Assembly: GCA_945878865.1 (NCBI GenBank) | Contig: CAMCUD010000009.1 | Location: forward strand, 1 to 64,000 | Direction of reading: 5' to 3' | DNA length: 64,000 nucleotides | Source of the DNA: Bifidobacterium breve | Lineage (GTDB): Bacteria; Actinomycetota; Thermoleophilia; Solirubrobacterales; Solirubrobacteraceae | Shown here: positions 1 to 64,000 of the stretch, piece after piece | How positions within the stretch are numbered: position 1 is the stretch's first letter | Layout of the letters: every line of letters starts with the position of its first letter | Position numbers and translations under genes: made by a program | The notes under the pieces: generated by a model | Told to the model about the DNA's origin: nothing | What the model saw: only the letters and a program-made list of their open reading frames with translations | Database searches by the model: none

Positions 1-3000
1 AGCAGATCGGCGGCACGCTGTCCGACGAGCGCTTCGCCGCGCAGATCCACACCCGGTCGGGCGGCAACCCGCTCGCCGCCGTCGAGTACGTCCGCGCCGT
101 CCTGCACGCGGGCCTCATCCGTCCGTCGTGGGGCGTCGTCGAGGTCGACCGTGACGGGCTCGAGGACGTCGCGCTGCCCGAGGACGTCATGGGCCTCGTG
201 CTCGCCCGGGTCACCGAACTCGGCAGCGACGCGCGCTGGCTGCTCACCGCCGGCGCCGCGATGGGCACGCGCTTCCGGCCGGGGATGCTCACCGACGTCC
301 TCGGCTACGACGAGAGCCGGATCGCCTCGGCGGTCAGCGACGCGCTGCGTGAGCGGCTCATCGAGCGGGTCGACGGCGAGGTTTGCGCCTACGTCCACGA
401 CCGCATCCGCGAGGCGCTGCTCAGCCGCCTGAGCGATGACGAGCGCCGCGGTCTGCATCAGCGCCTGGCCGAGGTCCTGGAGGCCGAGGGCGGGGACGAC
501 GACGACCATGTCTACGCCGTCGCGTGGCACTACGCGCTCGGCGTTCCGGGCCGGTCGCCGCGCAAGATCTACGACTGGAACCTGCGGGCGGGACGGACCG
601 CGCTGGCGGGCCACGCCTCCGCGGAGGCCTCGCACTTCTTCGCCCGCGCGGAAGAGGCCGCCGCCGCGATCGGCCTCGATCCGGACGCCGACTACTGGGA
701 GACCGCGGGCTCCATCCAGCTGAGCCTCGGCGACATCGACCGGGCCGAGGAGGCGTTCGGCCGCGCGCTCGACCGCTCAAGCGACGCGCTCCAGGTCGCG
801 CGCATCCACCGCCTCCTCGCCGTCGCCCGCAACGCGATCTACGACAGCAAGGGCGCCACCGAGCACGCCGAGCGCGGGCTGAAGGCGCTCGGCCGGCGGC
901 TCCCGCGCACCGGGGTGCCCGGGTTCTTCGGCGCCGTCCGCGACGCGCTCATCTGCCTGTGGCTCGTCCTGCGGGGCACGAAGGCGGAGGCCGCCGCCGC
1001 GGACCGCGAGCGGATCTCGGTGGACGTCGGCCTCTACCAGGAGGCCGAGTATGCGGCGTACATGGAGATGCGGTCTCTGCGGATGCTGCAGATCGTCATG
1101 CGCACGTTCTCCCGGGCACTGCGCCTGGGCTCGTCGCACGAGCTGTCGCACACGCTGGTCAACGTGTCCGTGGTCGCCGCGACGTTCGGCAGCCGGCGGA
1201 TGCAGCAGAAGCTGCTGCGGCGAGGCATGGCGATGGCGTACGAGACCGGCGATCCGCAGGCGATCGCGCACGCCCACCTCTTCGAGTTCCTCTCGACCGA
1301 CGTGATCGGCGACACCCGCGAGGCGGGCGAGATGGCGCAGCGGCTCCTGCCCGAGCACGGCCGCTGGCTCGACCTGCGCGACCTGCTCATCGGCGTGGCC
1401 GGGATCGCGTTCAACCTCACGACCCGCGGGGAGTACCGCGCCGCGCGCGACGCGTGGATGCCGGTCCACGACCGCATGCGCAACGTCAAGGCGGCCGGGG
1501 TCGAGGAGAACCCGTACCTGCTCATGGGTGTCCTGATCCTCGAGGCGATGGGCGCCCGGGGCGAGGCCGCCGAGCTCTTCGACGCCTGTCGCCGGCACGA
1601 CGCCCAGGCCGACGAGGACAACCGCTTCCTGCACATGTTCTTCCTCGCCACGTCGTTCCGCTACGAGCAGGAGCAGGGCAACCTCGAGGCACGGCTGGAC
1701 CAGCTCATCGACCGCTCGAATGACCTCGGCTTGCATCCGCTCACGGCGTCGCTGTGGGCGTCACCGATGTTCCTCTACCCGTCGATGGGGCTGGCCGAGC
1801 GCGCGCGCCGGGCCGGCGAGGACCGTCGCGAGGAGGACGTGCGCGAGGCGCGGCGCCGGCTGAAGAAGGTCCGCCGCGCGAAGTTCCACCCGATCATCGA
1901 CGGGATGCGCGTCGCGACGGACGCGGAGGTCACGCGCCTCGAGGGCCGTGCCGACCGTGCACTCGCGCTCGCCGCCAAGGCCGAGCAGTCGGCCATCGCC
2001 TGCGGCGCCGCGTCGCTGCACTTCGAGGTCGCCCGGATCCGGGCGCGCGCGTACACCGACCTGGACGAGGCCGCAGAGGCGCGCCGTCAGGCGCTCATCG
2101 CCGCGCGGCTCGCCGCCGACGGCGGGATGGCCGCCTGGTCGCGCGAGGTCGCCGACGAGTTCGGGATCGGCATGTCGGCCGCGGGGACGTCCCACGCCTC
2201 GACGCGCAGCGGCTCAGTCTCCTCGACCCACCACGCATCGCCGGGCGCGAGCCGGTACGAGACGACGGCGGGCACCCGCCACGGAGGGGCCTCCCTCCAG
2301 GGCCGGCGCAGCCTCGACGCGCTGCTCGCGCTGAGCCTCGCGGCGGCACACACGCGCGAGCAGTCCGAGCTCGTCGACGTCGCACTCGACGAGTTGGTGA
2401 AGCTCCTCGGCGCCGAGCGCGCGTTCCTCTTCCTCGCCGACGAGGACGGGCAGCTCACGCTCGAAGGCGCCCGCGGCGCGGACGGCGGCGCGCCCGAAGA
2501 CGCCAGCACGTATGCGCACACGATCGTCCGGCGGGTGCACGCCGAGCACCGCGCGCTGGTGGTGACCGGCACGGAGGAGGGCGCCGCGCTCGGGTCGGAC
2601 AGCGCGGTGCAGCACGGGCTGCGTTCGATCCTCGCGGCGCCGCTGACGATCGAGGGACGCCAGCTCGGCGTGGTCTACCTCGACTCGCGGCTGGCGCGCG
2701 GCATCTTCACCGACGACGACGTGGAGATCCTCGGCGCGATCAGCAGCCACATCGCGGTGTCGCTGGAGACGGCACGAACGGCGCAGCTCGAGCAGGCGGT
2801 CGCCGCCGAGCGCGAGCAGCGCGGGCTGGCCGAGACGCTGCGCGACTCGATGGCGGTCATCAGCGCGAAGCTCGACCCGGCCGAGGTCGTGACGAGCACG
2901 CTGGAGATGGCGGGGCGCTCGATCGCCTTTGATCGCGCGGCGGTGCTGCTGCGCGATCGCCGGTCTTGGACCGTCGCCGCGGTCGCCGGCGATCTCGACG

Positions 3001-3824
3001 GCGCGCTCGTCGGGATCTACGACGGCGACCCCGTCGACGAGACGCTCACGCCTGACGGTGAGGGACGGGTGATCTCCGATGTCGGAGGTGCGGCCGCGCC
3101 GCTGCCGACCCTGCTCGGCGACGCGCGCTCCTGGCTCTCGGTGCCGCTGCGCGCCCGCGGCGAGCTCGCCGGCGTGCTCGTCATGGCGACCGACGCGGCG
3201 GACGGTCTCGGCGTCGCGCAGCTGGAGCTCGCCGCGACGTTCGCCGGCCAGGGGGTGGTCGCGTACGAGAACGCGCGGCTCTTCGAGGCCGTTGAGCAGA
3301 TGGCGACGACCGACGAACTCACCCAGGTCAACAACCGTCGCCACTTCTTCGAGCTCGGCGAGAAGCAGTTCGCCACCGCCCGCCGGTACGGGCCGCCGAT
3401 GTCCGCGCTCATGCTCGACATCGACCACTTCAAGCAGGTCAACGACCGCTATGGCCACGCCGCGGGCGACGACGTCATTCGCGCCGTTGCGGCCCGGCTG
3501 CAGGGCGTGATCCGCACGATGGACATCATCGGCCGCTACGGCGGCGAGGAGTTCGCGCTCGTCCTGCCCGAGACGGGCGAGACGGCGACGGTCCTCGGCG
3601 AGCGGCTGCGCACGGCGATCGAGGATGCGCCGATCTCGACGTGCGAGGGTGAGATCTCCGTGACGATCAGCGTCGGCCACGCGCTGATGGACGCGTCGGA
3701 CAAGGAGCTCGCCGACACGCTGAACCGCGCCGACGCCGCGCTCTACGAGGCCAAGCGCCAGGGCCGCAACCGGGTCGTCTCGGCCCCGCCGCCCGCGCCG
3801 GTCCGTCACATCGAAGCGGCCTGA
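1..3824 (+). CDS. ATPase/TPR-like regulatory protein with GAF domains and C-terminal GGDEF diguanylate cyclase (5' end truncated by window)
   Basis: Frame is open from base 3 upstream of the listed ATG at 189 (QIGGTLSDERFAAQIHTRSGGNPLAAVEYV...). GAF-like segments; C-terminus has TTDELTQVNNRRHF and RYGGEEF (active-site GGEEF) with upstream RTMD I-site. Confidence 0.9.
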   Translation, partial: QIGGTLSDERFAAQIHTRSGGNPLAAVEYVRAVLHAGLIRPSWGVVEVDRDGLEDVALPEDVMGLVLARVTELGSDARWLLTAGAAMGTRFRPGMLTDVLGYDESRIASAVSDALRERLIERVDGEVCAYVHDRIREALLSRLSDDERRGLHQRLAEVLEAEGGDDDDHVYAVAWHYALGVPGRSPRKIYDWNLRAGRTALAGHASAEASHFFARAEEAAAAIGLDPDADYWETAGSIQLSLGDIDRAEEAFGRALDRSSDALQVARIHRLLAVARNAIYDSKGATEHAERGLKALGRRLPRTGVPGFFGAVRDALICLWLVLRGTKAEAAAADRERISVDVGLYQEAEYAAYMEMRSLRMLQIVMRTFSRALRLGSSHELSHTLVNVSVVAATFGSRRMQQKLLRRGMAMAYETGDPQAIAHAHLFEFLSTDVIGDTREAGEMAQRLLPEHGRWLDLRDLLIGVAGIAFNLTTRGEYRAARDAWMPVHDRMRNVKAAGVEENPYLLMGVLILEAMGARGEAAELFDACRRHDAQADEDNRFLHMFFLATSFRYEQEQGNLEARLDQLIDRSNDLGLHPLTASLWASPMFLYPSMGLAERARRAGEDRREEDVREARRRLKKVRRAKFHPIIDGMRVATDAEVTRLEGRADRALALAAKAEQSAIACGAASLHFEVARIRARAYTDLDEAAEARRQALIAARLAADGGMAAWSREVADEFGIGMSAAGTSHASTRSGSVSSTHHASPGASRYETTAGTRHGGASLQGRRSLDALLALSLAAAHTREQSELVDVALDELVKLLGAERAFLFLADEDGQLTLEGARGADGGAPEDASTYAHTIVRRVHAEHRALVVTGTEEGAALGSDSAVQHGLRSILAAPLTIEGRQLGVVYLDSRLARGIFTDDDVEILGAISSHIAVSLETARTAQLEQAVAAEREQRGLAETLRDSMAVISAKLDPAEVVTSTLEMAGRSIAFDRAAVLLRDRRSWTVAAVAGDLDGALVGIYDGDPVDETLTPDGEGRVISDVGGAAAPLPTLLGDARSWLSVPLRARGELAGVLVMATDAADGLGVAQLELAATFAGQGVVAYENARLFEAVEQMATTDELTQVNNRRHFFELGEKQFATARRYGPPMSALMLDIDHFKQVNDRYGHAAGDDVIRAVAARLQGVIRTMDIIGRYGGEEFALVLPETGETATVLGERLRTAIEDAPISTCEGEISVTISVGHALMDASDKELADTLNRADAALYEAKRQGRNRVVSAPPPAPVRHIEAA

Positions 3825-5270
3825 TCAGGCGGCGGTGAACGCGACCCGGCGCTCGGCCGGGTCGGCCTGCTCGAGCACGACCTCGCGCCGTTCGCCGGCG
3901 CGCAGTCCGCCGCCGCTGCAGCGCGCCAGGATCGGCGGCGATTGGATGCGGACGTCGGCGTGGCGGTCGCCGACCTCGACGACGGCGGCGGAGAAGCGCT
4001 CCCCGACGCGGTGCTCGAGCAGGACGGCTTCGCTGAGGTCGATGCACGCGCGGTGCAACGCGCCCGCGATCCGGCTGCCGGTGCGCAGCTCCTCGGGGAG
4101 TGCGGGCAGCGCGGTGCGGGCCCACGACGGCGCGAGCACTCCGTGCCGTGCCGCCAGCGCGCACTCGGCGGCGAACCGGTCGCCCAGCCGGCGCAGCGGC
4201 GCGGTGACGTGCGCGTACGGCAGCCCCATCGCGGCGTGCTCGATGACGGCGGGCGTCGGCCCCGTCAGCGGCGTGTAGTCGGCGCCGCGGAGCAGCACGC
4301 GGCACTCGTCGAAGAAGGCGAGGTTCGCCGGATCCATCCCGTCGAGGCGCGGGAGCAGGCGACTCAGCGGCTCGTCGTCCGGCCAGGCGATCCGCAGCGC
4401 GCGAGCGGCGGCGCGCAGCCGCTGGTGTGCCTCGGGCGGCGCGGGCGGGAGGGTCCGCAGCAGGCCGCTCCCCGACGCGAGCATGAGCTTCGCGGCAGCG
4501 GCGCCGCACAGCAGCGAGAGCTGCGCGTTGTCCGCCTCGATCGGGTGCCGCGGCTCCCACTGCAGGGTCCAGCCGTCCTGGCCGTCGGCGACGAGCTCCT
4601 GCGCGTGCTCGGGCAGCTCGATCGCGCCGCGGCGGCGTTGCGCGGCCTGCAGCAGTGCGCCCGCATCGCAGAGGAGCGCCAGCTGCGGATGCGGGTCGCC
4701 GCGGTCGATCGTGGCCTGGGCGCCGGCGTAGTCCAGCTGGGCGCGCGAGCGGACGACCGCGCGCTCGACCTCGGTCTCGGCGAGCTCGCCGGCGCCGTCG
4801 ATCCGCAGCGTCCACAGCACGGCCAGCCGGTCCTGCCCGGGCAGCAGACTGGCGACTCCCTCGGCGAGCTCTGGCGGGTGCAGCCCGGCTCGGCCGTCGG
4901 GGGCGTAGAGCGTCTGGCCGCGGGCGTGCGCGGCGGCGTCGATGGCGCCGCCGGGCACGACGTGCGCGCCGACATCGGCGATCGCGTAGCGCAGGACGAA
5001 CCCGTCGCCGTCGCGGGCCAGCACGAAGGCCTGATCGAGGTCCTTGCTTCCGGCCGGGTCGAGCGTGACGAGCTCGAGGTCGCGACGGTCCGCGCGGGCG
5101 TCGGCGGCGATGAGGTCGGCGTGCGCATCGGTCGTCGGCGCCGCCGCTCGTTCCTCCGCCTCACGCCGCGCGTCGTCGGGATGCTCGACGACGACGCCCA
5201 GCTCGTCGCGAATCTCCGCGAACCCCGCACGGAGGCGGTCGGCGGGAGCGATGTCAGGGAGGCCGGGCAC
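3825..5270 (-). CDS. RNB-domain (RNase II/R family) ribonuclease
   Basis: DPAGSKDLDQAF catalytic motif, RYAIADVGAHV, LHPPELAEGVASLLPGQDRLA. GTG start at 5270 preferred over the listed 5405 because the protein aligns from VPGLPDIAPADRLRAGF and has TACGGT 8 nt upstream. Confidence 0.85.
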   Translation of the reverse strand: MPGLPDIAPADRLRAGFAEIRDELGVVVEHPDDARREAEERAAAPTTDAHADLIAADARADRRDLELVTLDPAGSKDLDQAFVLARDGDGFVLRYAIADVGAHVVPGGAIDAAAHARGQTLYAPDGRAGLHPPELAEGVASLLPGQDRLAVLWTLRIDGAGELAETEVERAVVRSRAQLDYAGAQATIDRGDPHPQLALLCDAGALLQAAQRRRGAIELPEHAQELVADGQDGWTLQWEPRHPIEADNAQLSLLCGAAAAKLMLASGSGLLRTLPPAPPEAHQRLRAAARALRIAWPDDEPLSRLLPRLDGMDPANLAFFDECRVLLRGADYTPLTGPTPAVIEHAAMGLPYAHVTAPLRRLGDRFAAECALAARHGVLAPSWARTALPALPEELRTGSRIAGALHRACIDLSEAVLLEHRVGERFSAAVVEVGDRHADVRIQSPPILARCSGGGLRAGERREVVLEQADPAERRVAFTAA

Positions 5271-5314
5271 GGTCGCGCACCGTACCGCGGCGCCGGGACC
5301 CCTACGCTCCGGAC

Positions 5315-5476
5315 ATGGCCATCGTCGTGATCCTGCTGGCGATCGTCGTCGCGCTCGTCCTCGTCGTGGTGTGGCTGGCCGTCGGCGGCCAGCGCTCTCG
5401 GGCAAAGCGCGGGGACGAGGCGTGGCAGGAGAAGGTGCGCGAGGAGTACACGCCGCCGGACTGGGACGAGGACTAG
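5315..5476 (+). CDS. Small single-TM protein (53 aa), hypothetical
   Basis: ATG at 5315: MAIVVILLAIVVALVLVVVWLAVGGQRSRAKRGDEAWQEKVREEYTPPDWDED*. One N-terminal TM helix; TACGCT box 6 nt upstream; fits the gap between two opposite-strand genes. Below the ORF-track length cutoff. Confidence 0.6.
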   Translation: MAIVVILLAIVVALVLVVVWLAVGGQRSRAKRGDEAWQEKVREEYTPPDWDED

Positions 5477-5478
5477 CC

Positions 5479-7101
5479 CTACAGCAGCGCGATCAGCAGT
5501 ACCTGCGCCAGCACGATCTTCACCACCATCGCCATCGGGTACACCGTCGTGTACCCGCGGTCGGCCAGCTCGCTGCCGACCTCCTCGTCGGCGTAGGCGA
5601 ACACCGCCGGCTGGGTCTGCAGGCCGCCGAGCAGGCCCATCGCCAGCCCGAACGGCGCGTGCAGCAGCTTGTACGCCAGCACGAGCGTGGCCAATGAGAC
5701 CGTGAGTGTCAGCACCGCGCCCGCGCCGATGACCAGCAGGCTCTCCGGATCGGACAGCGCCGTCCCGAGCTCCTGGCCCGCGCGGGTACCGATACCCGCG
5801 AGGAACAGGACGACCCCGACCTGGCGCACCGTGAGGTTCGCCGAGTAGGGCATCTGCCACACGAGCGGGCCGGTCTGCCCGACCGCGCCGAGCACGAGCG
5901 CCACGAGCAGGGGCCCGCCCGCGATGCCGAGGTGCACCGTCGCGCCGCCGGGGATCGGCAGCGGGATGAGCCCGACGAGCAGGCCGAGGCAGATCCCCAG
6001 CGCGAACGGCAGGATGTGCAGCTCGCTGAGCGTCCGGTAGGAGTCGCCGAACAGCGAGGACGCGCGGGTGATCGCGTGGCGGGGCGCCACGAGCCGCACG
6101 CGGTCGCCGAGGTGCAGGACCGCGCTCGGCGTCGCGAGGACATCGACGTCGCCGTGGCGGATGCGCGTGATCGTCACCCCGTGCTGCTCGGGCAGGCGCA
6201 GCTCGCGCAGCGGGGTGCCCACGAGCGCGGGGTTGGAGACGAACACCCGGCGCATGTCCATCGCGTCGTCGCCGCTGAGGTCCTCTTCGAGCCGCGTGCC
6301 GAGCCACCCGGTCGCCTGCTCGAGCGCCTCCGGCGTGCCGACCAGCAGGACCACGTCGCCGTGGCGCATCCGCTCATCCCCGGCGGGCGCGTGCAGGCCC
6401 ACGGCCGAGCGCAGCCGGCTCGCGGTGACCCGCGCCCCGCACGCGCGTGACACCGAGCCGATCGTCGGCAGATCCGTGCGCGTGACCTTCACCGTCCAGT
6501 GGTCGATGTCCATCGGCCCGAGCCCGGCCGCGCGCGCCTCGGCGTCGTGGTCGATCCGCCACACGCGCTGCAGGACCGACATCGAGGCGATGGCGCCGAG
6601 CACGCCGATCGGGTACGCCAGTGAGTACCCGACGACCGCATGGCCGGCCAGCGCCTCGGCGTTCGGGCTGTCGCTGACCTGCGGGACGGCATCGAGGATC
6701 CCGGCGAGCGCCGGCGTGTTCGTCAGCGCTCCGGCGAACATCCCGGCGGACGTGATCGCGTCGAGGCTCAGGACGGTGGCCAGGACCAGCGCTTCCACGC
6801 CCGCGACGAGGATGATCGCCAGGCCGATCGCGTTCAGCCCGATGCCGCCGCCGCGCAGCGACGCGAGGAATCCCGGCCCGGCGGCCAGGCCGAGGGAGTA
6901 GACGAAGAGGACGAGCCCGAGCTGGAAGACGATCGGCGGAAGCTCGAGCTCCGGCCAGAGCGCGGTGACCGCGAGGCCGGTGAAGAGGACGGCGGCGACG
7001 CCGAGCGAGAACGACCCGATCCGGACCCGCCCGATGAGCGAGCCGATCGCAACGACGCCGAACAGCGTCAGCAGCGGGTTGTCGACGAGGAGGTCGGTCA
7101 C
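5479..7101 (-). CDS. AspT/YidE/YbjL-type transporter (two membrane domains flanking a TrkA-C-like regulatory region)
   Basis: Two hydrophobic repeats (GLVLFVYSLGLAAGPGFLASLRGGGIGLN; VGVVLFLAGIGTRAGQELG) with central TrkA_C-like segments. Confidence 0.8.
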   Translation of the reverse strand: MTDLLVDNPLLTLFGVVAIGSLIGRVRIGSFSLGVAAVLFTGLAVTALWPELELPPIVFQLGLVLFVYSLGLAAGPGFLASLRGGGIGLNAIGLAIILVAGVEALVLATVLSLDAITSAGMFAGALTNTPALAGILDAVPQVSDSPNAEALAGHAVVGYSLAYPIGVLGAIASMSVLQRVWRIDHDAEARAAGLGPMDIDHWTVKVTRTDLPTIGSVSRACGARVTASRLRSAVGLHAPAGDERMRHGDVVLLVGTPEALEQATGWLGTRLEEDLSGDDAMDMRRVFVSNPALVGTPLRELRLPEQHGVTITRIRHGDVDVLATPSAVLHLGDRVRLVAPRHAITRASSLFGDSYRTLSELHILPFALGICLGLLVGLIPLPIPGGATVHLGIAGGPLLVALVLGAVGQTGPLVWQMPYSANLTVRQVGVVLFLAGIGTRAGQELGTALSDPESLLVIGAGAVLTLTVSLATLVLAYKLLHAPFGLAMGLLGGLQTQPAVFAYADEEVGSELADRGYTTVYPMAMVVKIVLAQVLLIALL

Positions 7102-7116
7102 GCGGGGCCTCTCGGA

Positions 7117-8289
7117 CTACCCGCAGTCTCCCGTGTCCGGAACCCCGGTGAGCCGGCTGCCGAGCCAGCGGATCGCCCGCGGCAACGTGCCGAAGTAGCC
7201 GCCGGCGTGGTCGAGGGCCACGGTGCGCCACGTCACGGCCGCGCCGCGCGCACACCATGCGTCGTGCACCGCGCGCGCTTGCCCGGGCGGCACGACGTCG
7301 TCGAACCGGCCGTGCTGGAGCAGCACCGGCATCGCGGGCGCGATTGTCCCGAGGCGGTTCTCCTCCATCCGAGCGCGCACGTCCGGGTCCCCGAGCGGGT
7401 TGAACGTCGTGACCGTCGCGATGCGCCGGAACGCGTTCTTCAGCAGCGAGACGATGATGCAGTCGTGCGTCGCCTCGTAGTACTCGCGCGTGCCGCGGAG
7501 TGTGTGGTACCGGTCGATGTCGACGCCGTATGCGGCCTCCAGGCCGAGGCCGCCGAGGACCATCACCGCCGCGTACGGCCCGCCGTCGACCTCGCGCTGC
7601 ACGGCGGCGAGGTCCGAGGGCACCCCGCCCGCGGCGACGCCGCGCAGCTCGAGTTCCGGCGCGTAGCTCGCTTCGAGCTGCGCGGCCCAGCCCGCGGCGT
7701 TGCCGCCCTGCGAATAGCCCATCACCGCGGTCGGCAGGTCGTCGCCGATGCCGGCGTCCGGCAGCCGCCGTGCGGCGCGCAGCGCGTCGAGCACGCTCGG
7801 CCCCGCGCTGCGACCCACCATGTACGTGTGCATCCCGGGCGTGCCGAGCCCCTCGTAGTCGGTCATCGCGACGGCCCAGCCGCGCTGGAGGATCGCGGTG
7901 AGCGCGATCCCCTCGTAGAGCGTGCCCTCACGCAGCTGCCGCGACGGCGCGCACCCGTCTGCGAGCCCCTGCGATCCGGGCGCGAACCCGACGAGCGCGC
8001 GCGGTGCGCGGCGGCTCGGCAGGATGACCGTGCCGGTGACGGCGATCCGCGCGCCGGTCGCGTTCGTCGAGAGGTAGAGGACGCGCCACGCCCGGCCCGC
8101 GCCGCCGAGCCGCGCGTCCAGGGCCCGCGGCTGCAGCGGCTCAGCTCGGAGGATGTCGCCGGGCGCGCCCGCGGGCAGCGGATCGGGCGGAGTGGAGAAG
8201 GCGTCGGCCGCGTGGGACGCCGCGGGTGCCGCGGCGGCGATCAGCAGAGAGCAGATGAGCGCCGGAAGCAGCCGGCGGACGACAGGCAT
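7117..8289 (-). CDS. Secreted lipase-family alpha/beta hydrolase (secretory lipase-like)
   Basis: Signal peptide MPVVRRLLPALICSLLIAAAAPAASHA; MGYSQGGNAAGWAAQL nucleophile elbow; SD GGAGGGGG upstream. Confidence 0.8.
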   Translation of the reverse strand: MPVVRRLLPALICSLLIAAAAPAASHAADAFSTPPDPLPAGAPGDILRAEPLQPRALDARLGGAGRAWRVLYLSTNATGARIAVTGTVILPSRRAPRALVGFAPGSQGLADGCAPSRQLREGTLYEGIALTAILQRGWAVAMTDYEGLGTPGMHTYMVGRSAGPSVLDALRAARRLPDAGIGDDLPTAVMGYSQGGNAAGWAAQLEASYAPELELRGVAAGGVPSDLAAVQREVDGGPYAAVMVLGGLGLEAAYGVDIDRYHTLRGTREYYEATHDCIIVSLLKNAFRRIATVTTFNPLGDPDVRARMEENRLGTIAPAMPVLLQHGRFDDVVPPGQARAVHDAWCARGAAVTWRTVALDHAGGYFGTLPRAIRWLGSRLTGVPDTGDCG

Positions 8290-8349
8290 GCGTGGACCCC
8301 CTCCGTGGAGCGGCCGTCCCCTGAGCGGCCGCGAGGCCGGAATGTACCG

Positions 8350-8733
8350 CTAGGAGACCAGCCGGTCGAATAGCCGGTCGAGCAAGCGCTGCGGGTCCTC
8401 GCACAGCCCGGTGTGGATCGGCGACGGCTGCACGATCGTCGACGACGCGGCCGTCAGCCAGCCGAATCGCTCCGACGCGGCCATCCCGGCGACCGGTCCG
8501 CCGGCCTGATCGCCGGCGGCGACCTCCTGCAGGCCGTCGAGGTGGGCGCGCAGCGCGTCCACGTCGAGCGCGGGGTGCAGCGCGCGCAGCCGTGCCTCAT
8601 CGACGACGGTCCGCAGGCCGAGGAACCCGTGCCGGCGGCTGAACACCACGACGCCGACGTTCACCGACTCGCCGCGCTCGACGTCGGGGACGGCGCGCAG
8701 CACGGCGTACTGGTACTCCTCGCGTGCGCTCAT
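8350..8733 (-). CDS. DUF3037 domain-containing protein
   Basis: MSAREEYQYAVLRAVPDVERGESVNVGVVVFSRRHGFLGLR; overlaps the upstream HipA-like gene by 4 nt. Confidence 0.75.
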   Translation of the reverse strand: MSAREEYQYAVLRAVPDVERGESVNVGVVVFSRRHGFLGLRTVVDEARLRALHPALDVDALRAHLDGLQEVAAGDQAGGPVAGMAASERFGWLTAASSTIVQPSPIHTGLCEDPQRLLDRLFDRLVS

Positions 8734-9503
8734 CGGGTCCGCGCCTCCTCGGCCTCGAGCACCCACGGGCGGGCGCCGGCGAGCCGGTCGGCGAGGAACG
8801 CGACGTAGTGCGCGCGCTCGGTCGTCGGATCGTCGAGCAGAGCGTCCGGGATGAGCCCGGCGACACGCTCGAGCGCATCGTCGGTCAGCAGGGGGGCGAC
8901 TCGCGCGTCGGCCTCGCGGATGGATCCCGCCCGGGGGAGCAGGACATGGTCGGCGATCTGCGGGAACGGCTTCTCCGCGGCGTCGAGCGGCCAGCCCGGC
9001 ATGTGATGGCGGTAGAGCGCGGCGCCGTGATCGATGAGCCACACCCGACCGTGCCACGTGAGCAGGTTCGGGTTGCGCGGGGTGCGGTCCACGTTGAGTG
9101 TGAGCGCATCGAGCCAGACGATCGCCGCGGCGGTCTCCTCGTCGAGTGCGCTGTTCGGGCCGTACGGCAGCGACCCGGGCAGGAAGTCCAGCCCGACGTT
9201 CTCGCCGCCGCTGGCCTGGATGAGCTCCTGGATCTCCGCGTCGGGTTCTGCGCGCGCCAGGTGCGGGTCGACGTCGACGACCACGAGCTCGGGAACCGGC
9301 AGCCCGATGGCGCGGGCGATTTCCCCGGCGACGATCTCGGCGACGAGCGCCTTGCGCCCCTGCCCGGCCCCGCGCAGCTTGACGACGTAGAGCCCATCGT
9401 CGTCGGCCTCCACGAGCGCGGGCATCGAGCCGCCTTCGCGCAGCGGCGTGACGTACCGCAGGGCGGTGACCTTCCTCAGCAGCGTGGGCGCGGTGGCGGG
9501 CAT
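8730..9503 (-). CDS. HipA-like family kinase
   Basis: YVVKLRGAGQGRKALVAEIVAGEIARAIGLPVPELVVVDVDP; WLIDHGAALY. TAGCGT box 10 nt upstream of ATG. Confidence 0.75.
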   Translation of the reverse strand: MPATAPTLLRKVTALRYVTPLREGGSMPALVEADDDGLYVVKLRGAGQGRKALVAEIVAGEIARAIGLPVPELVVVDVDPHLARAEPDAEIQELIQASGGENVGLDFLPGSLPYGPNSALDEETAAAIVWLDALTLNVDRTPRNPNLLTWHGRVWLIDHGAALYRHHMPGWPLDAAEKPFPQIADHVLLPRAGSIREADARVAPLLTDDALERVAGLIPDALLDDPTTERAHYVAFLADRLAGARPWVLEAEEARTR

Positions 9504-9527
9504 CGCGCCGCGGACGCTAGCGGGCGC

Positions 9528-10142
9528 TCAGGCGCGGGGCAGCGCCTCCATCCGCGCGATCCACGCCATGAGTCGCGGATGGTCGCGCACGCCGCAGACC
9601 TGCTGGAGCACGTGCTCGAAGACGTAGGGCAGCGGCTCGGCGTCCCACGCCGCGTAGCGCAGGAACGGCCAGATGACGACGTCTGCGGCGGTCAGCCGGT
9701 CGCCCAGGAGGTACTCCCCGGCGCCGAGCAGCTCCTCGAACCACGGCGTCCAGCCCGCGAGCTGCGCCTCGAGCGCGTCGTCGGTCCGGTCCTGCTTCCA
9801 CAGCGCCTCCAGCGCGTTCGGCGGTCCCTTCCACACGCCGTTGAACCACTCGACGAGCACGTCCACGCGCGCGCGGAGCACGGGGTCGTCGTCAGGCCAG
9901 AGCAGCGGGTCGGGCGCGATCTCGTCGAGGTAGCGCAGGATCCGCGGCGAGTCGGAGATGACGGTCCCGCCATCCTCGAGCACCGGGACGAGCGTCTGGC
10001 CGGAGACGCGCTCGACCTCCGTCCGCTCCTCGTACGGATGGACGATCCAGTGGACCTCGAGGCCCTTCAGGCCGGCGGCCAGCGCGACACGGTCGACGTT
10101 CGCGGAGTACGGGATGGCGTGGCAGCGGAGCATGCGCACCAC
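9528..10142 (-). CDS. Glutathione S-transferase family protein
   Basis: N-terminal thioredoxin-like GST domain (MLRCHAIPYSANVDRVALAAGLKGLEVHWIVHPYEER...VPVLEDGGTVISDSPRILRYLDE). Confidence 0.8.
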   Translation of the reverse strand: MVRMLRCHAIPYSANVDRVALAAGLKGLEVHWIVHPYEERTEVERVSGQTLVPVLEDGGTVISDSPRILRYLDEIAPDPLLWPDDDPVLRARVDVLVEWFNGVWKGPPNALEALWKQDRTDDALEAQLAGWTPWFEELLGAGEYLLGDRLTAADVVIWPFLRYAAWDAEPLPYVFEHVLQQVCGVRDHPRLMAWIARMEALPRA

Positions 10143-10191
10143 GGTGCACCGCTCCGCCGCCGGGTTCCAGTCAGATCGCTGATGGCAGCGA

Positions 10192-11811
10192 TCAGCCGCA
10201 GACCTTCACGGTGGTCTTGATCGACTTCTTCGGGGCCTTGCCGCGCTTGACCTTGATGAACGCCCGGGCCCGGACGGTCACCGTCGAGCCGGGCTTCTTC
10301 GACGCCTGGACCTTGAACGTGTAGGTGAACGGCGCCTTGCGGTCACGGAGCTTGAGCTTCGTGCCCTCCGAGAAGTCGACGCGGCGGACCTTCACGAACA
10401 GGTTGCCCTTGCGCCGCTGCTTCTTGAAGCGGAGGGTGACCTTGAACTTCTGGCCGGGGCGCACGCAGCCCTTCGGGACGTCGAGGCCGAGCTCGGCGCC
10501 GGGGACGGTGGCCGTGATCGTCCGGTTCGGGCCGGGGTAGCGCGGACCCGGGTAGCCGACCACGAGCGGGTCGGTGGTGGTCGTGCTCGGGGACGGCGTG
10601 GTCGTGGTGCCGGGCGGGGTGCTGCCGGTGCTGCCGTCGTCGGTGAACGGGTCGAGCCGCACGACGCGGACGGTCGAGCCGCCGACCGTCTCGTAGGCGA
10701 CGACGCCGTAGCCGTCGGACGCCGCGGCCATCTGCGGGTCGAGGACGGTCTCGCCGGTGACGAGCGAGCGCGCAGCGGCGAAGGACGCGCCGCCGTCGGT
10801 CGAGACGGTGTAGCGCAGGCGGCGCGGGTCGGTCAGCGCGCGCCAGATGCCGTGCAGCCGGCCACTCGGGTCCTGGTAGAGGTACGGGTAGCCGATGGAG
10901 CTGTCGATCGCGCTGGAGCCCTGAATGGCGATCGCCGGGCCGAACGTGTTCGTCGCCGGATCGAACTTCTGCACGAGGAACTGGTCGGGCAGCAGACGCT
11001 GGTAGCCGACGAACAGGCCGCTTGGGCCGCTGGCCAGCGACGGTTCCTGCGCGTCGATGCCGCTTGCGCTGAGCTGCTGGCCCGTCGTCCAGTTCGCCGC
11101 GTTGATGAGCTGGGCGCGGGTGGGGTTCGCCAGGGCGGAGGTCGAGTAGCCGAAGCGGATGATGCCGAGGTCGCTGGCGACGGCGACCGCGCGACCGGTG
11201 CCGGGGACCCGCGCAACCGCCGGGCGGTACTGGATCCCGCTGGCGAACGTGACCATCTCGGTGTTCAGCGCGGTGTTGTAGACGCCGACCCGTCCGCTGC
11301 GCGCGGAGATCAGCGTGCCGCCGTCGAGGTCCTCGCGCCAGTCCGCCTGGCTGTTCCCATCAGGGAACGCGGTGCTGCCGCTGTCGGGGCGGCCGATCTC
11401 GACGCCGGCGGCGAAGCTTGCCCCGCCGTCGGTGCTGACGAACTTGTACAGGCGGTCGGTGGTGCCTCCCGCGCCGCACTGCCAGCACGTGCCCGTCACG
11501 ACGATCTTCGTGTCGCTCACGGCGAAGACCTGCGGCTCGCCGGCCTCCTGGGCGCTGCCGCCAGAGGGGAAGTTCAGTGTGGTGGTCGCCGCGCAGCTGT
11601 CGGTGTTGCGGGCGACGCGGCAGACCTGCATCCGGTGCGGGCTGCCGATGTTGTAGGCGACGAAGCCCGTGCCGTTGGGGGTGACGGCGACGTCAGGGTC
11701 GCTTCCAGTGCCTGCGGTGAACGGCGTGGCGGCGGCGGCGGTGCCCGCGGTGCTGAGCAGCGCGATGGCGGTGGCCGCGAGTGTCGTGCGGAACATGCTC
11801 TCGATCCTCAT
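10192..11811 (-). CDS. Exported sialidase/BNR-like repeat protein, hypothetical
   Basis: Signal peptide MFRTTLAATAIALLSTAGTAAAA; repeated STDGGASFAAG motifs; Thr/Ser/Pro linker and beta-rich basic C-terminus. Confidence 0.65.
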   Translation of the reverse strand: MRIESMFRTTLAATAIALLSTAGTAAAATPFTAGTGSDPDVAVTPNGTGFVAYNIGSPHRMQVCRVARNTDSCAATTTLNFPSGGSAQEAGEPQVFAVSDTKIVVTGTCWQCGAGGTTDRLYKFVSTDGGASFAAGVEIGRPDSGSTAFPDGNSQADWREDLDGGTLISARSGRVGVYNTALNTEMVTFASGIQYRPAVARVPGTGRAVAVASDLGIIRFGYSTSALANPTRAQLINAANWTTGQQLSASGIDAQEPSLASGPSGLFVGYQRLLPDQFLVQKFDPATNTFGPAIAIQGSSAIDSSIGYPYLYQDPSGRLHGIWRALTDPRRLRYTVSTDGGASFAAARSLVTGETVLDPQMAAASDGYGVVAYETVGGSTVRVVRLDPFTDDGSTGSTPPGTTTTPSPSTTTTDPLVVGYPGPRYPGPNRTITATVPGAELGLDVPKGCVRPGQKFKVTLRFKKQRRKGNLFVKVRRVDFSEGTKLKLRDRKAPFTYTFKVQASKKPGSTVTVRARAFIKVKRGKAPKKSIKTTVKVCG

Positions 11812-11878
11812 GTGCAGTGCAACAGAGAAGTGTCAATTTCGTGACGTTTCTGGACAGACAGGCATCACCTGCGCGCGG

Positions 11879-11884
11879 TAGCCT
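11879..11884 (+). promoter_or_regulatory. Putative -10 box (TAGCCT) for leaderless purC
   Basis: TANNNT 8 nt upstream of the GTG start at 11893. Confidence 0.4.
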
Positions 11885-11892
11885 CACGGGCA

Positions 11893-12774
11893 GTGACCGC
11901 CCTCGCCGATCTCCCCCTCCTCGCCTCGGGCAAGGTCCGTGAGATCTACGACCTGGGCGACCGGCTCCTGCTCGTCGCGTCGGACCGCATCTCGACGTAC
12001 GACGTGATCCACCCGACGCCCATCCCGGACAAGGGCAAGGTGCTGACCGGCATCAGCGTCTTCTGGTTCGAGAAGTTCGCCGAACTCGTGCCGAATCACT
12101 TCGTCAGCGCGACCGAAGGCGTGCCCGACGAGGTGCGCGGCCGGGCGATCGCGGTGCGCAAGCTCGAGATGGTGCCGCTGGAGGCCGTCGTGCGCGGGTA
12201 CATCACCGGGTCGGGTTGGAAGGACTACGAGGCGACGGGCGAGATTGCGGGGATCGCGCTGCCGGCGGGGCTGCGTGAGTCCGACCGCCTGCCTGAGCCG
12301 CTGTTCACGCCGTCGACGAAGGCCGAGCTCGGCCTCCATGACGAGACCGTCTCGCTCGCGCGCGCGGAGGAGATCGTGGGTGACGCCGAGATCGTCGGCC
12401 GTGTTCGCGACCTGTCGCTGGCGCTGTATTCCGCCGCCGCCGAGCACGCGCTCGCGCGCGGGGTGATCCTGGCGGACACGAAGTTCGAGTTCGGGTTCGA
12501 CGCCGACGGCGTGCTGCGCGTCGGCGACGAGGTGCTCACGCCGGACTCGTCGCGCTTCTGGCCCGCCGACGGGTACGAGCCCGGCCACGGCCAGCCGAGT
12601 TTCGACAAGCAGTACGTGCGCGACTGGGCCGCGGGCAGCGGGTGGGACAAGACCCCGCCGGCGCCGGCCCTGCCCGACGACATCGTCGAGGGCACCCGCG
12701 CGCGATACATCGAGGCGTACGAGACGATCACCGGCGAGCCGTTCGCCGCGTGGCTGGAGAGGACCGAACCATGA
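11893..12774 (+). CDS. purC: Phosphoribosylaminoimidazolesuccinocarboxamide synthase
   Basis: SGKVREIYDLGDRLLLVASDRISTYDVIHPTPIPDKGKVLT; first gene of purC-purS-purQ run. Confidence 0.95.
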   Translation: MTALADLPLLASGKVREIYDLGDRLLLVASDRISTYDVIHPTPIPDKGKVLTGISVFWFEKFAELVPNHFVSATEGVPDEVRGRAIAVRKLEMVPLEAVVRGYITGSGWKDYEATGEIAGIALPAGLRESDRLPEPLFTPSTKAELGLHDETVSLARAEEIVGDAEIVGRVRDLSLALYSAAAEHALARGVILADTKFEFGFDADGVLRVGDEVLTPDSSRFWPADGYEPGHGQPSFDKQYVRDWAAGSGWDKTPPAPALPDDIVEGTRARYIEAYETITGEPFAAWLERTEP

Positions 12775-12995
12775 GAGCCCGCGTGCTGATCCGCCCCAAG
12801 GAGGGCATCCTCGACCCGCAGGGTGAGGCCGTCGTCCGGGCGCTGCCCGCGCTCGGCTTCAGCGGGGTGAGCAACGTCCACGTCGGCCGGCTCGTCGAGC
12901 TCGACGTCGAGGACGAGAGCCAGCTCGAGGCGATGTGCCAGAAGCTTCTGGCCAATCCGCTCATCGAGGACTACGAGATCCAATCGGTCGGCTGA
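12771..12995 (+). CDS. purS: Phosphoribosylformylglycinamidine synthase subunit PurS
   Basis: MRARVLIRPKEGILDPQGEAVVRALPALGFSGVSNVHVGRLVELDVED; ATGA overlap with purC. Confidence 0.92.
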   Translation: MRARVLIRPKEGILDPQGEAVVRALPALGFSGVSNVHVGRLVELDVEDESQLEAMCQKLLANPLIEDYEIQSVG

Positions 12996-13657
12996 TGCGC
13001 TTCGGCATCCTCCAGTTCCCCGGCTCGTGCGACGAGCGCGACGCCGTCGAGGCGGCCGCGCGCGTGGGCGACGCCGAGCTGCTCTGGCACCGCGAGGGCA
13101 ACCTCGGTCAGGTCGACGCGATCATCGTTCCGGGCGGCTTCAGCTACGGCGATTACCTGCGGGCCGGCGCGATCGCCCGGTTCAGCCCCGCCATGGAATC
13201 CGTCATCGCGTTCGCCAACGAGGGCGGGCCGGTGCTCGGCATCTGTAACGGCTTCCAGGTCCTGTGCGAGGCCGGGCTGCTCCCCGGCGCGCTGCTGCGC
13301 AACACGTCGCTGCGCTTCCGCTGCGCGCAAGTGGACATCGAGGTGGTCAACGCCGAGACGGCGTGGACGAGCGCCGCGTCGCCCGGTGAGACGCTGTCGA
13401 TCCCGGCCAAGCACGGTGAGGGCCGGTTCTACGCGCCGAACGTCGAAGAGCTCGAGGCCAACGGCCAGGTCGCGTTCCGCTACGCGCCGAGGCAGAACCC
13501 GAACGGCAGCCTCAACGACATCGCGGGCGTGTGCAATGAGCGCGGCAACGTCGTCGGGCTCATGCCGCACCCCGAGCATGCGGTCGACGCGCTCACCGGC
13601 TCGACGGACGGCCTGAAGCTCTTCGCGAGTGCGGTCGGCGCGCTCGCGGGGCGCTGA
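12995..13657 (+). CDS. purQ: Phosphoribosylformylglycinamidine synthase subunit PurQ (glutaminase)
   Basis: MRFGILQFPGSCDERD; LGICNGFQVLCEAGLLPGALLRN; MPHPEHA. Confidence 0.95.
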   Translation: MRFGILQFPGSCDERDAVEAAARVGDAELLWHREGNLGQVDAIIVPGGFSYGDYLRAGAIARFSPAMESVIAFANEGGPVLGICNGFQVLCEAGLLPGALLRNTSLRFRCAQVDIEVVNAETAWTSAASPGETLSIPAKHGEGRFYAPNVEELEANGQVAFRYAPRQNPNGSLNDIAGVCNERGNVVGLMPHPEHAVDALTGSTDGLKLFASAVGALAGR

Positions 13658-13666
13658 CGGTCAGCG
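13652..13666. terminator. Stop-codon-embedded inverted repeat between purQ and RCC1 gene
   Basis: CGCTGAC-G-GTCAGCG; arms contain purQ TGA and the opposite gene's TCA. Confidence 0.35.
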
Positions 13667-16600
13667 GATCGCGAGCCGGCGCAGGTTCAGGCTGACGGCT
13701 GCGCGCTTCGTCGCGCCCCCGCCGGTCGCGCTGAGCATGAACCGGGCCTGACCACCGCCGCCGCGCGGACCCGTCAGGCGGCCGATCGCGCGCCGCTGCG
13801 ACGGGGTGGTCGCGATCGCCACCACGCGGGTCTGGCCGGCCGGCAGCGCGACGACGGCCGGGCGCAGCGTGACGCGGGTCTTGCCCTTGAGCTGCAGCGC
13901 GACGGTGATGGTCAGGCGGCAAGCGACCGGTCCGCAGGAGACGCGGACGGGAATCGCGCCGCGGTCGAGCAGCAGCGAGCGGCCCTTTGCGCGTCGGGCG
14001 AGCGCGAGGGTCGGGTTCAGCGTGGGCGCCGGTGGCGTGGTGGCCGGGGGTGTGGGTCCGCCGCCGTCACCGCTGATGACGATGGGCGAGTCGGGCACGA
14101 GCGGCTGGGCGACCGTGAACGCGGCGGTCGCCGCGGGGCCCACCGTCCCGGCCCGTGAAGTCGCGCGGACGCTGAACGTGTGCGCGCCGTCGGCCAGCGG
14201 GCCGAGCGTGACCGGCGACGTGCAGGCCGTAAACGGCGCGCCGTCGAGCGAGCACGCGAAGGTCGCGGCGGTCGCGGTGGTGGTGAACGCCACGGTCGGG
14301 GACCGGTCGCTGCTCGACGCGGCGGGCACGGTCGTGAACGTCGTGGTCGGGACGACCGCGTCGATCTTCACGGCTGCACTGGTCTTGTCGGCCTCGCCGT
14401 TGCCGAGTTTGTCAGTCGAGCGGTAGCGGATCTTCTCCCCGTCGCTCAGGGTCGGTTTGGCGGCGGCGTTGTAGGTCTGGGTCGGTCCGACCGTCCCGTT
14501 CGCAGCGATCTTCTCGAACGTCGTGGCCCCGACGCCGATCCCCGCGCCTCCGGTGTCGGTCGCCGTCAGCGTGACCGGGACGGGCCCGGCGGCGAACCCG
14601 GCCGGTACGTCGTCGGTGGTGGTCGGCGCGGTGAGGTCGACGTTGATCGTGACGTCCGTCGAGGCCGAGGGCGGGTACTCGTCCGAGGACACGGTGACCG
14701 TCGCGGTGAACGAGCCCGTCGTCGTCGGCGTGCCGCTGATCAGCCCGGTGGGGCTGATCGTCAGGCCGTCGGGCAGGGCGCCGGCGGTGACCTTGAACCC
14801 GCGCAGGGGTGAGCCGTTCGTCACGCGGAAGAACGGGCCCGCACCGACCAAGACCGGAGCGACGGCGGTGATCGTCGCCCGGGACTGCCCGCTGTCGTTG
14901 CTGCCCCAGCAGGTGGGGGTGCCGGTCGTCTTGATCGCGCACGTGTGGCTGGCGCCACCGGTGATCCGGGTGACGGTGCCTGTCCCGCCGGGGAGCGTGG
15001 TCTGCCCGGCGCCGTTGCTGCCCCAGCAGACCGGCGCGCCGCTCGTCTTGATGGCGCAGGTGTGGTTGTCGCCGGCGGTGATCTGGGTGACGGTGCCGGT
15101 TCCGGCCGGAACGGTGGTCCGACCGTCTGCGGGGTTCCCCCAGCAGGTTGGGGTGCCGTCGGCCTTGATCGCGCAGGTGTGGCTGGCGCCGGCGGTGATC
15201 TGGGTGACGGTGCCGGTGCCGTCCGGGACGGTGGCCTTGCCGAAGCCGTTGGAACCCCAGCAGACCGGGGTGCCGTCGGCCTTGATGGCGCACGTGTAGA
15301 ACTGGCCGGCCGTGATCTGGGTGACGGTGCCGGTCCCGTCCGGGATGGTGGACTGGCCGAAGCCGGTGCCGCCCCAGCAGGCCGGGGTGCCGTCGGTCTT
15401 GATCGCACACGTGTGGTTGTTGCCGGCGGTGATGTGGGTGACGGTGCCGGTGCCGTCCGGGATCGTGGTCTGCCCGGAGCTGTCGGTGCCCCAGCAGACC
15501 GGGGTGCCGTCGGTCTTGATCGCACAGGTGTGCAGCCCGCCGGCGGTGATCTGGGCGAGTGACCCCGTCCCGCCCACCCCGTCCGGGATGGTGGCCTGCC
15601 CCACGTCGTTGCGGCCCCAACAGACCGGGGCGCCGCCCGGCTTCACCGCGCAGGTGTGCTCGAATCCCGCGCTGATCATCGGCGGCGATCCGAGCTCGGC
15701 GGGGAATGTGATCTGCCCGAGGCCGGAGGCGCCCCAGCAGGCCAGCGCGCCGGTGATCCGGTTCGCGCACGTGAACTGCGTCCCGGCGCTGAGCTGGGTG
15801 ACGGCGCCAAGCGTCGCGGCGTCAGGAGGGGAGGTCTCGCCCTGGATGTTGCTGCCCCAGCACGCGACGCGCCCGTCGGTCTTGACCGCGCAGGTGTGGC
15901 TGCCGCCGAGGGCCAGCTGGGTGACGGTCCCGATCGTGCCCGGGACCGTGGACCGCCCATCGGGGTTCGCGCCCCAGCAGGCCGGGGTGCCGTCGGTCTT
16001 GATCGCGCACGTGTGGCTGGTACCCGCGGCGATCTGCGTGGCGGTCCCGAACCCGGCGCCCCCGGGGATCGTGGCCTGCGCGCCGCCACCCCAGCATGTG
16101 GGGGTGCCGTTCGTCTTGATCGCGCACGTGTGGAACTGGCCGACGGTGATCTGGGTGACGGTGCCGGTCCCGTCCGGGATCGTGGTCTGCCCGGAGCCGT
16201 TGTCGCCCCAGCAGACGGGGGTGCCGTCGGTCTTGATCGCGCACGTGGTGAGCGGGCCGGCGGTGATCTGGGTGACGGTGCCGGTCCCGGCGGGGATGGT
16301 GGTCTTCCCGGAGCCGTTGTCGCCCCAGCAGGTGGGGGTGCCGTTCGTCTTGATCGCGCACGTGTGGAACTGTCCGGCGGTGATCTGGGTGACGGTCCCC
16401 GTGCCGGCGGGGATCGCGGCCTGGTCGAATCCGTTGCTGCCCCAGCAGGTGGGGGTGCCGTCGGTCTTGATCGCGCACGCGTGGCTGCCCGCGGCGGTGA
16501 TGGTCAGCGTGCTCGCGCTCGTGACGGTGCTCGGGACGGTGCGCTGCCCGTCGGTGTCGCTGCCCCAGCAGACCGGTGCCCCGGTCGTCCTGATCGCGCA

Positions 16601-17482
16601 GGTATGGAGGCCGCCGGCGGTGATCTGGGTGACGGTGCCGATGCCGGCCGGGATGGTGGTCTGCCCTTGCCCGTTGCTGCCCCAGCAGATCGGCGTGCCG
16701 TTCGTTTTGATCGCGCAGGTGTGGAAGGTGCCGGCGGTGATCTGGGTGACGGTGCCGGTGCCGGCCGGGATGGTGCGCTGGCCGTCGTCGTTCTTGCCCC
16801 AGCAGAACGGGGTGCCGTCGGTCTCGATCGCGCACGTGTGAAACGCGCCTGCCGCGATCTGGGTGATCCGCCCGAGCTCGATCGGGATCGCGCGCTGCCC
16901 GTCCTCGTTGTTGCCCCAGCAGACCGGGTCGCCGTCGGTCTCGATCGCGCACGTGTGGCTGTCGCCGGCGGTGATCTGGGTGACGGTGCCCAGCAGCGGT
17001 GGGATGGTCGACCGCCCGTTGGCGTTGCTGCCCCAGCAGGTGGGGGTGCCGTTCGTTTTGATCGCGCAGGTGTGGAAGCTCCCGGCACTGATCTGGGTGA
17101 CGGTCCCCGTTCCGCCGGGGACGGTGGCCTGGGTCGATGCGTCGGCGCCCCAGCAGACCGGGGTGCCGTTCGTTCTGATCGCGCACGTGTGATTGAGGCC
17201 GGCCGTGATCTGCCGGACCGGCCCGACCCCGCCGGGGATCCCGCGCTGGCCGTCGGCGTTCGCGCCCCAGCAGACCGGCGCGCCCTGCGCGGTGATCGCG
17301 CACGCGTGCGACCCGCCCGCAGAGATCCGCTCGCCCGAGGTCACGCCGGGCCCGCTGAACCGTGGACCGTCGCCGATCGGTGAGAATGCCTGGGCCTGGC
17401 CGACGCCGAGCAGCAGCCCGACGAGGGCGAGGAGGAGGGCCAGCTGGGCGCGTGCGGGCGCGATCGTCCGGCGGTGGGGCAC
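13661..17482 (-). CDS. Large exported RCC1-like repeat protein (21 repeats) with putative Ig-like/cadherin-like modules and beta-rich C-terminus
   Basis: 21 copies of ~39-aa unit QITAGxxHTCAIKTDGTPVCWGxNxxGQTTIPxGTGTVT. GTG start, N-terminal signal sequence (APARAQLALLLALVGLLLGVGQAQA). He_PIG-like ALPDGLTISPTGLISGTPTTTGSFTATVTVSD. Confidence 0.8.
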   Translation of the reverse strand: MPHRRTIAPARAQLALLLALVGLLLGVGQAQAFSPIGDGPRFSGPGVTSGERISAGGSHACAITAQGAPVCWGANADGQRGIPGGVGPVRQITAGLNHTCAIRTNGTPVCWGADASTQATVPGGTGTVTQISAGSFHTCAIKTNGTPTCWGSNANGRSTIPPLLGTVTQITAGDSHTCAIETDGDPVCWGNNEDGQRAIPIELGRITQIAAGAFHTCAIETDGTPFCWGKNDDGQRTIPAGTGTVTQITAGTFHTCAIKTNGTPICWGSNGQGQTTIPAGIGTVTQITAGGLHTCAIRTTGAPVCWGSDTDGQRTVPSTVTSASTLTITAAGSHACAIKTDGTPTCWGSNGFDQAAIPAGTGTVTQITAGQFHTCAIKTNGTPTCWGDNGSGKTTIPAGTGTVTQITAGPLTTCAIKTDGTPVCWGDNGSGQTTIPDGTGTVTQITVGQFHTCAIKTNGTPTCWGGGAQATIPGGAGFGTATQIAAGTSHTCAIKTDGTPACWGANPDGRSTVPGTIGTVTQLALGGSHTCAVKTDGRVACWGSNIQGETSPPDAATLGAVTQLSAGTQFTCANRITGALACWGASGLGQITFPAELGSPPMISAGFEHTCAVKPGGAPVCWGRNDVGQATIPDGVGGTGSLAQITAGGLHTCAIKTDGTPVCWGTDSSGQTTIPDGTGTVTHITAGNNHTCAIKTDGTPACWGGTGFGQSTIPDGTGTVTQITAGQFYTCAIKADGTPVCWGSNGFGKATVPDGTGTVTQITAGASHTCAIKADGTPTCWGNPADGRTTVPAGTGTVTQITAGDNHTCAIKTSGAPVCWGSNGAGQTTLPGGTGTVTRITGGASHTCAIKTTGTPTCWGSNDSGQSRATITAVAPVLVGAGPFFRVTNGSPLRGFKVTAGALPDGLTISPTGLISGTPTTTGSFTATVTVSSDEYPPSASTDVTINVDLTAPTTTDDVPAGFAAGPVPVTLTATDTGGAGIGVGATTFEKIAANGTVGPTQTYNAAAKPTLSDGEKIRYRSTDKLGNGEADKTSAAVKIDAVVPTTTFTTVPAASSSDRSPTVAFTTTATAATFACSLDGAPFTACTSPVTLGPLADGAHTFSVRATSRAGTVGPAATAAFTVAQPLVPDSPIVISGDGGGPTPPATTPPAPTLNPTLALARRAKGRSLLLDRGAIPVRVSCGPVACRLTITVALQLKGKTRVTLRPAVVALPAGQTRVVAIATTPSQRRAIGRLTGPRGGGGQARFMLSATGGGATKRAAVSLNLRRLAIR
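14850..17340 (-). repeat. Tandem coding repeat, period ~117 bp (39 codons), 21 units
   Basis: On the + strand, recurring gtcttgatcgcgcacgtgtgg...ccggcggtgatctgggtgacggtgccg blocks about every 117 bp. Confidence 0.85.
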
Positions 17483-17614
17483 GGCGGTCTCGCTCCCGAG
17501 CGGGTGGGTCCAGGGCAGGGAACCGCTTCAGTCAGGAAGACGGTCAAACGCGATCGTATCGCGGACGACGCGTCTCGCCAAACCGCGCGACGCGGGAGCG
17601 GGTGAGGCGCCGGA

Positions 17615-17620
17615 TACCAT
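17615..17620 (+). promoter_or_regulatory. Putative -10 box (TACCAT) for leaderless purL
   Basis: TANNNT 8 nt upstream of ATG 17629. Confidence 0.45.
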
Positions 17621-17628
17621 GCGCGGAC

Positions 17629-19881
17629 ATGCCCGACCCGACCGCCGCGACCCCGCCCAACCTCGTCGAGAGCTCCCGGGCGATCCCCGGCGTCGACGCC
17701 GCCGTCCAGCTGGGTCTCACGCGCGACGAGTACGCCCTCATCGTCGAGAAGCTCGGCCGCGAGCCCAACGAGGTCGAGCTCTCCGTCTTCAGCCTGCTGT
17801 GGAGCGAGCACTGCTCCTACAAGCACTCGAAGAAGCTGCTCGTCACGCTGCCCACCGAGGGCCCGAAGGTCGTCATGGGCCCGGGCGAGAACGCGGGCGC
17901 GGTTGACGTCGGGCAGGGCCTCGCGATCGCGTTCAAGGTCGAGTCGCACAACCACCCCAGCGCGGTCGAGCCGTTCCAGGGGGCGGCCACCGGCGTCGGG
18001 GGCATCCTGCGCGACATCTTCGCGATCGGCGCGCGGCCCATCGCGGTCCTCGACTCGCTGCGCTTCGGCGAGCCGACGAGCGAACGGTCCCGGTATCTCC
18101 TCGATCACGCCGTCCAAGGCATCGGCCACTACGGCAACTCGATCGGCGTGCCGACCATCGGCGGCGAGGTCTACTTCGAGGAGCCGTACGAGCAGAACTG
18201 CCTCGTCAACGCGATGGCGCTCGGCATGGCCGAGACGGATCGGATGATCCGCAGCGCCGCGGCCGGCGTCGGCAACGTCGTCGTCCTGTTCGGCGCGTCG
18301 ACGGGCCGCGACGGCATCGGCGGCGCGTCGGTGCTCGCGTCCGCGGAGTTCGGCGAGGACGATCCGGACAAGCGCCCCACCGTCCAGGTCGGCGACCCGT
18401 TCGAGGAGAGCAAGCTGCTCGAGTGCTCGCTCGAGCTGCTCGAGCGGGGTCTGCTCGTCTCGCTGCAGGACCTCGGCGCGGCCGGCCTGACGAGCTCGTC
18501 AGCGGAGATGGCGAGCAAGGGCGAGGTCGGCGTCGACCTCGACGTCGCGAAGGTCCCGCTGCGCGAGCCGGGCATGGCGCCCTTCGAGATCATGGTCAGC
18601 GAATCGCAGGAGCGGATGCTGTGCGTCGTCGAGCCCGCCCGGGTCGACGAGGTGCTCGCGGTGACCGAGAAGTGGGAGGTCCACGGCACCGCCATCGGCA
18701 CGGTCACGGACACCGGGCACCTGCGGGTCTTCGTCGGCGACGAGCTGGTCGGCGACATGCCCGTCCCCGCGCTCGTCGACGACTGCCCGATGTACACGCT
18801 GGAGCCCGCCAAGCCCGAGGGCGGCGCCCCGGCGATCTACCCGGCGCCGACGCGGACCCCGGCGGCCGACCTGAAGGACCCGCGCGACCTCCTGCTCGCG
18901 CTGCTGGCCTCGCCGAACATCGCCTCGCGCCGGCCGCTCTTCGAGCAGTACGACTGCCTCGTGCAGTCACGCACCGTCCGGCGGCCCGAGCAGGCCGACG
19001 CGGCGGTGCTCATGTTGCCGCGCGGCGGCGCCATCGCCGTGTCGATCGACGGCACCGGGCGCCGCGTCGCGGCCGACCCGTACAAGGGCACGATGGAGAA
19101 CGTCCTCGAGTGCGCGGCCAATCTGGCCTGCGCGGGCGCCCAGCCGCTGGGCCTGACGAACTGCCTGAACTTCGGCAACCCCGAGAAGCCGCACGTCGCG
19201 TGGCAGCTCTCCGAGTCGATCCGCGGCCTCGGTGAAGCCTGTGTCGCGCTCGACGCACCCGTCGTCGGCGGCAACGTGTCGCTCTACAACGAGAGCGCCA
19301 CGGGGCCGATCTACCCGACGCCCGTCGTCGGCCTCGTCGGCGAGCTGCCCGATCCGGCGTCCGCCGGGCGCTCGGGCTTCGGCCGCGCGGGCGACACCAT
19401 CGCGGTCGTCGGCCCGTTCGCGCCGTTCCTGCCCGGCAGCGAGCTGCACAAGCTGCGCGGCGAGCCGCTGCCCGACGGCCTGGAGCACGTCGACCTCGAG
19501 GGCGCGAAGGCGGCGCACGAGGCGATCCGCGACGCGGTCCGCGCCGGCGCGATCACAAGCGCGCATGACATCGCCGAGGGTGGCCTGCTCGTCGCGCTCG
19601 CCGAGGCCGCGCTGTTCGGCGGGCTCGGGGCGTCGGTGGACCTCCCGCTCGACCCGTTCGCCAACCCTGAGCGGCTGCTCTTCGGCGAGTCGCCGGGCCG
19701 CGGCTTCGTCGTCTCCGGCGAAGCGCCCGCGCTCGAGGCGCTGCGTGAGCGCACGCCGGTGACGCTCATCGGCACGGTCGGCGGCGACGCGCTGAAGGTC
19801 GCGGCGGGGATCACGGAGTTCGAGGTCGCGCTGAGCGTGCTCTCCGAGGCACACGGCGCGCTGGCCCCGCTGTTCCCGTGA
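17629..19881 (+). CDS. purL: Phosphoribosylformylglycinamidine synthase subunit PurL (small PurL type)
   Basis: FSLLWSEHCSYKHSKKLL; VVMGPGENAGAVDVGQGLAIAFKVESHNHPSAVEPFQGAATGVGGILRDIFAIGARP. True start MPDPTAATPPN at 17629, not the listed 17362. Confidence 0.95.
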   Translation: MPDPTAATPPNLVESSRAIPGVDAAVQLGLTRDEYALIVEKLGREPNEVELSVFSLLWSEHCSYKHSKKLLVTLPTEGPKVVMGPGENAGAVDVGQGLAIAFKVESHNHPSAVEPFQGAATGVGGILRDIFAIGARPIAVLDSLRFGEPTSERSRYLLDHAVQGIGHYGNSIGVPTIGGEVYFEEPYEQNCLVNAMALGMAETDRMIRSAAAGVGNVVVLFGASTGRDGIGGASVLASAEFGEDDPDKRPTVQVGDPFEESKLLECSLELLERGLLVSLQDLGAAGLTSSSAEMASKGEVGVDLDVAKVPLREPGMAPFEIMVSESQERMLCVVEPARVDEVLAVTEKWEVHGTAIGTVTDTGHLRVFVGDELVGDMPVPALVDDCPMYTLEPAKPEGGAPAIYPAPTRTPAADLKDPRDLLLALLASPNIASRRPLFEQYDCLVQSRTVRRPEQADAAVLMLPRGGAIAVSIDGTGRRVAADPYKGTMENVLECAANLACAGAQPLGLTNCLNFGNPEKPHVAWQLSESIRGLGEACVALDAPVVGGNVSLYNESATGPIYPTPVVGLVGELPDPASAGRSGFGRAGDTIAVVGPFAPFLPGSELHKLRGEPLPDGLEHVDLEGAKAAHEAIRDAVRAGAITSAHDIAEGGLLVALAEAALFGGLGASVDLPLDPFANPERLLFGESPGRGFVVSGEAPALEALRERTPVTLIGTVGGDALKVAAGITEFEVALSVLSEAHGALAPLFP

Positions 19882-20354
19882 AGGCCCCGACGGCGCGCAC
19901 CGCGTGGGGCCCACTCTCGCGGGTCCCACTCGTCGGCACGCGTCTGTTCTCGCTGGGGGTGTCGCTCACCGCGCCGTACTTCCTGACGATCCAGCCCCAC
20001 GTCGTCGCGCTCGAGCCGGGGCGTGCCGAGGTGCGGATGGCGAAGTGGTGGCCGGTGCAGAACCACCTGGGCACGGTGCACGCCATTGCGATGTGCAACC
20101 TCGCCGAGGTCGCGATGGGCGTCCTGGCCGAGGCGACGGTCCCCGACACGCACCGCTGGATCCCGGTCGGGATGGACGCGCGCTACCTCGCCAAGGGCGA
20201 GACGGCGCTGCACGCGATCGCCGAGATCGACGTGCCCGACTTCGGGGACGAGCAGATCGAGGTCGTCGTCCCCGTGCGGGTCCTCGACGCGCACGGCGTG
20301 GAGGTCTGCCACGCGGACATCACGATCCGCGTGGGGCCGAAGCCGCCCGGGTAG
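19878..20354 (+). CDS. DUF4442 / hotdog-fold thioesterase-like protein
   Basis: QNHLGTVHAIAMCNLAEVAMGVLAEATVPDTHRWIPVGMDARYLAKG; overlaps purL by 4 nt. Confidence 0.75.
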   Translation: MKAPTARTAWGPLSRVPLVGTRLFSLGVSLTAPYFLTIQPHVVALEPGRAEVRMAKWWPVQNHLGTVHAIAMCNLAEVAMGVLAEATVPDTHRWIPVGMDARYLAKGETALHAIAEIDVPDFGDEQIEVVVPVRVLDAHGVEVCHADITIRVGPKPPG

Positions 20355-20364
20355 GCTGGCGGTC

Positions 20365-20643
20365 ATGGCCGCGGTCTGCGAGCACATCGATCACATCCAG
20401 GTCACCGAGCTCCCTGAGCAGATCGAGGGCTGCGTCGACTGCCTGAAGACGGGTGATCGCTGGGTGCACCTGCGGATGTGTCACGAGTGCGGCGAGATCC
20501 GCTGTTGCGACGACAGCCCGAACCAGCACGCGACGAAGCACTTCCACGCCAGCAGCCACCCGGTGATGCGCTCGGCCGAACCCGGTGAAGTGTGGAGCTG
20601 GTGTTTCGTCGACGAGGTCGCGTTCCGCGTCGTCGCCGACTGA
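20365..20643 (+). CDS. UBP-type zinc finger domain protein
   Basis: MAAVCEHIDHIQ...GCVDCLKTGDRWVHLRMCHECGEIRCCDDSPNQHATKHFHASSHPVMRSAEPGEVWSWC: Cys/His ligand set of UBP zinc fingers. TAGGCT box 7 nt upstream. Confidence 0.85.
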   Translation: MAAVCEHIDHIQVTELPEQIEGCVDCLKTGDRWVHLRMCHECGEIRCCDDSPNQHATKHFHASSHPVMRSAEPGEVWSWCFVDEVAFRVVAD

Positions 20644-20719
20644 GCCCAACGTAAGAGCACGCGAAGAATCGCCTCCGTCGGGGCTGACGCGGCGGCCATG
20701 CTGCCGTCATTCCCGACTG

Positions 20720-21979
20720 ATGGCGCACCTCCGTCTTCTCCTCGTGCTCACGCTCGCGGCCACTGCCCTCTCGGCCGGGCCCGCCCACGCGCTCACGGTC
20801 GGCATTGCCGACCAGCAGGCCAGCTCGTTCAGCGACACCCGCCTGCTGGCGCTCAATCTCCGCTACGCGCGGTACGTCGTCCCGTGGAACGCCGCGACGG
20901 CCCAGCCCCAGAAGGTCCGCACGTGGCTGAACGCCGTCGAGAGCCGCGGCCTCGTGCCGCACATCGCCTTCGAGCACAGCGCGAGCGACCGGTGCCCGAA
21001 CCGCCCGTGCACTGCGCCGACGCTCGCGCAGTACCGGTCGTCGATCGCGAACTTCCTCGCGACGTTCCCCGAGGTCAAGACCTACACGACCTGGAACGAG
21101 GGCAACCACACGCTCCAGCCCACCCGCACCAACCCGGCCCTCGCCGCGGGCTACTACCAGGAGCTGCGCGCCCAGTGCCCGGACTGCACGATCGTCGCGG
21201 GGGATGTCCTGGACTCCGGCAACATGACCGGCTGGATCCGCGCGTTCCTCGCGGCGCTGCCCAGCCCGCCGCAGCTGTGGGGCCTGCACAACTGGGGTGA
21301 CCAGCAGACCGGCGGCACTGGCGGGATGGACGAGCTGCTCGCGCTCGTCCCCGGCACGCTCTGGATCGAGGAGACCGGCGCGATGGTCCGGCTGCGCAAC
21401 AGCTTCGGGCGGCAGACCGCGTCGCTCGGCGAGGACGAGACGGCCGCGCCGATCGCCGACGTGTTCACCGCCGCGCGCGCCCGGCTCCGGATCGATCGCA
21501 TGTACATCTATCAGTGGGTCGGCGGGGCGGCCGGCTTCGACTCGGGCCTGACGGACGGCGCGGGTCGCCTGCGGGCCAGCTACTACGAGCTGCAGCGCCA
21601 GCTCGGCCTTGCGGCCACGACGACCACGACGCCGAAGCCGATCCGGTGGAAGGTCTCCTGGTCGAAGGCGCGGCGGCGTCAGCTTGTCGTGCAGGGCACG
21701 TGCCCCGTAGCGGGCACGCGCTGCCTGGGCTCGGCGACGGTCACGCTGCGGGTCCGGACGACGCGCGGCAAGACGCTGGTGACGAAGAGGCTGCGCTCCG
21801 GCACGTACGCGACGAACGGCGCGGCGCGCCGCGTGACGTGGCGGCTGACGGTCTCGAAGAAGGTGCGATCGATCGCTCGGCGCAAGGGCGTCCAGCGGGC
21901 CGTGATCCTGCGCGTCGTCGCCCGCCAGCCCACGGCGCGCACGAGCCGGACGACGCTCAAGGTCGCAAAACCCGCGTAG
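20720..21979 (+). CDS. Exported glycoside-hydrolase-like (TIM barrel) protein with beta-rich C-terminus
   Basis: Signal peptide MAHLRLLLVLTLAATALSAGPAHA; TYTTWNEGNH and LWIEETGAM resemble GH acid/base and nucleophile strands. Confidence 0.65.
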   Translation: MAHLRLLLVLTLAATALSAGPAHALTVGIADQQASSFSDTRLLALNLRYARYVVPWNAATAQPQKVRTWLNAVESRGLVPHIAFEHSASDRCPNRPCTAPTLAQYRSSIANFLATFPEVKTYTTWNEGNHTLQPTRTNPALAAGYYQELRAQCPDCTIVAGDVLDSGNMTGWIRAFLAALPSPPQLWGLHNWGDQQTGGTGGMDELLALVPGTLWIEETGAMVRLRNSFGRQTASLGEDETAAPIADVFTAARARLRIDRMYIYQWVGGAAGFDSGLTDGAGRLRASYYELQRQLGLAATTTTTPKPIRWKVSWSKARRRQLVVQGTCPVAGTRCLGSATVTLRVRTTRGKTLVTKRLRSGTYATNGAARRVTWRLTVSKKVRSIARRKGVQRAVILRVVARQPTARTSRTTLKVAKPA

Positions 21980-22019
21980 ACCGAGGATCCGCGGGGTGTC
22001 CGTCCACCGGGTGTCCCGC

Positions 22020-22025
22020 TACCAT
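22020..22025 (+). promoter_or_regulatory. Putative -10 box (TACCAT) for leaderless purF
   Basis: TANNNT 7 nt upstream of GTG 22033. Confidence 0.45.
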
Positions 22026-22032
22026 CGAACAC

Positions 22033-23469
22033 GTGAGCGCACCGGACGAGCGCGAGGGGCCTCGGGACGAGTGCGGCGTCTTCGGCGTCTACGCGCCTGA
22101 GGCCCAGCACGAGGTCGCGAAGCTGGCGTACTACGCGCTGTACGCCCTGCAGCACCGCGGCCAGGAGTCAGCGGGCATCGCGTCGGCGCACGTCGGCGGG
22201 CACATCATGACCCTGCGCGAGCTCGGGCTCGTCAACCAGGTCTTCGACGAGCAGAAGCTCCGCGCACTCGACGGCGAGATGGCGGTCGGTCACGTCCGCT
22301 ACTCGACGACCGGCTCGAACGCCTGGGAGAACGCGCAGCCCGTCCACCGCTCCGACCGGCGTGAGCTCGCCCTCGCGCACAACGGCAACCTCATCAACGC
22401 CGTCGAGCTCCACACCAAGCTGCGCGAGCAGGGGCTCTCGTTCCGCTCGACGTCCGACAGCGAGATCATCGCCGCGCTCATCGCCAGCCACCCGGCCGAG
22501 ACGGTGGAGGACGCCGTCGCCGAGGTCATGCACGAGCTGCAGGGCGCGTACTCGACGGTGATCATGACGAAGGACCGCGTCGTCGCCTTCCGCGACCCGG
22601 CGGGTCTGCGGCCGCTGTGCCTGGGCCGCCTCGGCGACCGCTACGCCGTGGCGAGCGAGTCGTGCGCGTTCGACATCATCGGCGCGGAGTACCTGCGCGA
22701 CGTCCAGCCCGGCGAGCTCGTGAGCATCGGCGAGAAGGGCATCACGACCCGGCAGGCGGTCGAAGGTCCGCGTGAGGCGTTCTGCGTCTTCGAGCACATC
22801 TACTTCGCGCGCCCGGACAGCATCATGAACGGCCAGCGCCTGCAGGCCAGCCGCGGCCGGATGGGCGAGATCCTCGCCCGCGAGGCGCCGGCGCCCAGCG
22901 CCGACCTCGTCATCGCGGTGCCCGACTCCGGCAACGCCGCCGCGCGCGGCTTCGCCCGGGCGTCCGGCCTGCCCCACGACGACGCGCTCATCAAGAACCG
23001 CTACGTCGCCCGCACCTTCATCCAGCCCGGGCAGGAGCTGCGCAAGCACGGCCTGCGGCTGAAGTTCAACCCGCTGCCGGAGATCGTCGAGGGCCGGTCG
23101 CTCGTCGTCGTCGACGACTCGATCGTCCGCGGCAACACCACCCGCCAGATCGTCCAGATGCTCCGCGATGCGGGCGCACGCGAGGTCCACATGCGGATCA
23201 GCGCGCCGCCGCTGCGCCACCCGTGCCACTACGGGGTCGACATGTCGACGAGCGAGGAGATGATCGCCCACGGGCGGACGGTCGAGCAGATCTCGGCCGA
23301 GCTCGGATGCGACTCCCTGGCGTACCTCTCGCTCGAGGGCGTCTACGAGGCGATCCGCGGCGAGCGCGGGCGCCATTGCGACGCGTGCTTCACCGGCGAC
23401 TATCCGCTCGCCGGCACGGACGGCCACGAGGGCAAGTACGCCCTTGAGCTGCCCGTGGTCCGCGCGTGA
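22033..23469 (+). CDS. purF: Amidophosphoribosyltransferase
   Basis: DECGVFGVYAPEAQHEVAKLAYYALYALQHRGQESAGIAS; VVVDDSIVRGNTTRQIVQMLRDAGAREVHMRISAPP. GTG start 22033. Confidence 0.96.
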   Translation: MSAPDEREGPRDECGVFGVYAPEAQHEVAKLAYYALYALQHRGQESAGIASAHVGGHIMTLRELGLVNQVFDEQKLRALDGEMAVGHVRYSTTGSNAWENAQPVHRSDRRELALAHNGNLINAVELHTKLREQGLSFRSTSDSEIIAALIASHPAETVEDAVAEVMHELQGAYSTVIMTKDRVVAFRDPAGLRPLCLGRLGDRYAVASESCAFDIIGAEYLRDVQPGELVSIGEKGITTRQAVEGPREAFCVFEHIYFARPDSIMNGQRLQASRGRMGEILAREAPAPSADLVIAVPDSGNAAARGFARASGLPHDDALIKNRYVARTFIQPGQELRKHGLRLKFNPLPEIVEGRSLVVVDDSIVRGNTTRQIVQMLRDAGAREVHMRISAPPLRHPCHYGVDMSTSEEMIAHGRTVEQISAELGCDSLAYLSLEGVYEAIRGERGRHCDACFTGDYPLAGTDGHEGKYALELPVVRA

Positions 23470-24239
23470 GCGCGCTGACCGACGCGGAGATCGAAGCCCG
23501 CCGGCGGACCGGTGCCGTCCCGTTCTGGCGTGCGATCGCCGCCGGGGCGCGGGAGGGGCACGTCGTCGAGCACGACGGCGGGGTCGTCGCGTGCGTGCTG
23601 CCGTGCAGTCCGCAGCGCTCGATCATGAACTGCGTCAGCTACGAGGACGGCGACGCGCTGCTGGCCGCCCGCGACGCGCTGGCTGCGGCGTATCACGCGG
23701 CGGGCGTCCGGGCCTGGACGGTCTGGGTGCTGCCGGGCGACGACCATGTCGCCGCGGGGCTCGCCGCCGCGGGCCACGTGCTCGATGCGAGCCCGCTCGC
23801 GATGGGCGGCGTCCTCGCCGAGATGGACCTCGCACCGCGCGGCGACACCGAGGTGACGCGCAGCGATGACTGGGTGGCGATGGCGCGCCTGAATGCCGCG
23901 GCGTACGGCATGCCCGACGACGACTGGGTCGCGGCGTTCGCACGGCAGACCGGGGAGGGGCTGGGCACGCTGTACGTCGTGGGGCCGCACGACGATCCGG
24001 CGTCGTGCGCGTTCATCGCGCCGCACGAGGGCAACGCCGAGGTGTGCTTCGTCGCCACGAAGCCCGCGGCGCGCGGGCGCGGGCTCGCGTCCGACCTGCT
24101 TCGCCACGCGCTGGGCGAGGCCCGCGACGCCGGCTGCGAGACCGCCACGCTCGAGGCGTCGAAGGCCGGGCGCGGCGTCTACGCGCGGCTGGGCTTTCGC
24201 GATCTCGGCGAGCTGCAGCTGTGGGAGCTGCGGCGCTGA
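23466..24239 (+). CDS. GNAT family N-acetyltransferase
   Basis: C-terminal VCFVATKPAARGRGLASDLLRHALGEARDAGCETATLEASKAGRGVYARLGFRDLG. Confidence 0.85.
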   Translation: MSALTDAEIEARRRTGAVPFWRAIAAGAREGHVVEHDGGVVACVLPCSPQRSIMNCVSYEDGDALLAARDALAAAYHAAGVRAWTVWVLPGDDHVAAGLAAAGHVLDASPLAMGGVLAEMDLAPRGDTEVTRSDDWVAMARLNAAAYGMPDDDWVAAFARQTGEGLGTLYVVGPHDDPASCAFIAPHEGNAEVCFVATKPAARGRGLASDLLRHALGEARDAGCETATLEASKAGRGVYARLGFRDLGELQLWELRR

Positions 24240-24240
24240 C

Positions 24241-24609
24241 TCACTTCGGCGCGTAGCGGTGGTGCAGCATGAGCGCGTTGCCATCGGGATCGGTGAAGAA
24301 GGCCATGTGGCAGACGCCGCTGTCGAGCGTGTCCATTCCGAACGTCACGCCCTTGCCTTCCAACTCGGCGCGTGCCGCCTCGACGTCGGGGACCTGAAAG
24401 GCGACGGGCTGGGAGTGGCGCTGGAACTCCGCGCCGAACGCGTCGGTCTGCATGACGGCGATCGTCAGTGACCCCGTCTCGAACTCCTGGGCGGGCCGGT
24501 CGCCCCACTGCTTCGACGGCTCGAGGCCGAGCACGTCGCCGTAGAACGCTCTGGCCCGCTCGAAGTCCGTCGTCGGGATGATGATGAAGTCGACGCCGGT
24601 GATGTCCAT
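24241..24609 (-). CDS. VOC (glyoxalase/bleomycin resistance-like) family protein
   Basis: DFIIIPTTDFERARAFYGDVLGLEP...HMAFFTDPDGNALMLHHRYAP; SD AGGAGG upstream. Confidence 0.88.
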   Translation of the reverse strand: MDITGVDFIIIPTTDFERARAFYGDVLGLEPSKQWGDRPAQEFETGSLTIAVMQTDAFGAEFQRHSQPVAFQVPDVEAARAELEGKGVTFGMDTLDSGVCHMAFFTDPDGNALMLHHRYAPK

Positions 24610-24703
24610 GGTCTCCTCCTACCACGTCCGCGCGCCAACGTGGGATTCGCTGGGGCGCACGGCGGGGAGGTCCAACGTGACCCCTCATTCGAAGGAGCGC
24701 ACC

Positions 24704-24871
24704 ATGGAGAACACGGACGAAGCCAAGGGCCGCATCAAGGAAGCCGCCGGCTCGCTGACCGATGACAACGACCTCAAGCGCGAGGGCAAGGCCGATCGCG
24801 CGACCGGCAAGGTCAAGGAGGGCGTCGACAAGCTGGCCGACAAGGTCAAGGACATCGCGGGCAAGCGCTGA
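24704..24871 (+). CDS. CsbD family protein
   Basis: MENTDEAKGRIKEAAGSLTDDNDLKREGKADRATGKVKEGVDKLADKVKDIAGKR; SD GAAGGAG. Confidence 0.9.
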   Translation: MENTDEAKGRIKEAAGSLTDDNDLKREGKADRATGKVKEGVDKLADKVKDIAGKR

Positions 24872-24909
24872 TTCCAAGCCGATGCCCAGGGTCGCGAAAG
24901 GTCCGCTTG

Positions 24910-24927
24910 AGGATCGCACGCGATCCT
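24910..24927. promoter_or_regulatory. Perfect 18-bp interrupted palindrome AGGATCGC-AC-GCGATCCT
   Basis: Directly readable; 7 nt upstream of GTG 24935 and 38 nt after the CsbD stop. Confidence 0.4.
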
Positions 24928-24934
24928 GGTCGGC

Positions 24935-25465
24935 GTGGAACTGCAGTTCACCTCCGCGGCCGTGGTGGTCGTCGCCGGCGTGCCCGGGGCGGGCAAGTCG
25001 ACGCTCATCCGCCGTGCCGCGCCGCCCGGGGCGCGCGTCGTCGACACCGATGACGCGCGCGCCCGGGGTCGCGGTGGTCGTGGTCTGTACCTGCGCCACT
25101 ACGCGCGGATCGCGCGCGCGGTCGCGGGCCGTCGGCCTGTCGTGATCCACACGCGGGGTACGCGCCCGGCCGCGCGCCGGGCGATCCGCCTGCTGGCGGC
25201 GCTGGCGGGGCGTCCCGCGCACCTCGTGCTCGTCGACGCGCCCCGCGAGGTCGCCGAGGCGGGGCAGCGCGAACGCGGGCGGACCGTCTCGCAGGCCGTG
25301 ATGGACGCCGAGTGGCGGCGCTGGCAGCGGCTGCTCATCGGCGGGGTCGGCGCCGAGCACTGGCGCTCGCTGGACGTCCTCTCACGCGAGGAGGCCGCGC
25401 AGGTGACGGCGTTCTCGTTCGGGGCGGCTCCGCGCGGCGCGGCGCGCCCTCTCGTGGTGGCGTGA
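24935..25465 (+). CDS. P-loop AAA-family ATPase/kinase-like protein
   Basis: VVVVAGVPGAGKSTLIRRAAPPGARVVDTDDARAR; Walker A and kinase-like layout. Confidence 0.75.
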   Translation: MELQFTSAAVVVVAGVPGAGKSTLIRRAAPPGARVVDTDDARARGRGGRGLYLRHYARIARAVAGRRPVVIHTRGTRPAARRAIRLLAALAGRPAHLVLVDAPREVAEAGQRERGRTVSQAVMDAEWRRWQRLLIGGVGAEHWRSLDVLSREEAAQVTAFSFGAAPRGAARPLVVA

Positions 25466-25558
25466 GCGGGCGACGTGTGACAGGTATGCGCAGCGGTTGT
25501 GCCGGCTTCGCGCAGCGGCGCCCGGCGCGCCGGATCGGGCGCTAGCGTTCGGCGCCTG

Positions 25559-27418
25559 ATGGATCCTGCCGCCGCCCTGCGCGAGCATTTCGGCTTTGAC
25601 CACTTCCGCCCCGGGCAGCGGGAGGCCGTCGAGGCTGCCATCTCCGGGCGCGACGTCCTCGTCGTCATGCCCACGGGCGCGGGCAAGTCGCTCTGCTACC
25701 AGCTCCCCGCGCTCTGCCGGGACGACCTCACGCTCGTCGTCTCGCCGCTCGTCGCGCTCATGCAGGACCAGGTCGAGGGCCTCGAGCGGGTGGCGCCGGG
25801 GAAAGTCGGGCTCGTCAACGCGCAGAACGACGCCGCGACGAATCGCGCGACGCTCGACGCTGCGGTCCGCGGTGACCTACGCGTGCTCTACGTCGCGCCC
25901 GAGCGCTTCAGCTCACGGCCGTTCCTCGACGCGATGAAGGAGACGAAGGTCGGCCTGTTCGTCGTCGACGAGGCGCACTGCGTCTCGCAGTGGGGCCACG
26001 ACTTCCGCCCCGACTACTTCCGCCTGGCCGACGCGGCGCGTTGGCTGGGCGCCGAGGCGATCGTCGCATCGACGGCGACCGCGACCCCCGAGGTCGCCCA
26101 GGACATCGAGGCGCGGCTCGGCCTGCGCGACCCGGTGCACGTGACGACGGGGTTCGACCGGCCCAACCTCTCGTTCGGGATCGTGCGGTCGGGGACGACG
26201 AAGGACAAGGAGCGGCGCATCCTCGCCGCGCTCGATGCCGAGGGCGCCACCCCCGCCATCGTCTACGCCGGCACGCGCAAGAACACCGAGCAGCTCGCGG
26301 CGAGCCTCGATGCCGCCCTCGCCGTGCGGGTCGAGCCCTACCACGCGGGGCTGGACCGGGACACGCGCGCGGAGGTGCAGCGCCGGTTCATGCGGGGCGA
26401 GACGGACGTCGTCGTGGCGACGAACGCGTTCGGCATGGGTGTGGACAAGGCCGACGTGCGGACGGTCTGCCATGCGTCGGTGCCCGCCTCGATCGAGGCG
26501 TGGTACCAGGAGGCCGGGCGCGCCGGGCGCGACGGGCAGCCCGGGCGCGCGCTGCTGTTCGCCGAGGCGAAGGACAAGAGCCTGCACGTGTTCTTCATCC
26601 AGCGGGCGGAGGTCGAGGACGCGCAGATCGACGCCGTCGCCGCGCGGCTCTTCCAGCGCGCGGACGGCAACCGCTACGACCTCGGGATCGACGAGCTCGG
26701 CTACGTCGTCTCCGAGGATCCGCGCGACGACGGCGCCGACCGGGTCCGCGCGATCGTCGGCCATCTCGCGCGCGCCGGGGTCCTACGGCCCGCGCCGTCG
26801 ACCCCCGACCGTGTCCGGGGCCGGCTCGAGGCGGCGTACGACGGCAAGGCGCGCGCGGCCTGCCGCCGCTCGGCGGGCGAGGCCCAGCGCGCGCGGTGGG
26901 CGCAGTACCGCGCGGTGTGGGCGCTCGTCGAGGAGCAGCGGTGCCGGCGCGCGGCCCTGCTCGAGCACTTCGGCGACCCGGCACTGCCCGCGCCCGCCGA
27001 GGGCGTCCCGTGCTGCGACGTGTGCGACCCCTCGTGGGTGCCGATGCCCGCGGCGGCGTCCAACGCAGCCGGTGCCGCACGAGGCTCGGGCGTCCCCGGG
27101 GATCTTGACGACGCGATCATCTCGCTCGTGCGCCGCGCCGACCCCGCGGTCGGCCGCACCCGGGCCGTCGAGATCCTGCGCGGCGGGCGCTCGAAGGTCG
27201 TCCAGAAGTACTCCTACGACGGGCTGCCCGAGTACGGCACGTATGACTTCCTGCGCGCGGAGGAGGTGCTCGCGCGCGTGGACAAGCTGCTCGACGAGGG
27301 CGCGCTGCGGTCCACCGGCGGCGCCTATCCCAAGCTGGGGATCGCCTCGCCTGGCGGCTCGGGATCCCGCCGAGAGAACTCGCCAGCGGCTCCTTCTCTC
27401 CCGCTGGAGGTCGGATGA
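25559..27418 (+). CDS. recQ: RecQ family ATP-dependent DNA helicase
   Basis: FGFDHFRPGQREAVEAAISGRDVLVVMPTGAGKSLCYQLPAL; VDEAHCVSQWGHDFRPDY; YQEAGRAGRDGQPGRALLF; Zn-binding Cys region. Confidence 0.92.
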   Translation: MDPAAALREHFGFDHFRPGQREAVEAAISGRDVLVVMPTGAGKSLCYQLPALCRDDLTLVVSPLVALMQDQVEGLERVAPGKVGLVNAQNDAATNRATLDAAVRGDLRVLYVAPERFSSRPFLDAMKETKVGLFVVDEAHCVSQWGHDFRPDYFRLADAARWLGAEAIVASTATATPEVAQDIEARLGLRDPVHVTTGFDRPNLSFGIVRSGTTKDKERRILAALDAEGATPAIVYAGTRKNTEQLAASLDAALAVRVEPYHAGLDRDTRAEVQRRFMRGETDVVVATNAFGMGVDKADVRTVCHASVPASIEAWYQEAGRAGRDGQPGRALLFAEAKDKSLHVFFIQRAEVEDAQIDAVAARLFQRADGNRYDLGIDELGYVVSEDPRDDGADRVRAIVGHLARAGVLRPAPSTPDRVRGRLEAAYDGKARAACRRSAGEAQRARWAQYRAVWALVEEQRCRRAALLEHFGDPALPAPAEGVPCCDVCDPSWVPMPAAASNAAGAARGSGVPGDLDDAIISLVRRADPAVGRTRAVEILRGGRSKVVQKYSYDGLPEYGTYDFLRAEEVLARVDKLLDEGALRSTGGAYPKLGIASPGGSGSRRENSPAAPSLPLEVG

Positions 27419-28038
27419 TCCTGCCTCGCGTTGTGGTGCTCGCTTCGGGCAGCGGCACGAATCTCCAGGCCCTCATCGACACGCTCCACGGCCGCGAGGT
27501 GGACATCGTCGGGGTCGGCAGCGACAAGCCGGGCTGCCGGGCCCTCGGCCGCGCCGAGGAGGCGCGCATCGCCACGGCCACGTTCCCCATCGCCGACTAC
27601 GCCGACCGCGCAGCGCGCGATGCGGCGATGGCCGCCTGGGCGCAGGAGGTCGGCGCGCAGGTTGTCGTCCTCGCCGGCTACATGGCGCTGCTCACGCCCG
27701 CGTTCCTCGACCCGTTCCGCGAGCGCGTCGTCAACGTCCACCCCTCGCTGCTGCCCGCGTTCACCGGCCTGCACGCGATCGAGCAGGCGCTGGCCTACGG
27801 GGTGAAGGTGTTCGGCGTGACCGTCCACCTCGTCGACGACGGGGTGGACACGGGCCCGGTGCTCCTGCAGGGCGCCATCGAGCTGCCGGACGCGACGGAC
27901 CCCGAGGAGGTGCACCGGGCGATTCAGCCGATCGAGCACCGGCTGCTGCCCGAGGCGGTGCGGCTGCTCGTCGCCGGCGGGTTCGAGCCGGATCCGGAGA
28001 ACCCGCGCCGGATGCGCCGCGCGGTCAGCTCCGGCTGA
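27415..28038 (+). CDS. purN: Phosphoribosylglycinamide formyltransferase
   Basis: VVVLASGSGTNLQALIDTLHG; VVNVHPSLLPAFTGLHAIEQALAYGVKVFGVTVHLVDDGVDTGPVLLQ. Confidence 0.95.
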   Translation: MILPRVVVLASGSGTNLQALIDTLHGREVDIVGVGSDKPGCRALGRAEEARIATATFPIADYADRAARDAAMAAWAQEVGAQVVVLAGYMALLTPAFLDPFRERVVNVHPSLLPAFTGLHAIEQALAYGVKVFGVTVHLVDDGVDTGPVLLQGAIELPDATDPEEVHRAIQPIEHRLLPEAVRLLVAGGFEPDPENPRRMRRAVSSG

Positions 28039-28039
28039 C
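28024..28039. terminator. Stop-codon-embedded hairpin GTCAGC-TCCG-GCTGAC between purN and RCC1-like gene
   Basis: 6-bp arms hold the stop codons of both convergent genes. Confidence 0.4.
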
Positions 28040-29809
28040 GCTGAGCTTCTTCGTCGTGACCTTCGGGCCCGTGAGGGTCGCCGTGAGCTTCGTGCCGGCG
28101 GGCGGCGCCTTCGCGAGCTTGACCGTGCCGGTGGCGATGCACCCTGTGGCGGCGCGCTTGACCTTCAGGGTCGCGGCGGCGCTGGCGATGCGCTTGCCCT
28201 TGCGGATCGCGACGATGCGGGCCTTCACCGTCTTCGGGCAGCCCTTCGCTCCGCGCGCGGCCCGGAGCGTCGCGGCGAACGTCAGGGTCCGGCCGGAGAG
28301 CGTGAGCTCCGCCGCGGGCCGGGTCGGCTGGGCTGGTGCGGGGGCGCGGGGGGCGGGAGTGTCCGGCGTCGAGGAGCCCGGCGGCGGGTCGGTCGTGGTC
28401 GAGGTGGCCGGGCAGCCCGACGCGGTGCCCCCGCCGCTGACGTTCGGGCACTGGTCGGTCTCGTCGGGCACGCCGTCGCCGTCGGCGTCCGGGCCGGTCA
28501 GCTTGATCGCGGCGATGCCGGCGGGTGTCTCGCCCGCGTCGTCGCCCCAGTGGTTGGTGGAGCCCTGGCCGAGCTGGCCGACGAGGTTGCTGCCCCAGCA
28601 GCGGACGGTGTCGTCGGCGTAGCGCGCGCAGGTCGATGAGCCGAACCCGACCGTGGCTGTAACGGTCCGTCCGGCGCCGAGGTCGACGGCGACGGTGGTC
28701 TCGCCGCCGGTGTCGCCGATGTCGGTCATGTTGCCCTGCCCGAGCTGGCCACGCTGGTTGCGGCCCCAGCAGCGCATTGCCCCGGTGTCGAGGATCGCGC
28801 AGGCGTGGAAGTTGCCCGTGGTGATCGCCGTCGCGGTGCGGCCGGCGCCGAGGTCGACGGCGACGGTCGTCTCGCCGCCGGTGTCGCCGATGCTCGCGGT
28901 GTCGCCCTGCGCCATCTGGCCGTAGTTGCTGCGGCCCGCACAGCGCACCGCGCCGGTGTCGAGCACCGCGCAGACGAAGCTCGCCCCGACGCTCACCGCC
29001 TTCGCGGTCCGGCCGACGCCGAGGTCGACACCGACGGTCGATTCGCCGCTCGTGTCGCCGATCTGGGTCGTGTTGCCCTGGCCGAGCTGCCCATACGTGT
29101 TGCTGCCCCAGCAGCGCAGCGCGCCGGTGTCGAGGATCGCGCACGTGTTCAGCCCGTCGGCGGAGACGGCGACGGCGGTGCGTCCGACGCCGAGGTCCAC
29201 CGCGACCGTCGACTCGCTGTTGTCATCGCCGATGTTGTTCGTGTTGCCCTGCCCGAGCTGGCCCGACCCGTTCCATCCCCAGCAGCGCAGCGCACCCGTG
29301 TCGAGGATCGCGCAGGCGTGGTTCCCGCCAGCGGTGATGGCCGTCGCAGTCCGTCCCGCCCCGAGGTTGACGGGAACGGTGGTCTCTCCGGGGTCGTTGC
29401 CGATCGCCGTCGTATTGCCCTGCGCCAGTTCGCCGTAGTCGCTCTGGCCCCAGCAGCGGACGGCGCCGGTGTCGAGGATCGCGCACGCGTGGAAATCGGC
29501 GACGGCGACCGCGGTCGCGGTGCGGCCCGCGCCGAGGTTCACGCCCACGGTCGACTCCCCGGCCGTGTCGCCGATGGTCGTGGTGTTGCCCTGCGCGAGC
29601 TGACCGGTGTCGTTGCGCCCCCAGCAGCGCACCGCCCCGGTCGAGAGGACCGCGCAGGCGGTGCCATTGCCCGCGTCGAGCTTGCCGGCGGTCTGCCGGG
29701 TCTGCGCGGTGGTGCCGGCGGACTGCTCGGCGTGCGCGGGTGCGCCTGCGAGCAGGAGCAGGACCCAGGCCACGGCGGTGGCGGCGACGCAGGCAGAAGT
29801 CCGGGGCAT
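28025..29809 (-). CDS. Exported RCC1-like seven-repeat protein with thrombospondin-type-3-like Ca-binding motif
   Basis: Seven ~56-aa repeats HACAILDTGAxRCWGxNxxGQLxQGNTxxIGDxxGETTVxVDLGAGRTA; GPDADGDGVPDETDQCP motif; N-terminal signal peptide. Confidence 0.82.
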   Translation of the reverse strand: MPRTSACVAATAVAWVLLLLAGAPAHAEQSAGTTAQTRQTAGKLDAGNGTACAVLSTGAVRCWGRNDTGQLAQGNTTTIGDTAGESTVGVNLGAGRTATAVAVADFHACAILDTGAVRCWGQSDYGELAQGNTTAIGNDPGETTVPVNLGAGRTATAITAGGNHACAILDTGALRCWGWNGSGQLGQGNTNNIGDDNSESTVAVDLGVGRTAVAVSADGLNTCAILDTGALRCWGSNTYGQLGQGNTTQIGDTSGESTVGVDLGVGRTAKAVSVGASFVCAVLDTGAVRCAGRSNYGQMAQGDTASIGDTGGETTVAVDLGAGRTATAITTGNFHACAILDTGAMRCWGRNQRGQLGQGNMTDIGDTGGETTVAVDLGAGRTVTATVGFGSSTCARYADDTVRCWGSNLVGQLGQGSTNHWGDDAGETPAGIAAIKLTGPDADGDGVPDETDQCPNVSGGGTASGCPATSTTTDPPPGSSTPDTPAPRAPAPAQPTRPAAELTLSGRTLTFAATLRAARGAKGCPKTVKARIVAIRKGKRIASAAATLKVKRAATGCIATGTVKLAKAPPAGTKLTATLTGPKVTTKKLSVSRS

Positions 29810-29925
29810 GCCACGGAGAATCGGACGCCCCGGCGCGTGACGCCGCCGTTCTGGACGGATTGTCGGGGCGAGGCGGAGGCGAGGGGCGACGCGCCGTCCA
29901 CCACGCCGATATCCTCGCCGGACCG

Positions 29926-31521
29926 ATGAGCGAGCCCAACATCCAGGAAACCGAGGGCGTCGTCGCCCCGGGCGCCGTCCGCGTGCGCCGCGCCCTGCTG
30001 TCCGTCTCCGATAAGAGGGGCATCGTCGACTTCGCGAAGGGGCTTGCGGGGCTTGGCGTGGAACTCGTCTCGACCGGCGGGACGGCGAAGGAGCTCATGG
30101 ACGCCGGGCTCGAGGTCCGCACGATCAGCGACCTCACGGGCTTCCCCGAGATCATGGACGGCCGCGTCAAGACGCTGCACCCCAAGCTCCACGCGGGCCT
30201 GCTCGGCGTGCGCTCCAGCGAGGAGCACGTCAAGGTCGCCGCCGAGCATGACGTCGAGTGGGTCGACCTCGTCTGCGTGAACCTGTACCCGTTCGAGCGC
30301 ACGGCCGCCAGCCGGGGCGCCACGGAGGAGGAGGTCATCGAGCAGATCGACGTCGGCGGCCCGACGATGATCCGCGCGGCGGCGAAGAACCACGCGTTCG
30401 TCGCGGTGGTCGTCAAGCCGGAGTCCTACGACGCCGTGCTCATGGAGCTCGAGGAGTCCGACGGTCAGCTGTCGATGCCGACGCGCGAGGCGCTCGCCGC
30501 CGACGCGTTCGCGCTCACCGCGCGGTACGACACCGCGATCGCACGCTGGTTCAGCGAGAAGCACGACGACTTCCCGCAGCTGTTCGCGCGGGCGTACGAA
30601 AAGGTCACCGACCTGAGCTACGGCGAGAACCCGCACCAGCGGGCCGCCTACTACTCCGAGGTCGGCGCCCGCATGCACGTCCTCAGCCAGGTCGAGCAGC
30701 ACCACGGCAAGCAGCTCTCGTACAACAACCTGCTCGATCTCGACAGCGCCCGCGGCCTCATCGCCGAGTTCGAAGTGCCGGCGTGCGCGATCATGAAGCA
30801 CAACAACCCGTGCGGGGTCGCGCTCGGCACGACGCCGCTGGAGGCCTACGACAAGGCGTTCGCGTGCGACCCGCTCAGCGCGTTCGGCGGCGTCATCGCG
30901 CTGAACCGCAAGGTCGACAAGGAGACCGCGCAGAAGCTCGTCGACCAGTTCGTCGAGGTGCTCATCGCGCCGGGCTACGACGACGACGCGATGGCGATCC
31001 TCACGGCGAAGCCGAACACGCGGATCCTCGAGGACCGCGAGCGCCGCAAGCCGCGCGTCGGTGAGCCGGCGATCCGGCAGCTGGCCGGCGGTCTGCTCGT
31101 TCAGGATCGCGACACCGGCATCGAGGACCGCACCGAGATGGAGGTCGCGACGTCGCGCCAGCCGACCGAGCAGGAGTGGAGCGAGATGCTCTTCGCCTGG
31201 CGGGTCTGCAAGCACGTCCGGTCGAACGCGATCGTGCTCGCGAAGGATCTCGCGACGATCGGCATCGGCGCGGGCCAGATGAGCCGCGTCGACTCCGTGC
31301 GCATCGCGATCGACAAGGCGAAGATCGGCTCGCTGCAGGGCAGCGCGCTGGCCAGTGACGCGTTCTTCCCGTTCGCCGATGGCCCGGAGCTCGCCATCGC
31401 CGCCGGTGTCTCGGCGATCATCCAGCCGGGTGGCAGCAAGCGCGACCGCGAGGTCGTCGAGGCCGCCGACAAGGCCGGCATCGCGATGGTGCTGACGAAC
31501 CGGCGCCACTTCCGCCACTAG
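29926..31521 (+). CDS. purH: Bifunctional AICAR formyltransferase / IMP cyclohydrolase
   Basis: ALLSVSDKRGIVDFAKGLAGLGVELVSTGGTAKELMDAGLEV; YGENPHQRAAYYSE; MKHNNPCGVALG. Confidence 0.96.
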   Translation: MSEPNIQETEGVVAPGAVRVRRALLSVSDKRGIVDFAKGLAGLGVELVSTGGTAKELMDAGLEVRTISDLTGFPEIMDGRVKTLHPKLHAGLLGVRSSEEHVKVAAEHDVEWVDLVCVNLYPFERTAASRGATEEEVIEQIDVGGPTMIRAAAKNHAFVAVVVKPESYDAVLMELEESDGQLSMPTREALAADAFALTARYDTAIARWFSEKHDDFPQLFARAYEKVTDLSYGENPHQRAAYYSEVGARMHVLSQVEQHHGKQLSYNNLLDLDSARGLIAEFEVPACAIMKHNNPCGVALGTTPLEAYDKAFACDPLSAFGGVIALNRKVDKETAQKLVDQFVEVLIAPGYDDDAMAILTAKPNTRILEDRERRKPRVGEPAIRQLAGGLLVQDRDTGIEDRTEMEVATSRQPTEQEWSEMLFAWRVCKHVRSNAIVLAKDLATIGIGAGQMSRVDSVRIAIDKAKIGSLQGSALASDAFFPFADGPELAIAAGVSAIIQPGGSKRDREVVEAADKAGIAMVLTNRRHFRH

Positions 31522-31543
31522 GTCCCCGCCGGTCGGGGAATGG

Positions 31544-31566
31544 CCGCGCTCAAGTTCCGAGCGCGG
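31544..31566 (+). terminator. Putative terminator hairpin downstream of purH
   Basis: CCGCGCTC-aagttcc-GAGCGCGG, perfect 8-bp stem 22 nt after the purH stop; no T-tract. Confidence 0.45.
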
Positions 31567-31681
31567 ATACCCGATGAGGTCTCGCATCGCGCGTGACGGG
31601 AAGCCGTCGTGCCGGTGGGAGAGACTGCCTCGGCTTTACGCCATCCCCCAACGACCTACGACCCACGGAGGTGGGCCATCC

Positions 31682-32191
31682 ATGAACGCCACTGCCCCTG
31701 AGGCGGCCTTCGGCGGAGCACCCGCCGGCGGTCCCAAGACCATCCGCAGCATCGGCTCCTGCTTCGGCTGGCTGCTCCTGAGCTTCGGCCTCTGGTCCTA
31801 CGCGTGGATCTACAACAACCTCACGGAGATCGGCAACGCGACGGGCAAGGACACCAACGCGACGCTGAAGACCGTCCTGTACATCATTCCGATCGTCAAC
31901 CTCTTCGTCCTGTACTTCACGTGGAAGGACGTCAAGGAGTTCGTCGAGGGGACCGGGAGCGACGGCTTCAGCCCGATCCTCTACGTCATCCTGTCGTTCA
32001 TCCCGATCGTGAACATCTTCATCCTCGTGAGCGTGCAGAACAAGCTCAACGGGGCGTGGGAGAAGGCCACGAACGGCGCGGCGGAGAAGGCGGAGCTCGG
32101 GACCTTCGGCCTGGTGACCGTGATCATCGGCGTCCTCTTCTGGATCGGCTACATCGGCATCTTCGTGATCGCCGGGGTCGCGTCGAACTGA
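31682..32191 (+). CDS. DUF4234-like membrane protein
   Basis: RSIGSCFGWLLLSFGLWSYAWIYNNLTEI...LYIIPIVNLFVLYFTWKDVKEF; several TM segments; SD GGAGGTG. Confidence 0.7.
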   Translation: MNATAPEAAFGGAPAGGPKTIRSIGSCFGWLLLSFGLWSYAWIYNNLTEIGNATGKDTNATLKTVLYIIPIVNLFVLYFTWKDVKEFVEGTGSDGFSPILYVILSFIPIVNIFILVSVQNKLNGAWEKATNGAAEKAELGTFGLVTVIIGVLFWIGYIGIFVIAGVASN

Positions 32192-32580
32192 TGACGATCG
32201 TGCGGCACCGCTCGGGGTCGCCCTGGGAGGTGCCGTACGGCTACTGCCGCGCGGTGCGGTGCGGCGACTGGATCGAGGTCGCCGGCACGGTCGCGGTGGA
32301 CGCAGACGGCGCCGTCGTGGCGCCGGGCGACGCGGGCGAGCAGGCCCGCGTCGCGCTGGCGCGTATCGCGTCGGCGCTCGAGCAGGCGGGCGCCCGGATG
32401 GATCAGGTGGTGCGCACGCGGGTGTTCGTCGTGGACATCGTCGCCGACGCGGAAGCGATCGGCCTGGCGCACGGTGAGGCGTTCGGCGGCGCGCCGCCCG
32501 TCACGACGATGGTGCAGGTCGCCGCGCTCATCGATCCGGCGCTGCTCGTCGAGATCGAGGCCCGCGCGTACGTCGTCTAG
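32191..32580 (+). CDS. RidA/YjgF family protein
   Basis: WIEVAGTVAVDADGAVVAPGDAGEQARVALARIASALEQAGARMDQVVRTRVFVVDI; ATGA overlap with upstream gene. Confidence 0.85.
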   Translation: MTIVRHRSGSPWEVPYGYCRAVRCGDWIEVAGTVAVDADGAVVAPGDAGEQARVALARIASALEQAGARMDQVVRTRVFVVDIVADAEAIGLAHGEAFGGAPPVTTMVQVAALIDPALLVEIEARAYVV

Positions 32581-34091
32581 CGTCGCCGCTTCGGCACGAC
32601 GAACCGCACGCGGGCCGGGGTCCGGTCCCGGTTGCCGGCGGCGTCGACCGCGCGGACCCGCAGCACGTGCGCTCCGCGGTTGAGGTGCCGCAGCGTGGTG
32701 GTGGCGCTGCACGCCGCGAACGGGTCGTCGTCAAGCGCGCATTCGAAGCGCGCGCCGGCCTCGGTCGCCGTGAAACGGAAGGTGGCGCGGCGCTCGCGCA
32801 GTCGCGTGCCGGGGCCGGAGGCGATCCGCGTGCCGGGCGCGGTGCGGTCGGAGCTCGGCGTGCGACCCGGTGTCCCGCCCGGCGGCGCGGGCGCCGCGGG
32901 TGGAGGTGGCGGCGCGGGTGCTCCGCCGTCGCCGGGCGGCGGCGGCGAGTCACCGGGGCCGCTGACCCCGGACTGGAAGGCGACGCGGGCCGTCCCGTCG
33001 GACCCCAGCCACGCGACGGCGAGCGCGGCGTCGGTGGAAACGGCGACAGCGGGTGGCGGCCCGCTCGCCGTCGACGTCAGCGACACGTCCGTGCCGGCGC
33101 TGAACGTCGTGCCGCCGCCGAACGCGACGGTGGCGTGACTGTCGCTCGCGCGCTGCCAAGCGACCGCCTCACCGTCGGACGTCGGGATGATCGCGAGGTC
33201 GGCCATGGACGGCACGTCCCCCGCCGGGGACAGATCCACGAAGCCATCGAGCGCGCCGTTTGCGTTCCACCGGCGGCTCACCGCGTGGTGGTCGCTGTCG
33301 CGGTGCCATGCGGCGACGACCGCGCCGTCCGGGCGCACGACGACGCCCGGGCTCGTGTCGCCGACGGCGGAGTCGGGTTCGCCGGAGATGTCGATCTGGG
33401 TGCCCACGGCGCCTGCGGAGGTCACCCGGCGCACGATGATGTGGCAGTCGGTGTTCCGGTGCCAGACGACCGCGGCCTCCCCGGCGTCGTTCAGCCCGAC
33501 GTGCACGTTGGTGCCGTAGAGCGCGATATCCGGGGCGGCGCTGAGATCAAGCGCGGCGGCGGACGGGCCGCTCCCGATCTCGAACACGCGGATGCGCACG
33601 GCGCTGTCGCTCGGGCGCCGCCACGCCACGGCCACGCGGCCGGAGGCGTTCGTCGCCAGCGCGGCCTGGCCGTTGACGGAGTTCAGCGACTCCCCGGAGA
33701 CGTCGAACGTCGTGCCGAGCGACCCGTCTTCGGCCACGCGGCGCACGAGGAGGTGGTCGTCGCTCGACCGCACCCACGCGACGGCCGTTCCACCGGGGAC
33801 GCGACCGACGACGGGGCGGTGGGCAGAGCTGCCGGTCGCGGCGACGACGGGGTCGCCGAGCGTCCCGCCGACCGCAGCCCGGCGGACGAGGACCGCGCCG
33901 TCGGTTGCCCGTCGCCACGCGACCACGACCCCGCCCCCGTCACGCGCGGCCACGCCGACGCCCCCGTTCGCCGACCCGGCGGGCGAGACGTCGATCCCAG
34001 GGCCGAACGCCCCCGCCGTGGGCGCTGCGATGAGCACGCAGGCGGCGGCCGTGCCGGCGGCACGGGCCAGGAGGCGAGACAGCGCGTCCAT
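32577..34091 (-). CDS. Exported beta-propeller-like repeat protein with C-terminal Ig-like domain
   Basis: About seven degenerate ~48-aa repeats with VAWxRxSDxxxxVRRV; signal peptide; Pro/Gly-rich linker; C-terminal RATFRFTATEAGARFECALDDDPFAACS. Confidence 0.65.
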   Translation of the reverse strand: MDALSRLLARAAGTAAACVLIAAPTAGAFGPGIDVSPAGSANGGVGVAARDGGGVVVAWRRATDGAVLVRRAAVGGTLGDPVVAATGSSAHRPVVGRVPGGTAVAWVRSSDDHLLVRRVAEDGSLGTTFDVSGESLNSVNGQAALATNASGRVAVAWRRPSDSAVRIRVFEIGSGPSAAALDLSAAPDIALYGTNVHVGLNDAGEAAVVWHRNTDCHIIVRRVTSAGAVGTQIDISGEPDSAVGDTSPGVVVRPDGAVVAAWHRDSDHHAVSRRWNANGALDGFVDLSPAGDVPSMADLAIIPTSDGEAVAWQRASDSHATVAFGGGTTFSAGTDVSLTSTASGPPPAVAVSTDAALAVAWLGSDGTARVAFQSGVSGPGDSPPPPGDGGAPAPPPPPAAPAPPGGTPGRTPSSDRTAPGTRIASGPGTRLRERRATFRFTATEAGARFECALDDDPFAACSATTTLRHLNRGAHVLRVRAVDAAGNRDRTPARVRFVVPKRRR

Positions 34092-34145
34092 CCAGGGATG
34101 ATCACCGATCCGCCCCGGCCGCTGGACGCGTGTCGCAGGCGGCGC

Positions 34146-34544
34146 TCAGGGCACGACGATGAGGTCCACCTCGACGAGCGCGCCGACGGCCAGCGCCGTC
34201 ACCCCGATGCATGTGCGGCTCGGCAGCCGCTCACCGAACCACGCCGCGTACGCCGTGTTGAACGCGGCGTAGTCACGGGCGAACTCGGTGAGATAGGCGC
34301 GCGCCTGCACGGCGCGGTCCAGCGACGATCCGCACAGCTCGACGACCCGTGCGAGGTTGCGCATCACCTGGTCGGTCTGCTCGGCGATGCCGCCCGGAAC
34401 GAGCTCGTTCGTCGCGGGGTCGATCGGCATCTGCCCGGTGACGTACAGCCGGCCGTCGCACAGGGTGGCCTGCGAGAACGGCGCGACGGCCTGCGGCACG
34501 CCGTCACCGGGGCCGAACACGTAGCTGCGGATCTCGGCGCTCAT
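34146..34544 (-). CDS. RidA family protein
   Basis: YVTGQMPIDPATNELVPGGIAEQTDQVMRNLARVVELCGSSLDRAVQARAYLTE; 4-nt overlap with acetamidase-like gene. Confidence 0.88.
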   Translation of the reverse strand: MSAEIRSYVFGPGDGVPQAVAPFSQATLCDGRLYVTGQMPIDPATNELVPGGIAEQTDQVMRNLARVVELCGSSLDRAVQARAYLTEFARDYAAFNTAYAAWFGERLPSRTCIGVTALAVGALVEVDLIVVP

Positions 34545-35572
34545 CTCGGGGGGAACATCCTCTTCTCGATGCAGGCGTGGACACCCTGGCGGCCGTCGAC
34601 GACCTGGGTGACGGTGAAGTCCGCGGCGATCGACATCAGTGAGTACGCGTCGTCGCGGGACAGGCCCCAGCCGCGCTCGAGCAGGGACAGCATCCGCCGC
34701 GCGGCTTGGCCCATCGCTTCGTCGAGGTCGTCGCCGAAGCCGTGCACGAGCTGGTGTGTCGCGGTGTCGAGCGTGGGGACGTCGAACGGCACGTCCCGGG
34801 CGATGGAGATGCGCAGCAGGCCGGTGAGCGACGCCTCGAGCGCGGTGCCGGACACCTCGCCGTCGCCCTGGGAGACGTGCGGGTCGCCGACCGACAGCAG
34901 CCCGCCGGCGACCTGCACGGGGTAGTACATGGTGCCGCCCGCGCCGATGCGCCAGTTGTCGATGTTGCCGCCGTGGTCGCCGGGCGGGATGGACGAGTGG
35001 CGTCCGGGGGCGGCGGGCGCGACGCCCATCGTCCCGAAGTGCGGTCGCAGCGGTACGACGACGCCCTCCAGGGCAGGTTCCCGCGCAGCCGGATCGGGCG
35101 GGACGACGATGCCCGGGCCCTCGGCGACGTACAGCTCCGTCGCCGTCCAGTCGTACGCGAAGCTCGCGCGCGCCGTGCCGCTGGCCTCGTCGAGCGCATA
35201 GACGGTGATGCGCTCCTTGGCGAAGTCGTCGTGCAGGAGCCCCCAGTTCCCGGCGATGTTCGTCCCCCACGGCAGGCGTGGGCGTGCCGAGAGGATCTCC
35301 ACCTTCAGGAGGTCACCGGGCTGCGCGCCGGCCACCGCGATCGGGCCGGTGAGCAGGTGCGGGCCCGGGCCGCGGTCTTGGACCCGGTCAAAGATCGCCT
35401 CGATGCCCTCGTCCATGAGGAGGTCCGGGGCGTCCCCGGCCTGGTGCGTGACGGCCTCCACCTCGACGACATCGCCCGGCGCGACCGTCAGGACGGGCGG
35501 GATGCTGCGGTCGAAGTGACCCCAGTGCACCGTCTCGGGGGTGGCAGGAAGACGGTGGTAGGCAGGCGTCAC
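34541..35572 (-). CDS. Acetamidase/formamidase family protein
   Basis: GPHLLTGPIAVAGAQPGDLLKVEIL; GVAPAAPGRHSSIPPGDHGGNIDNWRIGAGGTMYYPVQVAGGLLSVGDPHVSQGDGEVSGTALE. GTG start 35572 supported by TAAGGT 7 nt upstream. Confidence 0.9.
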   Translation of the reverse strand: MTPAYHRLPATPETVHWGHFDRSIPPVLTVAPGDVVEVEAVTHQAGDAPDLLMDEGIEAIFDRVQDRGPGPHLLTGPIAVAGAQPGDLLKVEILSARPRLPWGTNIAGNWGLLHDDFAKERITVYALDEASGTARASFAYDWTATELYVAEGPGIVVPPDPAAREPALEGVVVPLRPHFGTMGVAPAAPGRHSSIPPGDHGGNIDNWRIGAGGTMYYPVQVAGGLLSVGDPHVSQGDGEVSGTALEASLTGLLRISIARDVPFDVPTLDTATHQLVHGFGDDLDEAMGQAARRMLSLLERGWGLSRDDAYSLMSIAADFTVTQVVDGRQGVHACIEKRMFPPR

Positions 35573-35649
35573 GCGCGCCACCTTATGCCGTGAACGGACT
35601 TCGCGGAAGGGTGTGTGCTCCATCTCTTGGTAGGCCGTCGGGCGACTGC

Positions 35650-35655
35650 TAGGTT
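35650..35655 (+). promoter_or_regulatory. Putative -10 box (TAGGTT) for leaderless UGM gene
   Basis: TANNNT 9 nt upstream of ATG 35665. Confidence 0.4.
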
Positions 35656-35664
35656 CCGCCGCCA

Positions 35665-36789
35665 ATGGCACGGGCACTCATCGTTGGGGCGGGGTTGACC
35701 GGGTGCACGCTCGCGTGGCGCCTGGCGCAGGACGGCGTGGAATCCGTCCTGCTGGAACGCGACGCGGTCGCGGGCGGGTTGGTCCGCTCCGACCACATGG
35801 AGGGCGTGCTCTACGAGCCGCACGGGTCGCACATCTTCCACACCGAGGACAAGGAGGTGTGGGACCTCGCCAACGCGATGACGCCCTTCAACGACTACCG
35901 CCATCGCGTCGACATCTCCATCGAGGGCAAGATCCTCAACTGGCCGATCCTGCTGAGCGACATCGATGCGCAGTCGCGCGGTGACGAGATCAAGGCTGAG
36001 CTGGCCGAGCGCGAGGGCGTCGACGCCGAGGCACGCGCCGCGGCCGCGAACTTCGAGGAATGGTGCCTCGAGCTCATGGGGCCGATCCTCTACGGCCGCT
36101 ACATCCAGCCGTACACCGAGAAGCAGTGGGGCCGGCCCGCACGCGAGCTGTCGGCGTCGTGGGCGCCGCGCCGCGTGTCGGTGCGCTGGGACAACGACCC
36201 GTATCTGTTCCCCGACCCGTACCAGGGCTGGCCGGCCGGCCCGAACGGCTACACCGACCTGCTCGACGGGCTCATTGCCAGCGACAAGGTCGAGCTGCGC
36301 ACGAACGTCGACGTCACGCTGGACAACCTCGACCACCACGTGCGCGAGACGGGGGCCGACTTGGTCGTGCTGACCTGCCCGCTCGACGTCTTCTCCGGCG
36401 AGAAGTTCGGCAAGCTTGACTGGAGAGGGATCCTCGTGCGCTCGGTGCACATCCCGCATGTCGACTACGCGCAGGGCGCGATGGTCGTCAACTACCCGTC
36501 GAAGGACGTGCCGTGGATCCGCGTGCACGAGACGAAGCACGCCTCGATGCAGAAGATCCCCGGGACGGTGCTCGGCTTCGAGTTCACGGGCGCGCCGACG
36601 CGCTACTACCCCATCGAGCTGCCCGAGAACAGGGCGCTGAACGACCGCTATCGCGACTACGTCCTCGAGCAGCTCGGCGGCCAGCCGACGTACTTCGCCG
36701 GGCGCCTGGCCAACTACGTCTACATCGACATGGACGACTGCATGCGCCAGGCGCTGGACACGGCCGGCGAGATCCTCGCGGACCTCTAG
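35665..36789 (+). CDS. glf: UDP-galactopyranose mutase-like FAD protein
   Basis: MARALIVGAGLTGCTLAWRLAQDG dinucleotide fold; YEPHGSHIFHTEDKEVWDLANAMTPFNDYRHRV; YIQPYTEKQWGRPARELSASWAPRRVSVRWDNDPYLFPDPYQGWPAGPNGY. Confidence 0.85.
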   Translation: MARALIVGAGLTGCTLAWRLAQDGVESVLLERDAVAGGLVRSDHMEGVLYEPHGSHIFHTEDKEVWDLANAMTPFNDYRHRVDISIEGKILNWPILLSDIDAQSRGDEIKAELAEREGVDAEARAAAANFEEWCLELMGPILYGRYIQPYTEKQWGRPARELSASWAPRRVSVRWDNDPYLFPDPYQGWPAGPNGYTDLLDGLIASDKVELRTNVDVTLDNLDHHVRETGADLVVLTCPLDVFSGEKFGKLDWRGILVRSVHIPHVDYAQGAMVVNYPSKDVPWIRVHETKHASMQKIPGTVLGFEFTGAPTRYYPIELPENRALNDRYRDYVLEQLGGQPTYFAGRLANYVYIDMDDCMRQALDTAGEILADL

Positions 36790-37718
36790 CCGGCGTCCGC
36801 CGGCGGGACCTCCGTCACGAGCGGCGACGGGTACCACGCGTAGTCCACGTTCCACGGCTTCTCGAGGATGAGCTTCGCGAACACCGCGGCGATCGCCCCG
36901 CGCAGCGTGCGGACGTCGCGGAACTCCGTCGGGTCGATCGGCTCCTGCATCCGCACCACGACGCGGGTGCCCTCCCGCTCGGGGAGGATCGGCAGCACCT
37001 TCACGCCGGTACGGTGCGCGAGCGTCGCCGGGACGCCCGTCAGCGCGACCGACCGGCCGAGGAACGGCGTGGCGGCCGAGCCGGGGACGTCGAAGGCGAT
37101 GAGCAGCGTCTTGTTCGCCTCGAGCAGCTCCGTCAGGCGTTCAGGCCGCGTCGTGTCCGGGATCGCGGTACCCGGCCCCATCCACTCGGCGTAGCCGCGC
37201 AGGCGCAGGATCCACAGGCCGTCGAATCCGGGCGGCATGGGCTCCCAGTAGTGCGAGCTCTGCACCGAGTACATGTGCAGCCCATGGTTGGCGAGGGTCG
37301 CGGCCAGGCCGAACAGCCCGCCGAGATGGCCGACGACGACGAGGCATCCGCGCCCGCCCTCGTGCGCGGCGTGCCAGTGCTCGATGCCCTCGATGCGCGC
37401 GTGCTTGAGCAGCCATGGGCGCCAGAACAGCTCGCGCAGCCGGGCGACCTCCGCGACGTTGCGCCGCGCCAGCTCACGCCATTCGTCGCGGCGATGCGTG
37501 TGCAGGAGGAGGTCCTGCATGAGGTGCTCGGCGCGCTGAAGCTCGAACGCGCGGCCATGGCGCGCCTCCGGTGACGACACCCGCGACGCGAGCGCGAGGG
37601 CGAGCGGCGTGGGGACGAGCCGGTGGACCGCCGGCGTGGCGTACAGGCGGACGGGCAGGCGGACATCGCGGACATGGTCGTCCTGCGGGACCGGCCCGAG
37701 TGTCTCGTCGAACGCCAC
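36786..37718 (-). CDS. LpxL/HtrB-like lysophospholipid acyltransferase (paralog A)
   Basis: VVGHLGGLFGLAATLANHG; FDVPGSAATPFLGRSVALTGVPATLAHRTGVKVLPI; starts 10 nt downstream of the PKS stop, same strand. Confidence 0.8.
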   Translation of the reverse strand: MAFDETLGPVPQDDHVRDVRLPVRLYATPAVHRLVPTPLALALASRVSSPEARHGRAFELQRAEHLMQDLLLHTHRRDEWRELARRNVAEVARLRELFWRPWLLKHARIEGIEHWHAAHEGGRGCLVVVGHLGGLFGLAATLANHGLHMYSVQSSHYWEPMPPGFDGLWILRLRGYAEWMGPGTAIPDTTRPERLTELLEANKTLLIAFDVPGSAATPFLGRSVALTGVPATLAHRTGVKVLPILPEREGTRVVVRMQEPIDPTEFRDVRTLRGAIAAVFAKLILEKPWNVDYAWYPSPLVTEVPPADAG

Positions 37719-37727
37719 GATGCGAGA

Positions 37728-40700
37728 TCAGCGCGGGATGCGGAAGCGGGGGCGGCGCCGGGCGACGGGCGGCGCGGCGGCCGGGTGCGCGGCGACCCAG
37801 TCCTCCACGGCGCGCGCGGTGGTCGGCGCGTCGTCCTCGAGCATGGTGAGGTGGGTGCCGGGCACGTCCGCGGTCGTGGTCCGCTGCGGCCACGTCGCCG
37901 TCCAGTCGCCGACGCGGATCACGCCGGGAACGGGCGTCGTCGCCTTGACGAGGAGGGTCGGCACGGCCGGCGGCTGGGGCGTCCAGTCGGTGAGCAGTCC
38001 GAGGTAGGCGCCCATCGCGGTGAGTCGCTCCTCGTCGATCGCCGGATGCTCGCCGTCGCCCGCGATCATGCGCTCGAACACGGCGTCGGCGATCGACCAC
38101 ATCGTCTCCATCGTGTACGAGTCGACGAGCGTGAGGGAGGTCGGGGCGACCCCGTGCTTCGCCAGCTCGGCGGCGACCGCGTAGGCGAGCAGGCCGCCGG
38201 TGGAGAACCCGACGAGTGCGAACGGCCGGCCGTCGGCGTGCAGCGCGATGGCGGTGGCCTGCGCGCCCGCCACCGCGTCGAGACGCGAGGGCAGCAGCTC
38301 GCCGGGCGCGAACCCGGGGACCGGGACGGCGACGACCTCGCGACGGCCCTGGAACTCCTTGGCGAAGCGCGCGTACTCGTGCGGACCGGAGCTCGCGATG
38401 AGCGACGGGATGCAGTACAGCACCGGTTCGGCGTCGCCCTGCGTGAGCGGGATGACGCTCGGCGCCTGCTCCTTGATGTGGCTCACGCCGAACCGCGGGC
38501 GCAGCGCCGACGCGGCGTGCGCGACGGCGACCCCGTCCTTGAGCTTGCCGAGCAGGTGGGCGCGGCGGAACATCGCGCCGAGCCCGGCGCCGTTGCCGTT
38601 CCCATTGACGTGGCCGTTGCCGTTCGCCGCGGCAGCCGCGGGCTCGGGGGTCACGCCGAGTTCACCCTGGATGTGGGCGATGAGCGTGCTGGGCGTCGGG
38701 TGGTCGAACATCACGGTCGCCGGGAGCGTGAGGCCGGTGAGCGCCTGCAGCCGCTTGCGCAGCTCGAGGCTGACGAGCGAATCGAAGCCGAGCTCGAGGA
38801 ACGTGAGCTCCATGTCGACGGACGCAGGGGTCGCGTAGCCGAGCGACGCGGCGATCTCGCCCCGGATGGCCTCGGCGTCCGCCCCACGGGGCCCGCTGGC
38901 GCCGTTGCCGTTCGCCGCCGCGTAGCCGCCGGCGACCCGGGCCGCGCGGCGCGGGCGCACCCGCACGAGGTCGCCGAGGATCGGCGGCAGGATGCCCGCC
39001 TCGGCCCGCGCGGCGAGCGCCGGGAGGTCCATGCGCATGGGGGCGAGCAGCGCCTCGCCGGTCGCGCGCGCGGCGTCGATGAGCTGCAGGCCGAACGCGT
39101 CGGACATCGGCAGCATGTCGATCGGGCCGACCCGCCGGCCGTCGTCGGTTGTCAGGTGTGCGGTCAGCTCGGTGACGCGGTCCCAGAAACCGAACGCCAG
39201 CGCGATGCCGGGCAGCCCGTCGGCGCGGCGGGTCGCGGCGAGCGCGTCGAGGAACGCGTTGGCCGCCGCGTAGTTCGACTGCCCGGGACTGCCCAGGCAC
39301 GACGCGGCCGAGGAGAACAGGACGAACTCCGCCACGCCGAGGTCGCGGGTGAGCTCGTGCAGCAGCAGCGCGGCGTCGAGCTTCGGGCGCATGACGCGGT
39401 GCAGGCGCTCGGGCGTCATCCCGGTGAGCACGCCGTCGTCGAGTGCGGCCGCGGAATGGAAGACGGCGGTCAGCGGCCGGTCGGCGGGGATCGAGGCGAG
39501 CAGCTGCGCGAGCGCGTCGCGGTCGGTGACGTCGCAGGCGACGACCTCGGCCGTGCACCCGGCGTCGGCCAGCTCGGCGACGAGCTCGCTTGCGCCGGGC
39601 GCGGTGGGGCCGCGGCGGCTGACAAGGAGGAGGTGCTTGGCGCCCTGCGCTTCGGCGAGGTGGCGCGCGAGCATCGCGCCGAGGCCCGTGGGGCCGCCGG
39701 TGACGAGCATCGTGCCGGCGGGGTCGGCGGGCGGCGCGGCATCCGGGTCGGCGTCGCGGTAGGCGTGCACGCGCGGGACGAGCAGCGCGCCGTCGCGGAC
39801 GGCGATCTCGGATTCCCCGGTCGCGAGCGCGGCGGCGAGCAGGTCGTCGGTGAGCTCCGTGTCATCGAGGTCGAGGAGCGCGAAGCGGTCGGGGTGCTCG
39901 GAGTTCGCGGCGCGCAGGAGGCCGGCGAGTGGGGAGTGGCGGAGGTCCGGGTGTTCCCCGGGGGCCGTGGCGACGGCGCCGCGGGTGGCCATGACGAGTC
40001 GGGTCGTGGCGAGCGCTTCCGTCGCGAGGAACTCCTGGAGCAGCGTCATCACCGTCTCGGTGAGCGTGTGGGCGTCGGCGGCGAGGTCGTCCGTGGCCGG
40101 TGCGGTGACGGGCAGGACGAGGTGCGCGGGCGGCGTGTCGCCGGCGTTCTCGAGCGCGTCGACGACGGCGAAGTCGGCGGTGCCCCCGGTGTGCGGCGCC
40201 GCGGTCCAGTCGATGGCGTAGAGCCCGTTGCGCAGGCTGCGCCGCGCCGGCTGCACGTGTTCGATCGGCTGCGTGCGGACGGCGTCGATGGAGATGACGG
40301 GCGCGCCGCCTGGATCCTCGGCGGCGACCCGCCCGTCCGGCGTCACGCGCAGCGTGAGCGCCGCGACGCCGCGCTGGTGCAGCCGCACCCCGGAGAACCC
40401 GATGGGCAGCCCCGGCGTCGCGTGCAGGCCGGCGGCGAGCAGCGCCGGGTGCAGGTCGTAGTCGTGCGCGTCCTCCGCCTCATCGGCGAGCGCCGCCTCG
40501 ACGATGACGTCGTAGCCGTCGCGCGCGGCGCGCTCCATCCCCTGGAACACGGGTCCGAGGTCGAAGCCGGTCTCCGACAGCTGCGCGTACACCGTCGTGC
40601 GAACCAGCTCCTCCCCGTCGGCGGGCCAGTCGCCGACGGCGGACACCGGTGCGTCGTCGGGCGGCGCGAGCGTGCCGACGGCGTGCTCGACGAGCCCGCC

Positions 40701-43700
40701 CTGGTCACCCTCGGGGTGGGAGGAGACCGTCAGGCTCGTCCCTGTCACCGTGACCTGCACCGCGACCGCCCGGCCGGGCTCGAGCACGAGCGGCGCACGC
40801 ACGTCGAGGTCCGCGATCACGGGGGTGTCGGTGTCGATCGCCGCGTGCAGCGCGAGGTCGAGGAACAGCGTGGCCGGCGCGACGACCTGGCCGAGCACCG
40901 CGTGATCGGCGAGCCACGGCTGCTCGCCGAGCGACAGACGCCCGGTCCACACGGCGCCGCCGCCGGGCAGCGGCACCTTCGCCTTGAGGATCGGGTGCTC
41001 GCCCGCCGAGAGCCCGAGCGCGCCGGCATCCTGCGCGCCGGCCTTCGGCTCGAGCCAGTAGTGCTGGTGCTGGAACGCGTACGTCGGCAGCGGCGTGTGC
41101 GGCGGCGTGTCGCCGAAGAGCGCGGTCCAGTCCACCTGCACGCCCGCGGCGTGCGCCTCGCCGAGCGAGCGGATGAACCGCTCCAGCCCGCCGTCGTCGC
41201 GGCGCAGGCTCGTGAGCGCCGGCACGTCGGCCGCGCCGTCCTCGGAGTCGAGGATCTCCTGCAGCGGCGCGGCGAGCACCGGGTGCGGGCCGATCTCCAC
41301 GAGCGCGCCGGCGCCGTCGCCGATGAGCTTCCGGGCCGCCGGTTCGAAGAGGACGGTCTGGCGCAGGTTGCGATACCAGTGCTCGGCGTCCATCGTCTCG
41401 GTCGCCAGTCGCTCGCCGGTGACCGTGGAATACAGCGGGATGGTGCTCGGCAGCGGCGCGACGTCGGCCAGGCCGTCGAGCATGAGGTCGCGGACCGCCT
41501 CGACGTGCGGCGAGTGGCCCGGCACGGTCGAGAGGATCCGCCGCACCCGGACGTTGTCGTCCTCGCAGGCGGTGGCGAACTCGTCGATGATCTCGGGGTC
41601 GCCGGAGATGACGAGCGAGTGCGGCCCGTTCACCGCCGCGACGGTGATGCGCTCGCCCAGGTGCGGGGTGCGCTCGGCGAGCTGCTCGAGCGAGAGGCTC
41701 ACGGAGAGCATGCCGCCGACCCCTGCGATCGTCGCGAGCGCCTGGCTGCGGACCGCCACGATCTTCGCGGCGTCCTCGAGCGTGAGCCCGCCGATGACGT
41801 GCGCCGCGGCGATCTCGCCCTGGGAGTGCCCGACGACCGCGGCCGGCTCGACGCCGAACGAGCGCCACAGCCCGGCGAGCGACACCATGATCGAGAACAG
41901 CACCGGCTGGACGACCTCGATGAGGTCGATGGACGGCTGGCCCGGCTCCCCGCGCAGCACGGCCTCGAGGGAGAAGTCGACGTGCGGTGCGAGCGCCTGC
42001 CCGCACGCGCGCATGTGCTCGGCGAAGACGGGCGACGCGTCGAGGAGCTCCACGGCCATGCCCTCCCACTGGCCGCCCTGGCCGGGGAACACGAACGCCG
42101 GCCGGCGCTCGCCGCGCACGACGCCCTGGGCGATCGCCTCGACGAACTCCCCGCGCGCCAGTGCGGAGAGCCGGTCGGCGAGCTCGTCCAGCCCCCCGAC
42201 GACCGCGACCGCGCGGTGCGACAGGTGGGGGCGCTCGAGGGCGAGCGACGCGGCCACGGCGGAGGGGTCGAGCGCCGGGTTCGCGGCGACGTACGACCCG
42301 AGCCGCTCGGCCTGACCGGCGAGGCCGGCGGCGGTCGAGCCGGAGACGAGGAAGGGCAGGACCCGCGAGGGGATCTCGGGCATGGCCGGCGCGGCCGCCG
42401 CTTCGGGTGGCGCCTCCTCGACGATGAGGTGGGCGTTCGTCCCGCTGATCCCGAACGACGACACGGCCGCGCGGCGCGGGCGGCCGCCGGCGGGCCACGG
42501 GGCGGGCTCGGTCAGGAGCTCGACGCCGCCACCCTCCCACGGGATGTGCGGCGACGGCTCATCGGCCCACAGCGTGCGCGGCAGCGTCTCATGCTGCAGC
42601 GCCTGCACCATCTTGATGACGCCGCCGACGCCCGCCGCGGCTTGCGAGTGGCCGATGTTCGACTTCAGCGAGCCGAGGCGCAGCGGCCCGTCCGGGCGCT
42701 CGCGGCCGTACGTCGCGATGAGCGCCTGCGCCTCGATCGGGTCGCCGAGGCTCGTGCCCGTGCCGTGCGCCTCGACCGCGTCGACGTCGCCGGGTTCCAG
42801 GCCGGCGTTGGCCAGTGCCGCGCGGATCACGCGCTCCTGCGACGGGCCGGACGGCGCCGCGAACCCGTTCGACGCGCCGTCCTGGTTGACCGCGCTGCCG
42901 CGCACCACGGCGAGCACGCGGTGCCCGCGTTCGCGGGCGACCGAGAGGCGCTCCATGACGATGACGCCGACGCCGTCGGCCAGGCCCGTGCCGTTGCCAC
43001 CGGCGCCGAACGCGCGGCACCGCCCGTCGGGCGACAGCACGCGCTGGCGCGACATCTCCACGAACGGCTCGGAGGTCGCCAGCAGCGTCACGCCGCCGGC
43101 GAGCACGAGGTCGCACTCGTCGTTGCGCAGCGCCTGCGAGGCCAGGTGCATCGCCACGAGCGACGACGAGCACGCGGTGTCGACGGACACGGCCGGCCCG
43201 ACGAGCCCGAGCTGGTAGCTGATGCGCCCGGAGACCGCGCTCGTGATGCCGCCTGTGGTCCGCAGGCCCTGCACCTCCTGCGCGTGGTTGCCTTCGCCGT
43301 AGCCGGAGTCGAACGCGCCGGCGAACACGCCCGTGCGCGAGCCGCGCAGGCCGAGCGGGTCGATGCCCGCATGCTCGAGCGCCTCCCACGCGCACTCCAG
43401 CAGGAGCCGCTGCTGCGGATCCATCGCGAGCGCCTCGCGCGGGTTGATGCCGAAGTGGTCGGGGTCGAACGCGCCGCCGTCGAGGAAGCCGCCGTGGCGG
43501 GTGTAGGTCGTGTCGAACTGCTCGGGGTCGGCGTCGAAGATGCGCTCGACGTCCCAGCCGCGGTCGGCGGGGAACTCACCGATCGCGTCGCGCCCCTCCA
43601 CGACCAGCTCCCACAGATCCTCCGCGGAGCCCACGCCGCCCGGGTAGCGGCACGCCATGCCGACGATCGCCAGCGGCTCGTCGGTGGTGGTGCGCTGGGT

Positions 43701-46700
43701 CGCGCGCGGGCCGGGGGTGTCGCGCTCGCGGCCCTCGGCCAGCTCGCGCAGCAGCCCGCCGACGGCCGTCGGCGTCGGGTAGTCGAAGACGAGCGTCGCG
43801 GGGAGCGTCAGCCCGGTCGCGCGCGAGATGCGGTTGCGCAGCTCGACGCCCGACAGCGAGTCGATGCCGAGCTCCTTGAACGTGCGCTGCGCGTCGATCT
43901 GCGACGGCGAGCCGTGGCCGAGCACCGCGGCGAGGTGCTCGCGGACGAGGTCGAGCGCGAGCGCGTCGCGGTCGCTCTCCGGCGCGGCGGCGAGGCGGCC
44001 GGCGAACGAGTCCGCCGCTGCGGTGACCCGCGCGGCGCCGCGGAACAGCCCGGACAGGACCGGCGGGAGCAGCCCGTCGCGCGCCTGCGCCCGCAGGCCG
44101 GGGCGGTCGAGCAGCGTCGGCAGCAGGACCGGGGCGCCGAGCGCGCGGGCGGTGTCGATGAGGTCGAGCCCGTCGTCGTCGGGGATCGGGACGAGCCCGG
44201 CCGGCGCGCGCCGCTCGGCGTCCTCTCCGGTGACGTGGCCGGTCATCCCCGTCGCGGTCTCCCACACGCCGAAGGCCAGCGACTGCGCCGGGAGCCCTTC
44301 GGCCCGGCGCCGGTCGGCGAGGGCGTCGAGCACCGCGTTCGCCGCGGCGTAGTTCCCCTGGCCGGGGAGGCCGAGCGTCGCGGCGACCGACGAGTAGAGG
44401 ACGAACTCGGCGAGATCGAGGTCGCGCGTGAGCGCGTCGAGGTGCAGCGCCGCGTCGGCCTTCGGGCGCAGCACGCGCTCGAGCTGCGCGGCGGTCAGCC
44501 CGGCGATCGTCGCGTCGTCGAGCACCCCGGCGGTGTGGAAGACGGCGGTCAGCGGCCGCTCGGCGGGGACCTGCGCCAGCAGCTGCTCCACCTCGTCGCG
44601 CTCGCCCACGTCGCACGCGACGACCGTCGCCTCGCACCCGAGCTGCGCGAGCGCGTCGACAAGCTCGGCCGCGCCCTCGGCCGCCGGGCCGCGGCGGCTG
44701 GCCAGCAGCAGATGCCGCGCGCCATCGCGCTCGGCGAGGCGCCGCGCGAGCATCGCGCCCAGGCCGCCGGTGCCGCCGGTGATGAGGATCGTCCCGTCCG
44801 GGTCGAGCGGCTGCGGCACGCGCAGGACGAGCTTGCCGGTGTGCCGCGCCTCGCGCAGCGTCCGCAGCGCGTCAGGCGCGTCGCGGACGTCGCGGGTGCT
44901 GATCGGCGCGTGATGCAGCACCCCGCGATCGAACAGCTCCACGATCTCGGCGAGCATCTCGCCGATCCGCTCGGGCGTCGGGTCGGTGAGCAGGTCGAAC
45001 GCCTGGTAGCGCACGCCGGGGTGCGCGGCGGCGACCTCGTCGGGGTCGCGGATGTCCGTCTTGCCCATCTCGACGAACCGGCCGCCGCGCGGGAGCAGGT
45101 CGAGCGACGCGTCGACGAGCTCGCCGGCGAGCGAGTCGAGCACGACGTCCGCGCCCCGGCCGTCGGTTGCGGAAAGGAACGTCTCGCGGAACTCGCTCGT
45201 CCTGGAGCTCGCCCGGTGCGTCTCGTCGACGCCCAGTGCGGCGAGCGTCTCCCACTTGTCCGGGTGCGACGTCGCGTAGATCTCCGCGCCGAGGTGCCGC
45301 CCGAGCTGCAGCGCGGCGGTGCCGACGCCGCCGGTCGCGCTGTGGATGACGAGCGTCTCGCCGGTCTGCAGGTCGGCGAGGTCGACGAGCGCGTAGTACG
45401 CGGTGAGGAAGACGGCCGGGACCGAGGCGGCCTGGGCGTGCGTCCAGCCCTCCGGTGTGGGCACGACCAGCCGGCGGTCGGTGATCGCCTCCGGGCCGAA
45501 CGCGTTGGGGATGAGACCGAGGACGCGGTCGCCGGGCGCCAGGTCGGTGACGTCCTCACCGACATCGAGCACGACGCCGGAGCCCTCGAGGCCCAGCGTC
45601 GTCTCGTCGACGAGACCGAGTGCTCGGGCGACGTCGGCGAAGTTGATGCCGGCCGCGTGGACCGCCACGCGCACCTCGCCGGGGTCGAGCGGGCGCCCGA
45701 AGTCGGCGCGGGGTGCGAACTCGAGGCTCTCCAGCGTGCCGGGCGTCGTGATGCGCAGATGCCACGCGCGGTCGTCGACGCGCGGAGCGGCGGCGTCGGC
45801 GGTCGTCAGCCGCGGCACGCGCACGACACCGCCTCGCCCGGCGAGCACCGGCTCCTCCGCGGCGAGTCCGTCGAGCAGCGCGGCCCGGGGCGCGTCGCTG
45901 GCGTCGAGGTCGAGGAGGGTGAAGCGATCCGGGTTCTCCGTGTGCGCGCTGCGCAGCAGGCCGACGAGCGCGGCCTGCGCGACGTCCGGCGCCTCGCGGT
46001 GGTCGAGCGCGACCGCGCCCCGGGTGACCACCACCAGCCGCGCCGCCGCGAGCGCCTCGGACGCAAGGCACGCCTGGAGCAGCTCGAGCTCCCCGGCGAC
46101 CAGCTCATGGAGATCCGCGGCCGCGACCGGCGCGAGGACGACATCCGGCGCGGGCGCCCCGTCGGCAATCGCGGCCTCCAACGCGGCGAGGTCCGCGTGG
46201 CGCTCGGGCACGAGCCCCCCGAGCGGATCCTCGTCGCCGAGCACGGCGAGCCGCGGCACCGCGCGGTCGGCGGCGGCCGCGAGCTCCTCCCAGCGCACGG
46301 CGTACAGCCCGTCGGTCGTCTCGGCCCCGCCGCGCAGCTGGCGGCGGTCCAGCGGGCGCATGCCGAAGGCGTCGATCGTGAGGACCGGCGCGCCCGCGTC
46401 GTCGGCCACGACGATCCGCGTCTCGCCGCCCTCTGCGGTCAGTGCGGCACGCACCGCCGTCGCGCCCGGCGTGCGGAGCTCGACCCCGGTGAACGAGAAC
46501 GGCACGGGCATCCCGTCGCCGAGGTCGCGCGCCACGGCGGCCTGCAGGACGGCGTCCAGCAGCGCCGGATGCATCGCGAAGCCGTCGGTGGCGACGGCCT
46601 CAGGGAGCGCCGCCTCGGCGTGCACGACGCCACCTGCGCGCGTGACCGCGCGCAGGCCCTGGAACACCGGGCCGTATTCGTAGCCCGCGTCCGCGAGCCG

Positions 46701-49700
46701 GTCGTAGAGGTCCTCGCCGGCGAGGTCCTCGGCACCCGCGGGCGCTGACGGGAGCGCAGCGCTGACGCCGGCGGCCGCGCCCAGCGTCGCGGTCGCATGC
46801 TGCGTCCACGCGCCGGCGTCGCCCGCGCGCGAGTGGACCGCCAGCTCGCGCCGGCCGTCGGCGCCGGGTGCGCCCACCGTCACCTGCAGCGCCACCGCCG
46901 CGCCCTCGCCGAGCACGAGCGGCGCCTGCAGCGCGAGCTCCTCGATGCGCGGCGTGTCCGTCTGCCCCGCGGCGTGCAGCGCGAGGTCGAGGAACCCGGT
47001 CGCGGGCAGCAGCACCGTGCCGGCGACCGCGTGGTCGGCCAGCCACGGATGGCGGTCGAGCCCGAGCCGGCCCGTGTACAGCGTCCCGCCGTCAGGCAGC
47101 GGGATCGCCGCGTCGAGCAGCGGGTGCCCCGTGGCGGCCTGGCCGATCGCCGACGGGTCGCCCCCCCCTGCGGCGCGCGGCGCCAGCCAGTAGCGCTCGT
47201 GCTGGAAGGCGTACGTCGGCAGCGGCGCGCGCGGCGCGTCGCCCAGTAGCGGGCGCCAGTCGACCGGCAGGCCGGCGACGTGCGCCTCGGCCAGGCTGAG
47301 CAGGAACCGCCGCGGCCCGCCCTCGTCGCGGCGCAGGCTGCCGATCGCCGCGATGGTCTCCGGGTCGCGCCCGGCCTGTTCGAACGTCTCGAGCGTCTGG
47401 CTCGTCAGCACCGGGTGCGGGCCCAGCTCGACGACGGTGTCGAACCCTTCGTCGGCGAGCGCGCGCACCGCGGTGTCGTAGAGGACGGTCTGGCGCAGGT
47501 TCTCGTACCAGTAGTCCGCGTCCATCGCGGCGCCGTCGAGCCGCTTCCCGGTGACCGTCGAGTAGATCGGGACGGCACTTGCGCGCGGGGTCACCGAGGC
47601 GAACTGCGCGAGCAGCTCGTCGCGGACCGACTCGATCTGCGCGGAGTGCGCGGCGTAGTCGACGGGCAGGAGCTTCGCCCGCACGTCGTCGGCCTCGCAG
47701 CGGGCGATGAGGTCGTGCAGCCCGTCGAGCTCGCCGCTGACGACGACCGACGTCGGGCTGTTCACCGCCGCGAGCGACACCCGGCCGTCGTAGGGCGCGA
47801 CGAGCTCCGCCGCGCGCTCGGCGCTCGCGCCGACGGCGACCATCCCACCCTGGCCCGACAGCGTCCCGGTCAGCACCCGGCTGCGGCCGGCGACGACGAG
47901 CGCGGCGTCATCCAGCGACAGCGCGCCCGCGATGTGCGCGGCGGCGATCTCGCCCTGCGAGTGGCCGACGACGGCAGCCGGCGCCACGCCGTGCGCCTCC
48001 CACAGGCGGGCGAGCGACACCATCACGGCCCAGAGCGCGGGTTGCACCACGTCGACGCGCTCCAGGGTGGGCGCGTCGGGCGCCCCGCGCAGGACGTCCT
48101 CGAGCACCCAGTCGACGTGCGGCGCCAGCGCGGCCTGACACGCGCGCAGGTGCTCGGCGAAGACAGGCGACGCGTCGAGCAGCTCGACGGCCATGCCCTC
48201 CCACTGGCCGCCCTGGCCGGGGAAGACGAACGCGGGGCGGCGGCCCGGGCGCGCGACGCCGGCGATCACGTCGTCGGAGAACTCCCCGCGCGCGAGGCCT
48301 GCGAGCGCCGCGGTCGCCGATGCGAGGTCGTCGGCCACGGCGACGGCCCGGTGGCCGAGCTGGGCGCGGCCGAGTGCGAGGGACGCGGCGACCGCGTCCG
48401 CGTCGAGGTCCGGGTGCTCGGCGAGGTGGCTGGCGACCCGGTCGGCCTGCGCGGTGAGCGCGTCGGCGTTCGCGCCCGAGACGGCGAACGGGAGCGGCCC
48501 GGCCGGTGCCGTAGACCGCGCCGTCTCCAGCGCTGGCGCCTGCTCGAGCAGCACGTGCGCGTTCGTCCCCGACACGCCGAACGACGACACGCCCGCACGC
48601 CGCGTCCGCTCGCCCGCCGGCCACGGCGCCGGCTCGGTGAGCAGCTCCACCGCGCCGCTGTCCCAGTCGACGTGCGACGACGGCGCGTCGGCCCACAGCG
48701 TCGGCGGCAACGTCTCGTGGCGCAGCGCCTGCACCATCTTGATGACGCCGCCCACACCCGCTGCGGCCTGCGCGTGCCCGATGTTCGACTTCAGCGAGCC
48801 GAGCCGCAGCGGCGTCTCGCGATCCTGCCCGTACGCGGAGAGCAGGGCGGTCGCCTCGATCGGGTCGCCGAGCGTCGTGCCGGTGCCGTGCGCCTCGACG
48901 GCGTCGACCTCGTCCGGGGCGAGCCCGGCGTTGGCCAGCGCCGCGGCGATCACCCGCTCCTGCGAGCGGCCCGACGGCGCGGTCAGCCCGTTTGACGCGC
49001 CGTCCTGGTTGACCGCGCTGCCGCGAATGACCGCGAGCACCTCGTGGCCCTGCGCGAGCGCGACGGACAGCGGCGCGAGCGCGAGCACGCCGGCGCCCTC
49101 GCTCCAGCCGGTGCCGTTCGCGTCGTCGCCGAACGCCCGGCAGCGGCCGTCGGGCGACAGCCCGCGCTGGCGGGAGAACTCCACGAAGATGCCCGGCTGC
49201 GCCATGACCGCGGCGCCGCCCGCCAGCGCGAGGTCGCACTCGCCCGCGCGCAGCGCCTGACACGCGAGGTGCAGCGCGACAAGCGACGACGAGCACGCGG
49301 TGTCGACCGACACCGCAGGGCCCTCGAGCCCGAGGACGTAGGAGACCCGGCCCGAGGCGACGCTCGACTCGGTGCCCGTCAGCGCGTAGCCCGCGGACTT
49401 CTCGTCGGGCAGGTGCAGCTGCGGCCCGTAGTCCTGGCTCATCACGCCGGTGAAGACGCCCGTGCGCGAGCCGCGCAGCCCGAGGGGGTCGATGCCGGCC
49501 GTCTCCAGCGCCTCCCACGAGCACTCGAGCAGCAGGCGCTGCTGCGGATCCATCGCCAGGGCCTCGCGCGGGGAGATGCCGAACAGCTCCGGGTCGAACC
49601 GCGCGGCGTCGTAGAGGAAGCCGCCGCGGTCGACGTACGTCGTGCCGAGTCGCTCGCCGTCGGGATCGACGAGCCGGTCGAGGTCCCACCCGCGGTCGTC

Positions 49701-52700
49701 GGGGAACGGGCCGATCGCGTCACCGCCCGAGGCCACGAGCTCCCACAGCTCCTCAGGCGACCGCACGCCGCCCGGGTAGCGGCACGCCATGCCGATGATG
49801 GCGATCGGCTCGTCGGCCGCCACGCGCGACGGACCCGTGGCGGCACCCGCGCCCGCCGTGCCGGTGAGCTCGGCGACGACCCGCTCGGCGAGCGCCGCCG
49901 GGGTCGGGTGGTCGAACAGCGCGGTCGCCGGGATCCGCAGGCCGGTCAGCGCGTTGACGCGGTTGCGCAGCTCGACGATCCCCGGCGAGTCGAAGCCGAG
50001 CTCCTTGAACGACAGCCGCGCATCGACGTCCGCGGCCGACGCGTGGCCGAGCACGACGGCGACCTGGCCGACGACCGCGTCGAGGGCGGCCTGGTCGCGC
50101 TCGGAGGCCGTCAGCGTGCGGACCCGGGCGGCGAAGGAGTCGTCGGGCTCGGGCTCGTCGGGGGCGTCGGCCACCAGCACCGCGGCGCCCGGCGCAGCCG
50201 GTTCCACGTCGAGCCAGTAGGACCGTCGCTGGAACGCGTACGTCGGCAGCCGCACCCGTGCCCCCTCAGGCACGGCGGACGCCCAGTCGACGGTGCCGCC
50301 GCGCACCCACAGCTCCGCCATCGCGGCGGTGAAGCGCGCCGGCCCGCCCTGGTCGCGGCGCAGCGTCGCGAGTGCCGCGGCCTGGCCGGGCTCGCCGAGG
50401 ACGTGCTCGGCCGTGCTCTCGATCGGCACGCTGAGGACCGGGTGCGGGCCGACCTCGAGGAACGTGCGGTACCCGTCGCGCAGCAGCGCCTCCACCGCGG
50501 GGGCGAAGCGGACGGTCTGGCGCAGGTTGCGCAGCCAATGCCCTGCGTCCAGCGGCTCGTCGGCCGTCGTCGAATACAGCGGGATCGCCGCCTCGGCGGG
50601 AACGACCTCACCCAGCTCGTCGAGCAGCTGCTCGCCCACCGCGTCGATCTGCGGCCCGTGCGACGCGTAGTCGACGGGCAGGATCTTCGCCCGGATCTCC
50701 TCGGCCTCACAGGCGGCGAGCAGCGTGCGCAGCGCGTCGAGCGCGCCGGAGACGATGACGTCCGTCGGGCCGTTGATCGCCGCGATGACGACGTCGTCGC
50801 CCAGCCCGGCGATCCGCGCTTCGACCTCGTCGGCCGGCAGCGAGACGCTCATCATCCCGCCCTGGCCCGCGATGCCGGTCAGCGCGCGGCTGCGGACGGC
50901 GACCACGCGCGCGGCGTCATCCAGGCTCAGCGCGCCCGCCACATGGGCCGCCGCGATCTCGCCCTGTGAGTGCCCGACCACCGCCGCGGGCTCCACGCCG
51001 CGCGAGCGCCACAGCTCGGCGAGCGACACCATGATCGCCCATAGCACCGGCTGCACGATCTCCGTGCGTTCCAGCGACGGCGCGCCCTCGCCGCCACGCA
51101 GCGCGGCCTGGAGGGAGAAGCCGGCGTGCCGGGCGAGCGCCTCCTCGCACGCGCGCATCTTCTCGGCGAACACCGGCTCGCTGTCGAGCAGCTCGAGCGC
51201 CATGCCCTCCCACTGGCCGCCCTGGCCGGGGAAGACGAAGACGGGCCGGTCGGCGCGCAGCTCCGGGTCGGCGACGCCCTCGATCACGCGCCCGTCGGGC
51301 CGGCCCTCGGCCAGCGCGCGGGCGGCGTCGCGGGCGCCGTCGAGGAGCACCGCCCGACGCGGGAACGCGGTGCGGGTGGTGGCCAGCGACCGCGCGACGT
51401 CGGCGGCCGCGGCGTCCACGTCGGCGAGCTGCCCGGCGATCTGGCGCACGGCGCCCACGCTCTTCGCACTGACGATCCACGGCGCGGGATCCGCCGTCGG
51501 AGCCGCAGCCGGCTCGCGCGCCGGCGGCGCCTCGACGACGACGTGGCAGTTCGTCCCACCGAGCCCGAACGAGCTGACGCCCGCCACGCGCGAATCCCCC
51601 GTCCACGCGGCCGTCTCGGTCTGCACGCGCAGGCCGAGGGCATCGAGGTCGAGCTCGGGGTTGGGCCGCTCGAAGTTCAGGCTCGCAGGCAGCTCGCCGC
51701 GGTCCATGGCGAGGGCGACCTTCAGCAGCCCGGTGACGCCCGCGGCCGCTTCGAGGTGCCCGACGTTCGTCTTCGCCGACCCGACGGCGAGCGGTCGCCC
51801 GCCGAACACCGCGCCGAGCGCCGACGCTTCGACCCGGTCGCCGACCGGCGTGCCCGTCCCGTGCAGCTCGACGTAGCCGACCTGCTCCGCGGCGATGCCC
51901 GCCGCCTCGTGCGCTGCGCGCAGCATCCGCTCCTGCGCCCCCTGCTCGGGGACGGTCAGTCCTTCGCCGCCGCCGTCGTTGTTCACCGCGCTGCCGCGGA
52001 TCACGCAGTAGACGGGATCCCCGTCGGCGACTGCGGCCGCCAGCGGCTTGAGCACGAGGAACGCGCCGCCCTCGCCGCGCACGAACCCGTTGGCCCGCGC
52101 GTCGAGCGTGAAGCACCGGCCGTCCGGCGACAGCGCGCCGAGCCGGTCGAGCGCCAGCGCGCGGCCGAGGGCGAGGTTGAGCTGCACGCCGCCCGCCAGG
52201 GCGATCGTCGACTCCCCGGACCGCAGGCTCTCGCACGCGAGGTGCACGGCGACGAGGGAGGAGGACTGCCCGGTGTCGACCGTCAGGCTCGGCCCGCCGA
52301 GGCCCAGCGCGTACGACACGCGGTTGGCGATCATGCTCCGCTGCGTGCCGGTGAACGCCCGGCGCGCCACGCCCTCCGCGCCGGCGGCGAGCGCCAGCTC
52401 CGCGTAGTCGGCCGCGATCGCCCCGACGTACACGCCGGCCCGCGTCTCACCGAGCGCGCCGGGGACGATGCCCGCGTCCTCCAACGCCTCCCACGCGAGT
52501 TCGAGCGCGAGGCGCTGCTGCGGATCCATCGCCGTCGCCTCGCGGGGCGCGATCCCGAAGAACGCCGCGTCGAAGCGGTCGACGCCGTCGAGGAAACCGC
52601 CGCGCCGCAGGCCGGCCGGCACCTCGTCGAGCCCGGCCAGGCGGCTCGGCGGCGTGTCGCCGATCGCGTCACGGCCCTCGCGCAGCAGCCGCCAGAACTC

Positions 52701-52772
52701 CGCGGGATCCGACGCGCCGGGAAGCCGGCAGGACACACCGACGACGGCCACCGTGCCTGGGTCGAGCGCCAT
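37728..52772 (-). CDS. Type I modular polyketide synthase, loading module + 2 extension modules + thioesterase (~5,014 aa)
   Basis: Domain order read from motifs: KSQ-AT-ACP-KS-AT-DH-ER-KR-ACP-KS-AT-DH*-KR-ACP-TE. ATG at 52772 preferred over listed GTG 52784, which would overlap the AGGAGG ribosome-binding site at 52784-52789. Confidence 0.95.
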   Translation of the reverse strand: MALDPGTVAVVGVSCRLPGASDPAEFWRLLREGRDAIGDTPPSRLAGLDEVPAGLRRGGFLDGVDRFDAAFFGIAPREATAMDPQQRLALELAWEALEDAGIVPGALGETRAGVYVGAIAADYAELALAAGAEGVARRAFTGTQRSMIANRVSYALGLGGPSLTVDTGQSSSLVAVHLACESLRSGESTIALAGGVQLNLALGRALALDRLGALSPDGRCFTLDARANGFVRGEGGAFLVLKPLAAAVADGDPVYCVIRGSAVNNDGGGEGLTVPEQGAQERMLRAAHEAAGIAAEQVGYVELHGTGTPVGDRVEASALGAVFGGRPLAVGSAKTNVGHLEAAAGVTGLLKVALAMDRGELPASLNFERPNPELDLDALGLRVQTETAAWTGDSRVAGVSSFGLGGTNCHVVVEAPPAREPAAAPTADPAPWIVSAKSVGAVRQIAGQLADVDAAAADVARSLATTRTAFPRRAVLLDGARDAARALAEGRPDGRVIEGVADPELRADRPVFVFPGQGGQWEGMALELLDSEPVFAEKMRACEEALARHAGFSLQAALRGGEGAPSLERTEIVQPVLWAIMVSLAELWRSRGVEPAAVVGHSQGEIAAAHVAGALSLDDAARVVAVRSRALTGIAGQGGMMSVSLPADEVEARIAGLGDDVVIAAINGPTDVIVSGALDALRTLLAACEAEEIRAKILPVDYASHGPQIDAVGEQLLDELGEVVPAEAAIPLYSTTADEPLDAGHWLRNLRQTVRFAPAVEALLRDGYRTFLEVGPHPVLSVPIESTAEHVLGEPGQAAALATLRRDQGGPARFTAAMAELWVRGGTVDWASAVPEGARVRLPTYAFQRRSYWLDVEPAAPGAAVLVADAPDEPEPDDSFAARVRTLTASERDQAALDAVVGQVAVVLGHASAADVDARLSFKELGFDSPGIVELRNRVNALTGLRIPATALFDHPTPAALAERVVAELTGTAGAGAATGPSRVAADEPIAIIGMACRYPGGVRSPEELWELVASGGDAIGPFPDDRGWDLDRLVDPDGERLGTTYVDRGGFLYDAARFDPELFGISPREALAMDPQQRLLLECSWEALETAGIDPLGLRGSRTGVFTGVMSQDYGPQLHLPDEKSAGYALTGTESSVASGRVSYVLGLEGPAVSVDTACSSSLVALHLACQALRAGECDLALAGGAAVMAQPGIFVEFSRQRGLSPDGRCRAFGDDANGTGWSEGAGVLALAPLSVALAQGHEVLAVIRGSAVNQDGASNGLTAPSGRSQERVIAAALANAGLAPDEVDAVEAHGTGTTLGDPIEATALLSAYGQDRETPLRLGSLKSNIGHAQAAAGVGGVIKMVQALRHETLPPTLWADAPSSHVDWDSGAVELLTEPAPWPAGERTRRAGVSSFGVSGTNAHVLLEQAPALETARSTAPAGPLPFAVSGANADALTAQADRVASHLAEHPDLDADAVAASLALGRAQLGHRAVAVADDLASATAALAGLARGEFSDDVIAGVARPGRRPAFVFPGQGGQWEGMAVELLDASPVFAEHLRACQAALAPHVDWVLEDVLRGAPDAPTLERVDVVQPALWAVMVSLARLWEAHGVAPAAVVGHSQGEIAAAHIAGALSLDDAALVVAGRSRVLTGTLSGQGGMVAVGASAERAAELVAPYDGRVSLAAVNSPTSVVVSGELDGLHDLIARCEADDVRAKLLPVDYAAHSAQIESVRDELLAQFASVTPRASAVPIYSTVTGKRLDGAAMDADYWYENLRQTVLYDTAVRALADEGFDTVVELGPHPVLTSQTLETFEQAGRDPETIAAIGSLRRDEGGPRRFLLSLAEAHVAGLPVDWRPLLGDAPRAPLPTYAFQHERYWLAPRAAGGGDPSAIGQAATGHPLLDAAIPLPDGGTLYTGRLGLDRHPWLADHAVAGTVLLPATGFLDLALHAAGQTDTPRIEELALQAPLVLGEGAAVALQVTVGAPGADGRRELAVHSRAGDAGAWTQHATATLGAAAGVSAALPSAPAGAEDLAGEDLYDRLADAGYEYGPVFQGLRAVTRAGGVVHAEAALPEAVATDGFAMHPALLDAVLQAAVARDLGDGMPVPFSFTGVELRTPGATAVRAALTAEGGETRIVVADDAGAPVLTIDAFGMRPLDRRQLRGGAETTDGLYAVRWEELAAAADRAVPRLAVLGDEDPLGGLVPERHADLAALEAAIADGAPAPDVVLAPVAAADLHELVAGELELLQACLASEALAAARLVVVTRGAVALDHREAPDVAQAALVGLLRSAHTENPDRFTLLDLDASDAPRAALLDGLAAEEPVLAGRGGVVRVPRLTTADAAAPRVDDRAWHLRITTPGTLESLEFAPRADFGRPLDPGEVRVAVHAAGINFADVARALGLVDETTLGLEGSGVVLDVGEDVTDLAPGDRVLGLIPNAFGPEAITDRRLVVPTPEGWTHAQAASVPAVFLTAYYALVDLADLQTGETLVIHSATGGVGTAALQLGRHLGAEIYATSHPDKWETLAALGVDETHRASSRTSEFRETFLSATDGRGADVVLDSLAGELVDASLDLLPRGGRFVEMGKTDIRDPDEVAAAHPGVRYQAFDLLTDPTPERIGEMLAEIVELFDRGVLHHAPISTRDVRDAPDALRTLREARHTGKLVLRVPQPLDPDGTILITGGTGGLGAMLARRLAERDGARHLLLASRRGPAAEGAAELVDALAQLGCEATVVACDVGERDEVEQLLAQVPAERPLTAVFHTAGVLDDATIAGLTAAQLERVLRPKADAALHLDALTRDLDLAEFVLYSSVAATLGLPGQGNYAAANAVLDALADRRRAEGLPAQSLAFGVWETATGMTGHVTGEDAERRAPAGLVPIPDDDGLDLIDTARALGAPVLLPTLLDRPGLRAQARDGLLPPVLSGLFRGAARVTAAADSFAGRLAAAPESDRDALALDLVREHLAAVLGHGSPSQIDAQRTFKELGIDSLSGVELRNRISRATGLTLPATLVFDYPTPTAVGGLLRELAEGRERDTPGPRATQRTTTDEPLAIVGMACRYPGGVGSAEDLWELVVEGRDAIGEFPADRGWDVERIFDADPEQFDTTYTRHGGFLDGGAFDPDHFGINPREALAMDPQQRLLLECAWEALEHAGIDPLGLRGSRTGVFAGAFDSGYGEGNHAQEVQGLRTTGGITSAVSGRISYQLGLVGPAVSVDTACSSSLVAMHLASQALRNDECDLVLAGGVTLLATSEPFVEMSRQRVLSPDGRCRAFGAGGNGTGLADGVGVIVMERLSVARERGHRVLAVVRGSAVNQDGASNGFAAPSGPSQERVIRAALANAGLEPGDVDAVEAHGTGTSLGDPIEAQALIATYGRERPDGPLRLGSLKSNIGHSQAAAGVGGVIKMVQALQHETLPRTLWADEPSPHIPWEGGGVELLTEPAPWPAGGRPRRAAVSSFGISGTNAHLIVEEAPPEAAAAPAMPEIPSRVLPFLVSGSTAAGLAGQAERLGSYVAANPALDPSAVAASLALERPHLSHRAVAVVGGLDELADRLSALARGEFVEAIAQGVVRGERRPAFVFPGQGGQWEGMAVELLDASPVFAEHMRACGQALAPHVDFSLEAVLRGEPGQPSIDLIEVVQPVLFSIMVSLAGLWRSFGVEPAAVVGHSQGEIAAAHVIGGLTLEDAAKIVAVRSQALATIAGVGGMLSVSLSLEQLAERTPHLGERITVAAVNGPHSLVISGDPEIIDEFATACEDDNVRVRRILSTVPGHSPHVEAVRDLMLDGLADVAPLPSTIPLYSTVTGERLATETMDAEHWYRNLRQTVLFEPAARKLIGDGAGALVEIGPHPVLAAPLQEILDSEDGAADVPALTSLRRDDGGLERFIRSLGEAHAAGVQVDWTALFGDTPPHTPLPTYAFQHQHYWLEPKAGAQDAGALGLSAGEHPILKAKVPLPGGGAVWTGRLSLGEQPWLADHAVLGQVVAPATLFLDLALHAAIDTDTPVIADLDVRAPLVLEPGRAVAVQVTVTGTSLTVSSHPEGDQGGLVEHAVGTLAPPDDAPVSAVGDWPADGEELVRTTVYAQLSETGFDLGPVFQGMERAARDGYDVIVEAALADEAEDAHDYDLHPALLAAGLHATPGLPIGFSGVRLHQRGVAALTLRVTPDGRVAAEDPGGAPVISIDAVRTQPIEHVQPARRSLRNGLYAIDWTAAPHTGGTADFAVVDALENAGDTPPAHLVLPVTAPATDDLAADAHTLTETVMTLLQEFLATEALATTRLVMATRGAVATAPGEHPDLRHSPLAGLLRAANSEHPDRFALLDLDDTELTDDLLAAALATGESEIAVRDGALLVPRVHAYRDADPDAAPPADPAGTMLVTGGPTGLGAMLARHLAEAQGAKHLLLVSRRGPTAPGASELVAELADAGCTAEVVACDVTDRDALAQLLASIPADRPLTAVFHSAAALDDGVLTGMTPERLHRVMRPKLDAALLLHELTRDLGVAEFVLFSSAASCLGSPGQSNYAAANAFLDALAATRRADGLPGIALAFGFWDRVTELTAHLTTDDGRRVGPIDMLPMSDAFGLQLIDAARATGEALLAPMRMDLPALAARAEAGILPPILGDLVRVRPRRAARVAGGYAAANGNGASGPRGADAEAIRGEIAASLGYATPASVDMELTFLELGFDSLVSLELRKRLQALTGLTLPATVMFDHPTPSTLIAHIQGELGVTPEPAAAAANGNGHVNGNGNGAGLGAMFRRAHLLGKLKDGVAVAHAASALRPRFGVSHIKEQAPSVIPLTQGDAEPVLYCIPSLIASSGPHEYARFAKEFQGRREVVAVPVPGFAPGELLPSRLDAVAGAQATAIALHADGRPFALVGFSTGGLLAYAVAAELAKHGVAPTSLTLVDSYTMETMWSIADAVFERMIAGDGEHPAIDEERLTAMGAYLGLLTDWTPQPPAVPTLLVKATTPVPGVIRVGDWTATWPQRTTTADVPGTHLTMLEDDAPTTARAVEDWVAAHPAAAPPVARRRPRFRIPR
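37760..43690 (-). other. PKS module 2 + release: KS-AT-DH(degenerate)-KR-ACP-TE
   Basis: VDTACSSSLVAMH; GHSQGE with STVPGHS (41514-41525); DH HAVLGQVVAP but HPALLAAGLH; KR GGPTGLG, LDD, GQSNYAAAN; ACP ELGFDSLVS; TE VGFSTGGLLAY. Boundaries approximate. Confidence 0.9.
43730..49815 (-). other. PKS module 1: KS-AT-DH-ER-KR-ACP (fully reducing)
   Basis: VDTACSSSLVALH; GHSQGE with VDYAAH (47646-47660); DH HAVAGTVLLP and HPALLDAVLQ; ER SATGGVGTAALQLGRHLGA; KR GGTGGLG, LDD, GQGNYAAAN; ACP ELGIDSLSG. Boundaries approximate. Confidence 0.9.
49860..52760 (-). other. PKS loading module: KSQ-AT-ACP
   Basis: KS active site VDTGQSSSLVAVH (Gln codon 52266-52268); AT GHSQGE with VDYASH (50658-50672); ACP ELGFDSPGIVELRNRV. 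Boundaries approximate. Confidence 0.9.
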
Positions 52773-52870
52773 CGGTTCTGTCACCTCCTCAGCGGCCGGA
52801 AGCGAGGCGGCGAGGCGGGGTCGTCGCGCGCGTCACGGGTGGATGCTTCGAGGCCTGCACGGAACCCGCC

Positions 52871-52897
52871 ACGATACACCCGGATCGGGGGACGCAA
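52871..52897 (-). promoter_or_regulatory. Candidate promoter for the PKS gene (TTGCGT-N15-TATCGT)
   Basis: Minus strand: -35-like TTGCGT (52897-52892), -10-like TATCGT (52876-52871); ~90-nt leader containing an SD. Confidence 0.3.
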
Positions 52898-52908
52898 CAG
52901 GGGAATGA

Positions 52909-52920
52909 TGTTCACGAACA
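52909..52920. promoter_or_regulatory. Candidate operator palindrome TGTTC-AC-GAACA upstream of the PKS gene
   Basis: 5-bp arms, 2-bp spacer, just upstream of the candidate -35. Confidence 0.35.
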
Positions 52921-52936
52921 CCCCGTGTTCACGGGG
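52921..52936 (-). terminator. Hairpin CCCCGT-GTTC-ACGGGG at the PPTase 3' end
   Basis: Perfect 6-bp GC-rich stem overlapping the PPTase stop codon. Confidence 0.4.
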
Positions 52937-53600
52937 CGGAAACCGCCACCGTGGCGCAGATCACACCGCCGGCCGCAGACCACCTCCCCGTGAACGTGCT
53001 CAGGTCGACGCCGGCGACCAGCGGCGCGGGGACGAGCAGCTCCGCGCGGAACGTCCCGCCCGGCCAGTCGAGCGAGACGCGGGCGTCCTCGAACCCGAGC
53101 CACCGGCCCGTCAGCGGGAACCAGGCCTTGTAGACGGCCTCCTTGGCGGTGAAGAGCAGCCGCCCCGCGTCGGCGCCCGGCCCGCCGGCCGCGACGATGT
53201 CGAGCTCCGGCCCGTGCGCGACCTCCTCCAGCACTCCCGGCGGCAGCGGCGCGTCGGGCTCGGCGTCGATGCCGAGTGCCAGCGCGTCGGTCGCGCGTGC
53301 CACCGCCGCGGCACGGAACCCGCGACAGTGCGTGATGCTCCCGACGACGCCCTCCGGCCACACGGGCGCTCCGCCCGCCCCGCCGGGGATCGCGGCTGGC
53401 GCCACCCCGAGCCGCTCGAGCGCGAGCCTCGCGCACGCCCGCCCGGTGATGAACTCGCGCCGGCGCTTGTCCACCGCGCGACCCAGCGTCTCGGCCTCGG
53501 ACGGGAAGAGCTCGATGTCGAGCAGGTCCCGCCGGGTCTCCGCGCACGCCGCGAACGGGGGGAGCAGGGGTTCGAGCACGTGCGAATGGTCCTCTAACAT
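52929..53600 (-). CDS. 4'-phosphopantetheinyl transferase (EntD/Sfp-like)
   Basis: KRRREFITGRACARLALERLGV; PVWPEGVVGSITHCRGF; GIDAEP; FTAKEAVYKAWFPLTGRWLGFEDA. Start MLEDHSHVLEP at 53600. Confidence 0.9.
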   Translation of the reverse strand: MLEDHSHVLEPLLPPFAACAETRRDLLDIELFPSEAETLGRAVDKRRREFITGRACARLALERLGVAPAAIPGGAGGAPVWPEGVVGSITHCRGFRAAAVARATDALALGIDAEPDAPLPPGVLEEVAHGPELDIVAAGGPGADAGRLLFTAKEAVYKAWFPLTGRWLGFEDARVSLDWPGGTFRAELLVPAPLVAGVDLSTFTGRWSAAGGVICATVAVSAP

Positions 53601-53608
53601 CCGCCGGA

Positions 53609-54601
53609 ATGCGTGACCACCCCGCCCGCCACGGACTGGCGATGGTCGCCCTGCTGGTCGGGTGCGCGTGGGCGCTCCTCGCATGCGGCGGGGGCGACGA
53701 CGGCCAGCCGCAGCGCGCGGACAAGGTGCTGCACTACCGCTCCGGACTGCACCTCAAGCCCAAGCGCACGCCCCGCCCGAACGAGGGCTCGCTGCGCATC
53801 GAGAAGGTCACGTACAGCTCGGTCGACGGCAAGCGCGTGCCGGCGCTGTTCGCCATCCCGACCGTCAGCGAGCCGCTCGCCTGTCTCATCTACCAGGGCG
53901 GGTTCGGCGCGACGAAGGAGGCCCTGCCCGAGCTGCGCCGCGGCCTGGCCGACGCGCGCCTGGCGACGTTCACGATCGATCCGCGCAACGTCGGCGATCG
54001 CGGCAGCGCCGAGGAGGCGGCGTCGGCCATCGTCACCCCGGAGGGTCTGCGCGCGATGATCGTCGACACCGTCGCCGATCTGCGGGTCGCCCTCGACTAC
54101 CTGGGCCGGCGCCCGGAGTGCAAGAAGAACATCGGCTACCTCGGCAGCTCGTTCGGCGCGTACGTCGGCGTGCTGCTCGCCGCGCAGGACGCGCGGATCA
54201 AAGGCACGGTGCTCGCGGGGATGGGGGCGACCTACGAGCAGCTGCTCCTCGTCCGGCCGCTGGCCGCCAAGGAGATCGAGAACCTGCCCGACTACGTGCC
54301 GCAGGCCGCCAGCGACCCGAAGGTCCTGCGCCGCTCCGTCCGGATCCTCTCCCCGTACGACCCGGAGAAGTGGATCAGCCGGATCTCGCCGCGCCCGGTG
54401 ATGCTCCTCAACGGCCGCTACGACCCGGTGGTGCTGCCCGGTGACGCGATGCAGATCGCCGCCGCCGCGGAGACGCCGAGGACCATCAGCTACTACAACG
54501 GCGGGCACGACCCGTTCGCGCGCGGCCCGGCGCTGACCTCGAACCTCATCCGCATCGCGCGGTTCCTCGTCACCACGCTGAACCTGCCCTACCCGATCTA
54601 G
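53609..54601 (+). CDS. Lipoprotein alpha/beta hydrolase (paralog A)
   Basis: Lipobox LLAC; GYLGSSFGAYVG nucleophile elbow; NGRYDPVVLPGDAMQIA. TAACAT box 8 nt upstream. Confidence 0.78.
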   Translation: MRDHPARHGLAMVALLVGCAWALLACGGGDDGQPQRADKVLHYRSGLHLKPKRTPRPNEGSLRIEKVTYSSVDGKRVPALFAIPTVSEPLACLIYQGGFGATKEALPELRRGLADARLATFTIDPRNVGDRGSAEEAASAIVTPEGLRAMIVDTVADLRVALDYLGRRPECKKNIGYLGSSFGAYVGVLLAAQDARIKGTVLAGMGATYEQLLLVRPLAAKEIENLPDYVPQAASDPKVLRRSVRILSPYDPEKWISRISPRPVMLLNGRYDPVVLPGDAMQIAAAAETPRTISYYNGGHDPFARGPALTSNLIRIARFLVTTLNLPYPI

Positions 54602-54763
54602 TGTCCTGATTCAGAAATTCGGCACCACCTGGTGGCGCCGGCATCGGATCTCCCGGCACCCGAGATCCCCAGCCGGACCGCCAGTACGACAGCGGATCTC
54701 GGTCACCGGGAGATCCGCGCCGGCATCCACCAGCTGCCACCGAATTCCTGAATCACGCCACTA
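54599..54763. repeat. ~165-bp imperfect palindromic element with two internal hairpins, ends coincide with the stop codons of both flanking genes
   Basis: Left tagtgtcctgattcagaaattcggcaccacctggtgg...cggatctcccggcacccgagatcc; reverse complement of right tagtggcgtgattcaggaattcggtggcagctggtgg...cggatctcccggtgaccgagatcc. Confidence 0.85.
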
Positions 54764-55561
54764 GGGCCGGCAGACGGCGATCCAGTCCGCCGGCTCGCCG
54801 TAGCGCAGGCCCGGCAGGAGCTTCAGCAGCTGCAGCGTCGACGCGCGGTGCACGCGGTAGTTCGCGCGGTCGTCGCCCGCCGCGGCGAGTTCGGGCTCGG
54901 CGGCTGGCGCGCCCCCGCGGTCGGTGACCTTGCGCTTCCACGAGACGGGCACGAGCGCCTTGGCCAGCGTGTACGGCTTGCGGTCGACGTCGAGCGGGTC
55001 GGGGTAGTGCCACTGAAAGTACATCCGCACGTCGGAGAAGTGCGGCGCGAGCGCGGCCTCGAACTCCTTGCGCGTCCACTCCCGCAGGTGGTGCGGGTTG
55101 CCGCTGAAGCCACCCTCGAAGTACGCGGCGTTCGGCGAGGAGATGAGCGCGACGTCGGCCTGGCGCATGTTGGCCATGAGGCGGTCGGGGTCCTGCACGT
55201 GCTCGATGCCCTCGAAGCAGACGGCGACGTCGAAGGCGCCGAGGTCCATCGGCTCGTCGACCGCGCCGACCTCGAACTCCGGGCCGGGGTAGTGCTCGCG
55301 CGCGGCGTCGACGGCGTCCTGCGCGATGTCGACGCCCCGCACGCGCACCGCGCCGGCGGCCTGCAGCAGATGCGAGCCGTAGCCGTTGCCGCAGCAGAGG
55401 TCGACGACCGTGCGCCCGGCGACGTAGTGGCCGGCGAACAGGTAGCGCGCGAGGTGGTCGCGGTACCCGCCCGACGTGATCGCGGCGGGCCGGATCCGCT
55501 CCCCGATGCCGTCGGTGAGGTTGTCCTCGAAGGTGCTCTTGCTCTCGCTCATCTGTGTCAT
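54761..55561 (-). CDS. Class I SAM-dependent methyltransferase
   Basis: TVVDLCCGNGYGSHLLQAAGAVRVRGVDIAQDAVDAAREHY; FDVAVCFEGIEHVQDPDRLM. Confidence 0.88.
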   Translation of the reverse strand: MTQMSESKSTFEDNLTDGIGERIRPAAITSGGYRDHLARYLFAGHYVAGRTVVDLCCGNGYGSHLLQAAGAVRVRGVDIAQDAVDAAREHYPGPEFEVGAVDEPMDLGAFDVAVCFEGIEHVQDPDRLMANMRQADVALISSPNAAYFEGGFSGNPHHLREWTRKEFEAALAPHFSDVRMYFQWHYPDPLDVDRKPYTLAKALVPVSWKRKVTDRGGAPAAEPELAAAGDDRANYRVHRASTLQLLKLLPGLRYGEPADWIAVCRP

Positions 55562-56466
55562 GTCTCCGCCGCCGGAGCGGTCGTCGCGGGCGCCTCGGTG
55601 ACGAGGGGTGAGGGGTACCAGGCGTTCTCGACCATCTCCGGACGCGCGATGACGAACGGCTCGTACGTCCGCGCGATGGTGGCGCGCAGCGCGCGCAGGT
55701 CGCGATGGTCGGCGGGATCGATCGGCGCGAGCATCCGCACGTCCAGCCGGGTGCCGTCGCGCTCGGTGATGACCGGCAGGAGCTTCGCGCCCGTGTGGAA
55801 CGCCACCGACGCGGGCCCGCTCGTAAGCGCCACGGAGCGTCCGAGGAACGGGGTCGAGGCCGAGCCTGGCACGTCGAAGGCGATGCCGACCGTGGCGCCG
55901 GACTCCACTAGTTCGGTCACCCGCTCGGGCGGCGCGTCGTTGGGGACCATGCGCGCGGAGCCGAGCCGGCCTTCGCCGTAGTGCTCGCGCAGGAACGTGT
56001 GCTCGCGGCCCACCAGGCCTGAGGGCTGTTCGTCCCACAGGTGCGCGCTGGCGACCATGTGGACATCGTATCCGTGCGCCTTGAGGATCCCGGGAACGGC
56101 CCAGGAGCCGCCGAAGTGCCCGAGCACCATCACGCAGCCGGCGCCGTCGCGGTGAGCATCATCCCAATGCTCAGGGTCGATAATCCGGGAATGGCGCAGC
56201 AGCTCGGGCCGCCAGAACAGCTCGCGCATCACGCAGCGCTCGCGCAGGTGCCGCCTCGTCACCGCTGCCACCTCATCGGCCCGCGGCGTGTAGTGCAGGA
56301 GGTCGCTCATCAGGCGCGTCGCGTCAGCCTCCTCCGCCGGATTGCGCAGGCGGCGCAGGCGCGGCTCGACCGCGCCGACCACCGCCACGGCCAGCGGCGC
56401 GGGAACCATCCGGTGGAGGGTCGGCGAGGTGTAGAGGTCCAGGGCGAGGTCGCGCAGGTCGGCCAT
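55558..56466 (-). CDS. LpxL/HtrB-like lysophospholipid acyltransferase (paralog B)
   Basis: VLGHFGGSWAVPGILKAHG; IAFDVPGSASTPFLGRSVALTSGPASVAFHTGAKLLPV; ENAWYPSPLVTEAP shared with paralog A. Start MADLRDLALDLY. Confidence 0.82.
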   Translation of the reverse strand: MADLRDLALDLYTSPTLHRMVPAPLAVAVVGAVEPRLRRLRNPAEEADATRLMSDLLHYTPRADEVAAVTRRHLRERCVMRELFWRPELLRHSRIIDPEHWDDAHRDGAGCVMVLGHFGGSWAVPGILKAHGYDVHMVASAHLWDEQPSGLVGREHTFLREHYGEGRLGSARMVPNDAPPERVTELVESGATVGIAFDVPGSASTPFLGRSVALTSGPASVAFHTGAKLLPVITERDGTRLDVRMLAPIDPADHRDLRALRATIARTYEPFVIARPEMVENAWYPSPLVTEAPATTAPAAET

Positions 56467-56604
56467 GCGGCCGGGATCTTTCGGGTGGTGGGGCCGGACG
56501 TCAAGCCCGCGCGGGGCCATGGACCAGCGCAGCCGGATCAGTACACTCGGCGCCCTTGGATCGCAGGGACGACATCTGGGGCGCTGGGGGGCGCGGCGCG
56601 TCGC

Positions 56605-58086
56605 ATGGCGATGGCACCTGAGCAGCCGCTGTCGGCCCCACCCCGTGAGACGGGCGGCGGGACCGGCACGCTTGGAGGCATCGTCCGCCGTCGTGCGTGG
56701 ATCGTCGTCGTCGCCGTCCTGGCCGCACTTGCGTCGGCGTTCATCTACACGGCGCTTCAGCCCAAGACGTACAAGGCGACGGCGACCCTGCTGTTCCGCC
56801 AGCTGCTGCTGGACGTCCAGCTGACGGGTGTCCCGCTGGTCAACCCGTCCAACGATTCCGCGATCGAGTCGGCCACGAACGTCGGCCTCGTCTCCCAGGA
56901 GAACGTCCGGGTGCGCGCCGCCGCACGGCTCGGCCCGGGCTTCACCGCGAACTCGCTGAAGGACCAGCTGAAGATCGAGCCGGAGAAGAAATCCGATCTC
57001 GTCGGCATCGAGGCCAGCGCGGACACCGCGCGGGGCGCCGCGAAGATCGCCAACTCGGTGGCAGCGGCGTACCTCGAGATCGCCAACGACCAGGCCGTGT
57101 CGCGGATCAACGCGGCGGCCGACCGGGTGCGGACGACGATCTCGTCGAAGAGGATGACGAAGGCGCAGCGCAAGGAGCTGCGCAGCGCGCTCATCAAGCT
57201 CAACGTCCTCGCGGCGCTCGGGCCCCAGTACGTCCAGATCGCCCAGCCGGCGGTGCCGCCGAACAAGGCGAGCTCGCCCAAGCCGCTCCTCAACCTGCTC
57301 ATCGGCGGGCTTGTGGGGCTCGTCATCGGCCTCGCCCTGGCGTTCGGCGTCGAGCACTTCGATCGCCGGCTGCGCTCGCCCGAGGAAGCCGAGCGCGAGT
57401 CCGGCCTGCCGCTGCTGGCCAGCGTGCCGCGGAGCAAGCGGCTCGGCAATCCGCGTGACGGCGCGTGGCACGCCGAGGCCGAGCCGTTCCGCCAGCTCGC
57501 GAGCCTCCTGCGCCACCGCGCCGACGGCCGGGACATCCGCTCCGTCCTGCTCGTCGCGCCCGGTTCCGGGAGCGGCACGTCGACGGTCGCGCTCTATCTC
57601 GCGCTCGCCGTGGCGGAGGGGTCCGCCGAGGACGTCCTGCTCGTCGAGGCGAACCTGCGCCGCCCGGTGTTCGGCACGGTGCTCGACCTCGCCGGCGACG
57701 AGGGCCTGAGCACCCTCTCCACCGGCGGAGAGGTCGTCCACGACGTCGACCTGGGTGGAGGCGACGACGGGCTGTCCGTCGTGCTCGCCGGCCCGCCGTC
57801 GTCGAACCCCGCCGGCATCCTCGAGTCCTCTGCGGTGCTCGATCTCGTCCGTGGGAGCCGGGACGAGTACGAGTTCACCGTGATCGACGGGCCGTCGCCG
57901 CTGCTCGTCTCCGACGTCCTGCCGCTCGTCAGCGAGGTGGACGCGGTCGTCGTCGTCGCGCGCCTGGGCAAGGACTCGGGCCCGGAGATCCGCCGCCTGT
58001 GCGTCGAGCTCGAGCGCAGCGGCACGGTGCCGGTCGGCATCGTCGCCACCCACGCGCGTCGCCGGAAGAACCCCTACGCGCGGTAG
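56605..58086 (+). CDS. Polysaccharide chain-length determinant (Wzz) / BY-kinase-like fusion with degenerate Walker A
   Basis: N-terminal Wzz-like IVRRRAWIVVVAVLAALASAFIYTALQPKTYKATATLLF; C-terminal ParA/BY-kinase-like VLLVAPGSGSGTSTVALYLALAVA, VLLVEANLRRPVF, FTVIDGPSPLL. Confidence 0.82.
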   Translation: MAMAPEQPLSAPPRETGGGTGTLGGIVRRRAWIVVVAVLAALASAFIYTALQPKTYKATATLLFRQLLLDVQLTGVPLVNPSNDSAIESATNVGLVSQENVRVRAAARLGPGFTANSLKDQLKIEPEKKSDLVGIEASADTARGAAKIANSVAAAYLEIANDQAVSRINAAADRVRTTISSKRMTKAQRKELRSALIKLNVLAALGPQYVQIAQPAVPPNKASSPKPLLNLLIGGLVGLVIGLALAFGVEHFDRRLRSPEEAERESGLPLLASVPRSKRLGNPRDGAWHAEAEPFRQLASLLRHRADGRDIRSVLLVAPGSGSGTSTVALYLALAVAEGSAEDVLLVEANLRRPVFGTVLDLAGDEGLSTLSTGGEVVHDVDLGGGDDGLSVVLAGPPSSNPAGILESSAVLDLVRGSRDEYEFTVIDGPSPLLVSDVLPLVSEVDAVVVVARLGKDSGPEIRRLCVELERSGTVPVGIVATHARRRKNPYAR

Positions 58087-58093
58087 CGGTCGC

Positions 58094-59617
58094 GTGCTGG
58101 TACGGCGGAGCTCCCCCGGCGGTTGGTCCTCGGGCGGCGTGCTCGCGCTGCCGGCGCGTCCGCAGCGCGCGTCGGTCAACGCGGCCCTCATCGCGGTCTT
58201 CCTCACGGCGTTCACGTCGCTGCTCGTCGTCGCCGGTGGACCCGCGATCCGCCTGGCGGTCGCCATCGCCGTCGGCTTCCTGCTCGTCACTCTCGCGCGG
58301 ATCCAGCCGGCGCTGGGGATCATCGCGACGTTCGTCTACCTCGTCGTGCTCGGCATGCTGCGCCGGGTCCTGCTCGGCGCGTCGGACTGGATCTCCGGTG
58401 ACCCGCTGCTGCTTGTCGCGCCGTTCGTGGCGCTGCTGCTCATCGCGCGCGCCTTCGCGCTGGAGCACCGCCCGATCGCGCCCGACGCGATCTCCTGGCT
58501 CGTCATCCTCCTGCTCGGGATCACGTTCGCGGAGGTCTTCAACCCGTACGGCGGCGGGATCGCCGCGGGCGTCGCCGGGCTCGTGTTCATGGCGTTCCCG
58601 CTCTTCTGGTTCTTCCCCGGGCGCGAGTATCTGCGCGACGTCGACATCGAGCGGATCATGGGCGTCGTCGTCGCGCTGGGCATCGTCGTCGCGGTCTACG
58701 GGCTGTGGCAGCTGTTCCTCGGCCACCCGCCGTGGGATCAGCAGTGGCTGGAGCTGCCCAGCACGATGGAGTACTCGTCGCTGAACGTCGGCGGGGAGAT
58801 CCGCGCGTTCGCGTCGTTTGCGAGCTTCGGCGAGTACGGCCTGTTCCTCGCCACCGCGCTCGTCGTCTGCGTCTGGTTCGTCACGCGCGGCAAGCTCGTC
58901 GCGCTGCTGCCGATCCCGCTGCTCGGGGCGGCGCTGTTCCTCTCGGGCGGGCGCCAGCCGCTGCTGCTCGGGTTCCTCGGCGTCGTCGTCATGCTCGGCC
59001 TGCGCACCGGCGGCCCGCGCAAGGCGCTCGTCGTGACGAGCGCGGCGCTCGTCCTCGCGGCCGGCGCGGCCGTCGCCAGTGGGCCGCTGCTCTCCACCGT
59101 CGGCGCGAACTCGGGCGCCTTCGTCGGCCGGCAGCTCGGCGCGATCGCCGACCCGCTCGACCCCAACAGCTCCACGCTGCTCATCCACCTCGAGCTCGCC
59201 TTCGCCGGCATCAAGACCGGCGTGACGCACCCGATCGGCCTCGGCACGGCCGCGACGAACAACGCCGCGGGCGTGGGGAGCTCGGAGGTGCGCGAGAAGG
59301 CGCTGGACACCGACATCACCCTCGGGCAGGACAGCAGCGGCACGGACATCGACATCTCCAACGCGTTCGTGTCGTTCGGCGCCGGCGGCGGCGTGCTGTT
59401 CGTCGTCATCATCCTCACGACGCTCGCGACCGCGATCCGCGCGTTCTTCCGCGGCCACGCCGAGCTGCTGCCGGTCATCGGCGTGCTCGTGGCGAACCTC
59501 GGCTACTGGGGCAACGGCGGCAACTACGCGCTCGCCGCGCTGGTCTGGATGCTCGTCGGCGTGGTGGCCGCGCGCGGACGTCAGTCGCGCGCCGCCGCGC
59601 GGGCGCCGGCAGCCTGA
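58094..59617 (+). CDS. O-antigen ligase/polymerase-like polytopic membrane protein
   Basis: About 10-12 hydrophobic segments; follows the Wzz-like gene; NVGGEIRAFASFASFGEYGLFLATALVV and ...NAFVSFGAGGGVLFVVII resemble Wzy_C-type proteins. Confidence 0.7.
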   Translation: MLVRRSSPGGWSSGGVLALPARPQRASVNAALIAVFLTAFTSLLVVAGGPAIRLAVAIAVGFLLVTLARIQPALGIIATFVYLVVLGMLRRVLLGASDWISGDPLLLVAPFVALLLIARAFALEHRPIAPDAISWLVILLLGITFAEVFNPYGGGIAAGVAGLVFMAFPLFWFFPGREYLRDVDIERIMGVVVALGIVVAVYGLWQLFLGHPPWDQQWLELPSTMEYSSLNVGGEIRAFASFASFGEYGLFLATALVVCVWFVTRGKLVALLPIPLLGAALFLSGGRQPLLLGFLGVVVMLGLRTGGPRKALVVTSAALVLAAGAAVASGPLLSTVGANSGAFVGRQLGAIADPLDPNSSTLLIHLELAFAGIKTGVTHPIGLGTAATNNAAGVGSSEVREKALDTDITLGQDSSGTDIDISNAFVSFGAGGGVLFVVIILTTLATAIRAFFRGHAELLPVIGVLVANLGYWGNGGNYALAALVWMLVGVVAARGRQSRAAARAPAA

Positions 59618-59619
59618 CG
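59579..59619. terminator. Inverted repeat CGTCAG...CTGACG holding stops of two convergent overlapping genes
   Basis: 6-bp arms, 29-nt GC-rich loop; genes overlap tail-to-tail by 37 bp. Confidence 0.3.
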
Positions 59620-60378
59620 CTCGAGCAGCGTCGTGACCACGCCACGGTCCTTGACCGGGTGGAGGAACACCGCGCCGTCACCGGCGCGGGCGAGTGCCTC
59701 GGCCGGCGTGAAGACCGGGAGCCAGCGGACGTCGCGGTAGAGGTCGCTGTGCGCGTCGACGTCGACGACGCGGAAGCCGAGATGGTGCACGAGCGTCGGC
59801 ACGTAGACCTCGCAGTAACACGGCGGGTGCTCGCCGACGCCGAGGTACGCCTCGAGCGCCGCGCGGGAGATCCAGATGCCGTCGCCGAGGCAGCCGTAGA
59901 TGCGCTCGCGGTCCTCCCGGACGGAGACCGCGCGCAGGTGCGCCTGGAGCCCCGGGTCGCGGCGGAAGCGGATGTAGTGCTCCTCGTTCGTCGACGTGCG
60001 GTCCGCGCAGTTCTTGCCCAGGAGATCCGCGCCGGTCTCGGTGGCGAGGTCGCGCAGGCGCCGCTCGAAATCGGGGTCGAGGACGAGGTGGTCGTACTCG
60101 ATGAGGTAGACCGCGTCGATGTCGTCGTCGCCGGCGACGTACGTCTGCCAGAGCGCGGCGAACGTGGAGGTCAGCGACTGCAGGTGCTGGGCCTGGCCGC
60201 GCAGCGTGGGGTCCTCGATGAAGAGCTTGTCGTCCAGCTCGATGCGCGGGAACTCCTCAGCGGGGCCGCCGTAGCAGAGGACGAACCGGGCGTCGGGCGC
60301 GACGGCGCGCAGGAGCGCGAAGCGCTCGTGGATCTCCGCGGCGGGGAGGTGCGCGAGGACCGCGGTGAGCGTGCTCAC
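59581..60378 (-). CDS. Hypothetical protein, possibly glycosyltransferase-like
   Basis: AVYLIEYDHLVLDPDFERRLRDLATETGADLLGKNC; GTG start 60378 overlaps the upstream GT gene (60375) by 4 nt. Confidence 0.6.
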   Translation of the reverse strand: MSTLTAVLAHLPAAEIHERFALLRAVAPDARFVLCYGGPAEEFPRIELDDKLFIEDPTLRGQAQHLQSLTSTFAALWQTYVAGDDDIDAVYLIEYDHLVLDPDFERRLRDLATETGADLLGKNCADRTSTNEEHYIRFRRDPGLQAHLRAVSVREDRERIYGCLGDGIWISRAALEAYLGVGEHPPCYCEVYVPTLVHHLGFRVVDVDAHSDLYRDVRWLPVFTPAEALARAGDGAVFLHPVKDRGVVTTLLERQAAGARAAARD

Positions 60379-61583
60379 CCGGGCCGCCCGCAGCGATCGA
60401 GGTCGACGTGCCGGAAGGTCATCCGGTTCATCTTGTCCCAATCGACGCGCACGCGCGCGGACTCCGCACCGAAGAGCTTCAGCCGGCCCCGCCAGACCAC
60501 CGGGATTCCGCGGAACAGGACCTCGCCGCAGACCTCGCAGCGCACCGGGCGCCCGAGGGCGAACGTCAGCTGCGTGCGCGCCTGGCGCATCGGGGCGTGC
60601 AACCGGTCGGCCGGGGCGGGCCATCCGCCGGCCGGCGGCTTGGGCGGAGGCCCGAGCGGCCGGAGCAGCCCTTCGGCCTCTTCGAGCCGCAGCGCCGTGC
60701 CGGCGCGCAGCCGGGCGCGCGCCTGCTGGTCGATCCGGAACGACGTGCGCGTCATCGGGCGGCGGATGCCGGGCGCGCGCAGCACGCCCTTCGCACCCGC
60801 CCAGATCCCCTCGAGCATGTTGCGCAGCCTGCCTGTCCGGACGCCCTCGCGCACGCCCTTGACCGAGTAGACGACCGGGTAGAGCAGCGCCCACGGCAGC
60901 GGGAAGTACATCCAGCAGATAAGCCACTCGTTGCGGCGCTGGTAGACGTCCATCCGCCGGTAGCTGCGCTTCGTCGACGTGTGGTGGTGGATGACGTCCG
61001 AGCGCCCGAGCCGGATGAGGTAGCCCGCCTCCAAGAGCTTCAGCGACAGGTCCCACTCCTCCCCGAACTGCTGGATCTCCGGCGTGTAGCCGCCGATCTC
61101 GGCGTAGACGTCGCGGCGGATCGCGTACGCCGTCGCGCGGAAGATCGTGGTCACCCACTGTCCGTCGGGATCCGGCGCGGCCTGCTGGACCTCCGGGCGC
61201 ACCCCGACGTCGATGAACGGGATCGCGACGGCCGCCAGTCGCGGGTGGTCGAGGTCGCGCAGCGTGTCGGCGACGATCGTCGGTGAGGTGAAGACCGCGT
61301 CGTCGTCGATCGAGATGATCACCTCGCCGCGCGCGAGCTCCGCGGCGTCGTTGCGCCGCGCCGCCACGTCGGCGTCGTCGTCGAAGCGCACGACGCGCAC
61401 CTGCGGGAACTCGTCGTGGACCATCGCCTCGGTGCCGTCGGTCGACCCGTCGTCGAGCACGAGGATCTCGATCGTGCCCTCCTGCTCCAGGGACGAGCGC
61501 AGCGCACGCCGCAACTCGTCCTTGCGGTTGCGCGTGATGATCGCGATGGTCGCGTCGGGTGTCGGCAGCGTGTCGACCGTCAT
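60375..61583 (-). CDS. Family 2 glycosyltransferase
   Basis: TIAIITRNRKDELRRALRSSLEQEGTIEILVLDDGSTDGTEAMV; IISIDDDAVF. Confidence 0.9.
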   Translation of the reverse strand: MTVDTLPTPDATIAIITRNRKDELRRALRSSLEQEGTIEILVLDDGSTDGTEAMVHDEFPQVRVVRFDDDADVAARRNDAAELARGEVIISIDDDAVFTSPTIVADTLRDLDHPRLAAVAIPFIDVGVRPEVQQAAPDPDGQWVTTIFRATAYAIRRDVYAEIGGYTPEIQQFGEEWDLSLKLLEAGYLIRLGRSDVIHHHTSTKRSYRRMDVYQRRNEWLICWMYFPLPWALLYPVVYSVKGVREGVRTGRLRNMLEGIWAGAKGVLRAPGIRRPMTRTSFRIDQQARARLRAGTALRLEEAEGLLRPLGPPPKPPAGGWPAPADRLHAPMRQARTQLTFALGRPVRCEVCGEVLFRGIPVVWRGRLKLFGAESARVRVDWDKMNRMTFRHVDLDRCGRPG

Positions 61584-61590
61584 CGGGCGG

Positions 61591-62670
61591 TCAGAGCTTC
61601 AGCGAGGCGCGGCCCGTGGGGTAGTAGGCCGCGCGCTGCTCGAAGAACGTCGCAAAGCGGCGGGCCCGGCGCTCGGCGGTCTCCGTCTCGTCCTTGGCGC
61701 GGAGCCGGTCGGCCGGGGTGCGCATCCAGCGCCACGGCGACTTGAACGCGTGGAAGTGCCGGCGGTACGTCGCTGAGACCTCGGGTCGCACGGGGGAACG
61801 GCGGCGCAGGCCCTGCGCGAAGCCGGCGAGGGACTCCTGCATCGCGCGGGCGGCGGAGCGGTCCTCGGTGATCGTGTGCACGGCGGCGTTCTGCAGAAGG
61901 TTCGCCAGGACGATCCCGGCGTCGAGCGGCCGCATCAGCTTGCCGGCGATGTAGCTGTGGTGGCGCGCGTTGACGAGGTAGCGGCGCGTCTCGTACGACA
62001 CGACCGCCTTGCTCATGTGGATCGCCTCGAGGTCGGGCAGGTACAGGTGGCGGTAGCCGTGGTCGAGCAGCCGCATCGTGAGGTCGACCTCGTTGGCCCA
62101 GATGAAGATGTCCGGGTCGTAGCCCTGCACGGCGCGCAGCGCGGGGGCGCTCAGCAGCGCGGCGCAGCCCCAGTAGCTCAGCAGCCCCGTGTCGTAGACG
62201 TCGTTGAAGCGCAGGCCCTCGTCGAACGTGCTGATGATCGAGAACGAAACGAGCCCCGCGCCCTCCTCCTCGGCCGCGCGCACCGCCGTCTCGAGCACGC
62301 CGGGCCGCAGGTAGCAGTCGTCGTCGAGGATGAGGATGTAGTCCCCGCCGGCCTCGGCGAACCCGAGGTTCCAGCCGGGAGCGCCCGCGTTCTCCGGGTT
62401 GCGGATGAGGCGGACCTGCGGGAAGTCGCGCGCGACGACCTCGGCGGTGTCGTCGGTCGAGGCGTTGTCGACGACGATGACCTCGAGCCGGTCGGCCGGG
62501 TAGCCGCTCTCGTCGAGCATCTGCCGCAGGGACGTCGTGACGGCCTCGCAGCGGTTGTAGGCGAGGAACACGATCGACACCACGGGAAGCGGGTCGGCGT
62601 GGGCGCCGGTGACGGCATCGGGGCTGGGGGTCTGCGCGGGCGGCGTGCTCATGATGGGTTCGGGGGTCAC
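61591..62670 (-). CDS. Family 2 glycosyltransferase
   Basis: VSIVFLAYNRCEAVTTSLRQML; VIVVDNASTDDTAEVVARDFPQVRLIRNPENAGAPGWNLGFAEAGGDYILILDDDCYL. Confidence 0.92.
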   Translation of the reverse strand: MTPEPIMSTPPAQTPSPDAVTGAHADPLPVVSIVFLAYNRCEAVTTSLRQMLDESGYPADRLEVIVVDNASTDDTAEVVARDFPQVRLIRNPENAGAPGWNLGFAEAGGDYILILDDDCYLRPGVLETAVRAAEEEGAGLVSFSIISTFDEGLRFNDVYDTGLLSYWGCAALLSAPALRAVQGYDPDIFIWANEVDLTMRLLDHGYRHLYLPDLEAIHMSKAVVSYETRRYLVNARHHSYIAGKLMRPLDAGIVLANLLQNAAVHTITEDRSAARAMQESLAGFAQGLRRRSPVRPEVSATYRRHFHAFKSPWRWMRTPADRLRAKDETETAERRARRFATFFEQRAAYYPTGRASLKL

Positions 62671-63635
62671 TGCTCGAAGAAGGTGCCGTTCTGGCGGCTT
62701 GTGATGCCGTACTCGGGCTGGACGATGTTGTGCAGCAGGAACGACCCGATCCGGTTCGCGACGTCGTCGGCGTCCGGCCCGAGCGTGGGGTTGTGGCTGC
62801 CCCGGAAGTCGTAGACCGTCTTGGGCGCCTTCGCGGCCTCCTGGAGCTTGCGCGCGTTGGAGAGCAGCACGGTCTGGTCGGTGGTCCCGCTGATGATGAG
62901 CACGGGACGCGGCGCGATCTGCGCGACGTAGCGGTCGGGGTCGAACGGCGAGTACACCCGCACGCCCTCGTTGAACCGCGCGGTGTCCGGCTTGACGCCG
63001 GGCAGGATCGGCGAGTCCGGCGCGCGCATGACGTCACGCCACGTCCCCGGCGTGACGACGAGCACCGTCGCCTTCACCCGCTTGTCCTTCGCCGCGAAGA
63101 TCGTCCCGATCGCGCCGCCGAGGCTCACGCCGGCGTACGCGATGTTCTTGTGGCAGTAGGGCTGCTCCTCGAGGAAGTCGACCGCGCTGCGCAGGTCACC
63201 GACGGTGCCGCGCACCATCTTCGCGAACGTCTCGGGATCGTTGAGGACCTGCTCGTAGGAGTCCTTGCTCTTGGCGCGGGCGCCGTGCTCGCGCATGTCG
63301 ATCGAGAAGGTCGTCAGGCCGAGCGCCGCGATGCCCTGCCACGCCAGCGACGTGTTCTCCTTCGTCGAGCGGAAGCCGAACTGCCACATGACGCAGCCCT
63401 TGGACTCCACGCCGCGCGGGATCGCCACGAGCCCCTTGACGTCCGTGTCGTCGAAGGACGAGCGGTACGTCACCGGGTGCACGCTGACGAGCGCGTCGGG
63501 CTTGCCGCCGTCGGCGTCGAGTTGCTCGTCCGATTGCCCGCCGCATCCGGCGAGGAGCAACGCGGCGGTCAGCAACGACGCGAGGATCCGGCCGCCGGCG
63601 GCGGCTGTCCTGCTCCGTCGCCACCGACAGTCCAT
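62667..63635 (-). CDS. Lipoprotein alpha/beta hydrolase (paralog B)
   Basis: Lipobox LLAGC; IAYAGVSLGGAIGTIFAAKD; same architecture as 53609-54601. Confidence 0.78.
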   Translation of the reverse strand: MDCRWRRSRTAAAGGRILASLLTAALLLAGCGGQSDEQLDADGGKPDALVSVHPVTYRSSFDDTDVKGLVAIPRGVESKGCVMWQFGFRSTKENTSLAWQGIAALGLTTFSIDMREHGARAKSKDSYEQVLNDPETFAKMVRGTVGDLRSAVDFLEEQPYCHKNIAYAGVSLGGAIGTIFAAKDKRVKATVLVVTPGTWRDVMRAPDSPILPGVKPDTARFNEGVRVYSPFDPDRYVAQIAPRPVLIISGTTDQTVLLSNARKLQEAAKAPKTVYDFRGSHNPTLGPDADDVANRIGSFLLHNIVQPEYGITSRQNGTFFEQ

Positions 63636-63695
63636 GGCGCGGATGATAGACCGCGGCTGGGCCCGGCAACAGATCCGGGAGACCGGAGCTGCGCG

Positions 63696-64000
63696 CTACG
63701 CGTCGTCGATGGTCAGCAGTCGTGGCGTGTCGGTGACGGGCAGCTCGACGACGAGCCAGCCGCTGTCCGTGCGCCGCACGACGTCGACGGGGACGCTCGC
63801 GCCGGTGAGCGGGTCGGTCGCGCTGACCTTCGCGGCCTTCGCGTCCGTGCCGCCGATTGTCAGCTGATACGTCTCGGCGGGCAGGTCGAACCGGGTGGGG
63901 TCGCTCGACGGCGCGCCCGGCTTCTGCACCTTCGCCATGTTGCGCGTCATCACGTAGACCGGGACGACGAAGCGCGAGTCCGACGCCTGGAAGGGCAGGA
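63696..64000 (-). CDS. C-terminal part of a hypothetical protein (5' end beyond window)
   Basis: Frame stays open to the window edge (...LPFQASDSRFVVPVYVMTRNMAKVQKPGAPSSDPTRFDLPAETYQLTIGG...). Confidence 0.5.
   Translation of the reverse strand, partial: LPFQASDSRFVVPVYVMTRNMAKVQKPGAPSSDPTRFDLPAETYQLTIGGTDAKAAKVSATDPLTGASVPVDVVRRTDSGWLVVELPVTDTPRLLTIDDA

What the first reader, a model, noticed from the sequence alone, without database searches (positions are those of the whole stretch)
54599..54763. 165-bp palindromic element whose two ends are the stop codons of the flanking convergent genes
The arms (about 65 nt each, roughly 80% complementary by eye) run from the TAG of the + gene to the TAG of the - gene: tagtg-N3-tgattcag[a/g]aattcgg...ctggtgg...cggatctcccgg. 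Each arm contains its own hairpin (GGATCTC-N9-GAGATCC at 54646-54668; GCGGATCTC-N9-GAGATCCGC at 54692-54718), so a cloverleaf/cruciform is possible. It is far longer than an intrinsic terminator and AT-richer at its tips. Candidates are a MITE/REP-like element that landed in an intergenic gap, a structured bidirectional terminator, or an RNA/protein binding structure.
Basis: seen in the sequence. Interest (0 to 1): 0.7.

Follow-up and report, generated by a model that had tools for sequence, protein, structure and literature searches.

The report
IS630-type miniature transposon at stop codons
The 165-bp palindrome is one copy of a small non-coding jumping element, moved by IS630-type transposases, that is scattered through a whole class of soil actinobacteria and lands at CTAG, a sequence rare in the window that there often carries a gene's stop codon, so insertions usually do no damage.

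Summary
In detail: a near-complete inverted repeat (54598-54764) lies between two convergent genes and supplies both of their TAG stops. It is not a one-off. A second copy (93% identical) lies elsewhere in the same genome. A covariance model finds relatives in 66 of 146 genomes of the family (Solirubrobacteraceae), and matches in other families of the order and class. The ends (CTAGTGTCNYGANTCRGAARTTCG) match the terminal inverted repeats of ~1.13-kb IS630-family insertion sequences in related genomes, and one cleanly readable copy shows duplication of TA inside CTAG, the known IS630 target. Congeners lack the element at the orthologous junction. It is therefore a MITE mobilised in trans by IS630. 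No IS630 transposase was found in the host genome, so the window copy looks like an immobile relic. CTAG is about 14-fold depleted in the window. 68 of 95 copies have a gene's stop codon exactly at the element end, against 17 of 55 background CTAG sites. Unusual features: near-constant length (mostly 164-171 bp), arms that covary, and folding that is always more stable on one strand (42/42). The last point hints at RNA or single-strand-DNA constraint but is unproven. The proposed cloverleaf is not conserved. This is a new member of a known kind (compare RUP, Correia/NEMIS).

The parts
54598..54764 (.). complete element including the CTAG at each end (167 bp); 54601-54761 is the element between the duplicated TAs
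   Evidence: aligned with 25 full-length relatives; CM R1 match to model positions 1-168, 158.6 bits
54598..54621 (+). left terminal inverted repeat CTAGTGTCCTGATTCAGAAATTCG
   Evidence: matches the consensus CTAGTGNCNYGANNCNNNARTTCG found in 53/146 genomes with up to 1 mismatch and the TIRs of IS630 copies
54741..54764 (-). right terminal inverted repeat, read on - strand CTAGTGGCGTGATTCAGGAATTCG
54599..54600 (.). left copy of the target TA (in CTAG; also within the TAG stop of the + gene)
   Evidence: TA-in-CTAG target: L106 reads ccc-TA-AGTG...CACT-TA-gct; 63/95 copies keep TA on both sides
54762..54763 (.). right copy of the target TA (in CTAG; also within the TAG stop of the - gene)
   Evidence: sequence
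54676..54690 (+). apex of the hairpin (GACCGCCAGTACGAC), related to the family consensus CGTACCACCAGTACG
   Evidence: alignments; fold
53609..54601 (+). flanking gene, alpha/beta hydrolase fold; its TAG stop is the left end of the element
   Evidence: ORF; Pfam PF00561, E 3.5e-7
54761..56038 (-). flanking gene (methyltransferase; the true start probably lies inside this ORF); its TAG stop is the right end of the element
   Evidence: ORF; Pfam Methyltransf_25, E 3.9e-12

Best explanation
The element is a miniature inverted-repeat transposable element (MITE) of the IS630 (Tc1/mariner) family. It codes for nothing; an IS630 transposase supplied in trans recognises its ~24-bp terminal repeats, cuts it out and inserts it at TA within CTAG, duplicating the TA. 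CTAG is rare in this GC-rich DNA and often coincides with stop codons; in the window it was the 4-bp overlap of the TAG stops of two convergent genes. Because CTAG is its own reverse complement and the target is regenerated at both ends, each gene keeps a TAG stop and an unchanged length, so the insertion is nearly neutral. Selection against insertions elsewhere plausibly raises the share found at stop codons. Shown: family, copies, shared TIRs with IS630, boundary sequence, absence in congeners, stop-codon enrichment. Inferred: mobilisation in trans, cut-and-paste movement, loss of the helper from this lineage.
For: Second copy in the same genome, 93% identical, and 82-88% identical copies in both congeners. 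Multi-copy in 66/146 genomes and 20/25 genera of the family, in two further families of the order, and matched in further families of the class. Terminal repeats match 1.12-1.16-kb IS630 copies in related genomes (L054, L055, L153, L155, L157 and others; NF033545 268 bits, Pfam DDE_3); G149 carries about ten near-identical 1135-bp IS630 copies, the eight examined all flanked by CTAG at different sites. TA duplication inside CTAG readable in L106; outer bases C (56/63) and G (58/63) where TA is kept. Matches the published IS630 target (Tenzen & Ohtsubo 1991, title in the reference list of PMC2170065; TA duplication shown for ISY100 in PMC2170065). The orthologous gene pair in both congeners has no element, only 33 or 0 bp between the stops, and same-length gene ends. 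Several near-identical 170-bp copies at different sites in G071 point to recent movement. Stops exactly at the ends: 68/95 elements against 17/55 background CTAG sites, Fisher p 1.5e-6.
Against: No IS630 transposase was found in the host genome at E 1e-3 (assembly 96% complete, draft), and S. abyssi retains only a fragment, so mobilisation in this lineage is inferred. The MITE interior is not an internal deletion of any IS630 seen here; only the TIR (~24-30 bp) is shared. The strong conservation of length and fold is more than a plain MITE requires.
Confidence: 0.93

Rival explanations
1. Exapted bidirectional 3'-end element: the MITE persists because its long hairpin terminates or stabilises the transcripts of the convergent genes (or is cut by RNase III, as reported for NEMIS).
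For: 72% of copies sit exactly at gene stops and 20% between two convergent genes; very stable hairpin on both strands; paired columns covary.
Against: No U-tract or intrinsic terminator hit; no Rfam match near gathering threshold; no preferred orientation relative to the gene reading into it (25:22); absent at the same junction in congeners, so not required there; position is largely explained by CTAG rarity plus purifying selection.
Confidence: 0.15
2. Palindromicity is kept by a mutational process (template switching between arms, i.e. quasipalindrome correction) rather than by selection on a fold. This concerns how the arms stay matched and is compatible with the MITE reading.
For: The two own-genome copies differ at 12 positions, 10 of them in the terminal ~20 nt, and four left-arm changes (14, 18, 20, 21) are exactly mirrored on the right (154, 150, 148, 147) while the interior is ~99% identical. 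In 30 independent close pairs mirrored differences exceed random placement, 96 against 31.
Against: Arm mismatches such as left GGCGCC against right GGATGC persist across genera instead of being erased; very close pairs (>=95% identical) show almost no mirrored changes (2 of 37); the one-strand wobble bias is not predicted.
Confidence: 0.35
3. REP/BIME-like palindrome moved by a Y1 (RAYT) transposase.
For: Palindromic, intergenic, at gene ends.
Against: Long TIRs shared with a DDE IS630 transposase and TA duplication in CTAG; only 2 copies in the own genome.
Confidence: 0.02
4. One-off local inverted duplication with no mobility.
For: None beyond the low copy number in this genome.
Against: Copies at unrelated loci in many genomes.
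Confidence: 0.01

Closest known systems
RUP (repeat unit of pneumococcus), mobilised by IS630-Spn1
   Same: Small, non-coding, palindromic, TIRs like an IS630-family IS, TA at termini, over-represented between convergent genes (PMC3049150, PMC2229807)
   Different: RUP is 107 bp and AT-rich with about 110 copies in one genome; this one is GC-rich, ~165 bp, few copies per genome but class-wide, and ends exactly in shared stop codons
Correia / NEMIS elements of Neisseria
   Same: ~107 and ~155 bp, 24-bp TIR, TA ends, transcripts fold into long stem-loops (PMC2229807)
   Different: Different sequence; NEMIS RNA is proposed to be cut by RNase III, which is untested here
IS630 / ISY100 insertion sequences
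   Same: TIRs, TA duplication, preference for TA in CTAG (PMC2170065)
   Different: The autonomous IS is ~1.1 kb and encodes the transposase; the element here encodes none
MITEPsy1 (P. syringae)
   Same: 100-bp MITE whose target can be CTAG (PMC3189936)
   Different: Assigned tentatively to IS5 there, with a 4-nt duplication and different TIRs
REP / BIME elements
   Same: Extragenic palindromes at gene ends
   Different: Tied to tyrosine (RAYT) transposases and usually >100 copies per genome (PMC2817692 abstract)

Membership tests
IS630-derived MITE | Short non-coding element with terminal inverted repeats, dispersed in several copies | tested here: met
IS630-derived MITE | TIRs match those of an autonomous IS630 element | tested here: met
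   24-bp ends of L054 and L055 fit the MITE end pattern (15 specified positions) with 0 mismatches; others with 1-7
IS630-derived MITE | TA target duplication, preferably in CTAG | tested here: met
   (L106 clean TA duplication; CTAG context in most copies)
IS630-derived MITE | Empty site in relatives | tested here: met
   element absent at the orthologous junction in two congeners, though the sequence there has diverged, so the exact empty CTAG is inferred
IS630-derived MITE | Autonomous helper in the same genome | tested here: not met
   no NF033545 match in G000 (draft, 96% complete); helper present in 18/146 family genomes, including a fragment in S. abyssi. Usual but not strictly defining, since the helper can be lost
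IS630-derived MITE | Mobilisation in trans by the transposase | not testable with these tools
   needs an excision/transposition assay
Intrinsic (bidirectional) terminator | Short GC stem followed by a U-tract | tested here: not met
   0 sites
Known structured RNA (Rfam) | Match above gathering score | tested here: not met
   only generic hairpin families far below threshold
REP/BIME with RAYT | Associated Y1 transposase gene | not tested
   no search made for RAYT; the IS630 TIR match makes it unnecessary
Cloverleaf/cruciform with two arm hairpins | Arm hairpins conserved among relatives | tested here: not met
   1 of 42 (the window copy only)

The most novel reading that the evidence does not exclude
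The hairpin of one particular strand of the element is itself under selection across the class, as an RNA or as single-stranded DNA: a MITE family whose survival or movement depends on folding one strand, not only on its terminal repeats. Signs: near-constant 164-171 bp length at 56% median identity, 30/42 pairs with changes on both sides, minus strand more stable in 42/42 diverged copies, and single-arm changes that keep G.U on that strand outnumbering the opposite kind (47:16 in close pairs; 112:62 reconstructed events).
Probability: 0.25. Interest if true: 0.6.

Novelty: new member of a known kind. Interest (0 to 1): 0.4.

Why it matters
It adds an apparently unreported, class-wide MITE family to Thermoleophilia (none was found in the papers searched) and gives a simple account of how a transposon can be nearly harmless: its target is a self-complementary, otherwise depleted tetranucleotide that often carries stop codons, and insertion regenerates the stop for genes on both sides. 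It also offers many diverged natural copies for asking whether MITE hairpins are kept by selection on a folded strand or by template-switch correction.

Tried and rejected
IS701 (DDE_5, PF13546) as parent because of its YTAG-type target (recalled from memory): no match in the own genome, and the IS630 TIR match then settled the question. A 4-bp CTAG duplication: disfavoured by L106, where TA alone is duplicated. Rfam: no family. Cloverleaf: not conserved and 16-27 kcal/mol worse. Orientation of the element relative to the gene reading into it: no bias (25:22). Convergent position as evidence of function: mostly explained by the CTAG background, since 17/55 background sites are also at stops and the both-sides comparison is not significant (19/95 against 4/55, p 0.058). 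Caveats: stop-codon calls rest on a GC3 frame heuristic, not annotation; the CM search favours full-length matches, but the pattern search allowed 115-175 bp and still returned only 164-169 bp; structure counts treat related sequences as separate.

Full report
What is there. Between 54598 and 54764 of the window lies a 167-bp near-complete palindrome whose outermost bases are CTAG on both sides. The + gene (alpha/beta hydrolase fold, 53609-54601) and the - gene (methyltransferase, ending at 54761) each take their TAG stop from one of these CTAGs. The fold is far stronger than shuffled sequence on both strands (z -10.2 and -14.5).

It is one of many. The own genome has a second copy, 93% identical, in another contig. 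Copies at 82-88% identity occur in both congeners; one congener is Svornostia abyssi J379, identified through the named record, so the window comes from the Solirubrobacteraceae. A two-ended pattern allowing 115-175 bp found 164-169-bp elements only, in 17 of 146 family genomes. A one-ended TIR pattern hit 53 of 146, and a covariance model hit 66 of 146 genomes in 20 of 25 genera. The model also matches in two other families of the order and further families of the class. Most of the class-level elements inspected have the same CTAGTG ends and length 162-169 bp (one 186), with partly different interiors. Shorter (52-106 bp) and longer (228-288 bp) derivatives occur too.

What moves it. Searching for the same ends further apart gave 1.12-1.16-kb elements encoding IS630-family transposases (NF033545, 268 bits; DDE_3) with matching terminal repeats and CTAG flanks. 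G149 holds about ten near-identical 1135-bp copies; the eight examined are flanked by CTAG. The genome of the window has no IS630 transposase at E 1e-3, and S. abyssi has only a fragment, so the window copy is probably stranded. One subfamily (L106) shows the duplication cleanly: c-TA-AGTG...CACT-TA-g, that is TA duplicated inside CTAG. This is the IS630 target reported by Tenzen & Ohtsubo 1991 (cited in PMC2170065), and TA duplication was shown in vitro for ISY100 (PMC2170065).

Empty site and stop codons. In both congeners the same two genes are convergent with 33 bp or 0 bp between stops and no element, and the encoded C-termini have about the same length. The pre-insertion site in this lineage is therefore inferred to have been ...GATCTAGGGCC..., one CTAG carrying both stops. 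CTAG occurs 11 times in the window (two of them at the element's own ends) against 154 expected from base composition. Of 95 element copies, 68 have a coding gene's stop exactly at an element end and 19 have it on both sides; of 55 background CTAG sites, 17 and 4 do (Fisher p 1.5e-6 and 0.058). Target choice explains part of the pattern and selection against other sites plausibly explains the excess.

What is odd. Lengths cluster at 164-171 bp among 87 copies whose representatives are only 56% identical (median). Paired columns covary: on 25 sequences 90.2% of cells are paired against 25-35% when slid, and 30 of 42 pairs have changes on both sides. In all 42 representatives the strand I call minus folds more stably (mean -124 against -97 kcal/mol). 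Reconstructed changes from Watson-Crick to A.C on the plus strand (G.U on the minus) outnumber those to G.T, 112:62, and in close pairs 47:16, or 16:3 by pair. Orientation had been assigned by sequence homology, not by energy. The preference is weaker in the distant subfamily of the class (16 of 20 elements). Shared ancestry of mismatches and strand-biased mutation are not excluded, and the orientation relative to the reading gene is random (25:22), which speaks against a simple mRNA 3'-end role. The two own copies show a different process as well: four mirrored changes confined to the arm tips with an almost identical interior, as template-switch correction of a quasipalindrome would produce (from general knowledge of that process, not tested).

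Verdict. A new family of IS630-derived MITE, comparable with RUP and Correia/NEMIS. RUP too is enriched between convergent genes (PMC3049150). The kind is known; the class-wide spread, the fixed length, the exact use of shared stop codons and the one-strand folding signal are the points of interest. Two literature searches aimed at this clade found no earlier description, but only open-licence papers were searchable.

Noticed in passing
window 32577 and 36786: Two further CTAG sites at which two coding frames end in convergent orientation on the same 4 bases (shared stop overlap), i.e. unoccupied sites of the kind the element uses.
   Followed up: partly
window 37728-53684: A 5018-aa ORF with repeated polyketide-synthase-like sequence (type I modular PKS by eye) next to a 4'-phosphopantetheinyl transferase (PF17837/PF01648): a probable polyketide gene cluster in Svornostia.
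   Followed up: no
L035, L184-L196 (e.g. L184 1024-1188): Subfamily with the same ends and ~165 bp but a different interior carrying GCGTCCTCG...CTGCGTCCTTG; seen in another family of the class and in G105.
   Followed up: partly
L056, L057 (288 bp), L061 (249 bp), L058, L059 (228-229 bp): Longer palindromic elements with the same terminal repeats in G105, G111 and G112; origin of the extra sequence unknown.
   Followed up: no
L084, L134-L138 (G071): Several near-identical 170-bp copies at unrelated sites although no IS630 at E 1e-60 was found in that draft genome: a recent burst.
   Followed up: partly
G149:C1 (L157, L170, L174, L176, L178-L181): About ten near-identical 1135-bp IS630 copies in one chromosome; a good candidate active helper.
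   Followed up: partly
all full-length copies: Unexplained: the same strand of the element folds more stably in all 42 family representatives, and recent single-arm changes favour wobble pairs on that strand, yet orientation relative to genes is random.
   Followed up: partly
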